Shown: piece after piece, positions 1-64,000 of the stretch
Layout: each line of letters begins with the position of its first letter
Position numbering within the stretch: the first letter of the stretch is position 1
Assembly: GCA_963855995.1 (NCBI GenBank)
Contig: OY979718.1
Span: forward strand, 21,630,282-21,694,281
Direction of reading: 5' to 3'
Length of the DNA: 64,000 nucleotides
From: Muricea muricata
Taxonomy: Eukaryota; Cnidaria; Anthozoa; Malacalcyonacea; Plexauridae
Notes under the pieces: model-generated
Database searches by the model: none
What the model was told of the DNA's origin: nothing
Seen by the model: only the letters and a program-made list of their open reading frames with translations
Made by a program: the position numbers and the translations under genes

Positions 1-1470
1 AATTTTCTCTAAAATGCTCATTATAATATTAGTCAACGATATTGGTCTGAGTTGAGAACATTCCGTAACAGGGGATTCTTTCAGGTGTAATACGAGCAAG
101 TTTCCATTTTAAAGGAATATATTGTTGACTGAGAGAGAAGTTTAATATTCTAGTAATTATCGGCGCCAGATATTGAGCATAATCTCTCCATATCCAGTAG
201 GGACTACCGTCAGGACCAGGAACTCTTTTGCTTCGTCATGAAATTTTCGACCATAGAAACATCAACCACATAAATACAAGTTCCTTCTGGGATTAATAAA
301 GGTTCTGGAGTTGAATATTGTGGATTAGTATGTATAATGTGAAAATGGTCATTCATAAGCTTTGGATCAATAGACAAGCTAAGATTGTTTGCTTTAACCT
401 TTCTGCCAGTTATTCTGTTCACCGTGTCCCACCATTTTCGCGACCCTTAATTATGCTTCCTGTTTTCCTCATTAACTGATCGGATTTGATTTAATCGAAT
501 CAACTTATTTATTCGCTCTTGAATATCAGGATTCACCCCTATTTTAATTTGTTTATTACGTTTGTTACATAAGTGTTTAACCAGATATGACATATACGGT
601 GGATCACGCGTCGAAACTTTTACTTTAATTAAAGGAAAGCATTCGTTAAAAATGGAAGAGATTTTATCGTTCAATAAAGTAGTCACTTTGTCCACATCAT
701 TAGTGCTATAAATTGAGCTCCAGTCACATTTTTGTAAACATTTTTCCATATTAATCTTTCTATGTTCTCTAACATCTCTGAAATACACGTGTTTTCTTTC
801 TGGTTTAACTTGGACACATGGATTGGCGATAATCGCCATGTGATCTGATCTTACTAGCCCTTTAAACACACTAGGTGGCTTCCATAGCTATGGGCAATTT
901 GTTAGGAATATATCAAGAATCCGCAGACCTCTTGTAGACTTGGAAACTAATTGCTGTAAATTATGCTGCATACAAAAGTCTTTAACAGGACGTTGGTTGA
1001 TGTCCGCCGCAATTATTATTCTCGATGACGGATCCAAAAATAGAATCTCTTCACATTTATCAGACAGATACTCTAGTAATTCACATTCAGGATAATTGGG
1101 ATTCGGTGGGTGATATAAAGCAGCGACAAAATATTTGGCGTTGTCTTTTTGGATTTCACACCATAAACATTCAAAATTTTCACTAGGGTAAACGTTTAAT
1201 ATTTTCCAATTGGTTCTATAAGGAATAGCTACACCACCACCTTACGAAAGTCTAAACGATCGTTTCGTAAATATTATAGCCATTAGGACGTACGAGGTTA
1301 GATGAAATATTAGAATTAAGCCAAGTTTCAGATACAAAGCAAACATCAATATTATTATTTGAGCGTAACTCCGTGTTTAGTGCAGATGCAGCATCGGGTT
1401 TAACCAATGATCGAGCATTCATTACTAAGAATTTAGTTATGTGAATTTATCATTTATTGATTGCGTAAAA
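1..1470 (-). pseudogene. LINE retrotransposon fragment (endonuclease to early RT), 5' end at about 1470
   Basis: Read on the minus strand, conceptual translation from about 1425 downward starts with NARSLVKP and SETWLN, typical of the AP-like endonuclease domain of non-LTR retrotransposons. It continues through a segment with ALYHPPNPNY and DINQRPVKDF (about 1150 to 970). From 869 to 447 an open stretch of about 140 codons beginning FKGLVRSDHMAII is the endonuclease end (S-D-H motif) plus the linker before the reverse transcriptase. Near 120 to 60 the text QQYIPLKWKLARITPERIP is the start of the RT domain. Frames shift and stops interrupt it, and it leaves the window at base 1, so it is a dead copy cut by the window edge. 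The clade is CR1/L2/Jockey-like by feel; only the LINE assignment is secure. Confidence 0.75.
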
Positions 1471-1617
1471 CTTGTAATTATATAAAAACGTCAGCACATA
1501 TGTTCGTTGACGTTGCAGTTTAAAATATTGTTACTTCTATGGTGTGGAATGTACTTTGTAAATATAAGAACGTTAGAACAACTTTTGAGCAACTTTTACC
1601 ATTTTGAGCAACATTTT

Positions 1618-2600
1618 GATCAATGGAATGGGAACGGTAAAATGGAATGGGAAATGGGAACGAGGAGTGGGAACGAGGAATGGGACCATGAATGGTAAGG
1701 GAGAATGACAACAGGGAATGAAAATCAGGAATGGGAATGTGAACAGAGAATAGGAACTGCGACTACGTTCCCATTCTCCATTCTTTTTTTCCCATTCCTC
1801 GTTCCCATCTTTATTGCCCGTTCTCATTATCCATTCCCCTTCCTATTCCGCGTTCCTATTCCTTGTTTCCATTTTCCGTTCCCATTTTCTATGAGAATGG
1901 GAAACAGGGAATGGCAACAGGGAAATGGAACGGGAATGGGAATAGGAAGTGGGAACAGAGAAAGCAATGGGAACACGGAATGGGGCGTAGGAACAGCAAC
2001 AAGGAATATAAAGGGGAATGGGAACGAGGAATGGGAAATCGGAACGGGGAATGCGAACGTGGAATGGGGGGCAATGGGAACGGGGAATGGGCATGGAAAC
2101 GGGGGATGGAAACGGAGTATGGAAATGGGGAATCGGAAAGGCAACTGGGAATGGGAATAGGATCGGGGAATCGGGAACAGGGAGTGGGAATGGCAAATGG
2201 GGACGGGGGATGGGGAACGGGGAGTGGGAACGAAGAATAGGAACAGTGACGGGAAACTTGGAACTGGGAATGAGAACGTGGAATGGGGAACAAGGAATGG
2301 GGAATGGGAATGGGGAATCGGAACGGGGAATTGGAATGGGGAATGGGGAATGGAACGTGGAATGGGAACGGGGAATTGGAACGAGGAACGGGGAATTGGA
2401 ACGGGGAACTAGGAATGGGGAACAGGAAATGGGAACAGGGAATGGGACCGGGGAATCGGAACGTAAAACGGAGAATGCGCAACATGGAATGGGAACGGGA
2501 AATAAAAAAAAGGGAATGGGAACGGGAAATGAGAATAGGAACGTGGAATGCGGAACAGGGAATGGGAATGGGAATGGGAACGGGGAATGCAGGGGTTGTA
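1618..2600. repeat. Minisatellite, degenerate GGGAATGGGAAC units
   Basis: Nearly a kilobase of hexamer-based repeats (GGGAAT, GGGAAC, GGGGAAT with T/C variation). Purine-rich on the plus strand from about 1900 on; a stretch near 1760 to 1900 carries the complementary CCATTCCC orientation, so part of the array is inverted. The long open frames in all phases here come from low complexity and are not genes. Confidence 0.95.
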
Positions 2601-2904
2601 CAAAACTTGAATGTCCTTAAATGCCCTTGAATTTTAAAACAAAAATTCAAGACCTTAAAAGTCCTTGAATATATAAGGAAGTGCCTGAAAGTTCTTAAAT
2701 TCGTCCAGCTTCAGCTTGTGGGCATTTTTTAACCTTTAAAGTCAAATTGTTGTGGCTCATGACTTAAATAGTATGTTTCGAGTTCGTTTAAGCTGCAGCT
2801 TGAGCATTATTTGACAACTCATTTTAGTCATTGAATTTCGTGATATATGGCCCTGAAAGTTGTTGAAACGACCTGGAATTTTACTCACGTTTACCTGTGC
2901 GAAC

Positions 2905-3215
2905 CCTGGGAATGGGAAAGGTGGAATGTCAAAGGGAACGGGAATGAGAATGGGGAATGGGAACGTGGAATGGGGAATTGGAACGGGGAACGTGGAATGG
3001 GGGACGCGGAATGTGTGCGGGGAATGGAACGTGCAACAAAGAATTAAGACGGGGAACTAGGAATGGGGAACAGGGAAAGGGAACAGGGAATGGGAATGGA
3101 GCGTGGAATGGAGAACTAGAAATGGGGAGCGGGGAATAGCAATATGTAATGGGGAATAGGAATGTGGAGTGGGAACGTAGAATGAGGAATGGGAATTGGA
3201 ATGGGGAATGTTCTC
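2905..3215. repeat. Second block of the GGGAATGGGAAC minisatellite
   Basis: Same degenerate unit as the array at 1618 to 2600, separated from it by about 300 bp of AT-rich unique sequence (2601 to 2904) that contains repeated CCTTGAAT/CTTAAA words but no gene. Confidence 0.92.
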
Positions 3216-4039
3216 ATAGCTTGCATCCTTTCTTAACAAGTGCTTAACAAGCGAGGAAATGATTGGTTGGTGACGCGATGCCGGTAATCGAACTCTTTTA
3301 CTGGAAAATATGCAAGTTTCAAATTTAGGCCACAGAGTTTAACATTGTCAATGAGTATATGTATATGTATTACATTATATATTATGTACTCTTTGTTTTC
3401 TTGGTCGGATCTTTTTAGACTTTTTCGGATTTTTTGTTACTTGTTTCCAGTAATGCGGAACGTTTCATCAATAATTTTATTGCATCTCGTGGGTGATTGA
3501 GCCATTTGAATAAGGGATATTGCTGACTAGGTAGAGTGAAATATCTGTAGCAATGATAATATTCATATTTGGATAACGTGATAAAATTTGCTTATACAAG
3601 AGTCAATCAAATAGTCCATCAAATCTTTAGCGTCATTGTTATAATCGCCAGGGAGGGATGATATTACGGTAAATTGCTGCAACACTGAACACTGAGCTTT
3701 TAGTCTTTATTTTCCCTCAAATACACATTTACCACATTTAAAGTTATTTTTATGCATTCAAATTTCGTGCGCAAGTCATTCCTAATAATTTCGAATATAC
3801 GACCATTTGTAAACGTTTTCATTTATTTTACACCATAAGTATTCAAGCAATCTATATTAATAAAAACTTCATACTTCAATCCGCATTGCGAGGTTGACAG
3901 CCGTTTCAAAATCTGTCTACTCATGTTTTACACACCCTCTAGAGTGCAGGATAAGCATAAGGTTTATAGCCAGCGATCTATAAAGTAGCGTTCAGAAATT
4001 TGTTTAGGTTTGCTGATTTTAGGTTCGATAATTTTTTCG
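3216..4039. other. Intergenic, no gene recognised
   Basis: AT-rich sequence. A weak tRNA-like 3' half (B-box-like GAGTTCGATTACC on the minus strand near 3280 to 3292) is the only feature seen; no good A box is found at a fixed spacing. Confidence 0.4.
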
Positions 4040-4189
4040 CTAGAAATTTTCTGGCTGATATCGGTACTGGTAATTAATTAGCCATTCTACAAGAGCTGAA
4101 CAGGTCCTTGTTATGGCATTGGGCCATTTCATTTCTAGTGTGCGCTTCTGATTTTTGCGAGCAGTCTTTTTTTGCAGCCATAGTTTACA
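4040..4189 (-). CDS. Candidate last coding exon of gene A (BCL3/IkappaB-like)
   Basis: On the minus strand an AG acceptor (192 to 190, ctattcag) is followed by 49 open codons and a TAG at 4042 to 4040. The exon starts in phase 0, the phase left by the last sure exon of gene A (donor at 5891). Its start, CKLWLQKKTARKNQKR, is strongly basic, and the terminal exon of gene B also carries a basic patch (AKRRYAP). No similarity proves the link, and a 49-codon open stretch can arise by chance, so this is a proposal only. It would bring protein A to about 460 residues, close to the 451 of protein B. Confidence 0.25.
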   Translation of the reverse strand, partial: CKLWLQKKTARKNQKRTLEMKWPNAITRTCSALVEWLINYQYRYQPENF

Positions 4190-5163
4190 CTGAATAGCTC
4201 AACAATACAGATTTAGCAAATGTTGAGGGGATACATATTTTTGCACTACCTTTCCTCTTACTTTGCATGAAACGTTTAAATGCTGCTGGGAACTATGTTC
4301 CTTTAGTATAAGGTATGTGTATATACTGTTCTCTTGCGTCCATTAGCAATGTCGCACATAAGTATTTGTTTATCTCATTGCCGTTTCTGCGCAAAACCGA
4401 TAAAACCATCGTCCTTAAGCGTACCTAATTGTGGCGATTGTTTATGGTTTTCTTACAAGTTTTATTAAGATAAACATCTATATACAAACTATATATAAGT
4501 TTAGCATGAAAGCAATAAAAGCTTTTATTCGTGTAGGACAGCTTTAAGTTTGCTACATATATATTTACATCTCAAAACAGTCAAAATTATTCCTGTGGAA
4601 TAAATTTATATACTGTACTATTCAAGTTTGTCAAATACCATAGTCACATAAGTGATTTAAAATTTAGTGCACATGTTATAATATATTATCATACATCTTA
4701 TCTACATTATCATATATATTATGTACATTAATCATTGCACATGTACAGTCACTTGTACTCTACACATCAAGTGTTTATAGGCTCGTTGCGGCACAAACCG
4801 GCAGAGCAATGCCAAGTATAAGCAGTAACAGTTAATAAAAAAAATCATAAAGTAATGTGTTCAATTCTTTTTTCTTTCCTTTGATTTTTGTGCGATTTGT
4901 AGTACCACTGAATACGGCTAAGAAATAAAGTAATCCGATTTATCATTGAAAACTAAGCATTCGAAACAACACGATACGACTGTAGTAAATGAAATGGCGT
5001 AAAATGCACGACACGATTATTAAATGAGAATGAAATTAATGCAAGACGACTGAGCATGCACATTCTCTAATTTGCATGTTCAGCGTCTTTCATATATTAA
5101 TCGCACGTTTGCTATGCATGTCGATTCTCCCGTGATCCTGTGCAAACCTGATTAGTTTAAATA
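4190..5163. other. Non-coding, intron or 3' flank of gene A
   Basis: AT-rich with several ATATAT and TACATT runs. No open frame or repeat structure that I can interpret. Confidence 0.4.
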
Positions 5164-5447
5164 CTACAATCTTGGACAAAATTGGTGAGACACATGAGCG
5201 ATCATATGTCATATTCGTAGTGTTTGTATAATTCTATTTGCCCCCCCCCCATACCCCCCCCCCCCAATTCAATGTTGTTGTGATGATACCTATGCTTCGG
5301 ACATGCGGCTGTCGAATTATGTCAACATTGAACTGGAGGGGGGGAGTTAGAATAAAAATTGTGATCATTTAAATCAGTCGAGAAGGGCACGCGTATCTTG
5401 TCTTCAAAATTTCAATGTGTCTCAGCAAGTTTTGTCCAAGATTGTAG
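5164..5447. mobile_element. MITE-like inverted-repeat element with poly-C core
   Basis: Left end CTACAATCTTGGACAAAA and right end TTTTGTCCAAGATTGTAG are inverted copies extending about 30 bp to a shared GTGTCTC/GAGACAC word. The interior holds runs of C (5240 to 5267) and a complementary GGGGGGG (5337 to 5345). Target duplication not clear. Confidence 0.7.
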
Positions 5448-5553
5448 CTACAAAACCATATCAATCTTTGCAATGAAATTTTACCAAGGTACAAATGGAT
5501 TATTATTACGAAAGGATGTTCACCACAAGACGTCCGTGAACGTTTCTGGTTAA

Positions 5554-5776
5554 CATACCGCCATTCGCAATTTGTTTTATATTATGAAACTTGATGTTTA
5601 TTGGTCAAAACGTTCGTGTTGCTATGGGCGGAACCAATGTTACTAAGACATGTTTTAGTCACATTGGTTCCGCCTATAGCAACATGAAAGTTTCGGCCAA
5701 TAAGCATCAAGTTTCAAAACACGAAACAAACACGTTAGAAACACACGGTGCACGCTCAATTGCAAATGGCGGTATG
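5554..5776. mobile_element. MITE, near-palindromic 223 bp
   Basis: Ends CATACCGCCATT and AATGGCGGTATG are inverted copies. Inside, GAAACTTGATG...GGCGGAACCAATGT is mirrored by ACATTGGTTCCGCC...CATCAAGTTTC. The whole element folds into a long hairpin centred near 5650. The open frame across it is a by-product. Confidence 0.8.
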
Positions 5777-5891
5777 ATGATTGCCTTTGAAAAACAATCA
5801 CGTGCTATACTGCAAAAAAACTATATATACATCATGGAAACAGTTGGTAATACGCTAGACACGTAATGGCTTAGAACAAAACTAAACATAC

Positions 5892-6131
5892 CATATATGT
5901 TTCTGGAATTGGTAGATCACCCTCAAAGTTTGTCAGTTTCCGATCAGCTCCAAATTCTAACAGGATATTAACAATATTTTCCATACGACGACCGCTGGCT
6001 GTATGTAACGGTGTATTGCCAGCAAGTGTTTGTGCATTTACGTTTGCATCTTTTAAAAGTAGGAATCGTGTTAGAATAGGATTTTGAGCTTCAACTGCGT
6101 GATGTAGAGCTGTTCGCCCGCTTTTCTCGTC
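5892..6131 (-). CDS. Gene A exon: ankyrin repeats 6 and 7
   Basis: Acceptor ttttttttgcag just before 6131; donor GTATG at 5891. Exactly 80 codons in phase 0, from DEKSGRTALHHAVEAQNP to DLPIPETYM. It carries the KSGRTALHHA repeat and the final NTPLHTASGRR repeat typical of BCL3. Confidence 0.85.
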
Positions 6132-9100
6132 CTGCAAAAAAAATATAGTCTTAAGTACCACTAAGATATCATGGAATTTATATAAAACATTGCAAGAAAT
6201 ACTTCTGCTGTTTTTTACATGATCGGTTAATTAGCGTTTATCGGTAACAAAACATTGAAATAAACAAATGCAGTAGTTTAGACTAAGGAGAAAGTTTCCT
6301 GCAATGTTTTGGAGAATACAGTTAATACGGCGTTTAAACTTTTAACTGCGATAACTCTTACCCTTTTATCAATATCCGCACCCATGTCCAACAAGTGTTC
6401 AATCACTTCACGACTTCCAGTTAAAGAAGCAAGATGAATTGGCGCTAAACCTGAACAATTTTCTCAAAATGTTTTTAAAAAAATAATAACATTTGCAGCT
6501 AGTTGATACTGATCGAATATTGTTTGTCGATGACACGATGTCATCAACAAAAAATAAAAGCAAAAATTCCATCATGCTCTTTTTGTTAATTCAAGACACA
6601 TTTAAACGTGCATCTTGCATCGGGAAATGGCTTAATGTTTAATGAGCCATTGTTATTACAGTCCACCAGTTTGAGCTGCAGGGGGGTTCCTTGCATGCGT
6701 AATCAAAAAATTATCTTACGTCAAATGAAGACTTCAAGTTACCAAAGTGTTTTACCGCTTTGTATACCTTCAAAGTTTTTCAAATCAACATTAATCGAGT
6801 TTTTGCTGTCCTTTGTAGCATTTCTCATTGCTTGTATATCTTCAACATCTGCATTCTTACAAGCTAAATGCAGAGGAGTTTGACCATTTCGGTCAATGGC
6901 GTTTACATCCGCTCCATTTTGTATTAAAAAAGCCACTACTACAGGTTGACATGTCAGTACAGCCAAATGTAGCGGACTCTGAAAGAGAAACGGTTTGTGT
7001 ATTACTCTCTCTCTCTATATATATATATGGTGGTTGTTAAACACAACTATAAATTATAAGAAAATAAATCGGCAATAAGAAGATAATATTGAAAGTATAA
7101 CCACTCTTGATTTTAGTTGATTTATGATATATTTAATATTTTACACACAAACGTTTTCGCTAACTATAGCTTTTCATGTGTGATTAATATGAGTGGTTGT
7201 ATTCCTTTATGTTAGGGTTCTATTGAGGTCAATCTACTGTTATGATAATGAGGTTGCATACACGGAATTTTCGTTATGTTCAGAATGATTATTAACTAAT
7301 ATTTACAAAGGGAAAAAAGTTGTATGTGTTCTAAGTGTTCAGATCAGGTCTCAAAATAGAAATAATTTCTTTTTCCTTTGATTCTCTTGATAATCTAGTA
7401 TTGTTGTAGCAATTGTATATGGGGCAAATCTTGAAGTTTCCACCGTTGCATAAATTTAAATGCTCACTGACATGTAAAGGTCTGTACTTCTCGTGTTTGA
7501 TTTGCTCTTTGTGGACCGTGACTCTGTTTCTGAGGTTTTCAGTTTAACCAAGATAGAAGCTTTCACATTTCGGGCATATGATGGCATATATGACGGTCCT
7601 TGATAGGCAGTTCATGTCGGACTTGATTTTCAATGTTTTTCCGTTCTTAAATGAGTTAAATCTTATGGATGGCACGGGAAAATCTTCAAGATTTTCCCCA
7701 TATACAATTGCTACAACAATACTAGATTATCAATAGAATCAAAAGAAGAAAAAAATTATTTCTGTTTTGAAACCTGATCTGAACACTTAGAACGCAACTT
7801 TTTTCCCTTTGTAAATAGTTAATAATCATTCGTGAACATAACGAAAATTCCATATGTGCAACCTCATTATCATAACAGTAGATTGACGTCAATAGAACCA
7901 TAAAATAAAAGGAATACAACCACTCATATTAATCACACCTGAAAAGCTATACGAAAACGTTTGTGTGTAAAATATTTAACAATTTTTCGCCGAAGGCAAA
8001 ATGATTATTGACGACTTCGTCTCGGTGAATATTTACCATAATCACTGATTATGATTTCTTTAGTAAAATTTACGTGTATAAAATGCACTGTCGTCTTTTA
8101 TGAAAACAGTTTAATTCTGAAAAGTCAAGACTAAAGTGTTTACTTGTAATTTTTAAATAGTGAAAAAGTATTTAATAAGGTACTTTCAGACGATCTATTA
8201 CCTTAAGATAGTTTAACATCAAAGTTTGTTTGTATTCTTTGAGTTTTATGCAATTAATGCAATTTTTCTCCATTTGCTAATTTTGGCAAAAGTATAATAC
8301 ATCAAAACGACTCTCATTGGCGGCCATTTTGAAAAAAATGCCAGCTAGTAAATATTAAATAATGCCTCAGATTTACTAGTCAGTCAACCAATCAAAATGC
8401 TTGAAAACCATTATTTACTAAAGAAATTATGCTACAAACCTCAATATAACACAAACCTCTGCCTTAATAATTAACAATTAGTTACCGAAGGCGAGGTGAT
8501 TACAAGCCTATATTCACCGAGTCGAAGGCGAGATGAATATAGACTGTAATCACCGAGCCTGCGGTGAGTAATTGTTTTAGTATAATTTCAATGGTAATAT
8601 ATGAATAATAAAGTGCAATATTCATATAAAATGCAATTCTGTTATGAATATAGTAGGGTTTGAAAAATTCGTAAACAAATGTCTGTAAAACGGCAGTGAA
8701 AATTTACAACAAAAATTAATTATCATTCAAACTAAACAATTTAAACGTTTAAGAAAGGGTATTTGTTGTTTATGTTGATGTTAAACCCTAGTAGCCCAAA
8801 ATTGTTCAGTGTTTTGATAAATTCAAACTTCCATTCAGTTTTATATTGAGGTCTGTGGCGTAGCGGTAGTTGCGTAATTGTATATATATATTAATAAGGT
8901 TGGTAACTAAATACAAATTATTACAATTTTACGATCTATCAACTCAAGAATATCGACAAAAAACATTGAAAATGTACCAGATAACACAAAACAAACTACA
9001 TAACTATAAAGGGTACTTTACACTTTACCGTACCCAAATAACGTCAGTGTCCGATGACGTGATCAGTTTCTCGTTCTTTATAATGTTTTGATGGCGTATG

Positions 9101-12100
9101 TATTTCGTAATTCCTAGAGTACTGACTACGGTACGGTAAACTGTAAAATTTCCACTATAAAATTTGATATATTTACTTGCTTCCTGGTAAGTTTTTTAGT
9201 TGCAAACGACTCGAAAAATAATGAAAATTTAGCAAAGTATTGCTTGTTGTTATATTTTTTTTCGCCGTGACGATGCTGGATGCTGTTTACCTGACACTGG
9301 TTTTCGCTTCAAATGACGAAGCAGTGAATTCATTGGCTGCTAAATTACTGAAATTTCAGCAGCCAATAAACTCAAATTCAGTAATTTCAACAGCCAATGA
9401 ATTCACTGCTTCGTCATTTGAAGCGAAAACCAGTAACAGGTAAACACCATCCAGCATCGTCACGGCGAAAAAAAATATAACAACACGCAATACTTTGCTA
9501 AATTTTCATTATTTTTCGAGTCGTTTGCAACTAAAAACTTACCAGGAAGCAAGTAAAAATATCAAATTTTATAGTTATGTAGTTTGTTTTGTGTTATCTG
9601 GTATATTTTTAATGTTTTTTGTCGATATTCTTGAGTTGATAGATCGTAAAATTGTAATAATTTGTATTTAGTTGCCAACCTTATTAATATATATTTAAGA
9701 AATATAAAACATTTTCCGTGTTGATATACAGTTATATCAACACGAGTGGAAATTGGAAAAACAAGAAAATGTGTGGAAACACGACGCCCGCAGGGCGGAG
9801 TGTTTTCATACAATTTCGAGTTTTTCCAATTTTCACGAGTGTTGATATAACTGTATATCAATACGGAAAAAATGTTTTATATTTCTTTTATAATATAGCA
9901 CAAAGAACTTCAACAGAAGAGTGGCGGGAAATTTTCCGTGTTGACATAGAGTTATATCAACACGGCTCTCAGCCAATCAGCGTTCAGAATTTACAAATGC
10001 TATATTATAAATACAATTACTACGCTACGCCACAGACCTCAATATAAAACTGTATGGATGTTTGAATTCTTCAAGGCACTGAACAATTTTGGGCTACCTA
10101 GGGTTAAACATGAAAAATAGTTCGTTGGAAAGGTCTGTTGAAAGATTTGGTGATTTTTAAAAAATCTGCCGCTCTTTTACTGTTTTTCGTAAGTTTTAAA
10201 TCGTTGTACTTTCTAGTGATTCCTTTCTTCTCTGATTTGTTTTAAATTCGTCAAAATTATAAAACATCAAAACGATTTTTATTGGCGGCCATTTTGAATG
10301 CGTTATTTACTAGCTCTGCCAATAAATAATGCCTCAGATTTACTAGTCAGTCAGCCAATCAAAAACCTTCTCAGACATTATTTACTATTGAAATTATACT
10401 AATTCCTCGTATCCTGCTCGTACTCATTCAATAATTGTTAATGTTCCTGATATCATAGAGATTATAAAAGAATAGAGGCGGCATCCTGATTAAAATTCAG
10501 TCAAGCTCGCGGGACAAATTTAAGACCCGGATGTAACATCTTATACCTATTGGCTGTTGATCGACTGTTCACAACAACAGATTGAGAAAGCTGAGAAAAA
10601 CTTTTTCCGATTTTTTCGCACTAAGAGTTTTTTAATAAAAACTAAGGCGAAAATGTTAAAGATTAGCGCGGGATTGCCCTGAAAGGTTTGAATTTTGTGT
10701 TTTGAATACTGGATAAAATAGGGTATGTTTAATATTGAGTATTTGTTAGCGAAAATGCAATTTTTGTATTCGAAAAATCATCTGAACACGCTTGAAAAGT
10801 CTTTAAAGTTTAACTAGATCGCAGTATTGTGGTTGTACACCTTGTTGCACCTCTAAAACAATTTTGATAACTACCTGAAGGCAAAAAAGTTCAATTTGTG
10901 CGCAGATGTGAGATATTTTGGCAGATATTTTGCAAACCCTTGCTGTGAAAAGCCGGTCAAAAACTGGTTGCTATGCGTTGCTAGGGAGAACCTAAGGTTG
11001 AAAAACTCTGATATTTACACAAAAATCTGGCTGTCTGCACCTAAAATTACAAAAACTAGAAAGCTCAAAACATGTTTTCCTAGTATAGTCAGTATCTGTG
11101 TGCATACTGGTCATAAAAAGAAGCAAAAATTGACAAAAACAGTATGTTTTCATCGCTATACATCCGGGACCTAAATTTGCCCCCCATTAGATTTGTTCAA
11201 TTTGTTCCGCGATTCGTCCCCAGATGCCGCCTCTATTCTTTTATAATCTCTATGCCTGATATCGCTTTATGTCAATGTGATTCAATGTGATTTTGCTTTT
11301 TGTCCCGCTAAATTTGTCGCTGTCAAAACAAAGATGGCGTCTGACTCACTGGTCTGACCGAAGGATTGTCAACGTGAAATCTTACAAAATAAACGATTTA
11401 AAAACACTATTAGAGTCAGAAAATAAAACAGCAACTTGAAGGTATTAAAAGATAAGTTATTCTTTGTTTGTATTTGTTAATTCCTCTGTGTTGTCTATTT
11501 TTTAATGATTTTACATTGGTAAAATGTTTATTTTCAAAATATAGTATAGTTAGTATGTTTTTTGACCCTGATCAAGGCAGAAGTATGTGATAAACAGGTT
11601 ATCAAACTCGGGACGAGGTGATGTCAGTTTTATCGCTCTCATGACTATATCATAAATGTCCCTCGTTTGCTGCGCTCACCCGTCAGTGGCAGATCCAGGG
11701 TAAGTCAAAATAAATTATAGCAGCTCAATTTTAAATTCAAAATAACTTTATAACAATGTCATAGGTTATGAATTTCAAAAGAATAAAATCTAACCAATGA
11801 AGTTTATTTGAAGGTATTTTAAAATGTAAATATATCCTAGAATGAGCTGTAGTAATTTATTTTGACTTACGCTAGATCCGCCACTGTCACCCGTGACATG
11901 CTTTCAGCGAGATTTTGAAATTATTGAGTAAATTAAGAGTATTGAGTACTCAGTACAGATTAAAATAATTTAAGTAGAGGGTCGTAGAGCTTTATAGTTT
12001 TTATTATTATAACTCTGAGTTTCATGTTTCAAGTTTTTCAACCTTGAGTTTCACGTTTTTCATCGATTAGTTTATATTCATATCCTTCGACATATATTAA

Positions 12101-15100
12101 TTATATAAAAGATGACCTCCTCGATAAAGCTATTTCATGTGCTCGGCAATATGTGAATATCTCTGACCAACAAGAGTCGATTATTTGTCAAATATGCAAG
12201 AAAATCCCTCCTCTTCAATGATGGCAAGACATGTAAAAGACGACGCTGTAACGTTAAATTTGATGTCTTTATGAGGAGCTATGACGCGGCAGAGGTCTTT
12301 CAGCCAAATAGGGTACAGGTATAGCACGGAACTTTCCAAATACGTGTGGGATTTAAAGGAAAAAGAACGCGAATTTTCAATCCAATGGTCCATCCTGAAA
12401 CGGGCAGCTTGCTATTCCGGCTGTAGAAAGAGCTGCTACCCATGCTTGAAGGATAAACACTGTTTTTTGAAGACAATGAACAATTTTTGAAGATGGAAGG
12501 CGTTTTCGAAGTGTGTCCACCAAAAAGCGATTCTTGGCGGGAAATTTTAAACGTAGAAGTGCGCAAGAGCAGTCACGCGCACAAACAATTAACGGAAATC
12601 ATCGCCGTCAAGTAGGAACAGTTAATTGAACCACAGATTAAAGATTATATTCCAGATGTCTATCTTGGTCAAATTTCTGACACAAATTTTTGACATGCTT
12701 ACGCGAGCTGACGAATTGTTGACGTATTTTGTTAGTAAGCGCAATCCACGCTATACAACGTAAACAATGACGTACTCAAAGTCACTGACCGTGAAATATA
12801 TTCTGGATAAACAAAGACAACGAAAACAATTCATGTTTTTTGAATAAAAACACGCCCGTGTACGTATTTTCAAGGTAAATCGAGGTTAGTATATTGTTAA
12901 AAAAGTTTTAATATCATGTTTATCTCACCTGGGAAGCATCGCCAACTGAGAGTTTTGTAGTTTGAGTCATTTACCTCAATGTATACAAGCCTCCATATCA
13001 CCGAAAGTTTGAATTCTACGTCGAAGCATTGAATTTTTGCCAACTTCAATATTTAGAACTAAATTTTCTCACAAAAACCTCGAGTTAAAACAAGTTATAC
13101 ATAAACATTTTTGGTTGTTTCTTTCAAACATTCGAGCTTAAACTAGTTGCGTTAGTGTGGAAAACATTTGTCAAGCCCCATCCAGAATTAATTTGGCATT
13201 AGAATTAATAATTGGTGAATATGTAAGAAGTTTTTCTTGTTTTTCGACAATGTGAACAAGTAGGGATCTGTTACGGACGTACGATCTTGGTTCAGTCATC
13301 AACGACATTCGCAGCCAATCCACTTTTACATGTCCACAAAAGTAGAAAATCATAGAAAATTGCCGATGTAAACGGATCTTTATGATATTAACAATACATG
13401 AGGAATGCACTCTAACGAATTGACACACACTCGTCCAAGAATAATCAATAAGCTAACAATTCATTCAACAAACAGACAACTCCACATGTTATTCATCTTA
13501 TTACCTCTTATTATTCTTTGAAAATTGATGTCGACATCGGCCTCGGAAAACTTTACCTGCATGCTAGGTTGCCATATGATTAGATCATGGAGTGCACCTT
13601 GCCAGTGTAACTTACTGCGATTTCTTGGGCAAAACATTGTCAAGGTGGTATATAGCGTCCAACGTCGTTCTTTTGAAGGCAAAGTGGATGACATTTATGC
13701 TACAGCAAGATACAGCAATGTCCAAGGAATTTCCATTTAATGGACGACGTTATGGGTCTTGTATTAATACTTGTAATGTATTGCAAATGGCAGCAGCTGA
13801 TGGAACAAAACACGCTCATCTGAACTGCTTTTTCTTGATCAAATGATTTGAACAGAATGCAAATACAGAATTTCAACGTATGTCAGGTCAGTCAACATAT
13901 ATACAATATATAAGAAAGCACGTTGCTGATGTGATGGATTTAAGTAGTATGAATTTTTAATATAGGTAAAGTAAATCTTGACAAAAGACAACCTGCATGT
14001 TGTTTGCAATTGCTGCAAGAGTACGAAAATATGTTTGAATAGCTTTTAATAATTCTTCTAGTACATCTGACATAACTGATAAGCAAGAAAGACCAAGAAT
14101 TTTCTTGTGTGAAGGTCTGATGTCAATTTTGTCACGTCGTGCCTTTTCTTTTGTAACACAATGATCTTTACCACATTAGGAAACATGTCACCTTTTTTTA
14201 TCCTAAGGACGGTACAAGAGGCCATTCCTCCCAACTCCCGTTCTCTCTCTTTTGTCCGTTTTAGTTTTCAGTTTTGTGTATTGCATTTTTTTTTCTCTTC
14301 ATGATGGTTTATGAATTATGACAGCAGCATCAGAGATCAGAGTTCCCAACGTAAAGCATGAATTTGTACAAGATTAATTCGTTTTGTGTAAAATTAAAAG
14401 AACCTTATCTAACTAACCTTGAAAAATACAGTTAGAATGATTGATAACGCTAGGAGGATAATTTTTACCTGGCGTAACTTGTTTTGCATATTGATGCCAT
14501 TGCTATTTTCCTCTCTTCTCGTAACCATGGCCAATATTATTGCAAGTGTTAAATTGATATTTTTGTGAGCAATAGCCAAGTGAAGCATTCTAAATGTAAG
14601 TGTAGATCCATTAGTATTTAGTAGAATCATATATTATTATACTATTGCAAATGTTGTCATTTGATTGGCTACTCGCTATTTATTCCTCAATAAACAGGCA
14701 GATATCGAGTACGAAACAATAAATAATTTTCCTGGTGTATTTTTTCTCAATTCAAAGACAATTTAAGTTCCCAGTTTGGTGTTTCGACAAAATTACACTT
14801 TGATCAAAGTCAATTGATTTGTAGTGTTTTTTAACAAAATGGCTTTGAAATTTGACCACGATTCTACTAACTCAAGCTTTCTATGCGTTGATAGTTGATC
14901 CAGGCTTCTCCCTCATCAAATATCACCGCATACATATAGAAATCTCGAGCTCGCAATCTAATTGTTAAATATAGTAAGATGAAGTGCCCCACATACACTG
15001 ACAAAACGCATGTTTACAGTAAAAAAATGCACAAAAAACATCATACCTGCAGGCCCAACTATGGGCATATGTACAGCAAAGCGTGATATACAACGATATA

Positions 15101-17351
15101 CAACCATAGTTACTAATAGAGTAGATGGTTTGGAAACTCATTAGAATAATATATATAACTCATTATTTATGTTGGTCAACGTTTATGCAAAAATATGGTT
15201 TTTCATCGTTACGTGTGTATCGTGTTTTTGCCAAATACATCAATAGGAATTCTTGAATTATCCTGTTGTTCAAGTCGCAGATAGCTAACTTGCCTAAAAC
15301 GTTGTTATTGGTTAGTTAGGTAAAAATACAATACGCACGGGAAAGACGAAGAACCAGAACAAAAACATAGATAAGGACTTAAATTGTAGTTCTAATGAGC
15401 TTCCAAACAATCTAGCTCTATTAACAATGGTACAACTGATCAGGATAATTCAAGGGCGATTCAAGCACTTTTTATAAGAGGTGTAACTATGAAAAAAGCC
15501 CAAAAACTTTTTTGTGTTTAATAATTAACATCAAGTGCACAGCAAAAAATGAACAACCTGTCCTGGCTTGACGAAAACAGCAATGAACAATGTTTTGCTG
15601 CCCACATTGTTCAATGTTGTTAACAATATTGTTCAGTATTGTTGAGCCTGAATTAGCCCGCAATCAGGTGTAACAATGTTGAACAATATTGTTGACAACA
15701 TTGAACAATGTGGGCAGCAAAACATTGTTCATTGCTGTTTTCATCAGGCCAGAACAGGTTGTTCATTTTTTGCTGTGTATAGTAGGGCCACAACTGCGCA
15801 ATTTAAAGTTTATAAACTTGGTCTTGGTAAAAGTTAGTGGTTTTAGGTGCTTTTCACATGTGTTTTTTTGTTGTTGAAATATTTGTTTTGTATACATACT
15901 GGGAAGTTCAAGCAGAAGAAGGCCGAAAAGAAAAACAATAAATTTCAGAAACTATTTATAAGGGCGAGAAAAATTCTTAGAAAAACTACAAGAGCAAGAA
16001 GAATCTTTGATGACTACAATTAGGACTTAATGGAGGTTTTTTTTTCAGTACAAGGACTTTAAAAGACATTCAAATTTTATACGAACAGGGAATACTTATT
16101 AATCAAATTTAATATTGGAAGAATATTTTTATCATATCCTTTTCAATAAAATAATTTTTACCTGCATGTACGATTGCCTGTATGCATGTAAACACATTTG
16201 GCGACGAAGAAAATTATAGTCTAACGTCAGTGTCAGTGAGTTTGTAAAAAATCTGAATGCACCTGCATTCTTGCACGCAGATTGTTTCATCTGAAATACG
16301 TTCGGTATGATAAATTATATAGGCTTTTTGTAATTATACATTTGTAACGGAAATGGAAAAATGAACTGATTGTGTGGAAATACATTTCTCAAATATTTTC
16401 TCAAGTGTTGGACAATCGTTGAGACATTACTGTAATTTATAAGCCGTTTCATTCATTCTTAATAAATATTTGTGAGGAAATATATCGATCTTGCAACTGC
16501 AGAGCGGTTCTTGAGATCAATCCATAGGTTAGATTTAACAACGATAGATGGTAACTCAGTCTCTAGTAATTCTTGCGATGTAGCTAATAAATGTTATAAC
16601 GCAACACCGCGCGGGCGAAGTGTCATTCTGTCAAGATTTCGGATAAGCGCGAATCTGCCGACCTCTTGAGTGCACACGTTATAAATGTTCACATTGTATT
16701 CCGCAGCAATTCCTGTTTCAACAAACTAAGCATGCTATGACATTGCGTTGTGTGATCTGGTGAAGATCCTATCGTTAGGTAGATTTTTTGTCCATACTTA
16801 CGTATCTCTGTCTAAATCCTCATGGAATAAACCAGGATGTTTTAATAAATGTTGATGATCCCTTTCAATTTCTGATCGTAGACTCCTGATCAGTGGTCCA
16901 CTGTCAGAACTCAAGCTTTTGATAACAACTGGCTCTTGTCTTTCTTGAAATGCAGTAACTATAGCCTGCTTTGTGTCTTTCTCTGGCTCACTTTGATGCT
17001 GCAATAATTCGGAACTTGCACCTGCAGTGCCTAATCCAGGAGAGGTTACAATTTGTTTCAAATCGCCTTGATTTTTTTCAGTTTTTGTAGTAGTTTCTTT
17101 CGGTTGTAACGCAAGAGATTGCACGACGTTAGCTGCTTCGAGACCGTAGTTTCTTTTCTTCTCACCAATACCACTCTTCTCGTTGCTCAGTTGGTGCACT
17201 GCCCGTCTTTTTCTCGGAGGATGGCCAGATTTAGTAACTGCTTGGTCTTTATCATACTCTGATCGTGAACCACGAATTGTTTCACACTTACCTGTTTGTT
17301 TGAGCTTTGATTTTTCTAGCTCAATGTTCGGTTCAGCACTCCTCGATTCAC
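5892..17351 (-). CDS. Gene A: BCL3/IkappaB-like ankyrin-repeat protein (gene span of sure exons)
   Basis: Five exons with GT-AG borders join in one frame: 17351-16802, 14589-14469, 6978-6768, 6450-6362 and 6131-5892. The first gives a Ser/Lys-rich N-terminal region with a basic patch, PPRKRRAVHQ, a likely nuclear signal. The others encode ankyrin repeats in the NF-kappaB-inhibitor pattern: MLHLAIAHKN, SPLHLAVLTCQP, DRNGQTPLHLAC, NFEGLAPIHLAS, KSGRTALHHAVE, GNTPLHTASGR. The words LHTASGR and KSGRTALHHA resemble BCL3 more than IkappaB-alpha, which lacks this last repeat. Family members bind Rel/NF-kappaB dimers in cytoplasm or nucleus; the basic patch and missing DSGxxS degron favour a nuclear, BCL3-type role (inference). 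The 3' and 5' ends are uncertain; see the candidate exons at 18878-18899 and 4040-4189. The 7.5-kb intron 14468-6979 is full of transposons. Confidence 0.82.
6362..6450 (-). CDS. Gene A exon: ankyrin repeat 5
   Basis: 89 bases, too short for an ORF scan. Acceptor gttcag before 6450, donor GTAAGAG at 6361. With the G left by the previous exon it reads GLAPIHLASLTGSREVIEHL and ends ADIDKR, flowing in phase into DEKSGR of the next exon. Confidence 0.85.
6768..6978 (-). CDS. Gene A exon: ankyrin repeats 2 to 4
   Basis: Acceptor ttctctttcag before 6978, donor GTATAC at 6767. It starts SPLHLAVLTCQPVVVAFL, includes DRNGQTPLHLACKNADVED and ends NFE plus one base of a Gly codon (phase 1). This intron has no counterpart in gene B, where NYNGLTALH is in one exon. 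Confidence 0.88.
6979..7131. other. Intron of gene A with CT/AT microsatellite
   Basis: A short CTCTCTCT-ATATATAT run (about 7005 to 7028) lies just upstream of the exon's polypyrimidine tract. Confidence 0.6.
7132..7980 (-). mobile_element. Penelope-like element 3' end with an inverted terminal copy
   Basis: The minus strand from about 7645 to 7331 translates as the C-terminal GIY-YIG endonuclease of a Penelope-like retroelement: RTVIYAIICPKCESFYLG, then (after one in-frame stop) TENLRNRVTVHKEQIKHEKYRP and LHVSEHLNLC, then an F-K-I-C-P-I-Y tail ending in a natural stop at 7333-7331. The pattern I-Y-x-I-x-C...Y-L-G and R-x-x-x-H is diagnostic. Bases 7132-7437 return as an inverted copy at 7692-7980, which re-encodes the FKIFPIYNCYNNTRLS tail on the plus strand. 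Penelope-like elements are known for such partial or inverted terminal repeats. One stop interrupts the domain, so it is dead. Confidence 0.75.
7981..8590. repeat. Palindromic MITE-like repeats with CCGAAGGCGAG motif
   Basis: Around 7987-8045 and 8476-8571 the words CGCCGAAGGC, ACCGAAGGCGAGGTGATT, and TCACCGAG recur in mirrored order, so each block folds on itself (for example GAGGTGATTACA against TGTAATCACCGAG). They look like two related short non-autonomous elements. Confidence 0.55.
8290..8430. repeat. Direct repeat, copy 1 (second at 10262-10410)
   Basis: About 140 bp, including TTGGCGGCCATTTTGAA and AATAATGCCTCAGATTTACT, recurs in the same orientation at 10262-10410. The two copies bracket the 8765-10112 foldback. 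Confidence 0.75.
8765..10112. mobile_element. Large foldback element, 1.35-kb near-palindrome
   Basis: The outer arms 8765-8880 and 10005-10112 are inverted copies (AGGTCTGTGGCGTAGCGGTA against CTACGCTACGCCACAGACCT). Next come arms 8890-9005 and 9572-9690 (TACAATTTTACGATCTATCA mirrored). The core 9145-9565 is an almost perfect palindrome about 210 bp per arm, centred near 9355-9375. Two further short hairpin inserts break symmetry at 9006-9140 and 9697-10000. No coding capacity; the open frames are mirror artefacts. Confidence 0.85.
9697..9890. mobile_element. MITE nested in the right arm of the foldback
   Basis: AAGAAATATAAAACATTTTC at the left is mirrored by an inverted copy at the right (ATGTTTTATATTTCTT), with inner GTTGATATACAGTTATATCA also mirrored. 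The left arm of the foldback lacks this block, showing later insertion. Confidence 0.7.
10262..10410. repeat. Direct repeat, copy 2 (first at 8290-8430)
   Basis: Same orientation and shared words as copy 1, with small indels. Confidence 0.75.
10454..11254. mobile_element. Non-autonomous hAT-like element, 801 bp, 8-bp TSD
   Basis: Perfect 32-bp terminal inverted repeats begin CATAGAGATTATAAAAGAAT. The 8-bp target duplication CCTGATAT is present at 10446-10453 and 11255-11262. Interior shows no transposase. The 8-bp TSD suggests hAT; the family is inferred from this alone. Confidence 0.88.
11684..11886. mobile_element. hAT-like MITE, 203 bp, 8-bp TSD
   Basis: Ends CAGTGGCAGATCCAG and CTAGATCCGCCACTG are imperfect inverted copies that continue for about 44 bp. 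TSD TCACCCGT at 11676-11683 and 11887-11894. The CAGTGGCGG-type start with an 8-bp TSD is typical of hAT elements. Confidence 0.9.
12120..12560 (+). pseudogene. Decayed Penelope-like fragment (RT bit joined to GIY-YIG bit)
   Basis: The plus strand reads KTCKRRRCNVKFDVFMRSYDAAEV, which resembles the FDVTMGSYDGAEV stretch of Penelope-type RT genes. About 50 bases further, in another frame, it reads STELSKYVWDLKEKEREFSI and IQWSILKRAACYS, the end of a GIY-YIG region (T-E-L-S-K-x-x-W-x-L-K) of the same element class. The RT word being next to the endonuclease word implies a large internal deletion. Recognition is from memory of the motifs; a protein search would settle it. Confidence 0.5.
12561..14468. 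other. Intron of gene A, no feature recognised
   Basis: Several open frames of 70 to 88 codons (for example 13171-13428 minus, 13461-13694 minus, 13525-13740 plus) overlap on both strands with no known motif. One or more may be remnants of a transposon; none shows splice borders or a domain. Confidence 0.35.
14469..14589 (-). CDS. Gene A exon: ankyrin repeat 1
   Basis: Acceptor cttacatttag before 14589, donor GTAAAAAT at 14468. It completes the Thr codon of the D-R-D-T end of the previous exon, then reads MLHLAIAHKNINLTLAIIL and ends MQNKLRQ in phase 0, exactly the layout of the gene B exon 44690-44798 (PLHIAIVHEN...NNLSQ). Upstream ATGs in the intron are not used. Confidence 0.85.
14590..15537. 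other. Intron of gene A, no feature recognised
   Basis: AT-rich single-copy-looking sequence. Confidence 0.4.
15538..15777. mobile_element. Palindromic MITE, 240 bp
   Basis: CACAGCAAAAAATGAACAAC and its inverted copy GTTGTTCATTTTTTGCTGTG form the ends. Arms about 95 bp run inward through CAATGTTTTGCTGCCCACAT and its mirror to repeated TTGTTCAA words around a short loop near 15650. Confidence 0.85.
15778..16801. other. Intron of gene A, no feature recognised
   Basis: AT-rich. A GC-rich CACCGCGCGGGCG patch near 16605-16617 stands out but has no partner in view. Confidence 0.4.
16802..17351 (-). CDS. Gene A exon: N-terminal region with basic patch
   Basis: Acceptor gggttttttcag ends just before 17351; donor GTAAGT at 16801 is a full consensus. 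The exon starts GESRSAEPNIELEKS (first Gly split) and ends HPGLFHEDLDRD plus two bases of Thr. The open frame extends further upstream to 17472, but that part (LRSPLIFLLYQSC) lies before the acceptor and looks intronic. The basic PPRKRRAVHQ lies about 45 residues in. No DSGxxS phosphodegron typical of IkappaB-alpha is seen; SSDSGPL near the end is only partial. Confidence 0.75.
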
Positions 17352-17814
17352 CTGAAAAAACCCCACAATAGAATGAAGTACAAGACTGATAAAGCAAGAA
17401 AATGAGTGGACTTCGAAGGCCGAGCTTTCGTACTATGTTGGCTGTAAGACTGTTTAATGTACTTTTAGGCAAGAATTATTAGTCTGAGACTGTACGTGAA
17501 CGTTACTTGAACGCCTGGCCTAAATTTAAGTCTCATGATCTCATCAGCTTAGGAATGACATATTTAATATGCTAATGTAGTGAAAATATACGAATTAACG
17601 TATGGTCATATCATATCATATATGTTATGGTCTCAAGCGTTTAAATACCACATTACATTGTATACAGACTCTGCAATCTTATTTCTCATTTTTTCCAACT
17701 TATTTTATGACTGGAAAGAGTGTTATTTATTTTCTTCAGCTTGGACAAAGATTATGGCAGGGATTTTATGATTTTTTTATCATTTATTTACAATTGCATA
17801 TGCATTCTATTCAT

Positions 17815-18078
17815 GCCAGGGCAGGGACCGCGGAGCGGGGTGGCTGGCTGGGCTAAAGCCCCACCAATAATTTTTGTTCAATGCATGTGCTTGCATTAAA
17901 AATATAAGAATCGAGGCAAAAACTATATGCCACTTCATGGTGATTGTTGAAATTAGAAGTGTTTCCAGGCATCTCAGGGCTCTTGATTTCAAAAGTTTCC
18001 CCTCTAGATATCTCGCACCTTCGATGCTCGATTAGCCCCAACAATAAAAAACCGCTTCGCGGTCCCTGCTGGGGCAGC
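17815..18078. mobile_element. MITE-like element with GC-rich ends
   Basis: GGCAGGGACCGCGGAGCGG near 17820 is mirrored by CCGCTTCGCGGTCCCTGC near 18052-18069, and GGGCTAAAGCCCC near the left by TTAGCCCCAAC on the right. GC content is much above the flanks. Confidence 0.6.
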
Positions 18079-19631
18079 GGATGAAACCCAACACTGCCAT
18101 AACAATGATGAGCCTTTGCCTCCGTCTGCTGTGTGAATGTAGCTATTGTACTTATTCAACAGCAATATTTCACTTTGAAGCCGGTATGTTTAGCTTAAAA
18201 CTTAATAGCACTCTCACACAGATTCTAAGTACGTATTTGAATTCATTCTTTCTTTGTGCAGATGAAGAATCCTTCCGTTCGGTTGTTTGACGAATCATTC
18301 GATTTCTTTGGTATTGAACGAGAGACTTAGACAATCCCTTATTATGTTTTAACTAATCGGGAATAGAACAGTCGTTAGTCCATTTGTGATGTCGATATTT
18401 ACGATATTGATTATTGGTTTAATATTATGTGTATAATGAAAAGCGTTGGAAGTTGGCGCCGAAATTGCTGTACTAGCTTTAGGTTTATTTCCGCGCTATT
18501 ATTTATAACTAAATGCATTGACTACTGAATGATGCGCAAGATATAAAATCTTATAAAATAGCGAGCAAAAGCTTAATAGTATAACCTGATATTGTAGCAG
18601 ATGTAGAAATAAACAAAGGCGTTCACTTGACATGGCGCCATTTAAGCGAATAATTTATGATAAGCGAGTTTCAGAGACGTTTATGTACAAGCTCGAATCA
18701 GCTTGCTTGAAATAATCCTTGTTCATTTCGTAGAAACGTTTCCATATTGTTTCAAACCTAAAATGTTCAATTTCGCATTCCTGTTTTGTCTTGTTCCGTT
18801 CGCGATAGAGCAGTTGTTAATACGGAATAACATTAAAATTTAATCACCTACATGGGCTAACTGCATCAATTCTATACCTACCTGACATTCTGTCGCCATC
18901 TTTGCCGTGTTACTAGATGGTTTTCTTCATATTTAACGTTAAGAAGAATACTGTCATTGCTAGCGAAATAAAATGATGGACAAAAAACCGATAAACGTTC
19001 ATTGCGTTGTATGTTCTTGTGGTACTTAGTTTAAAGGGAAATTCCCTTCTTGAAGGGCAAAACCACAGGTGCCCAATCCCTGCAACGTAACGGCGGCTGA
19101 ATAGCGTAATAGAGAAACGAACAAATTTATGTAATTTGCATTAAATATTATTATTAACATGTATTATTTAGAACTTTTGTGGCGCTTTGTTCGATTTCGA
19201 GTGGTTTTCGGCACTGACTTTTAAAAGGCTTATATGGTACTGGACTACTGGTATAAATAAAACAAGGCAGGCAACTCAACCGACAAGTCCCCGTATTTAA
19301 ACGCAAATATCTCGACCTAAACACGGTCCCTGCCAAAACAAATGCAATCACATAAAACCGGTCCACTCATTTAGTTGGTCTTGTGTTTTGAATAGCAGTA
19401 CAGTCAACTGAAGTATTGAAAACGCTAACCTATGAGGCACAGTTCTACTAAAAACACAGGCAGCGCTAACATCCCGACGAAGGACCTTCGCTAGAAACGT
19501 CGAATTCTGTTTATATCGTTTTAGATAGTGAAAAATCCTATGCTTTTTTGTACGTTTGAGTGAACTTGTGAGTGGCAAGTTAGTTCGAGTCAAGGTTGGA
19601 GTAAACTGACCCACTTATATTTTTTGGGTCA
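18079..19631. other. 5' flank of gene A, contains its candidate first exon
   Basis: Apart from the short candidate exon at 18878-18899 no gene or repeat was recognised. Confidence 0.4.
18878..18899 (-). CDS. Candidate first coding exon of gene A
   Basis: AAGATGGCG, a good animal start context, opens MATECQV plus one base. The donor at 18877 (G then GTATAG) leaves phase 1, as needed by the exon at 17351. A stronger-looking donor four bases earlier (CAG then GTAGGT) would leave phase 0 and break the frame. The link is inferred from phase only. Confidence 0.3.
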
Positions 19632-20179
19632 ATGGACCATTCCCCTATTAGAAAAACTTTTGAATTCTGAAAATCAATTAGCACAGCTGGAAAATTTGTC
19701 AAGTTTGGTTGCAAAATAGTGTAAAACGTGGCAAAATATACCCATGTAAAGTGTGCGAATTTTGTATACTTTTGTATTACGCACGGAAAAGCGTTACTAC
19801 TATGTGGAACGCTTTTTTCCGCAGTATATAAAATTCGCACACTTTACATTACTATATTTTCGACATTTTCAGTTCAATATTTTACAACCAAACTTCATGA
19901 TTTCACTGAATTTAGGAAGCTCTTTCCAATTGTGCTAAAATTGTTTTCAAATTTAAAAGTTTATCTAAAGGCCCATCTACACGATACGATTTGTCGCACA
20001 CAATTCTTGCTCTGGCGTATGGAAACAAGCGCTGATGCCAGATTTTTACTCGTTCGCTGATGGCGAAATTTGAAATCTGACGTTTTTTATGCGTGTTTAC
20101 TCCATCACATATACCAGAGTAAGAATCGTATGCAACAAATCGTGTCGTGTAGATAGGCCTTAATTGGGGAATGGTCCAT
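19632..20179. mobile_element. MITE-like inverted-repeat element, with nested insert
   Basis: ATGGACCATTCCCC at the left and GGGGAATGGTCCAT at the right are inverted ends. The middle (19750-19853) is a hairpin with AATGTAAAGTGTGCGAATTT-type arms. The right arm is split by the Harbinger-like MITE at 19969-20160. Confidence 0.75.
19969..20160. mobile_element. Harbinger-like MITE, 192 bp, TAA TSD
   Basis: TIRs AGGCCCATCTACACGATACG and its near mirror CGTGTCGTGTAGATAGGCCT. Flanked by TAA at 19966-19968 and 20161-20163, the 3-bp TWA duplication used by PIF/Harbinger elements. Confidence 0.82.
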
Positions 20180-20205
20180 TCAGGAATTAATAAATATATT
20201 GCGGA

Positions 20206-20442
20206 TTGACGCAAAACGCTTTTAAACCTTGTCGGTCGTCTACAATCTACAATGCGGATAACATAAAAAGTGCTAAGTACGAAATAAAATATGGAAGCAC
20301 TGCAACTAAAGATTTGAAGAAAACAATGAAAAAATTAAAATTAGAAAACGGAAATGTTTTAGAGATCAAGTTTGTCGCCAAGAAACTACGCATTCTTTTG
20401 AATAAATTATCTACCGATGCCGGCAGAGCTAGTCAGTGCTAA
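20206..20442 (+). CDS. Small open frame, unrecognised
   Basis: A 78-codon frame with Lys-rich middle (KDLKKTMKKLKLENGNVLEI). It directly follows the nested MITE, and no splice site or partner exon was found. It may be part of the LINE remnant downstream or chance. Confidence 0.15.
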   Translation: MTQNAFKPCRSSTIYNADNIKSAKYEIKYGSTATKDLKKTMKKLKLENGNVLEIKFVAKKLRILLNKLSTDAGRASQC

Positions 20443-20529
20443 ACACTTTTTTGACTCAGGGAATGAATATCCTTAAGTTTTAAATGTTAATTATTGTCCT
20501 TATGACTGTATATAATGTATACAACTGAA

Positions 20530-21136
20530 CTACGATTTGTTTGGACAGTGGTCGTATTAACGGAGTTTCACTGTACATAAATAACACTCTTCCGACTCGC
20601 GAAAAGCTCTCGAAATGGGCGCAATATCCTTCACATCTGAATATTTATTTTGCTTGGAACCTGAATCACCTCTTCATGTCGTCGCTGGATGTAAAACCCT
20701 TTTACGTGAAGGGCGTTTTACCATCGTTCTATGGTCTTATATGATGCATGTGATTCTGTCATATCCTGCATCACCAATTCAATCTGTAGCATATTCCCAC
20801 CTCTTACCTCTACGTCGTAAAATTTATAAATGTCTATTAGCTCCCTAGGAATTTTCGGTCAATCATCATTAGGTTCATTGAAATGCTAAAGGATTTGAAG
20901 TTTGATCAAACTGTAGAAAATACTTTTTTAGGAAAGTAATGAATATTGGTATCAGGTCCTCTTATTACATATTCTGTATGTGGAACAAAGAATGGAACAA
21001 TCCACAACTAATATCTTACTAACAACTTTAAAACCATTTTAAGCCATTGACCAACTACCTTTTACAGAGAGTTTATCCTGTAGTTTAGAATTAGTGTGAA
21101 AATGAATAAAGTTTCCATTATTATTATTATTATTAA
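20530..21136 (+). pseudogene. LINE 3' tail fragment
   Basis: Reading frames give NTLPTREKLSKWAQ, then in another frame FCLEPESPLHVVAGCKTLL and EGRFTIVLWS: the cysteine-histidine C-terminal motif (C-L-x-x-E-x-x-x-H-V-V-x-G-C) of non-LTR retrotransposon polyproteins. It ends in a TTA/ATT trinucleotide run (21115-21135), the usual 3' tail of such LINEs. 5' truncated, frameshifted. Confidence 0.7.
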
Positions 21137-21160
21137 AGTGCGATACTAAATTATTATTAA

Positions 21161-23264
21161 AGTGCGATTTATTAACTAATATTACTTGAGATGCGGAATT
21201 TTCACTTTTAATTCACCCGTAGTTTTCACTTTTTAGTTGTTACTTTTTAGAAAGAAAATACCGGTAGCCCGAAAATACGGGTAGTTAAATTTTCCACATG
21301 TGCGGGAGGTTTTTTGATGGAGTTTTTAAACTCCTGACATTTTAAATAACGCAATTAGGATTTGTTTTTGCTTTGTGTCATTCGCAACGTACGGAGGATT
21401 CGAATTTTAAGTTTAAACTAACAAGAATATACTCGACGCAACGTTACAGGTTAATTTCTCTTTTTATATTTTCAAGTAACTTAATGTAAAACTACAAATG
21501 CAATACGAGTAAATATCAATATCAGAGACTGCATGCGTATCACGCGCATTGGAATTTCCTCACTATGACACACAATTAATACTGATCCATAAATATAAAC
21601 ACAACTTTAATCACAACTTAATAAACACAACTTAATTCACGTTACATCCACGCGACCTGCACAAAAAATTCTGTAATTTATCGAGTTATATTACTCACGG
21701 GGTTTTTTAAGCGTTCGACCAATCAGCATTCCTGTTTCAAAAGAGTCTTTTTTTATGAATTTTTATGTCGTAATTAATTATGGCGGTGCGAGAACATTAA
21801 TGCTGTAAATATAATAGTTATTTGAAAAACAAGACAAAAAAATTCTGGTAATATTTCGACTTTATTCGAAAAGTTGTAATATTTCGCATCAGAATTCTCG
21901 CTGCGGGAGAAGCGAGTAGAATCAAAGGAGTTTAGGAGACAACAATAAATAAAAATAAATTATCTTTAGTTTAAAATAAATTGTCTTTACATACCGTGCA
22001 TTTAAAGTTACTAATGGACAAAAGAATTTGCCAAAAGTAAGTCAAAAAGACGCTTATTCGGGTCATTTTAAGCGATCCGTGTTTTATCCCCTCCTCCGCT
22101 TCGCGTTGCCCCACCCCCACCCTTCTGCATTTTGTCCACTCCGTTTCCGCCTCCGTCTTTTATCCTTACCCTAGTGTTAACCACTCAAAATGAATCAAGC
22201 GGATATAATTATTGACATTGATTACTTAACTTCCCGTGATACCATAACCATATATAGAAATGTTATTGCTTTTAACTGACCAATTGTAATTTAGCACTTT
22301 GTTCATAATTAAGCCTCCTGTTGGTAAAATAAACTTCACAAAGCGTCAGCATTCAGATTTGGCGTCGGTTAGATAAAACACTGAATCTGAACGGCGGAAA
22401 CGGAAAATAGAAACGGAAACTGAAATACAGATGGAACGTCGAAATGGGGGATAGAACGTTGAACTGCTATTTGCCCAGAGACTTCTCCAAAGCTTTGTAT
22501 AATGTTCAGATTAAGTGTGGTTCATAAATTGCATAAAATTTATCTGTGCATTGAACTCCATTGCCGCATGTTGCCGGTATTTTGCTACTCCCTGCTATTT
22601 CCAACTGCCGTGAAGCCAGTGCATGCATCTGGACGTTTAAGGGAACAAACTATAAAATAAAGTAGTTTTAACAAACTGTACACTGCAGCGACACACTTGA
22701 AATGAAGGCGCGGCGACTCTCTCTTAAAATAGTCTCAGATGAGTTCCAGACTCCGCAGTAAAAACATTAAATATTGTAAACATGGCTCTCATGAGACCAG
22801 GTTCCTGACCCCAGTTGAGATTTGCGAAGAGTTATACATTTTTCAAAAGTTGTGTTTATATTTATGGATCATTATTAAGTGTGTGTCATAGTGAGGAAAT
22901 TCCAATGCGCGTGATACGCATGTAGTCTTTAATATTGGTATTTACTCGTAAGTTACTTGAAAATATAAAAAGAGAAACCTGTAACGTTGCGTCGAGTATA
23001 TACTTGCTAGTTTAAACTTAAAATTCGCACCTCCACGTCGCGAATGACACAAAGCAAAAACAAATCCTTATTCCGTTATTTAAAATGTCAGGAGTTAAAA
23101 AACTCCATCAAAAAACCTCCCGCACATGTGGAAAGTTTAACTACCCGTATTTTCGGGCTACCGGTATTTTCTTTCTAAAAAGTAACAACTAAAAAGTGAA
23201 AACTACGGGTCAATTAAAAGTGAAAATTCCGCATCTCAAGTAATATTAGTTAATAAATCGCACT
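21161..23264. mobile_element. TTAA-flanked element with about 440-bp terminal inverted repeats
   Basis: TTAA sits at 21157-21160 and 23265-23268, the target site used by piggyBac elements. The ends AGTGCGATTTATTAACTAAT and ATTAGTTAATAAATCGCACT are perfect mirrors. The inverted arms stay alignable with few changes to about 21606 and 22836 (TAAATATAAACACAACTTT mirrored). The 1.2-kb centre has no long frame. The first base of the element touches the LINE (TTA)n tail, so it landed in that tail. Non-autonomous; piggyBac assignment rests on TTAA only. Confidence 0.85.
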
Positions 23265-23268
23265 TTAA

Positions 23269-24440
23269 AGTGTTTATGAAACGAAATTGTGTCCAACATT
23301 TTCATGATTGCATTGGGAAGATCAGATTAAATAACAATATAACTTCTTTGGTAGAGTTTTTGTGGCTCCGTTCCATGTCAAGATATTCAACTTCATAGCA
23401 TATGCAAATAGCACAACCACCGACGTCATGCTGTATAATGAGTGACTGTTAAATTGCTAATTTTGTAGCATATAATAGTGAAAATTAACTAAAACTACAC
23501 TTGCATGTGTGTAGGCTATGTTTAGAAAGTCAGTTGAAATCACAGTATAAGTTCTTTGATAGAATTTTTGCAATTGCCTTACTTTTCGATATATTCAATT
23601 TTATTTTATTTGAAAATAACTGTGCATAATCGCTTTTCAAAAAAGCTACATTAATTTAAAAAGTACTCAAAATATAACACTTAAATACCCAGGCCTGGAC
23701 GTTAATGCTATAGAAAAATTGTGGGGGGAAATTTCGCTTCATAAACACTTTAAACGTCGAGAAACTCTTTCGAACTTGGCATTTTAGCGTTTTATCCCCT
23801 ATTTCATATTTCCATTTCAGCGCAGAGACGTAGCTAGAACTTTCTAAGGGGAAGGAAGTCTGTGAGAACTATAATAATTATGATCCGAGGAGTCTCAATT
23901 GGAAAGGAGCTTTGTGGAAACTAATAATTATGATCAAGCAGTCTCAACTGGGCGTTACCGTATACAGCCATAATGCTGTCGCTATCAATGACGAATTAAG
24001 AATGGCCTGAATATGAGGTAACCACCAGTTCACGATATTTCCAGGTTGTTCTTACATGGTATTAAATTTGTCCTTGCATCCTCTATCTATGCAGGTAAAA
24101 CTACGTGAAAATGTTAGTATTTAATTTATTGTACAGATATGTATGGCTTGAAAAGCCCTGCTGCGATTCTGAGAATGCATATTTCTAATAATAAGTTGGT
24201 ACTTCGTGCTCGGTTTCCTATGTACGCACTACGCAATTTACCACTTCTCTCAAAGTTGTACCACTGTATTTGCACTCTCTAAAGAGAAAAAAACGCGTTC
24301 TATTTCCCGAATTTAACGTACCCGACGATCATATATATTTGCATGATTCAATAAACAAGTTATTAATACTCCTTGTAGTTTCTATCTCTATTTATTTCCT
24401 ATCAATTTGTATCAATCTCCTGTTTTCAATATTCTTCAAC
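23269..24440. other. Intergenic, no gene recognised
   Basis: AT-rich; TTTAAAGTGTTTATGAAACG near 23263 is mirrored near 23738 (TTCATAAACACTTTAAACGT), an unexplained inverted pair about 470 bp apart that includes the TTAA element's right edge. Confidence 0.4.
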
Positions 24441-26060
24441 AGACTACCCTGACTTGGTCTTTACGCAGTATATTTTTGATGGAATTGAACATGATGTTAC
24501 GCCATCTCCACATGGAAACAGCAAGCAATCAAGGAGTTACGTCAGAACCAAAGAAAGCCCAGTAAATATGCTGTGTAATGAATCCGCTGTGAAACCACCC
24601 AAAGCAGCCTATTATACAGTGCACAAGGAATCGGATGATATCTTAAATGCCTCTTCTATAAGCGACCTTCCGCGAAATCGAGCACAAGCGAAACACCTGA
24701 GACGTGGCCGAACCGAGAAAAGATCATTTGACCAGTGATTATAATCCTTAGTCATTCTCTTGTACCAATGCAAGCGCCAATAAATTGAGCGAAAGGTACA
24801 GCCTTTCATTCGAGAAATGACTGGCGGGCCAGAATTGCGATGTATTCTGACGTTTGATTGGCAACTTCACGACCTGGCAACATCTTAAATCTTAAAGTTG
24901 TAGACCGCGAAACAGGCCGCCATTCAACCATTATTTGGCTACTGCTCCTTAGTCAGACAAAAACGTTTGATGCATGTAAATCTGGCATTTTTTTAGTAAA
25001 ATTGTAAGTCTGAATAAAGATATCCTGGGAGTTCTGGCTTATGGAACTGATGGTGAAAAGGAGCTTTTTAAGGCCATGAAGTTAAGTTTACTGAAAGCAT
25101 TGCATTTAAGGTGCTTTAATCACTTTCACGACAACTGCAAAGATAAGCTAAAAGCTTCAAACATCCCCGAACACGCTCAAAAGGAGTAACGAACGTCATG
25201 TTGTTTTGGAACAACAGAGAAAAGGGCAGTATCTGTCTAGTGGAACAAATCCAACGTTGTTTCAGTACACTTTCGAAAAATGTCAGTACCAGACTTTTAT
25301 GGCTGTGCAAAACCCGTTTTTAGGGCAGAACATTATTCTATCAATAAAACCATTTAGTTTATATCGTGAAATATTACATAATAAATTTGATTGAAAATTG
25401 ACTGACATAGCCCCATTGTAACAGAGAAAACGTATATCACTATAATTTTTCAACATGGTGCATTTCTCCAACATTAACAGGTTTCAAATGGTGTTTTTTA
25501 CCCTAGCAAGACTACAACGCATCGCGGGTGTCGTGTTGATAATTGAATTTCAGTCTCATAATCACCATCATATAGCTGGATGAAGGAGTTTCGGGGGAGG
25601 GGGTTTGCTCGTGACGTAACATGCATGTAAAAACTCGATGACGAACAGCTTGCTAATTTTTAATGATTTAAAACAATTTCTAAAAGTTCGTTCAACGGGG
25701 AAAACTAAAACTTTGTTGCATATCCCTTTAAAAAGCTATTATTAATTGAATTTAAATATACGTTGGCAGGTAAACATGATTTCCAACTCAATGCTGAAGG
25801 GTTAGGTGATCCTCCTAATGCTTACTATAACAAAATCCCTGAATCTGTGAAACGCCATGATTTAAAGAAAGCGACATGCCACGGTTTTGCGATGAAATGC
25901 GTAACTTTTTCCTTTAGCAAAAGGAAAACATTGAGTCCGCCGTCATTAATCATGGCCCTTACAAGTTGGCCCAAGAGTTTCCATCTCTTCAAGTTTCATC
26001 TGAATCATGGTTTGACATGACCACTAAGCAAAAGAAGCACACTTGAAAAAATCCCACGCT
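24441..26060 (+). pseudogene. Decayed transposase-like gene (MULE-like family)
   Basis: Scattered frames read in the right order for a long transposon-encoded protein that I have met in many invertebrate genomes: SPHGNSKQSRSYVRTKESP and SISDLPRNRAQAKHLRR (24500-24710), REMTGGPELRCILTFDWQL (24815-24870), AYGTDGEKELFKAMKLSLL with LHLRCFNHFHDNCKDKL (25035-25155), and AEGLGDPPNAYYNKIPESV then ESAVINHGPYKLAQE (25790-25980). The F/Y-G-T-D-G-E and C-F-x-H words recall the DDE region of MULE-type transposases. Many stops and frameshifts. Identification from memory. Confidence 0.5.
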
Positions 26061-27266
26061 TCAAAAATTTCGAAAGAATGTGAAACGAAATTTTACGAAT
26101 GCAACTAATCAAGGAAACACTTCCCCCCAAAATGGGAGCTGGGATTTGCCTATTTTGAGGAAAATGAGGATTGCATACAATGGGACTGGGGCTTATTGGA
26201 ACCCCCCCCCCCCCCCCACCCGATAGATATAAGCAATAGGTCGGATTAAGATTTGAGCAAGACCGCAGCCATATGGACTATGGAATTTGTACACTTGTAT
26301 AATGATTTAGTCAAAATTTGGGCTGAGAAATTGAGAATAGGACCCCCCCCCCCCCTTTGGGACTTGCAATAATGCTGATTAGTTTCCTTTTTATAGTTCT
26401 AAAGCTACTAACATTGTACTGCGTAAACATAATTTACGGGGGAGAACGAGTTTTCGTGTTCCTTTCTTTGTTCCTTTGCTTTCTTGCAAAATTTAACCTT
26501 GTCCCCCTATATTTCGTGTTTCCTTGTCTCGAAGTTATTTTTTGCTTTGTTTCTGTGTCCAAAAAGTTATACCATGGTAAATCCTTGGAAGACCCTCATG
26601 ACTGCGATTTGCTAGGAACGATGTTCCAGGACTGTTCGTATCCCCGTGCGATCGTGCCTACGTTGCACTGATATTAAATCAACGCAATTCCTTTCCGTTT
26701 TATTCTACACCTGATTCTAGCAGTTTAACACGCAATATATATTGAGAGGCGGACGTGCAGTTTAAATCTAGCAATTCTTTACTTGTTAGGTATAACAAAA
26801 ACATGTAAGCGAGAGCCGAGAGCGGGAAATTGAGATTCAGACTTGGGGGACTTAGCATGGGCGTAGTATAGGTTTTGCGGTGCTTGCTATGAAATATGAA
26901 TTCAGCGAGATATGTTAAACTGGTGCAGACCTCTCATTTGGGAGGCTGTTTAAAGTCATCGGACGGACATTTTCGAAATTATCATGTTGTCTATTCGATG
27001 TCTTACAACTCTGGCAGCAGTAATAATAATCACATGCCGGCGGTTTTATGGTTCCTCCGCTCCGAAACCCGCAAAATGGGAACCTGCAACTCTATTCTGA
27101 TATATTGACCGGAAGTGCATTTGACACAAATTTTCACGAAGTATTCTCGAATTGGGCACATCCACGTACTCTGTTTATGTTTTGCTGATGAGGATTTTTC
27201 ACGAGTAATTTTAAATTTTTGAGTCATTTTTGTTTCAAACTGTAAATCTTCTGTACTTAATATTTC
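26061..27266. other. Upstream region of SELENOS, poly-C tracts
   Basis: Two long C runs (26202-26218, 26343-26355) and a 104-codon hydrophobic frame (26357-26671) with no known match. The stretch just before the SELENOS start (27000-27266) should hold its promoter and 5' UTR; no TATA box is obvious. Confidence 0.4.
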
Positions 27267-27366
27267 ATGGAAGCAGATAACGATGGACCTCCAATCGAAC
27301 CTGTGCGCAAGAAAACAATTTTGAAGAATGAAACTCCGGAATTTGTGTCGACAAGCGTGAGTAATG
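27267..27366 (+). CDS. SELENOS: SELENOS exon 1
   Basis: Start ATG in TTTCATGG context opens MEADNDGPPIEPVRKK and ends TSVSN plus one base. Donor GTAAGG. Too short and open on both sides to be found by ORF length; placed by phase with exon 2. Confidence 0.8.
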
Positions 27367-30300
27367 GTAAGGAAATTCGTGTTTCCATGTACTGTAATTC
27401 ATCATCTTATGTAATTGTCATCATTTAGTTTATACTACACATACTACATTAGTTTGCTCTTCTCGTACGCTGCAGTTTCATGTGAATTGAGCCAGGAAAT
27501 TTTGATCTACTTTAAATGACGTCATCGTAGTCATAAGTCAAGTAATTAGTCAACTTTCAATTGAGCCATTAGTTATATTGTATTGCGTCTGAATTCCTGT
27601 GCTTTCGCTCAAAATTGGCATGTACTTCTGTATTGTTTGGGTAGTGCAAGCTAGATATATAGTTTCGATTGTGTGCTTTACTTCACCAAGCAATAGTGTA
27701 TTATTTTATTGGCTGTTTAACTACACTACAGACTGTGAGCAGTCGCTATTAAAGTAAAGAAGGTAATAAAAGGAGTGACTGCAGACAACACAGGAAGAAA
27801 TTAAACATGCATTACGCACACAATGCAAAATTCCCATTGATCAAAATCGATGTGTCCGTCAATAAAATCTGATGCATAAAAGTACACATCCTGTTCCTCT
27901 AGAGCCTGCTTGTATTCTCGTTTTACCTATTACATGATTTTTTGGATGGACACATTGAATTTGATGGATGGGAATTTTGCGTTATGTGGGCAATGTGGCG
28001 TAGCGTTATGTGGGACATATTTCATTTCTTCTTGAGTTGTTCCCAGTCCCTCCCTTTATCAACTCATTTCCTTTGGGGACTGCTCACAGATCTACTGTTT
28101 AACCTGCATGTAGACTTGCCACAAGTCACCAAAATGAGGGCTAAGTGATGTCCTATCAACAAAAATTGGTCAGCAAAAATTTGACGACCTTGATCTAACT
28201 AAAGAAAGAATCTTTTGCAGCAATTAAAGTATAAAATTTAATGGCAATTAAAATAAGGGCTTTGTCTTGGGCTTTAATTTAAAAGTTGATGTGTATTGTA
28301 TGTATGTTACTGTAATTATTTACCTTATTCTTTTAAGATGTCTTGAAATTTTACACTTATTAGAACTGTTGTGATTATTGACTGTGAGACTACACTCAGT
28401 CTGTTGTGCCATTTTGAGCAACTTTCTATATTCATTTGATTCATGAATGTGATTGGTTCTTACGTGTTCTCTGAGTGGCCCTGCTTTTAGTAGACACACT
28501 GTAATTGGTTTTCTCAGCAGAATCTTTAATAAGGCCATTACAAATTAAAATTTAGTCTCCCAGCACGGCATATTTGGGAATTACGCGCCAGCTGGTGGTC
28601 ATTTACATTATCAGTTTTTGAAGGATTTTTATGACCCATTTTTCATATTGATATTCATAATTTTAATATAATTTATTATTCATGGGGATCAATGGTTTCT
28701 GTAAAAACAAACAAAATAGTTTGCGATACAAGTCATACATTGCAATGCATTATATGTTTAAATTTATGTAAGGTTTTAACTGTTTTATATTTTTTTAAAT
28801 GGTACACAATATATATTTCAATGGAGTGCTTTCTAAACAGTATAGATATTCACAAATTGTGGATTTTTCTAACTTTTGGTTCAAAAGGTCAAATTATTGA
28901 AACCAGATATCAACAATGATACAGCCAGTTTCAGCAGACACAGGCATTGGATGAGAAACTAAAGTCTAATTTTGAGTAGCATAAGACACAGTACATAACT
29001 GAGAGTGCATGAGTGGATTAGTGATTGACCGATAGTGCAAACATCGGTTTTACCGATAGCCGATTTTTTTTCATCACTCGTACCCGATACCGATACTGAT
29101 TTTTAATGACGTCATAATGTTATCAGTTGATCAAATCAAGGTGACGTCACCCATTTTGATTTGAATTTTAGATTATGTTTTAGGTGATACTGGACACAAA
29201 AAATTTTTTTTAGTTCAAGTTAAATTAAAACTGTAGTATGTTAACGATGTTTACTTTCAGTCTACTACACGAGAAAAATAATTTTGCTTCGCAATTTTTT
29301 GTTATCATTAGCTATTACTAGCTGATTTACCTACAAAATCATTGGTAAAAAATATTGGTATATTTGCTAACACAATTTCACGACAACGAATCATAATGGA
29401 AATACGAAATATCTTGAATTTGTAGCTCAGAACGTTGCCTAGGGAGTGAAAGAGAATAATCATATTTCAATTAATAAAAGTAATGAATATATGACATGCA
29501 TCTGCAAAAGAATACTGATAAAACGCGACATTTGCTTAGGGTAAAGTCATGGTTTTACCCTGAGTCCCTAGCAGATACAAAATATCTGTATTTCCACGCG
29601 CAATGCATATAATTTGTACAGCGTGAATTTTCTCAACTATCGGTTTCACACAATCGGTAAATATGTACAAAACTACCGATACCGATTGTCTACCGATATG
29701 GCAAATATTGGCCCGATACCGATACTGATTATCGGTCAATCACTAGAGTGGATGTCAACCCACAAGTTGGGAGTGTCTTGAATGACATGTCAGTTGCTCA
29801 GTGCTATTTATTTTTGCTGCATATATTAAGTAAGCATCTTCTTGCAAGTCTAGGCTATGTTTGACATACATAGGCTAGCTGCTTAACAGTTTTATAACAG
29901 CTTAGTTGGCTGTTTGGTGATCATTCATTTGAGTGCAGCCTCATAATTATGCAAAAAGTCTTACTGCCTACGTACTTAGCAGGTTTCATTTTGCTTACAG
30001 GGTTAGCTAACTAAATGAAAGCACTGCCAGGTACCTTAGGCCAATAGGCTAGGTATAGTGCAGTTCATGCTTAAGTCAAGGCCAAGTCAATGCATGTATA
30101 TGAGGCAACAATATTATATTATTGTACACTGTCTAATGTTTGATAAAATTATAATGTATATAATTATGAGCATATTGGCAGATAAAAAAGGATCAACTAT
30201 GAAAGTATTACAATATAATGTCTAATTTGTGTATTTTTTAGGTCTGTTGTTCCTGGAGAAATATGGTTGGTTTGTGCTACTTGGCATTGTGGTTGCTCTT

Positions 30301-33300
30301 TTTATTTGGAGTAAATTGAAACCTTTATTGAGAAAATGGAAAGAGGAACGGGATAAGAGAATTGAGGAAGAAAATATTGGTAATCTTTTAAGAGAAAGTA
30401 ACCCTAAAACTACTTTAATTTGAGTATAACAAAGCTAAAGACTAAGTAACCAACAATGCTAGATTGAAAAAGGTTTGCTGAGATTATTTCTAAATTGTTG
30501 AGTTAAATGAACATTGTGGAAGTTTAATGTTTTTTTGGCAATACTATCAATAGCAAATCTTGGACCAAGACATTTAGGCAGTAATAATATGTGGGCAATT
30601 TTCGTTCAGCTTCAGTGCCTTCCATCGACAACTAATTTTTGTCTTTATGAATTTATAGATTTTTATATGCTAAGTACGAATTTTCATGTTATCACATTTC
30701 AAAACCTGCAAATTGTCATCTGTATTTGCAAAGACTCTTCAATATGACTGGCTTCATGAAATTTTTTTATTTGCATTATAAACTTTAGCAATTGCAGACT
30801 ACCAGTATGAAAGGCTATATATAGAAGGTATATAAAAGCTTGTATTTAAAAAGAATGGAAAAGAACGATAATATATTGCATACGTGCAATCACTATAAAC
30901 TATTACAACTCAGCCTTGTTGTCTGATTGTCAAATATTTCATTGTATTGTTATATTACTTAACATTTTGATGACAAAATTCTAGATATAAACTATTTCTC
31001 AGCAGAAGTGCAGTGATTTGTAAAATTGGTCATTCACTAAGGGAAGTTGCACAAAACTTGGATGTGACAAAGCATGTAAAAAAAATCTCACAGTTATTTT
31101 TTCAAAGTCTCTGAAATTTTTAATTAATGGCATAACTTAGATCAGGAAGTAAACAGTATTTACAGCTATTATTGTTGTTACTTTTGATTAACTGGCATAG
31201 CCGCTTGATCTAATATTTTCTATGACAAAAAGGCTTCACGCAGGCAAGCCAGCTGGCTTGTTGCCACAGACTGGGGAGGACGTCTTCTAATTCTTTTAAC
31301 TTTCATTTCAATCAATTAACACATTAAGCTGCAGAACTTTTCAATTGACAAGTTAAATTGTTTGGCATTGTAAAATTAAAAAAAAACTTGAGTACACTTG
31401 TAACCCAAGGGTCAATTGCAGCTCAAATGCACATTCAACCCTCCGCTACCCGCGCTACGGCGAAGACCCTGACACAGGCTGGTCACGTGGCACCCAAATT
31501 TTGGGTGCTTGACATTCGTACTTAGCATGGGTAGGTAAAAACGCGTTATCACAAATTATTGTCAAACAACAAGGGAGACCGACGAAGCGGGAAGTCATCT
31601 GACTCTGAAACCGTATCTTTGCTTTCTTTTGTGTTTGCATCACGCTGTTGTAATCTAAAGGCCCGTTCAAACGAAGCCAACTTACCCCTGCTAAGTGCGA
31701 ATGCCTCGTGACCAGCCTGTGTCAGGGTCTTCGCCGTAGCGCGGGTAGCGGAGGTGAAGACCCTGAGAATCAGGTTGATGCACATTAAATAACCCAATGC
31801 ATTGAGCTCTAAAAAAATTCCCAGTTTTGAGGGATGTACGGTATGAGAAATTTCCAGTTTTGGTATATATAAAACAACAATCCAGCATAGTAATGGTTCA
31901 AATTAAGTTACCATACTTCGATTTATGAGAGTTTCAGTCCTGTTCTGCCAATTTTTAGCCATTTCAAAAATTGTTGTATGATGGATCTGCAACAAATGAA
32001 AAAGTCAACAAAATACCGATACTGGATCCAATACTGATATTTTGAGTTATTGTATGCCACTTGGTGTGGCATTGATTATGACTCAGATTGATTAGTTTTT
32101 GTACGCATTTAAATATTAATTGACAATTTAAGAAAAATGTTTCTAGACATTATTCAGAGTATTGAGAACAAATTATGACTGACAGCATACAGGAAAAATA
32201 GGGTCATGGATTGGATTCCATAGCAGATTCAGCAGGCAGTCAATTCCATTATGCTTCCCTTGGATGAAGTTTTCTGAGGGTTTTCTCGAAAGAAGCACCT
32301 CAGGGGGTTCTGGTTCTTAGCTTCCTTTAATCTTTTGAATTTGTGAGGGTTAAGGTGAAAAGATCCACATTTTGAGTCCACACTTTGATCTTTTTGTCTG
32401 AAGGGTTAGAAATTTTCAATGGTCATTCGCATGAGCTGTGTGGATATTAAATGGAATGGCGAAGTTGATGTGTACAATTTTCTTATAAATATAAAAGAAC
32501 ATACCTAAACATGGTATTACTGCTATAATTATTATAAAATCATGAAGCCTGTCTTATTAAAGAACCTTTACAAATACATGTGGGCGACCGTTACCACCAA
32601 AAACGCTATGACATATGTATGAAGTGAATTGACATAAACGCGAATGACTCATTGTGTTTAGGAATGGTCCAAGGTTACGTCTTCATATGACTGGACAAAA
32701 TAAGAATAATCCACTTAGATTTGAAATGATACACTTAGTTGTGAATTAATTCAATGTGCGCTATGCTGATTCATTACGTTCATGTCAAATTACCTATCGT
32801 GTTTCTAAAAGATTTGACATGTCGTGCACAAATGAAATGATCCAGCTAGATGTGACATCATTTAACACAATTTGAAATCATTCAGTTAAAACCATGGTGA
32901 AACCATTCATTTAAATGTGTAATGATTCAGTGCGTTGTGAAATCACTCAACACGTTGTGAAATGATTCAGTTTTAACTAAAATTATTCAACAAGATTGAA
33001 AATCATTCAGTAACATTTGAAGTGATCCAACAACTTTCGAAAGCATTCAATAGGATGTGAAATAGTAAATCAACAAGATTTGAAACGATTTAATATGAAG
33101 ACGTAGTTTAATTATGTCTTTTCCACTTGGAGAGGAACTCTTTCTTCCAAAACTTTCGAATTTCCCTGTTGGACGGCTTATGCAGGGGTGGAAAATGTAT
33201 CGGACCATGGGACCCAGAAAATTTTAAGGTTCCCAGAAAATATTTCAAGCTCACATTTGTAAAACACTTCCGAGGAATTGGTAGATGCGGGGTTTCCTGA

Positions 33301-36300
33301 CAGTATTTTACATTGTACTGCTGTAGTTTCTGCACCAGTTGGAAGCAGAAAGTTTTTGGCAGAAAATTGCACTGTAGCATTGGTGCAATATAAGCAGACA
33401 CCTTACATGATGAAACGTGTATGATGAAAGTAGAAAAATTTGGAGACCTGTCCACAAATTTATAAAGAAAGTGCAAAAATATCAGAAAAAAAATTAAAGA
33501 GATATTTAGTCTCATCGAGGGAAGAAAGAACACTCAACGTCATAAAATGCCCAACGAACAAAATCATCTGAACATCTCGCAAACATTTCGCACACACTGT
33601 GAATTAAAATTGAGAGACTGAGACTTAAATATTACATTAAAAAATTATGATGAATGAAGTTGTTCAAGTGGCTGCTGAAAGTGATCATTGTTTATTTTGT
33701 AAATAATCTCAGTTTGCAAAAAATTGTTTATTCTCTATCCATGGTCCAAGAAAGAAAAATATTTTTCCACCCCTGGGCTTATGACATTCTCGTTGACCGG
33801 CTGACAGTTTCAGCATATATTAGATTAGAGTTATTCCAAACATATGCATAGTTTACTACACAATTTTAAAATATTTAATTGGTTTTTTTTCGAATCAATC
33901 GATTCATCGTCAGCAGTAATAAGCAAGATGAATCGATACATTCGAAATATACAGTTGAATTATTAATTATGTATTGAATTATGCATATTTTAGGAATAAC
34001 TCTACTCTTATGATATTATCTTCGCAAGCTTTTCGTGCTGACTTTACAAAGCAAAGAAAAACTTTTGAATTACGCACTTCACAATGGTTTCGTAGTTATG
34101 CACATTATCAAACTCGTATTTACAAAAATATCTCTACAAAACTAACTTTTTAACTTCGATATAATATAATAAAAAAAGCTACAAGAAGTGTTGCAACGAC
34201 AAATTTGGAGTGATCAGTTTAGTTGCGAATTAGGAGCAAAAGGCGCATCAATAAAGTCTTGAATTGCACAATACCCAATGCTTGCGGCGTATTTCCACAT
34301 ACGAAACAAATACGCTATGGCTTGAACTTTTTATTTTACTCTTTAACTCAGTGTATCACAAGTCTTTGCATTTAGTAAAGGGCTTTATACGTCTCCTGAG
34401 AGAAAACCGGCAGGCGATTTGAGCGCCTTACTAGGAGATGTCTTGTTAATGTTATAAAATGCTCGCTTTTTGAAGTCAGCACAAAAAGCTTGCGAAGATA
34501 ATATCATAAGCCGTCCAATAGGGGAATTCGAAAGTTGTGGAAGGAAGAGGTTCTTACCTAGTGGAAAAGACACAATTAATGTTGATTAATCAATAAATCA
34601 TGTTGATTTATTTCACATCATCTTGAAATAAATCATGTGGAAAAGACACAATTAATGTTGATTAATCAATAAATCATGTTGATTTATTTCATATCATCTT
34701 GAATGCTTTCGATAGTTGTTGGAAGATTTCAAATGTTACTGAATGATTTTCAATCTTGTCGATTAATTTTAGATCACAATGAATCATTTCACAACGTGTT
34801 GAGTGGTTTCACAACGTATTGAATCATTCCACATTTGGATGAATGGTTTCACCATGGTTTAACTGAATGATTTCCATAGAAATAATAGATATAGAACTGG
34901 TCTGTGGCAAATGTTTAGAACTTTCGTGCTTCGCTGTGATTGGTCAATTTTACGAATTCTGAAATCGACAAAGAAACATGAAGTACAAAGTGAACGTGTA
35001 ACACTTGTGTCTATTTATAACAATATTTTTCGACTCTACCATTAATACATGGTTTATTAAGCTTATCAAGGGAAAAGATCTTCAAAGTTACACCCATGTC
35101 GATTTAAGCGAAATACGTACGTTATTTAATGCATAAAATGTCGATATTGAAGCAGCAATTTTTAATTCTTCGTGGCACCACTGACATCAGTTGGCAACAT
35201 GAAGTTGTGTTTTACACTATTTTTTTCATCTTAGATGTCGTTTTTATGTCTGAATTTCTATTCTATTCGGTGGATACCTTTTTGAAGACTATTAACTGTT
35301 AACTAGATGGACTACAGTGGCTGGAGTTGAACAAAATAGGTACAAAACGAACAAGGGGTGTATTAAACATTTGCCACAGACCGGATAGAATGCGTACTCG
35401 GTCACGAATCATGTCTCCACTTTTTTTCACAAGTGCCCTTTTAAATCCGCCATATTGAATTTGACCAGGAGTTGAACTGCAGAGTGTACATACAAAGTTC
35501 ATCATAAATAAATCACGTAAATAGTATCACATTTACAGTTTAGAATATAGTGCTCTTGAAGAAACAAAATGAAATAAAGATAGTTCTTCATATAGTCGTG
35601 TAATTTAACACAAAAAACTGTTGTAGTTTTGCGTAAACATGATTTAATTTTAAAAATTTTGCATTCCCGAAGCATGACTGAAAATTTCGCTATAAACAAA
35701 GCCAAAAGTGGCCAAATAATCGTTTTTTCATTGAATTAATAATATATCTTTAAGTTTCTGTTTCAAAAAACAGCAGCTATGTAAACTATAGTAAACTATT
35801 ATGTTGAGTGTACAATGTAATTGTTTGAGCAAATATCGATCACTTGAAATTGTCATTGCCAAATTGCATGCCTTTTAAATATAAACAAAAACCAACAAAG
35901 GTAACCATTTCGTTCTTTGTAACTATCAATCATCATAACTGTTTTAAAACACACCTGTTGAGATTGTTTTTCATCCTCTGACTCTGTTTTTGAGTTTTAT
36001 CTTTTTCGGCTTTTGCAGCAATCTTGAAAACTTGTATTTTGTAACTCCAATTTCTTTGTATTATCTGCTGGGGACTAATCCTTTCTTGTAAAAAACTCAT
36101 AAAATTCGTTTTCCTTTGTTTAAAAGTTTTTATGAACCATTTTTCCATGTAAAGTCACGAATTTTTATCTTTCTGTAAACTTTACTTGACAGAAAAAACA
36201 ATCGCACTCCTCGCAACCGCGCGAAATTCTCTGCGTAAGAGTCTGGGACTAGCCAAAATGCCCTTATAAATCCGCCATTTTGTGGAGACAAAGTTTTTAC

Positions 36301-39300
36301 AGCTGAGAAAAGATAGGAGTACGCATTCTATATCTATTCTTTCTATTATGATTTCTAATTGTGTTGAATGATTTCACATCTAGCTGAATCATTTCATTTG
36401 TGCACGACATGTCAAATCATTCCCAAACACGATAAGTAATTTGACATGAACGTAATGAATCAGCATAGCGCACTTTGAATTAATTCACAACTATGTGAAT
36501 CATTTTAAATTTAAGTGAATTATTCTTATTTTTGTCCAGCCACATAACGACATAACCTTGGACCATTCATAAACACAATGAATCATTCGCGTTTATGACG
36601 TCAATTCACTTTTACATGTATAGCGTTTTTTTGGTAACGGCCGCCCATAAAGACAGATTAATAATTCCTAAATATTTAAATACGTCAAAAACAGTACAAA
36701 AATTCATGTAACCACGTGAAAACCCCTACCACGAGACTTGGACTAGTGCAATGATTGCAAATAACGTGAAGTTTCGTGACCAAAATGGCAGAAAATGGCA
36801 GACGTTTAGTGAAAAGTATCGATGTTTAATCCTAAATTACAGAAAACTGCAAGTCTTTAGAAGTGTCAACATGAAAAGTCGTTCTCACCACGTAAAAATC
36901 TATAGATTCATATGGAAAAAATTAGTTGTGGATGGATGGCAGCGAAAATCACTATCTAAGCGACTTTTGCTGTTACAGAATACGGTCTAAAGTTAGCATT
37001 GCATATCCAATGCTTTTTTATTTGCTATTATTTTCTGCTGTTAATATACAGTTGCAAGATATATCTTTGTGTTATAAAGGTCCCAGTAAAAAGTTCATAG
37101 AATTATTAAACAATTATAAAATTGTGATAGATTGATAGTTTATGTAACTTGTCAAATCTAAAGATCTGTAAATTTTGCGTGTGGAGAGATGCTTGCTGTA
37201 CTAGTCTTTTACGCAAAGTTGAATAACCCAAACTGCTCACAAGCCATGCATGGTAAAATTTAATGTTCATCTCTAGAATAGTTGCTGAGGAATCACCTTA
37301 AACATAAGTGACAACTCTTCAAAGACCTAAATTTTTAAAGTGTACAGTATTTGCCACGAGATTTTCTATCCTCTATTTTAAATTTTTAAAATCTATACAT
37401 TATATTAACAACTTCTGTATAAGCTCCTTGTAATGGTTGCATGGTGATTTTCAAATTAAAATATAATTTTGTGGAAACACCACGTAAGTTTATTATCGCA
37501 GAGTTTTCGATTCGTAAGCTCGGATCTTCATCAGTGCTAATAATAATGCGACTAATAATATAAATTCACACGTCCCTTAAATAGGTAAAATGTCGTGATT
37601 TGTATAGTATGCTCGCGTGATTTAAATGTTGATTAAACGGTTAAATCAACTACGTCAAATCTAACAAGCAAAAAAATTCTAACTAATTCATGCGCATGCA
37701 AAGAAGAAAGAGAAATCAATTTGCCACAATAAAGAGAGCGCGCCACGTACTATTCAGTGGCTTACCCTCCTGATCTCCTGAGAAGCACAATACAATATGA
37801 TAGATCAGGAGGGTAAGCCACTGGATACTACGTGGAGCGCTCTAATTACTGTGGCAAATTGATTGTAGATAACTTTCATTGCCAACAATGTGATGTCATG
37901 ATAAGTAATGATTTTTATAATTATAGCAGCTGTTAGATGGAAAAAACAACCCAAAGTTATATGATTGCGAGAATTATTAGTTACACATACGTTTATTTTA
38001 GCATGGTCTTCAGCTTGAGTAACCAAATATAATATAAGGTTAGATGATAGATTATTAGGCATTGTGATGTCTCCAGTGAAAAGTTCAAATTAACTAAAAT
38101 CTCTTATAAGTTAGAAGAAAGAAGGTGAAAGAGTACAAAAGAAGTTGCAAAATATACAATTTTTAAAGATCATACCAACTATAGGCTAAAGTCACGTGCA
38201 CTTCAATGGTGCATCTCAAAATTGCTTTCAGCCTCATTTTCATGATTTGAAAAACTCTGAAAAGAAGAAATATTTTTTTCACTTTGATTGTAGGATATAT
38301 TCAAGGCACCCAATGATATGTAATTATTAATAAGGTTTACTGGTTTCAATAGATCCTGACCGTATAGCTCAACGACTAGAAAAAATGGAACTGCAAAGAA
38401 GACGGATGCAAGAAGCTGTAAATGCCAGTGCTGCAAAACATGCTGAGAAGATGAAGGAAGTACGTGTTGTTTTATTGACGGAAAAAGTTATGACTTTTTC
38501 AGAGAATTTTTAAGGAGCGTGAAACAGCCCAAAAAACTCAATCTTTAATCGAGTTTTAAAATTCAATCTGCTCACCAAAACGTTCAACGCAATGGCACTT
38601 ATGCGGGTTTTCCCTAAGGCTACTGTCTCACCTCCAAGCCTCGCTTAGATGTGCAGAGAACGTATTGCGTCAATGCGAGGCACAATAGGCTTAGGGAAAA
38701 CCTGCATAAGTGCTATTCAAATGAAGTTTTTGAATTAATTTTCAGTTGGAAACCGAGAATTAGGAAAAAATGGTTGGAAACCACTTCACAACACAAGAAA
38801 AACTATGCATCATAGTGATAGTCATATGCAATGACCAAGAGTCGCTCTTTTTATTTGACATAATACCCGCTGTCTCAACTATACTTCTAGGGAGGCGGAC
38901 AGCCACTTCAGACCCCCTCACTCAAATTCATCATAGTTGAATTTGGCTAGTATTCTATAACATTCTTGGCTAGTATTGTATAAACAGGCATCAAGCAAAT
39001 CAAGTATTTTTTTAATTTTCTATGCATATGTACGTCGCAAAATACTCTAATGTAATGGTATTATTCAAAGCCCCCGTAAGTACTCAAATCAAAATGAGTT
39101 TCGGATATCTTACAATCCGCTTGAATACCCTGTTAGCGAACTTTGTATCATTATATTAATTTGTTTTTCTCAAGCAATCACACGAACCAATATTGGTACG
39201 GTTTTCGCCTGCAGGACAGCTTAAAATTGTTTATATTTTGTTCAGCGCAAAATGTTATCGCAGGGCAATTTCATTTGCCCCGGTCCTAAAAAACAAAATG

Positions 39301-40540
39301 GACCAGTTTCGCCCCCGTGTATATATCATACTATCTTCTCAAATGCTTACTGCTGTCATGCATTCATTCTATAGACAAAATTGTTTTCATAGACAAAATA
39401 GGAGATGTAATACAATCACGTGCGAAAACTCGTTTTGTGTCCTCTATTATACGGTAGCTTAAAAGGCCGGTAATAGATTTTCTTGTGCTTGTTTTAGATG
39501 AATGCCCAAAAAAGAAAGGAGAAAATTGACGATTGGGAAAATGCTCAAAAAGGGCGCAGCCCAAGAAGTCGTTCAGTTAAACCTGACTATAATCCACTGA
39601 CTGGAGGTAGTTCTGGCTCATCTTATCGACCAGGTAGACGAGGAAATACAGGTATACGAAACTTTGCTGCTTTGTTGTAGGATACTCTAGAGGTTACTTA
39701 AGATTGCCATTTGGACAATACATACAAGGCAGCTCCTTAGTGAGATAAATACCATGTAAGTTTTTGCACGATTTATACTGGAAATCATGTACATTTATCA
39801 GTGCATTCCACTTATGCCGTGGAATGGCAAGGTTGGAATGAAGGATGGAATGTTCCATTCATCAAGGCGATATAGCCGAGTTGAATGGAGCATTCCGTTT
39901 TCCACCGAATGAAAACATTCTTACCGTTGCATGAATATTAAAAATATTCATTATTTACATTCACAATCCGGGCGAACTCATTCCGTTTCTGTAGAGACTG
40001 TACAGGGGATCGAAATGTGTACATGAGTCCGGATTGAGTTACAACTCATTCGAGATTGAGTTTATTCCAAATTTTTTTCAATCCGGATAAAGATTTTATG
40101 CAAAATAAGAAATTTCATTCGCGCATAGTTAAATGCAACTGAAATCGCCGAAAAAAAATAAGAGTGTCGGTGCATGAATGTGAAACGAATTCCAATCGGA
40201 AATGAGATTTTTATTTATCGCGATCTTTCAAGCTTCGACTCAGTCTCTCATGTAAACACGGACTGAATTGGAAGTTTCATTCAGAATTTAAACTCAATCA
40301 GGATTCATGGGAACTACCTCCAACAGTTAGTTTAGCGTTCTCACCGATGGGATTTATTGAAAACATTGAGTGCAATAGTACGTGTTTTTTTTGCATTCTT
40401 GGTAAATGGACTTTCTATTCAATATCACGTGACCGTAAATAACCAGTTAAACGATGTTGATTCAACAGGGTATTATATAATGATTAATTCTATTCGCTTG
40501 TAAAATTATATTTTCTTTTTTAGGTGGTGGATGAGGTTAA
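27267..40540 (+). CDS. SELENOS: Selenoprotein S (SELENOS/VIMP), five coding exons, Sec at codon 170
   Basis: Coding exons 27267-27366, 30242-30379, 38353-38459, 39498-39651 and 40524-40540 join into 171 residues (human protein: 189). Order: short cytosol/lumen N-terminus, one membrane segment (about residues 41-56, YGWFVLLGIVVALFIW), a long charged helix (58-135) with KMQE-like and DDWENAQKG words matching the family's EMWDSMQEGK, then YNPLTGG, a Gly-rich tail, YRPGRRG and the hallmark end GGUG. TGA 40532-40534 is the Sec codon, followed by Gly and TAA. The family protein sits in the ER membrane, binds derlins and p97/VCP in ER-associated degradation, and reduces substrates through a Cys-Sec bond. 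Here no cysteine is visible anywhere in the predicted chain, and the p97-binding AA pair of the VIM motif (RxxxxxAAxxR) reads LQ, both worth noting. A SECIS follows at 40678-40724. Confidence 0.93.
29019..29745. mobile_element. hAT-like non-autonomous element, 727 bp, 8-bp TSD, in SELENOS intron 1
   Basis: TIRs TAGTGATTGACCGAT and ATCGGTCAATCACTA. TSD GAGTGGAT at 29011-29018 and 29746-29753. Repeated CCGATACCGATACTGATT words lie near both ends. No transposase. Confidence 0.88.
30242..30379 (+). CDS. SELENOS: SELENOS exon 2: transmembrane helix
   Basis: Acceptor gtattttttag, donor GTAATC. Encodes GLLFLEKYGWFVLL through the membrane helix to the charged KLKPLLRKWKEERDKRIEEE. Matches the ATYGW and KLxxxLR words of vertebrate selenoprotein S. 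Confidence 0.92.
30380..32582. other. SELENOS intron 2, proximal part, with an inverted-repeat pair
   Basis: Contains inverted arms at 31441-31490 and 31707-31755 (see separate entry). Otherwise AT-rich with no gene. Confidence 0.5.
31441..31755. repeat. Inverted repeat, GC-rich arms of about 48 bp
   Basis: CCTCCGCTACCCGCGCTACG at the left is mirrored by CGTAGCGCGGGTAGCGGAGG at the right; the arms continue through GAAGACCCTGACACAGGCTG. A second fragment GGTGAAGACCCTGAG follows the right arm. Probably a MITE. Confidence 0.7.
33183..33775. mobile_element. hAT-like non-autonomous element, 593 bp, 8-bp TSD
   Basis: Ends CAGGGGTGGAAAA and TTTTTCCACCCCTG, the classic hAT terminus. TSD GGCTTATG at 33175-33182 and 33776-33783 is perfect and interrupts the left TIR of the surrounding element. 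Overlapping frames on the minus strand are not recognised. Confidence 0.92.
33826..34010. mobile_element. Small MITE-like hairpin
   Basis: TTAGAGTTATTCCAAACATATGC at the left is mirrored by GCATATTTTAGGAATAACTCTA at the right. Confidence 0.6.
34560..34706. repeat. Tandem duplication, two units of about 74 bp
   Basis: GTGGAAAAGACACAATTAATG...GATTTATTTCAxATCATCTTGAA occurs twice back to back, differing at one or two bases. It spans the junction of the inner element and the foldback's right arm. Confidence 0.85.
34875..36347. mobile_element. Element inserted in the foldback's right arm, 8-bp TSD
   Basis: TSD ATGATTTC at 34867-34874 and 36348-36355. TIR about 30 bp: left ATAGAAATAATAGATATAGA, right TCTATATCTATTCTTTCTAT, continuing as GAATGCGTACTC/GAGTACGCATTC once the nested insert at 34897-35384 is skipped. 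hAT-type by TSD length. Confidence 0.82.
34897..35384. mobile_element. MITE nested within the TIR of 34875-36347
   Basis: TIRs CTGGTCTGTGGCAAATGTTT and AAACATTTGCCACAGACCGG. ATAGAA flanks both sides (34891-34896, 35385-35390), a 6-bp TSD. Removing it restores the host element's TIR. Confidence 0.82.
36651..37716. other. SELENOS intron 2, distal part
   Basis: No repeat structure or gene recognised; a 79-codon frame at 36751-36990 has no known motif. Confidence 0.4.
37717..37861. mobile_element. MITE hairpin, 145 bp
   Basis: CAATTTGCCACAATAAAGAGAG and its mirror CTCTAATTACTGTGGCAAATTG form ends; AGTGGCTTACCCTCCTGAT is mirrored inside by ATCAGGAGGGTAAGCCACT. Loop about 25 bp. Confidence 0.85.
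38353..38459 (+). CDS. SELENOS: SELENOS exon 3: charged helix
   Basis: Acceptor tttcaatag, donor GTACGT. Completes an Asp codon and reads DPDRIAQRLEKMELQRRRMQ, then AVNASAAKHAEKMKE, aligned with the family's RLKMQEELNAQVEKHKEKLK. The two alanines of the p97-binding VIM motif are replaced by Leu-Gln. Confidence 0.9.
38595..38713. mobile_element. MITE hairpin, about 119 bp, in SELENOS intron 3
   Basis: GCACTTATGCGGGTTTTCCC and GGGAAAACCTGCATAAGTGC are mirrored ends; CTAAGGC/GCTTAGG continues the stem. Confidence 0.82.
39498..39651 (+). CDS. SELENOS: SELENOS exon 4: WD-box to glycine-rich tail
   Basis: Acceptor cttgttttag, donor GTATAC. Encodes KRKEKIDDWENAQKGRS, then DYNPLTGGSSGSSYRPGRRG. Matches the YNPLSG...WRPGRRG signature. 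Ends with the first base of a Gly codon. Confidence 0.93.
40524..40540 (+). CDS. SELENOS: SELENOS exon 5: Gly-Gly-Gly-Sec-Gly end
   Basis: Acceptor tctttttttag is strong. Seventeen coding bases: GT completes Gly, then GGT GGA TGA GGT TAA. TGA at 40532-40534 is read as selenocysteine, giving the family's universal GGUG ending. Confidence 0.92.
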
Positions 40541-40677
40541 ATTCACGGCACATGTGCATCAAGAGATATTGTTTTTTTCCAACGGTATTTCGTACGTGCT
40601 GCCCTAATTTAATATATTGTACATAATGTATGTCATTACTGAGTTGCGCAGTTGTGCAGCAAATTGGATTTGCTGTT

Positions 40678-40724
40678 ATGATGTTAGTTCTTGAAACGCA
40701 TTAATTGCGGAGGAATTGACTGAA
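40678..40724 (+). promoter_or_regulatory. SECIS element (form 2) in the SELENOS 3' UTR
   Basis: Core quartet ATGAT (40678-40682) faces TGAA (40721-40724), giving the tandem G.A pairs. Between them GTTAGTTC (40683-40690) pairs with GAATTGAC (40713-40720), 8 bp including two G.U. The apical loop has the conserved AA at 40694-40695, 12 bases from the quartet, and a mini-hairpin CGCA/TGCG (40697-40709), the form-2 shape. It recruits SBP2 and eEFSec so that the upstream TGA is read as Sec. Confidence 0.88.
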
Positions 40725-40747
40725 GAAATACACTGTCGCTAATACCA

Positions 40748-40757
40748 AATAAATAAA
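40748..40757 (+). terminator. SELENOS polyadenylation signals
   Basis: Two overlapping AATAAA hexamers (40748-40753 and 40752-40757) lie 24 bases after the SECIS, fixing the transcript's likely end near 40775. Confidence 0.75.
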
Positions 40758-41930
40758 CCTTTTTGAGTGACGACATTCTCTACTTTTATGAATTATTATT
40801 ATTGTCATGCATGGCCATTTTCATACAACACGTTTTGAAAGTTTAGAAAACTGTTTTACTTCTAAAATATTTGCATGTGGGATAAATTATGTAGTGATGT
40901 TACCATTTAAGTTCCAGGAAGTCGGGGCCAAATTCTGTACCAAATACTACCAGGCACCTGAAGACTCCTTGTGGGTGAAACAGACTGCAGTGGTGCGTTT
41001 TTGAGGTATTTTGCACGATTATAATACAGTTTGGGCTGTCTATATCTTATTGAGCACTCTTTTGTATTTCGCAAACCAAAACTATATATGTATATATTAG
41101 TCTTGCATATATTGTACATTCATTCAGGTTATTTTTAACAAGTAACGACACTTATCTACATATATGCAGGCGAAAGTCTTCTTTGCTCAAAAATACCTCA
41201 AATAATAAGGGAACGACGATGCATGGTAAGGATCGATTTTCATAATATGTATGTTGACTATGAACAAGTTTTTAACGGTAAAAATATGAATTATGGCAAC
41301 AGCATTTCACACGGGAATGTAGGTGAACGAGGTTGTTTTAGCTGCATGTCCTCGTTGTGTTCTCGTTTGAAAGCTCGACGCCGGTTTCAACCAAACGCTC
41401 ATAATCAGTGTTATGAAATGAAATAAGGTACGTTTATTCACTGCATTTGAAACCCAATTGGATCGTTGCATTTACAGAATTTGAATTTTTGCGAAGGAGA
41501 TACATACATGGCTCAGAGTTGCACATGACAAAAAACTCTCAATACATTACATACAACGATTCAGTAATAAATAGAGGATACGGTGGCGCGAAGAAAAGGC
41601 GAAAAATATTGTTTTCAACACGAGAAAATGATATTCATATCTTCAAGCTACCGTTTAATGTTCTTTTTATTCAGCTGATTTGACCGTGAGTAAAAGGCCT
41701 GGAACTAGCTACCGAATAAAAATCCATTTTGCTGTTTTTAATCACTTATATCGTATTTTCCTTTATGAAACTTGTTGAAACTTTGTAATCATCTTCAGTA
41801 AACAAGTCCACCAGAAGTATGGAATCGACGTAAGTTATACTTAATGAGAAATTTGCTAGTTTGGCTCGAAAAATGGATTTCTATTTGACAACTAGCGCCA
41901 GTACCTTTCCGTGTTTTCAGATCACCTAGT
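40758..41930. other. Between SELENOS and gene B, no gene recognised
   Basis: Frames of 60 to 78 codons at 40807-41004, 41223-41426 and 41447-41683 have no known motif. The middle one ends GCFSCMSSLCSRLKARRRF, Cys- and Arg-rich, but has no clear splice sites. Confidence 0.35.
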
Positions 41931-42159
41931 ATTCTTGGGTTTCACGTGACGTCATAAATTTCACTGGGGGTCAACTCCAGATCGATACACTGTCATCAGA
42001 CTGAAAAAAATTTTCACTGTATGTGTTGACCTTGTGTTTGGCAGCAAATGTGTGCAATTTCGTGAGATTTGCTTGCTCCAGTGCAGTACAATCATCAATA
42101 CATTTTGGGTAGACCCCCACTCAGAATTACTGAAAAAGGTTCCAGTGAAACCCAAGAAT
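41931..42159. mobile_element. MITE, 229 bp
   Basis: ATTCTTGGGTTTCAC and GTGAAACCCAAGAAT are perfect 15-bp mirrored ends; flanking bases allow a TA duplication. CACTGGGGGTCAACTCC against GGGTAGACCCCCACTC suggests the arms go on imperfectly. Confidence 0.8.
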
Positions 42160-42687
42160 ATGGTCATGTAGTAGTAGAAGTCGGGACAAGCCAACAAAGA
42201 CTATGAACCCCGCGGGAAAACACACGCGTTTTTCACGCGTTACATATTTTTTCATATCTTCACTAGTGAAATAGGGAAGATACGAGTGTTTTAGGTGAAA
42301 CACCCATAACCATATAATACATATCCTCCTTCCAATCGAGCAGAGTACTAGACATGGTCATCGAAGTCCAGACAACAGTCGCAAACAAACAGTTTTCATG
42401 GCACCTTTCCACCTAATATCAAATTTTTCTAACGGATATATACGTTTGCCTACATTTTAGCACTGTACAGTTTTTTTTTCTCTCTAACCAATAGCCATGT
42501 TGCTATGTTAAAAATTTCCGCACGATAGACTCATGGTTTGGCATTTAAAAACAAAGAGATGTCACTCATTTATATCGGTGGTTATATATTCGTCCGTGTC
42601 TCGTTTCATACATGAAACATTCATGTATGTGCGCTATTGAATAGCAAAATATTTTGTGCTTGATATAAGGTTATAAAGTAAATAAAT

Positions 42688-42783
42688 TCATTTGGTAACT
42701 TCGGTCGTCCTAGAGCGTCTGGATGTTGATGGTATCACTGGGGCATATCTGCGCTTCGCCACTTCAGATCTGTTTTCACTCTC
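42688..42783 (-). CDS. BCL3: Gene B exon 6: basic C-terminus and stop
   Basis: Acceptor tcttttccag, 31 codons in phase 0 and TGA at 42690-42688. Reads ESENRSEVAKRRYAPVIP then STSRRSRTTEVTK. KRRYAP and SRRSR may act as a nuclear signal. Confidence 0.75.
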   Translation of the reverse strand, partial: ESENRSEVAKRRYAPVIPSTSRRSRTTEVTK

Positions 42784-45700
42784 CTGGAAAAGACATGGAA
42801 ACTTTCAAGACCTCTTAAATCGCAAACTGCTTTGCCACTATGTAGTGTTACTAGCTATACTGGGGCCTCGTAAAGAGTGTGACAAATAGAGTTTTCCCAA
42901 TGACCGATTTAGTTCGCCTTCTAGTCCCGCGGAGATATTACATAGAAAAAAATATGAAAAAGTGATATTCTCTCGGAATCTTCGTTCGAAACATCGAATT
43001 TTAGCTTGCTCGTTGAGTTTATCAACGATCCTATAGTTTTGTCTGTATATGAGCGCACCCAATTGCCGAATAAATTAAATTATCGAATCACCTATACCTC
43101 GGCGTTAATTTTTTTTGCTTATTTTGTTCCTATCGCATACTTGGCACCTGGCATGACTTATGGCGAATTTGTAGTTTCTCGACCACTACATCCATTGGCA
43201 AACCATTGCGCTCAGTTCATCATCGCGTAAAAATACCAGGCGGCACTAATCATGCACCTAAGGTTTTCACCTAAATATTGTAATTAAATGTTGCATCTAA
43301 ATAATTATGCATCTAAATAACTGAATATTTCATACCTTGGCTACGGTTGTTGCAGTCAGAGTTGATATGGGTGGAATATTTGCTGTTTGTGGCACAATTG
43401 GTTGTATGGCCGGCGGTCTACCTCCTGGTGTTGCGGGCGGGCCTGTGTCTTGGGAAAGAATAATCTTGGAAATTGCATCATTACGACTGCAGTTGGCATT
43501 TTGTACCGGAGTTACACCTGAATAATTTGGTTTGTTAATATTTGCTCCTTTGGCAACCAGAAGCTGTAGAATTTCACAACATTCCAGGTCAATAGCGTGG
43601 TGCAGAGCTGTGTGACCGCTTTTATTATCCTGAAGGGAAAGAACAGTCATTAGGTCTTACGTTTGTTATAATAAATTCGAAATATATACTTTTTCATATG
43701 TACTTGACTACGACTGCATGTATGAATCCGCGTTACCTTAGCGTTTAGGTTTACACCATATTTTATCAAAGCTTCCACTATGCTTTTATGCTTTTTCTGA
43801 ACTGCTACATGTAATGCAGTTAGACCGTTATAATTCTTTATTTCCAAATCTAAATCCTTTCGTTGAGCTTTCATTATCTCAAGTAAACATCCGATATGCC
43901 CACGAGCTGCACACATGTGTGCTGCAGTTTGGCCGTTCCGATCTTGCGCGTTAGGTTCTGCACCAGCGGTCACAAGTTGTCGAACAACCTCTGGTTGGTC
44001 GGTGAGAACTGCGAGATGTAATGTTGTCTGCAAATGTAACAAATACACATGGTTGATTATAGCTATGCGGGAGCAATTCAAGCAATTGAAGCTTCAGGCC
44101 CATGCGTTGACATTTATTGCATTTTAGCCCAACTGCCTCGGCTTCCTGAGGCCATTTTTCGGTATTTGCCGTGTAAAAGGATTGAAGAGGGACTTCAAAA
44201 GGGTTGAAAGTCAAAGAAAAACGTGTTTCTTCAAGAAATATAGAGGTGAAATTTAGGAAAGACTTCTGGGCGAAATAAAAAAGACACGAAATCGCATCAG
44301 AGAAATCGCATCTTTTAAAATGTTTGAATCGAAACATTGGTTTACATTCATTTATTTACGAGCAAAACAAACCAAAACAGTGTCAGATATTCAGTTGGTA
44401 AATCGTGTTTTGCTAGCAGTTTAAAATGCAAACAAAGCGTTCGCTTGCATTAAGGCCACGTTTACACTGGCGATATGAGATCAACTTATTTTACCTGAAA
44501 CATCTCTATAAAATTTATGTACACGTCACATTTCACAAACGGTTTCGAAGTATGGAGTTTGAAGTGTAACCATGCTTTCATGCGGTTTGTAGTTTATTCA
44601 GCTACGTCCTGACAAATGGCACTGGCTGTTGGGACTAGGTATAGTGGGTATTGAGACAAATGATAAATAATTTTATGCTTAAATCTTACCTGAGATAAAT
44701 TATTGGGTGTGTTGAGAGTGAGCTTAGAAAATGTTATCAATCCAATCAATTTCTCTATAAGTCTTTTATTCTCGTGCACAATGGCAATGTGTAAAGGTCT
44801 AAAAAGTTAAACATGATGAGATTGTAGATATTAATATAAATTTTATAATATTTGTGTTAGTCAAGCGTTCGTGCGAGTTTGGCGTTTTTGGATCTGATCA
44901 TAATTCACAAACCTCCATAATAGATTTTTAAATAATGGGTACACTTTTGGCCACCTTTCGAAGCCAAAATTTGTGTAGCATTTGTCTAACTGTTGCCTAA
45001 CACTGCCGTAATTTGAAAACAAGCCAAACAAGAAATTTTATTATTATCAATATCACAGTTTCTTTTGAATTAAAGGAAATCAAAGAACGACACGCATGGA
45101 GATGCATAGTTACTGAGATGTGGCTCACACCCTCTGACTTACGCTCCACACCAAAGGAGTTGGTTGTTTTTCTCCAAATTTTTGTTGAGGAATGGTCAAT
45201 ATTAATTTGCTTAATCACATTACACATTCCATTCAAATCTCTTCTGCCTCTCTTATTATTTCCCTTCTCAATAACGGCATCTCTATGCAAGTAAGTTCTA
45301 GAAGCCCTTGTTTCACTTAGTAAACGTGCTGTTAGGATTCTGGTCGTTAGGGGTCGCCACCAATGGTCGCCACCAATGGTCGCCACCGACCAATACTAAC
45401 AAGCCTTGCGAGTGGTTGGTAATTGGTTATAACAATGAACGACAAACTATAGAAAATGGTTGTCTACAGAACAGATCACAAAGAATACTACCTATTGGGC
45501 CAACCACGAAGCCTGATCATTCGCATGGTGTCCACTTGGGTTATTAATTCCGATAAAATTTAAAGTTTTCTTAGTTTAATAAAAATGAAAGTGAGAAATC
45601 TTCAGAATTCACTTACGTATCTCCATCATCGTCTTGTAAAACAGCCAAATGACATTCGCTTGCTGCAAGAAGACTTTCTGTTGCGCTATTCGAGCTCGCT

Positions 45701-48501
45701 GAAGCGTCTAAAATAGATATCAAGTAACATCGTTCACTAGCTTCAGCCATGAGGTACTTTTTAAAATTGTTTCCTATGGGAGTTTATGGGTCTACATCTG
45801 TCGTTTTGGTATATTTTTGAATAAAATTTGTTGTTTTCTATGATAATTGCCGATAAAATTTTGTAATGTTTGTTGCAATTCTGTTACACTTATTTAACGT
45901 ACTGAATCTACTGATCCCCTTTGAGCTAGACAGCAAACTGCCTAGAGCTTGACTTTATTTCAGCTTTTTTTGCAGAAAAGATTGAATTTAGATGAACCGC
46001 AGGGGGTCTGGAGTAGCTGTCCCCTAGTGGTATTATTAGTCCTGGTCATGGCATACGACTGTTCGATAATGCGTAGTTTTCTTGTACTGTGTAATGTTTT
46101 CTGGCCATGCTTTTTCTTAATTTAATTAAAAAATAATTCTATCCTCGATGTTTTGTTGAGAAGATTAAGTATGAGAGCTCAAGTCACGATTAAGTTTTTT
46201 GGGCCGACTTATGGTTCCAACAATTCGCTGAAAACCACCTGATATTACTAGTCATACATTAAACAAGATGCAAAAAATACAGAACATAATGGGTGTAGTC
46301 ACAGTGGACTGAAAAGTCATTTATCCTTTACTGTATATGGAATTAATTGGGTGTGTTGCAAACATTTAATTATGTGCCTTAATAATGAGTTGAAAAGTTT
46401 TGAACTTCCAATTTGTAAGTGCCTTTTCATATTCCACTTACTGTAGGAGCACATACTGGATCATAATTTTACACCCACTATTCTAACTAAGACAACTTGA
46501 GAATTAAATTAACTAATTTGAAATAGGTATCATTCTATCAATGTGTATCTCGAATTAAATTGATAATTGTATATTTATACAGTATGTGAATTTAGACCTT
46601 CCCCCAGTTAACCCTCTAGCTTTGCCCTGGCTGTGTGTGCAGATTTACACACCGCTATCATGATTCATGCATTAACTCAATGATGACTAAGCCTCTCCTC
46701 TGGATGAGTAAATTGTCTGTCATTATAAAGAGCAAGGCATAATACCAAAGATATCAATTATATAGCACTTGAAAGATGAGTTGGTCCATGTAGAAAAGCA
46801 AGCAATGTCCAGGTAACAATTACCAAGAGGCTATTGAGCTTATGGACATGGATTATTCCTATCTCACATTTTTTTAGCCATGCCAAAGTGTAAAACATAT
46901 CATTTGAAGAACTGTTTTATTGTTACGTTGAGCATCATATATCATGATCATATGTTTCAGTGCATATACAGACATTGTTCTAATGGGTATTCGTAATAGG
47001 GATGAGATGATAAGGAAAATTGGTGGTTACTGAGGCAGATTATTTATAAGCTGATCATCATTATAACCAATCGGCTGATCAATTGGGGAAAAAGCAAGAC
47101 AAAATCACAAGATGACCCACATTCTGATTGAAGTTGTAAATTATTTACAAAATTACTGTACATCATATATGCGATAATAAAATCAGCTTCAATCTTGCAT
47201 ATGAATTGGCAGACTATGGTGTAATTATGAGGAGCTACTCTGCTGAATTTTTCATTGGAAATGCTCCCTGTGTCACTGAACACACTCCATTCAGGCCAGA
47301 GTTCCTAAACATAATCTGCTTAAACATCCTTAATCTATCAAGTGTATCAGTGCATGGCCTATTTGTAATGTCTAATCTGAGAAGGTAGAAACCTCAATTA
47401 TTTTCTCGACAAAATGTATTATTAAATTTTCAGGCCATTAACACTACTCTGATTTTACAAGTAGATATTATGGCCTGTTTCACTGCTCATCTTCAATTGG
47501 TATGGTACAGATAAAACTGGCACCACAGCATTGCACTTGTACAACCACATAGTCCAAACATGACTAATATGGCAAGGTTTCATCCCAACACTCGTGGCGA
47601 CGTAAGATTGTAAGAGGCCTGAATTCAGAATAATGACATCGTACAATAGCCCAGTGAATTTGTTAATGTTGATGAAAACACTAATATATATACTTAGACG
47701 AATTAGATTGGTGACAAATTTAATATTTCAAGGCAGCATAAACTCGACTGTACTGGATTTATTCATTTATAACCGACGTGCGTTTTTAACAACTACGGTA
47801 CATCCGGTATAATATTCTCGCAACACATGAAGTGAAGCTAGTTCACATAGCCAAGCTCGTACATAATTTGCTGGGATATATGACGTACACTGATAAAAAC
47901 TTAAGGCTGTACACAACACTTTGATGCGAATGCCAGAGCATTTCCCCGTATTGAGCATTGTAGTACAACTGTTCCTCATATGCATGCGTACACTATTTGA
48001 AATGTGAGAAATTTTAAACCACTAACCTTCAGTTGGCTGTTGTTTGTCGCTAGTAGTGTGGTTTGCTGATGTATTAATATTATTCTCACTCGAATTAGAC
48101 TCGGATTGTGTCCCTGATGAGCTTTGTGTTTGAAATGCCGGGTTTGTATGAATTAAAGGCCAATTTATAAGCCCTGCGTTAGCTTGAGCCTGAGCTGACC
48201 ACAACGAATAAAAGTAATGATTTGCGAACGGAAAAGGCGAGCTGAACGGTGTATATCCTAAACTTGGATACAACGGTGGGTTACGAGGTCCTTTTGGAAA
48301 CACGTTTTCCGGACGAGGACTGTTTGATTCCATAAGATCATTCTCCCTTACTTCAAAGGGTTGAACCTTAGCAGTTAATTTTGAGTTGCTTGTTGTCGTC
48401 GATTGCGATGTAGTGACAGGAGCTAATAAACTTTCGACATCAAATCTAGAAGATCTTTTGGTTGCTGATGTTATTGCATTCTGTTCAGGCTTTCTAATCA
48501 T
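42688..48501 (-). CDS. BCL3: Gene B: BCL3-like ankyrin protein, six exons, complete
   Basis: Exons 48501-48027, 45707-45617, 44798-44690, 44027-43737, 43629-43336, 42783-42688 give 451 residues in one frame; human BCL3 has 454. N-terminus (1-158) is Ser/Thr/Pro-rich. Then DDDGDTPLHIAIVHEN (first repeat, about 184-215), TTLHLAVLTDQPEVVRQL, DRNGQTAAHMCAARGHIGCL, NYNGLTALHVAVQKKHKS, DNKSGHTALHHAIDLECCEI and NYSGVTPVQNANC: six ankyrin repeats ending about 385. A Pro-rich tail (DTGPPATPGGRPPAIQP) and a basic C-terminus follow, as in BCL3. The best matching words to BCL3 are LVTAGAxPxAxDRxGQTAAH and NYxGLTALHVAV. BCL3 acts in the nucleus as a co-regulator bound to p50/p52 homodimers. No IkappaB-type degron is seen. 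An in-frame TAA sits 9 bases before the ATG. Confidence 0.9.
43336..43629 (-). CDS. BCL3: Gene B exon 5: last ankyrin repeats and Pro-rich tail
   Basis: Acceptor tttcccttcag, donor GTATGA. 98 codons in phase 0: DNKSGHTALHHAIDLECCEI, GANINKPNYSGVTPVQN, then DTGPPATPGGRPPAIQPIV. Confidence 0.9.
43737..44027 (-). CDS. BCL3: Gene B exon 4: ankyrin repeats 2 to 4
   Basis: Acceptor tacatttgcag, donor GTAACG. 97 codons in phase 0, from TTLHLAVLTDQPEVV through DRNGQTAAHMCAARG and NYNGLTALHVAVQKK to YGVNLNAK. Confidence 0.92.
44690..44798 (-). CDS. BCL3: Gene B exon 3: ankyrin repeat 1
   Basis: Acceptor aactttttag, donor GTAAGA. Completes the Thr of DGDT, then PLHIAIVHENKRLIEKLIGL and ends TPNNLSQ in phase 0. 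Same borders as gene A exon 14469-14589. Confidence 0.9.
44799..45616. other. Gene B intron 2, with short tandem repeat
   Basis: Holds a 129-codon minus-strand frame (45386-44997) without known motif and a 12-bp tandem repeat of TGGTCGCCACCAA at about 45353-45391. Confidence 0.5.
45617..45707 (-). CDS. BCL3: Gene B exon 2
   Basis: Only 91 bases. Acceptor ctattttag, donor GTAAGT. Completes Asp, then ASASSNSATESLLAASECHL and AVLQDDDGD plus two bases of Thr. The GATAC|GTAAGT border is identical to that of gene A exon 16802-17351. Confidence 0.88.
45708..48026. other. Gene B intron 1, no feature recognised
   Basis: AT-rich, frames of 60 to 79 codons only. Confidence 0.5.
48027..48501 (-). CDS. 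BCL3: Gene B exon 1: N-terminal Ser/Pro-rich region
   Basis: ATG at 48501 opens MIRKPEQNAITSATKRS, 158 codons plus one base, donor GTTAGT. Contains PSLGYTPFSSPFPFANHYFY and a Ser/Asn-rich end. First in-frame Met after a stop. Confidence 0.85.
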
Positions 48502-50049
48502 CACGTGTTAAACACAAACTAAAGAAAATATGATATTTTACAACCATATATGCTGCGTCATGTCTCGAACGTCTACCCTTCTTCTTCCCCAAAATTTGCT
48601 CATTACGTCACATGATACGGCTGGCCAATCAGGTGATAGTGTATGACAGCATTATTTTCCCGAGAATTGTGGGGGATTTCCCATATTCTCGTTTCACTTT
48701 TAACGACTGCTTGGAAGCAGCGTTCGATTTCTCAATGTCGATTTCTTTACATATAGTAGAGGTATTTTCGCAATTAAAACGGAATTCATTCATTTCCCGA
48801 AGGTTCTACACAAGCAAGGTCAGTTGAATGAAAGTGTTGTTGCTGTGTGACCGAGTTATATGCATACAAATAGTTTTTATGCATTAACAGTCGACGATTT
48901 TTCTCCTTCTGGCGGATGTGATTTAAAGGGATATCAGAGTCATAGATTAATAGTCATATAGATACATAGATGTGCAACTGGGGATTACTTCGCCATATCA
49001 CATGAATTCGCTGTCTCACGGATTACGTCATAATTCATATCCAATAGGAATCACGCCCCTTCTCTGTAAAACAGCATTTATTTGTTGAGTAAGGCTAGCA
49101 TGTATGTACGTATGTATGTATAGGCCCATTTAAGTTGACCTTCAAATGAGATCATGGATGAAATCTGGAGGACAACTTGAAACAAACCGCTCAACAAAAT
49201 GTGAATTAATATCCTCCCGATTCGTTCGTTATATGCTAAGTTTTGCTACGGGTCAATAAGCGCAATGGGTCTATAAATGTATTACAGAAAAATGATTTCT
49301 GCCGTTTTATAAGCGACCAGGACAAAAACATATAAGGCAATCTAGCGGAAAGTTTTCTTAAAATCGCCGTTCATTTCCTCTCTAATTCCTTATAGCGTGC
49401 TTATGACGTACCCAAGCGATCCGCGTAAGGCAAGGATTAAGTGCCATCGGCGTCGGATGTTCAACATGTTGAATAATTTCGTGCAAGAATGAACCTTCCT
49501 CACAGTGTGCGCGCGCCAAGAAATACCCCGAGTTGCACATCTATATGGCGCCGAATTGAAAATTATTCTGAATTTGTTATACAGCATTCTAATACTAAAA
49601 CAATACATGGCAAACTATATGTATTCTAAGTCAATGGCATTCTGCTGAGAGTATAGAGAATGCGTCTAATGAAGTGGTAAGGGGTTGTGGGTTGCTTCCA
49701 TTCAAGAAGAGTGTATTCTTGCTGGAGATCTAGCCAAAAATGCAGCTTTATCCTCATCATTCCAACCATTAATACAGGCGGCTATGTCAAACTGTGCGCA
49801 AAGGCTTCCCAGGATGTTTTTCCGTCGTATTACATGTCAACTCAGAGTTACACACAACAGAAAATAATCGCCCTTTATTATTTACACCGGGCCTATTTAT
49901 ACAAAATTCACACACTGATTTACATATATATTTACACGCAACTTTAGATCACAGCGCGACCTCAAAATGACCCCCATGCAGCACGACTATCGTGAATAAA
50001 AATTGTTCCAAAACTGTGTTTCGCATTACTTTGGGGACCACTAGTTGAG
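48502..50049. other. 5' flank of gene B
   Basis: Should hold the gene B promoter. No TATA box or kappaB site could be asserted by eye, and no repeat was recognised. Confidence 0.4.
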
Positions 50050-51290
50050 CTGAGCTGGGTCGTTATCTACGATCCTATTCAATCGTCCTTCTTGAAGCTT
50101 TAACGTTTCCCATTGACCCCAGAACGACTTGATGGCAGTACTGTATGACGACACTTCTCCCCACTTCTGTTTCGTTGATGATTCTTCCATTCACGTTATA
50201 ACACAACTGACATCTGGGTCGGGACGCTGTGCTTGTCCAGTCGTCGTAGGCTCGAAGCAGAGCAAACGCGATGCTCGGCTGTGTTTGATACAGTATGCTG
50301 AGGCTCTTCATTCCGTAGTTTCCATTCTCTCGTCTCCCTCTTTTCGAAATAGCAATGCTGACTTTGCTCAATGCTCACAGGACCTTCTTGATAAGGCATC
50401 CGCGTTACCATGTTGTTTTCTGGCCCAGTGCTCTGTATTAAACTCGTACTGTTGGAGAAACGCCACCGTAGCGAAGCGTGATCAGTGCATATCAGAAATG
50501 ATTTCCGTAAAAGTAGGGATGAAAATGTTCCGTAGCTTTTAGCAGCTCCGTTAAGAGCATCAAGGGTCATATCAATTCGCGGCAATGGGAACGAGTCCTT
50601 CCGTGTGACATCATTCAACCGACGATAGTCCACGCAAAACCTCGCAGACCCATCCTTCTTCCTCACAAGAACCACCGGGGAGCTCCATGGACTAGTTGAG
50701 GGCTCAACAATACCTTGGTTTTCTATATCTTCAAAAGCTTTGAATGCTTCCTATCGCCTGGAGACAGGAATTCTTCTCGGTGGCTGTTTCACGGGCGTCG
50801 CATCACCGGTAGCAATGTCATGTTTCACGCTCGTTGCACGTCCAACATCGTGAGATCCTTTTGAAAACACGTCTTGAAAACATGTTAATACTTCTACAAC
50901 TTTCTTCTTGTCTTGGTCACAAAGATTCTCCGTACTACTTTCGAACAATAATCGCCGATGCTCTGGAACAAGTTCCTTTTTTCTCGAGGGCAAACTTCTA
51001 CCTGCTCTTCATCAGCTTCGTTGGTAGGCGTAATACTTGCAGCAGGCTCACAGACTGCAATTTCAGTCCCTTTTCTCAGCTTTTTCCGTTCCGATGACAA
51101 GTTACCAACTCTTACGGGAATATAATCTTTCTCAAAGTCGACAACAGTTCGCCCAACATTCGTTCGTCACCACTTCTTCGCACTAAACTCGGGGTCCAGT
51201 TTTACCCCCAACGAAAATTCGCACGGTCACCTTCAACTTTAGCTGGTACTTCCATTTCTGTAAATGCTATCAGCCTCACAGCTTTATCCA
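50050..51290 (-). pseudogene. Ty3/gypsy-type LTR retrotransposon pol remnant
   Basis: On the minus strand: VLTCFQDVFSKGSHDVG and VKQPPRRIPVSRR (50993-50755) are the stretch just before the reverse transcriptase, VLVRKKDGSARFCVDYRRLN and DSFPLPRIDMTLDALNGA (50672-50545) are the first RT blocks, and KSFLICTDHASLRW (50505-50460) is from RNase H. The RT catalytic YxDD block is absent, so an internal deletion joins RT to RNase H. Frames are broken, no LTR seen. Inactive. Confidence 0.85.
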
Positions 51291-51370
51291 AAATTACTCT
51301 AAGACTGTCGAGTGATCGACTGACTGGTCCACTGATCGATCGACCGGTCGTCTGTCATGGCGGACGGTCA
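51291..51370. repeat. Short block of GATCGATCGACCGGTC-type repeat
   Basis: CTGATCGATCGACCGGTCGT and CGAGTGATCGACTGACTGG resemble the unit of the minisatellite at 56310-57000, and lie just at the 5' end of LINE copy 1. Confidence 0.7.
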
Positions 51371-54300
51371 TCAAAATAGGAGCTCCGCTCAAATGACAAA
51401 TTACTGGCTGAGTCTCTAAAAGATTTGGTCGAAAGTCGCTCCGAAAACGTTATTGAGTTCCTGGATGGAAATTACTGTGAAATTCAAAAGTACATTGAAG
51501 AATTAAACTCTGAAAGTTTGAAGTCGTCGGTTGCAGCAGTTCAACTAAAATTATCTAAAGATACATTGGGCAAGCTGCATAGTAGAAGAGAGAGCACGAT
51601 TGAATATTGTAAGTACAAATTTCCTAGCTTTCCAAAAGATAAACCTTTACGTCCGATAACTCGTACTGTGGGTATAAGCAAATGACAAATTGGCAAGCTA
51701 CCTTATCGCTTTAGTGAGGTATTGCTGCTTAGGGGAAATGTCTACTGAGACACGCGATATGTTTAAAAAGTCTTCAGTGAGTCAAGAAACGTCTTTTGTT
51801 AGTTCACATAGGCAAAATGCCTTAGAGATGAGATTTCTGAGTGGGAAGGAAGCTAAGATTGTAGCTCTCGAATCAGAATTGGTAATATTTAAGGGAAATT
51901 GCATATCCAGTCTAAAAAAGCGAACGGGAAACTTGAATCGTTTGAGATTGAAATAAACAAACATAAAAAAAAATATGGTAAAGTATGAAAGTAACTTTCA
52001 TAAACTGTCTAAAGATCTTGAGAAGCTTAGAAAAGAAACAAAGGCAATTGTTAAAGGTCATTAAGTGCTGAAAATTCAGCAACTTTAATGACCAAAACCA
52101 TATCCTCTGGGACTGACAATGTTACATGTGCAGCGGTTACAAAATCTGATGCAAATTTAAATTCAAACGATCATTCAGGCGCTCCAAAATCTGATTCAGT
52201 AAACAATGGGTCTAAAAATGACTTACAGAAACTTAAACCCTCAGGTGAATCTTGCAGTTTGAATGACCAATTAAGCAGCCCTGTTGGCAAAGACCTATTT
52301 GTTTGGGTAGAAAGAAGGAGAATAAAAAGACTTTATCTGGGAGGTGTGCGAGAGGGGGCAACAGAGAAGTTAATTTCAGAATATGTGACTAAAAGGGGAA
52401 TCAAACCAACATTTGTAAGACTGATGAAAAGCAAGAGAATAGGTAGTGTAGCCGTTCGAGTGAATGTTTTGAATGAAGATTTTGAGCGTGCCTCAGCAAA
52501 AGACTTACAAAAAGTCGCAGCACAAAAGTGGTTCTGATACGGGAAAAAATGGCGAAACTTAATTTTGGCTGCTGGAACTGTGGCGTAGTTTATGGAAACT
52601 TTATTTACGTAAAATCGTTACTGCGTACTTCGGATGTCTTGGCACTAAGCGAGCTTTTGATTGTACGAAGATGAACTGACATTTTTGGATAGTTTAGATA
52701 TTAATTTTGATGTTTTCTCGAGCAGCAGCACGAAAAACAATACACTTGAGAGATGGCGAAGGGGCAAAGCTGTAGTTGCACTATATTTTAAGAAAAGTTT
52801 AAAAGCAAGAGAAATACAAACTTCTTGTGATCGAATCGTTTCAGCATCAATTATGATCGGAGAGGTAGGAACTGTTGTAGTATCAGTGTATTTACCTTCT
52901 ACAAACTACAATTTTACTGATTATTTATAATACACTTCATGAGTTGGAACAGTTCTGTATGCAGCTGAAAAGTTATGGTTTCAACCTGATTTTACTTGGG
53001 AATTTCAATGCACACTTGTCAGAAATAAAGTTTCAACAAAGATTGAGTAAAAGGGGATTTAAACTGCAGGAATTTTGTATTTCGCTAAATTTAATTCCTG
53101 TAAATGTATCGCCGGTTTGCAAAAATCCTTAATTTACATATTTCTCCAGGACCGGAAACTCGATTGTTGATTATGTAATTATTGATGATGCTTTATTGCA
53201 GTTATTGGAAACTGTGAACCGCTCTTCTGAGCACCCAGATAATACAGTGCACCATCTACCGTTGAAAATATGTTTTTCTATTAATGACTCGGATATAGCT
53301 AAGGGTAAATGACATTGGCAATCAGAGTTTTAATACTTATGACAAAATACCATGGAAACGTTGTACGTTGGAACAGTTGGATAGGTATCATGAATATTTG
53401 AATACACTATATTGTGCAACATTTTGAGAGAGGACGATTTGCCTGATGTAAATGTATTTCATGAGGAACTAATCAAAAGCATCAAAGTGGCAGACCAAAT
53501 ACTACCGAGAGTCAAGTTTAAAAGCTATATTAAACCATTTGGAATGAAAATCTTTAAAGCCTAAGAAAATCCGTTATGGCTACAAGAGAAAAATAAATAC
53601 GAAAAGATTCTCCAAGACAGCGGAGTAATACCTTCTATATGAAATACAAAAAGTTAAAATTTGAATACAGATGTGAGCAGAGGAGAGCTGCATGGGGGTT
53701 TCAAAGGAAAGAATTTAATGATTTTGGCAATTTACAAGATCTGAACAATGCAAAATTCTGGCGACTGTTACACAATAAGGCAAGTGGGAAGAATAAAAAG
53801 AAAGAAAAAATGTCATTGAAAATTGACAGTGAATTTATTATGGATTCGCAGCAATTCGCAGATCTTTGGGCAAATTAATTTGAAACGTTAATAACACCCC
53901 AACAAGATGACGGAATTTACGATCAATTCTACAAGAATGATATTGAAAACCAAGTTAATGATATTATCCAGAATTCAGAAGATATTACAGATTGCATATT
54001 TAATGCACCGTTCACAATTCAGGAAATTCATGAGGTTACTAGGAGCATGTCTAATGGTAAAGCTCCACGGTTTGATGGGGTCACATATGAGCATCTAAAA
54101 TATGGCAGAGAAAGAATGGTACGTGCACTATTAACATTTTATAACTGTATAAATGACAGAGAAGAGATTCCAATTTGAATTGGCAGTCAAAATACCTATT
54201 TCCAAAATCAACAAGAAAACGCATACGTTTGATGACCATGGAGGCATTAATGGTGTGTATTTTGGATCACCTATGTTCGCCGATGACTCTGATATGTTGT

Positions 54301-55970
54301 CAAGGATGAAATCTGGACTTGAAAGAATGTTAGAATGTACTTGGGAATATAGTATCAAGTGAAGATTTAAATTTAATTCATCGAAATCGATAATTTTAAC
54401 TTTTGGGGAAAACAATTGGGAGCGTGGTGTAAACCAGAATACCAGAAATTGGAAACTTGACTCACAAAACATAATATCTTAGAAAGAGAAAGCTGGTGTA
54501 ATCTTCAAAAAATATGGCATATAAATAAGGATTCTCCCCCATTTGTTACCAAAGCTCTTTCAAGTGAAAGAGAAGCAGGAATAGTCATAATGAGGATGGG
54601 TGCTCGATATGGAGGACTAAATCCTGTAATTGCAGCAGATTTATGGAAACGAATTGGCATTTTAAAGATGCTGCATGGCTGTGAACTCTGGCATTTAAAC
54701 TGACATGCTGTATCCGAATTAGAAAAAACATTACGGTGCGTATTATGCAGGGGTTTCTACCTGGAACATCTAGATCTGCTTCTCGTGGCCTTCTAGGTCT
54801 ATTATCAATTTAGGGTGAAACAGACAAACGTAAACTGTACTTTCTGGGTCGACTTATATTAATGAGCTATGGAATGCCGTGTCGGAGAATCTTTTTTGTG
54901 AAGTTGATACGTTGGAAATGGAACCGTACAAGCAACTTGACGGGTTTTCTTCCAGAAATTGTAAGGATTCTACTTAAATATGATCTAATGGACACCTTGA
55001 CAGAGTATATTTCACAGGATCGACTCCCAAGAAAAAATTCGTCAATGAACATGTGTATGAGCACTATAATACGCTTTGGAGGGACAAAATTATTACACAT
55101 GGGCAATGGGCGATGTTTGCTCAAATTCATTCTATCATTGAAGTTTCGATATCGTGGTTAATAGGTAATAGCAATCCGGATCACCTGGAGCAAATCAACG
55201 ATGTGTTGAGATTAATACGTGGTTCTTATAAAATTAAAGAGAAACGTGTAAACAAACCAGAAACGTACAGAAATCATTGTGATATATGCAGTATGACTAT
55301 GTAAATTCCGTAGAACATGCACTGTTAGTCTGTTGCACTGTAAGGGCAGCAGTCAACCAAGAGGAGAACTTTTAGAATGGATTAATGACATCATGCCAAT
55401 GTATCTTTCCCTTTTACATGAAATTTTGAGAAAATTCAAAATAGGCAAAAATATCACCACAGCTTGAAAGAGTATCCTAAGTTTACTAAGATCGCAAAGT
55501 TTAGCTGTGAAATGTTTTAAAATGTAGAAAATGTAGCCTTGCGAAGTTGGCAAATTTTGTATATATTTGTTTACGGGCGGAAAAGTGATAATCAATAAAC
55601 TTGGGATGCTCTTTCAAGCTATGGTGATATTTTTGTCTATTTCGATTTTTTCAAAATTTTGTCTGAAAGGAAAAAGGTCCATTAAAATAGCAGTACATTT
55701 TGCAAATTTAACAGACAAGAAATTTCTTTTAGTTACATTAGGTAAAAGATTGGAGACATTGTGCGCAAATACGAACATATGGACGTAGCTATTGCTGGAA
55801 TTTGCAGTCTTTGTCTCAATATGTTTTAGGAATAAAATTTTCTCAAAGTAGTTAGTTATGCTTCAGGTAATTAAGTAAGTCCCACTTACATATATATTTG
55901 TTTTTAAATTCATATAACTAGTATAATTTTGTAATTACTCTTCAGAAAATGGCAATAAAGATTTAAAACT
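51371..55970 (+). pseudogene. LINE family 1, copy 1, near full length, decayed
   Basis: ORF1 remnants: VESRSENVIEFLDGNYCEIQ (51425) and RRIKRLYLGGVREGATEKL (52313). ORF2 starts near 52550 with KLNFGCWNCGV, then DVLALSE, LILLGNFNAHLSE and SSEHPDNTVHH (endonuclease), RT words SNGKAPRFDGVTYEHLKY (54054) and GSPMFADDSDMLSRMKSGL (54267; the A-D-D catalytic block), and a C-terminal GNSNPDHLEQINDVLRLIRG followed by a CDIC...EHALL zinc-knuckle-like end (about 55275-55330). It ends with GGCAATAAAGATTTAAAACT at about 55969. Stops, frameshifts and an RT deletion make it inactive. Confidence 0.85.
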
Positions 55971-56309
55971 AGCCACTCATGACCATCTTACCACCCCTAG
56001 TTTTACCACCTCTAGTTTTCAATGTTGTCTAGTTATTACGGTTAGCATTGGGTTAGTCTATATGACATGCGTAGAAGGTACCTCTAGTCTATTATATTTA
56101 GTATACTTCGCGTTACCTTAGTCAAAGACCAATACCAAGACCGTGTATTATATTGTAACTCTAGTCTGTCTGATGATGATTTTGCAATAAACTCGAAATA
56201 TCACAACTCAATATCGTCCGTATCCTGGGTTGCTAATCAAGATGCTAATCTTTGGATTATGTTTTATTCTATATTAGTTAATTAAAGTAACTCTAGTCCA
56301 CATTACCAG

Positions 56310-57000
56310 TTATTCAACCAGTCGATCAATCAGTCGACCAGTCAATCGATCTGTCGACCAATCGATCGATCAGACGACCAGTCGATCGATCAGTCAACCA
56401 ATCGATCGATCAGTCGATCAGTCGATCGATCAGTTGACCAGTCGATCGATCAGGCGACCAGCCAGTCAACCAGTCGGTCGATCAGGCGACCAGTCGATCG
56501 ATCAGGTGACCAGTCGATCGATCAGGCGACCAATCAATCGATCAGGCGACCAGTCGATCGATCAGGCGACCAGTCGATCGATCAGTTGACCAGTCGATCG
56601 ATCAGTCGACCAATCGATCGATCAGTCGATTGATCAGTCAACTAGTCAATCTATAAGGCGACCAGTCGATCGATTTGGCGACCAGCCAGTCGACCAGTCG
56701 GTCGATCAGTCGATCGATCAGGTGACCAATCGATCGGTCAAGCGACTAGTCAGTTGATCAGTCGACCAGTCGATCGATCAGGCGACTAGTCAGTCCACAA
56801 TACAATACAATACAATATTCATCATTGGATTATGTTTTATTCTATATTAGTTAATTAAAGTAACTCTAGTCCACATTACCAGTTATTCGACCAGTCGATC
56901 AATCAGTCAACCAGTCAATCGATCTGTCGACCAATCGATCGATCAGACGATCAGTCGATCGATCAGTCAACCAATCGATCGATCAGGCGACCAGTTTTAA
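56310..57000. repeat. Minisatellite, about 20-bp unit CAGTCGACCAGTCGATCGAT
   Basis: Tens of degenerate copies of GACCAGTCGATCGATCAG. A unique word set (TGGATTATGTTTTATTCTAT...CCAGTTATTC) occurs before the array at 56262 and again inside it at 56824, so a block of about 560 bp was duplicated. It separates the 3' ends of two inverted LINE copies. Confidence 0.95.
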
Positions 57001-58928
57001 ATCTTTATTGCCTCCAATTTCTGAAGAGTAATTACAAAATTATAAAATATATATGTGAGTGTGTCTTACTTAATTACCTAAAGCATAACTAACTACATTG
57101 AGAAAATTGTGTTAGGAAAGTCTGCAAGTTTCAGCAATAAGTCCGTCCGTGTGTTCAAATTTGCGCATAATGTCTGCAATCTTTTACCTAATATAACTAA
57201 AAGAAAATCCTTATTTATTAATTTGCTAAATATACTGCTATTTCAATTGGCACGATGTCATTAATCCATTCCCAAAGTTCTTCTCTTGGTTGACTGCTGC
57301 CCCTACAGTATAACAGTGCATGTTCTATAGTATTTACATAGTCATTATTGCATATATGACAATGATTTCTGTACTTTTCTGGTTTGTTTACACGTTTCTC
57401 TTTAATTTCAAAATAACCACGTATTAATCTTAACAGATCGTTGATTTGCTCCAGGTGATCCGGATGGCTATTACCTATTAACCACGATATCGAAACTTCA
57501 ATGATAGGATAAATTTGAGCAAACATCGCCAATTGCCCATGTGTAATAACATTGTCCCTCCAAAGCGTATTATAGTGCTCATACACATGTTCATTGACGA
57601 ATTTTTTCCATAAATTCTTACTTGAGAGTCGATCCTGTAAAATATACTCTATCAAGGTGTCCATTGGATCCTATTTAAGTAGAATCCTTACAATTTCTGG
57701 AAGAACAGTTCCATTTCCATCGTATCAACCCCACAAAAAGGATTATCCGACACCATATTACCAAGTACATTCTAACATTCTATCAAGTCCAGACTTCATC
57801 CTTGACAACATAGTTAAGTCATCGGCGAACATAGGTGATCCAAAATACACATCATTAACGATGACTCCAACCTTTGTATTGTTGAGTTCCCCTATGAGGT
57901 CATTTATAAACATTAAGAAGAGCCATGGTGAAAGAACACCGCCTTATCTCGTACCTTGTTTAACCTCATAGATCCGAGATGATTTGTATCCCACGACAAC
58001 AAACTCTTTCGATCATGTTTATATACCAGTTACGTATAAGCCGCTACGTCTTACCAGTTATACCAATATTGCAGTATAATTTGTATAGCATTCCGTTTAT
58101 CCACATAGTTTCAAAAAGCCTTAGAAATGTCCATATAGGCTATGTAAACCTTATCGTTATGTTCACAACAGAAATTAATAACTTAATCTATCACAAAACA
58201 AGACGTGAGTGCATCCTGTTGTTTTTGATAGCCACCCTGAAAGAGATGAGGTTGACACCTTGGCTGTTTTTGTAATCGTGATAGTACAAGACGCTCCAGT
58301 ACTTTATTAATGGAAGAGAGTAAGCTGATTCCGCGATGGTCATCAAACGTATGCGTTTTCTTGTTGCTTTTGAGAATAGGTATTTTGACTGCCAATTTAA
58401 ATGAACCTGGAATCTCTTCTCTTTCAATTATACAGTTATAAGATTTTAATAGTGCACGTACCATTGTTTCTCCGACATATTTACGATGTTCATATGTGAT
58501 TCCATCAAACCCTGGAGCTTTTCCATTAGGCAGGCTCCCAATAACATCATGAATTTTCTGAATTGTTAATGGTACATTAAATATGCAGTCTGTAATATCT
58601 TCTGAATTCTGGATAACATCATTAACTTGGTTTTCAATATCATTCTTGTGGAATTGATCGTAAACTCCCTTATCTTGTAAGGGTGTTACTAACGTTTCAA
58701 AATAGTTTGCCAAAAGATTTGCCAATTGCTGTGAATCCGTAATAAATTCACCGTCAATTTTTAATGACATTTTTTCTTTCTTTTTATTTTTCCCACGTAC
58801 CTTATTGTGTAACAGTCGCCAGAATTTTTCATTGTCTAGATCTTGTAAATTGCCAATATCATTAAACTCTTTCCTTTGAAACTCCCATGCAGCTCTCCTC
58901 TGCTCACATCTGTATTCACATTTTAACT

Positions 58929-60393
58929 CATGGCCAGAAATTTAAGACATTGGCACTGGACATGACGTGATTGTTTGAACAAATATGGTTGCCACAATTA
59001 GCATTAAAACATGGGAGTTAATGAAAAATTTGCGAAATACAACCGCGATACCGTACTAAAAGCATTTGCCGAGTTCGAATAATCTTTGCAAGGGCTTCGT
59101 TATTGCATTGCCGTACTTTTTTTCATTAATTCGTACGTGGAACTGGTTACATTTTAAACAACTATTTTCCGTTCATTCCTTCTTAATAGTTCTCTTCATT
59201 ATCTGCCATTTTCGCGCAATAGATATACTTTAGTGTCACCAGTTGGATCCCATCTGTTCTTGGGGCAGTTTGCCGGTGTCGCGCGAAATTTATGACCTGC
59301 GAAATTCATGACTATGACAGATCTGCACATGCGCACACGATGCGCATGATTGACATCGGCTCAGAAATTTCGCAAGTCGACAACAACAGCACGTGTGTTT
59401 CTTGTTTTGGTGGAAATCTTTGCTCGTTTTTGAAGTCATGTGATTTTAATTTTGAATTATCAATTAATTGATGGGATTATCATGTGTATATAGCTTGTAT
59501 AGTGTGTATAGTGAGGTGTATAGTGTGTATAGCTTGTAGTTTATACGCAAAATTCTCTTAATTCAAAGGCAAATTAACTGCTGTAAATTTTGGGTTACGC
59601 ATCCACAGACTGAGTGTAACAATACGTCCTATTAAAATGCCCCTTTTCAAAATGCACTGTTTCATGCTTGAAAGCTACAATGTTTTGAAAACATGTTTAG
59701 AAATCATAGTTGCGATAAACGATTATAACCAGTTACACTTCGACAAACGCTCAAGTTTATTAATCGACAATTTCACGAAGTTTCTGATGCAATGTTGAGT
59801 TATATTTTCATCAACTTTAGTCTATTAACAGCAGCAGCCTTGTAAATTCTTCATATCTCCATTAATACAGGTTTTCAGGTTATATTTCTATGCGACATAC
59901 ACATTTCTTGACATGTGTATGTTCCGCTGAAGTCATGAATTTCGCAAGCGTCCTGAATTTCGCGCCCACGTGCGCGAAATTCATGACCCGTCACGCATGG
60001 TCACGTATTTCGCAAGGATCATAAATTTCGCTTGACACCGGGTTCGTTTGGCAATTAATATATGTTCGACCACTTCCACAAAAATTTCCAAAGCTGTTTG
60101 TTTAGTCCAACAGGTTACATTTTCGTGATTAATAACGCGAAATTCTTAACTCGTTGCTGTAACAATTACAGCACAAATGTTTATGTTCAACCAAATTTCC
60201 ACCGAATGAAATCCAATTTTTATAAAGATGTATTCCAGTAGGTTCTCCATGTTTGGTATCAAAATAAAGCTTAGAAACCAGGCTTTAAAACCGTGCAAAG
60301 CACAGCATTAGCAAAGCGTTAGCATTTTTGCGAACTAACGCTGCCCTCACAATAGCTAGCGCACGGGCGCAATGTCTTAAATTTCTGGCCATG
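58929..60393. mobile_element. Non-autonomous DNA element inserted in LINE copy 2
   Basis: CATGGCCAGAAATTTAAGAC and GTCTTAAATTTCTGGCCATG are perfect mirrored ends (24 bp). LINE copy 1 is uninterrupted at the matching place (about 53650). Flanks are T-rich and no clear TSD can be called beyond one T. No transposase. Confidence 0.85.
59274..60041. mobile_element. Second-level nested MITE
   Basis: CCGGTGTCGCGCGAAATTTA and TAAATTTCGCTTGACACCGG are mirrored ends. Inside, GCGAAATTCATGAC and GTCATGAATTTCGC recur several times on each side, giving multi-hairpin arms. Confidence 0.78.
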
Positions 60394-61032
60394 TTTTTGT
60401 ATTTCATATAGAAGGTATTACTCCGCTGTCTTGGAGAACCTTTTCGTATTTATTTTTCTCTTGTAGCCATAACGGATTTTCTCAGGCTTTTAAGATTTTC
60501 ATTTCAAAATGGTTTTATATAGTATTTAAACTTGACTCTCGGTAGTATTTGTTCTGCCTTTTTAATGCTATTGATTACTTCCTCATGAAACACATTTACA
60601 TCAGGCAAATCGTCATCTCTCAAAACGTTGCACAATAGTGTATTCAAATATTCCTGATACCTATCCAATTGTTTCATCGTACAACGTTTCCATGGTATTT
60701 TGTCATAAGTATCAAAACTCTAATTGCCTATGTCATTTACCCTTATATCCGAGTCATCTATAGATAAACATATTTTCAACGGTAGATGGTGTACTGTATT
60801 ATCTGGGTGCTCAGAAGAGCGGTCCACAGTTTCCGATAACTGCAATGAAGCATCATCAATAATTACATGATCAGCAATCGAGTTTCCCGTCCTAAAGAAT
60901 TATGTAAATCGTTGTTTTGCAAAACGGCGTTGCATTTACAGGAATTAGATTTAGCGAAACACAAAATTCCTGCAGTTTAAGTCCTCTTTTATTCAATCTT
61001 TGTTGCAAATTTATTTCTGACAAGTGTGCATT

Positions 61033-63885
61033 TCGGGCTTAAACAGATCGTCAAGCAACCTACAAGGAAAAACGTTACCCTAGATTTAATTCTCACGAAT
61101 ATGTCTGACTGGTGCAATTCTACATCAGTTATTTCCCCCATCGGATTAAGCGATCATAACTCTGTGGTATGTACCCTTAACAGAAGCCTGGCTAAAAACG
61201 TGACCAATAAAGTGAAAATTAGGCGTAATATACATGTCAATAACGAAAGGCAGCTTTCGGAAAATGGTTAGCGGAGTATAATTGGTCCACCTTGTATTGT
61301 TGTGTTACATGTGAGGACAAGTTGGTTATTTTCATGAAAGTCATTAATACTGGGCTGGATTGTTTCTTTCCATGTAAATCTATCAAACTAAATGCTAATG
61401 ATAAACTATGGGTAACACCTGAATTTAAAGAAATTATAGGCAGGCAAAAAGCGTATCATGATAAGAAAATCCCAAAGTACAACTATTCACGCAATTTAGC
61501 AAACAGGAAAAGAAAACAACTGAGGTCCAACTATCTCTATAAGAAAATGGATCAGCTTAAATCTAACCCTAACCTCCAAATGTGGTGAATTGCAGAAAAC
61601 AACTTGCTGGGTACCCAAAGAGAAAGGCAGTATCGTCCATGGTTGTAGATAATGAGATTGTTACTGGGGATGCATTAGCAAATAAAATTAACGACTTCTT
61701 TACATCCATTACCAATGAAGTCACACCATTACAGCCAGAACCTTCCGAAAATCAGTTTAAATTTAACGAATGCTACATCGAACCTCAATTTATTATTGAT
61801 GAAGAAAGTGTGTTTGACAAACTATCTAATATTTCTATGTTGATATTCGGAATCGTTAGGCTCAGATGGCATACCAAATTGGGTCCTTAAAGATTACGCG
61901 TACATCTTAGCCTTGCCAGTTGCCTTACTGCTCAATGCTTCGATACAGCAACAACATGTTCCCACAGCATGAAAAAAAGCGGAAGTTATTCTAATTCCCA
62001 AAACATCAGTACCTGCAGAAATCACAACTGATCTCCGTCCTATTTCATTGACACCTACCTTGTCCATAATTTGTGAATCATTTGTATCCGACTGGTTGAT
62101 TAGTTGAATCATGGATAGTTTAAGAAATGGATAGGACACTAGGTGACGTCAGTGTTGAAACCTACCTTGCGATTCGTGATGTCACGAGTATTGCGAATAT
62201 GCTAACGGTTTTCGCTATTTTCTTTATTTTGCCATATTTTTCGCATTCAAACTGTAATTTTGGAGCCTAAACTGGTCTGGTTAATTTACAAACATGCCTA
62301 TGCCACGACAAAGTATTTGAGGTAAATGTTTTTCGTCTTTGTTTTGGAATGTTTAATTTTTGTAGCTACGAAAATGGCATCCCAAGACTATCGATGATTA
62401 AACTAAAATTTGGAATGCATTTTTAACTGTTTAATTCTTGAAATATTTTCTAAAATTTACTGACAGTACTTAGATACTTCATCGTAGATTGGTTTAGAAA
62501 TATTTATTTGTTTTTAGACTAAAATGTTCAGCTGTATTATTGCTAAACGTGCAGGTTTTGAGGAGTTATGGTGATGTCATAATTTGCAGCTAGGTTGAAA
62601 CGCCGTCAGCACGCTGAAAACATCACAAATGACGACGAGTTTTCTATCCATTTCTGTAACAATCCATGGTTGAATCAAAAATAAAATCGACAAGAGGCAG
62701 TTTGGTTCTTTGAATTCTTCAACGACCCATAATCTAATTAGTTTGGTGCATCACCCTAGCTTCAAAAGGAGACCCACGCGTCAAAATGTGCCGTAAGAGT
62801 ATTTTTGCTTGATTTTTCTAAGGCATTTTACTTAGTAGACCATAATATTTTACTACGCAGGTTAATAGATTTAAACGTTCCCCCAACTATTCTTAATTGG
62901 ATTAAAAGTTTTTTAACTGAACGCAGACAACGCGTGAGGCTGGGAGTTGTTCCTCGAGTTGGAGAACGTTAAACGGAGGAGTGCCACAAGGAACTGTTTT
63001 AGGACCAGTTGTTTTCCTAGTGATGATAAAGGATCTTCTTGCCGAATAGCCTGATAGATGGAAGCACGTTGACGACAGCACTGCTGCTGAAAGTGTCACG
63101 CGGGATTGTAACAGTAAACTCTAGGATCTTGTAGATTATATTTATAACTGGACTATTAAAAATAATATGAAGTTAAATGTGACTAAATGCAAAGAAATGG
63201 TTGTCAACTTCAGTAAGGGAAAACGAAATTTCCCGTTGCTAGTAATCGATAATATTGAGGTTGAACGTGTTAATTCTGCCCGAATTCTAGTCGTTATGAT
63301 CCAAAATAATATAAATTGGTGTGAACACGTTACTAAAATTCTTAAGAAAGCAGGGAAGAGATTGTGTATGCTTAGGTTACTGAAACGAGCTAACGCCGAC
63401 ACAAAAACATTATCAACCGTATATACTACAGTTATAAGACCAGTTTTGGAGTATGCTTGTCAAGTTTGGCACTTTAATATCTCAGGATATCTAAGTGATG
63501 ACATTGAAAGAGTTCAAAGAAGGGCGTTAAGGATCATATTACCGGAACTTAGTTACACGGAGGCAAGAGAACTTTTTAACATTCCACTATTGAAGGACCG
63601 GAGCGAGTTTATGCAAACGATTCTTTTTAAAGCATGAGAACCCTCAAACACTTAATGAATTTTTACTTAATAAATCTGCCGCTACATATGATTTGAGGAT
63701 AAAATGTAAATATAATAATCATTTTTGTAAAACAGAACGTTTTAAGAAGTCTTTTTTGTCACAAATTATTTCGAAATTGAATTGTAACTAATAGTATTTT
63801 TCATGTATTGATATTTTATCTTAATTACTTATGTAATTTAACCTTTTGTTACAAAATCAGTGATTTTTCTAATAATAATAACAAC
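61033..63885 (+). pseudogene. LINE family 2, 5'-truncated, decayed
   Basis: Starts in the endonuclease: FGLKQIVKQPTRKNVTLDLI, then GLSDHNSVVCTLN (S-D-H motif). RT words: KTSVPAEITTDLRPISLTPT (62005-62060), KIDKRQFGSLNSSTTHNLIS (62687-62745), NVPPTILNWIKSFLTERRQR (62873-62935), and after the catalytic region MKLNVTKCKEMVVNFSKGKR (63167) to LKKAGKRLCMLRLLKRANAD and VIRPVLEYACQVWHF. CR1/L2/Jockey-like. Several stops. It ends in TAATAATAATAACAACAAAA near 63885. Abuts LINE family 1 copy 2 head to head at 61032/61033. Confidence 0.85.
62112..62669. mobile_element. hAT-like MITE inserted in LINE family 2
   Basis: TIRs TGGATAGTTTAAGAAATGG and CCATTTCTGTAACAATCCA (imperfect). The 8-bp direct repeat TTGAATCA lies at 62104-62111 and 62670-62677. 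Dropping the element and one TSD copy brings the RT reading frame on both sides back into register, which supports these borders. Confidence 0.85.
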
Positions 63886-64000
63886 AAAATCGCATAGTCC
63901 CAGTGAATGTGGTGCTCAGATCTTAATCCCATTCCCAGTTTATTGTTTTTTGGCCAATGAATCCCTGTCCCAGTACCTGAAATTCAATTTTCGCAATCAA
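63886..64000. other. Right edge, unassigned
   Basis: 115 bp of unique sequence after the LINE tail; nothing recognised. Confidence 0.4.

Follow-up and report, generated by a model that had tools for sequence, protein, structure and literature searches.

The 64-kb window, by which we mean the whole stretch of Muricea muricata DNA that was analysed, contains on its plus strand the gene for SELENOS (selenoprotein S/VIMP), otherwise ordinary and well-formed, with five coding exons between 27267 and 40540 and a 3′UTR beyond. The four introns are all GT...AG with matching phases, and splicing gives an open frame of 171 aa (MEADNDGPP...EFVSTSVSNGLLFLEKYGWFVLLGIVVALFIW...RPGRRGNTGGGUG). The spliced protein matched Pfam PF06936 (Selenoprotein_S) at 7.4e-34 and 117.8 bits, above the curated cut-off of 29.8, and the NCBIfam comparison returned seven weak, unrelated families, all far below their cut-offs.

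Gene model and terminal exon

Coding exon 1 (27267–27366), giving MEADNDGPPIEPVRKKTILKNETPEFVSTSVSN and the first base of the next codon, is the least certain. In the scanned stretch 20001–30230 it is the sole ATG open reading frame of at least 8 codons that reaches an in-phase GGTRAG donor, the one form tried; the Pfam match to the full protein starts at residue 14. Exon 2 (30242–30379), with AG/GT borders and fitting phases, encodes the predicted membrane segment, and as an unspliced frame it matched Selenoprotein_S at 1.4e-06 (28.7 bits, slightly below the cut-off of 29.8). Exon 3 (38353–38459) encodes the cytosolic helix and was detected by Pfam by itself, as an unspliced frame (3.5e-08). 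Exon 4 (39498–39651), ending in ...YNPLTGGSSGSSYRPGRRGNTG, matched as an unspliced frame at 1.9e-06 (28.4 bits, slightly below the cut-off), its best stretch covering profile positions 167–189 of 192.

Two PDB sequences named Selenoprotein S, presumably the human chains, match residues 77–130 and 59–130 of the predicted protein (1.3e-07 and 3.2e-07), and exon 3 is part of the region that aligns with chains 2q2f_A and 5kiu_A. A PF06936 search of the 453-Mb genome, made exon by exon with three candidates scored, reported one match, corresponding to the exon 3 described here. Because it did not list exons 2 and 4, its sensitivity is limited and a second SELENOS copy is conceivable.

The terminal exon begins at an acceptor, TTCTTTTTTAG|GTGGTGGATGAGGTTAA, at 40524 and opens GT GGT GGA TGA GGT TAA, its coding part being 17 nt long (40524–40540). 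Joined to the lone G left over from the exon ending at 39651, it gives the in-phase reading G-G-G-U-G-stop, where the TGA at 40532–40534 is the predicted selenocysteine codon (Sec170 of 171) and TAA closes the GGUG. The SELENOS family tail has a penultimate Sec within a C-terminal GGUG, and the human protein also ends in GGUG. The penultimate TGA of such a tail is present in the Muricea sequence, and we infer that TGA 40532 very probably encodes selenocysteine. The acceptor-plus-tail motif AGGNGGNGGNTGAGGNTRR, composed with the SELENOS tail already in view, occurs at one site in both strands of the window (40522–40540) and in none of 100 shuffles.

The TGA, the place of the acceptor, the exon phase and the GGUG ending are all in the sequence as the first-pass annotation had stated them. 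Its description of a 17-base exon holds for the coding bases at 40524, but these are the coding part only of a terminal exon that continues into the 3′UTR; the exon must extend past them, because the SECIS and the 3′UTR are carried on the same exon. The layout is like that of human SELENOS, where the terminal exon comprises the last coding portion and the SECIS-bearing 3′UTR, according to two papers (PMC3316567; PMC3628699). Muricea has five predicted coding exons and the human major form six exons; for Muricea coding exons alone were counted.

SECIS-like element and folding of the 3′UTR

We detected a form-2 SECIS-like element at 40669–40732 (plus strand), with its AUGA at 40678–40681, by folding and by Rfam SECIS_1, which aligned end to end (model positions 1–64 of 64) with 24.9 bits. 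The form-2 features are all present: the AUGA quartet, a helix II of 9 pairs in the folds and 10 in the pattern search, apical AA within GAAAC, the extra mini-hairpin CGCA-UUAAU-UGCG and a 3′ UGA providing the GA. Counted from the T of the TGA, the element starts after 137 nt and the quartet after 146 nt; the element had been placed 138 bases downstream, with quartet, apical AA and mini-hairpin, which is right to within one base.

The score of 24.9 bits lies below the gathering score of 35, and Rfam aligns the outer helix I with poor pairing. A covariance score below threshold had been named in advance as grounds for refutation, and formally this is the outcome for Rfam SECIS_1. We do not count it as such because of the E-value of 0.0071 (a 247-base stretch against all 4227 families), the end-to-end alignment and the expected place of the hit. 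For the whole window the E-value is 1.8, which by our own division by the number of families gives about 4e-4 for SECIS_1 alone. The SECIS call thus leans on geometry and position over score, and on these grounds the hairpin 40669–40732 is a very probable SECIS.

Rfam at gathering scores gave zero matches in the whole window, the element was not listed in the genome-wide SECIS_1 search (150 of 8798 candidates scored), and a first, stricter SECIS pattern had no match in the window in either orientation. The second pattern, its geometry loosened post hoc with the element in view and including the mini-hairpin, found two sites in the window, at 40678 (10/10 pairs) and at 8601 (8/9 pairs). Shuffled windows (n = 200) contained a mean of 0.435 such sites and a maximum of 3, so by pattern the element is not significant window-wide.

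In the fold of 40640–40745 each AUGA base is unpaired with a probability of 0.84–0.96, and in the minimum-energy structure of the shorter 40650–40745 the AUGA is paired with the upstream hairpin. The longer segment has an unusually low folding energy (z = -2.55; 6/500 shuffles as low), and the element by itself (40669–40735) is of modest stability (28/500 shuffles as low). The minimum-energy fold of 40640–40745 also contains an enclosing stem (40646–40739) over a 9-pair hairpin (40656–40676) and the SECIS helix, a single-sequence prediction that is missing from the fold of 40650–40745. The small hairpin beside the SECIS (40645–40677) is unremarkable alone, with 107 of 500 shuffles as low; a hairpin of 8 Watson-Crick pairs whose loop measures 3–8 arose in 27 of 1000 shuffled 3′UTRs.

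Two overlapping AATAAA poly(A) signals lie at 40748–40757 (starting at 40748 and 40752), and they are spanned by a hairpin at 40733–40775 for which 8/500 shuffles fold as low; this may or may not be the counterpart of the vertebrate SL2. A vertebrate-like SL1 within the 50 nt that open the 3′UTR was considered and is unsupported (183/500 shuffles fold equally well), so that, compared with vertebrate SELENOS, the Muricea 3′UTR has no clear SL1 counterpart.

Selenocysteine machinery and alternative readings

The tRNA-Sec search of the genome listed 53 matches, two of them above the cut-off of 47, both with 78.1 bits, and both loci were called by ARAGORN as tRNA-SeC with anticodon tca, that is, tRNA-Sec(UCA). 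The same model gave matches in 14/14 control genomes and exceeded its cut-off in five. The 51 sub-cut-off matches lie on one contig (C1) at about 57.9–58.2 Mb and 68.9 Mb (L004–L009 and others), often spaced by about 4.3 or 2.3 kb, and look like tandem tRNA gene arrays. One of these 51 loci (L004) was examined and was called by ARAGORN as tRNA-Ser(gct) with a nearby tRNA-Thr(tgt).

All six scored SepSecS matches were above the cut-off and fall within about 5 kb of one contig (C5), and a TAA lies within one of them. Of 14 control genomes, 3 also gave SepSecS matches above the cut-off, one being Bacillus subtilis, which makes the model less than wholly specific. The genome-wide SECIS_1 search (150 of 8798 candidates scored) gave one hit above the cut-off, with 43.4 bits, just 3′ of an AhpC/TSA-like coding sequence, which we take to be a SELENOL/SELENOU-like gene.

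SELENOK had one genome match, and about 2.3 kb downstream of it stands an acceptor followed by GGPSPPPMAGGG-TGA-GR. By its place and by the tail of the family we assume this GGG-TGA-GR to be the SELENOK end; SELENOK thus shares with SELENOS the coding end GGG-TGA-G, although it is a different family. Scanning 782 nt from the SELENOK TGA onwards with Rfam gave no match to SECIS_1, so the sensitivity of Rfam for SECIS in this genome is not assured. With the loosened pattern, a single weak candidate (8/10 pairs) appeared 693 nt beyond that TGA. At the SELENOK end (L016 4280–4330) a GTAAGG directly follows the AG of the Arg codon, a possible splice donor; with it the SELENOK SECIS would lie further downstream.

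The Pfam match, the exon phases, the GGUG, the SECIS-like hairpin at a workable distance and the genomic signs of Sec machinery support the earlier view of this gene as a true selenoprotein SELENOS, as far as sequence can tell. We consider it highly probable that the 3′ end works by splicing of 39651 to 40524, a form-2 SECIS, and reading of UGA as penultimate Sec. The spliced message would read ...RPGRRGNTGGG-UGA-GGU-UAA, and, following the established mechanism, the SECIS in its 3′UTR would recruit a SECIS-binding protein and eEFSec with tRNA-Sec, after which the UGA would be decoded as Sec in the penultimate position. Going by the family, the product would be an ER-membrane protein, facing the cytosol and linked to p97 as in vertebrates. 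Failure of decoding would leave a -GGG end that resembles a di-Gly-type C-degron, and the short form may be destroyed, by extension from mammals, where PMC12035522 describes truncated SELENOS and SELENOK whose di-Gly ends are C-degrons for KLHDC2 and its relatives.

The alternative that survives best, and which we regard as improbable, is a SELENOS gene in which TGA 40532 has become a plain stop, the hairpin is either a decayed SECIS or a chance look-alike, and the protein ends in -GGG. The sub-threshold SECIS_1 score, the frequency with which the SECIS-like pattern with mini-hairpin arises in shuffled windows (0.435 sites per window, at most 3) and the competing fold that conceals the AUGA in one context would all agree with such a loss. 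Against it, the TGA is followed by a Gly codon and a stop, as in the family tail; the quartet, the apical AA and the mini-hairpin are all in the right place; and the genome has kept tRNA-Sec along with a SepSecS match and a TGA-tailed SELENOK.

Reading of the penultimate exon beyond 39651 in the main transcript would give a non-Sec tail, IRNFAALL, with a stop at 39678–39680. The frame is indeed open for 8 codons beyond the split Gly, but donor and acceptor are normal-looking, and we know of no family counterpart for an IRNFAALL-type tail, unlike the GGUG obtained after the intron, so we give this reading hardly any weight. A decayed SELENOS pseudogene is no more credible, since introns are present, the frame is open over 171 codons, one PF06936 match was reported genome-wide (three candidates scored, exon by exon), and we found no point in its favour.

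Absence of cysteine from the predicted protein, and neighbouring features

With TGA 40532 taken as Sec170, the predicted SELENOS shows a less usual trait: the chain of 171 aa contains no Cys. For human SELENOS a selenosulfide between Cys174 and Sec188 has been proposed (PMC3628699). At the corresponding spacing, 14 residues before Sec170, the Muricea protein has Ser156, and in contrast to the human protein there is no Cys there or elsewhere, so, provided that the gene model is complete, an internal selenosulfide is impossible. In other respects the protein resembles vertebrate SELENOS (SelS, VIMP, SEPS1; the human gene), sharing the membrane segment, the helix region of the solved chains and the penultimate Sec.

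From the sequence, the reaction partner of Sec170 would have to be an external thiol or another protein, and not a residue of its own chain. We see about even chances for the full proposal that this Cys-free SELENOS, with Sec170 as its sole thiol- or selenol-type side chain, works without an internal selenosulfide, while its SECIS may sit in an unusual closed three-way fold where alternative pairing of the small hairpin with AUGA is a possible on/off switch for Sec insertion. If true, the proposal would be a case in which nature has separated the function of Sec from the internal bond. The Cys-less tail offers a test of the redox model of the family: should Sec be retained in a protein that lacks the partner Cys, its conserved role could not rest on the internal selenosulfide alone.

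SELENOS as a selenoprotein of invertebrates is already known. SelS is listed among the selenoproteins of Ciona intestinalis (PMC2874816) and of the planarian Schmidtea mediterranea (PMC3828610), and a table of animal selenoproteomes in PMC3473315 counts it in 3 of 6 columns. The Sec residue is absent in 22 of 36 SelS database proteins according to PMC3628699, and the present work supplies a gene model for a kind that is frequently misannotated. The main novelty is the Cys-less form, for which we found no description in the top-ranked open-licence papers; the fold surrounding the SECIS is more tentatively novel.

Several other features lie in the window. Open reading frames resembling pieces of retroelement proteins by eye are found at 450–1241 (minus strand), 53879–58941 (both strands) and 60981–63634 (plus strand); the one scanned, 58186–58941, matched no Pfam family at E 0.01. 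Repetitive sequence at 56278–56630 has two open frames with an RSVDQSID-like unit in translation, and another repetitive stretch, at 1699–2710, has long open frames in both orientations, with a GNGNGE-like translation on the plus strand; weak Rfam miRNA matches at about 1645–1951 are probably chance matches on the latter repeats. Ankyrin-repeat frames (Pfam Ank/Ank_2) were detected on the minus strand at 5874–6230 and at 43333–44093, the latter perhaps, as we assume, IkB/BCL3-like.
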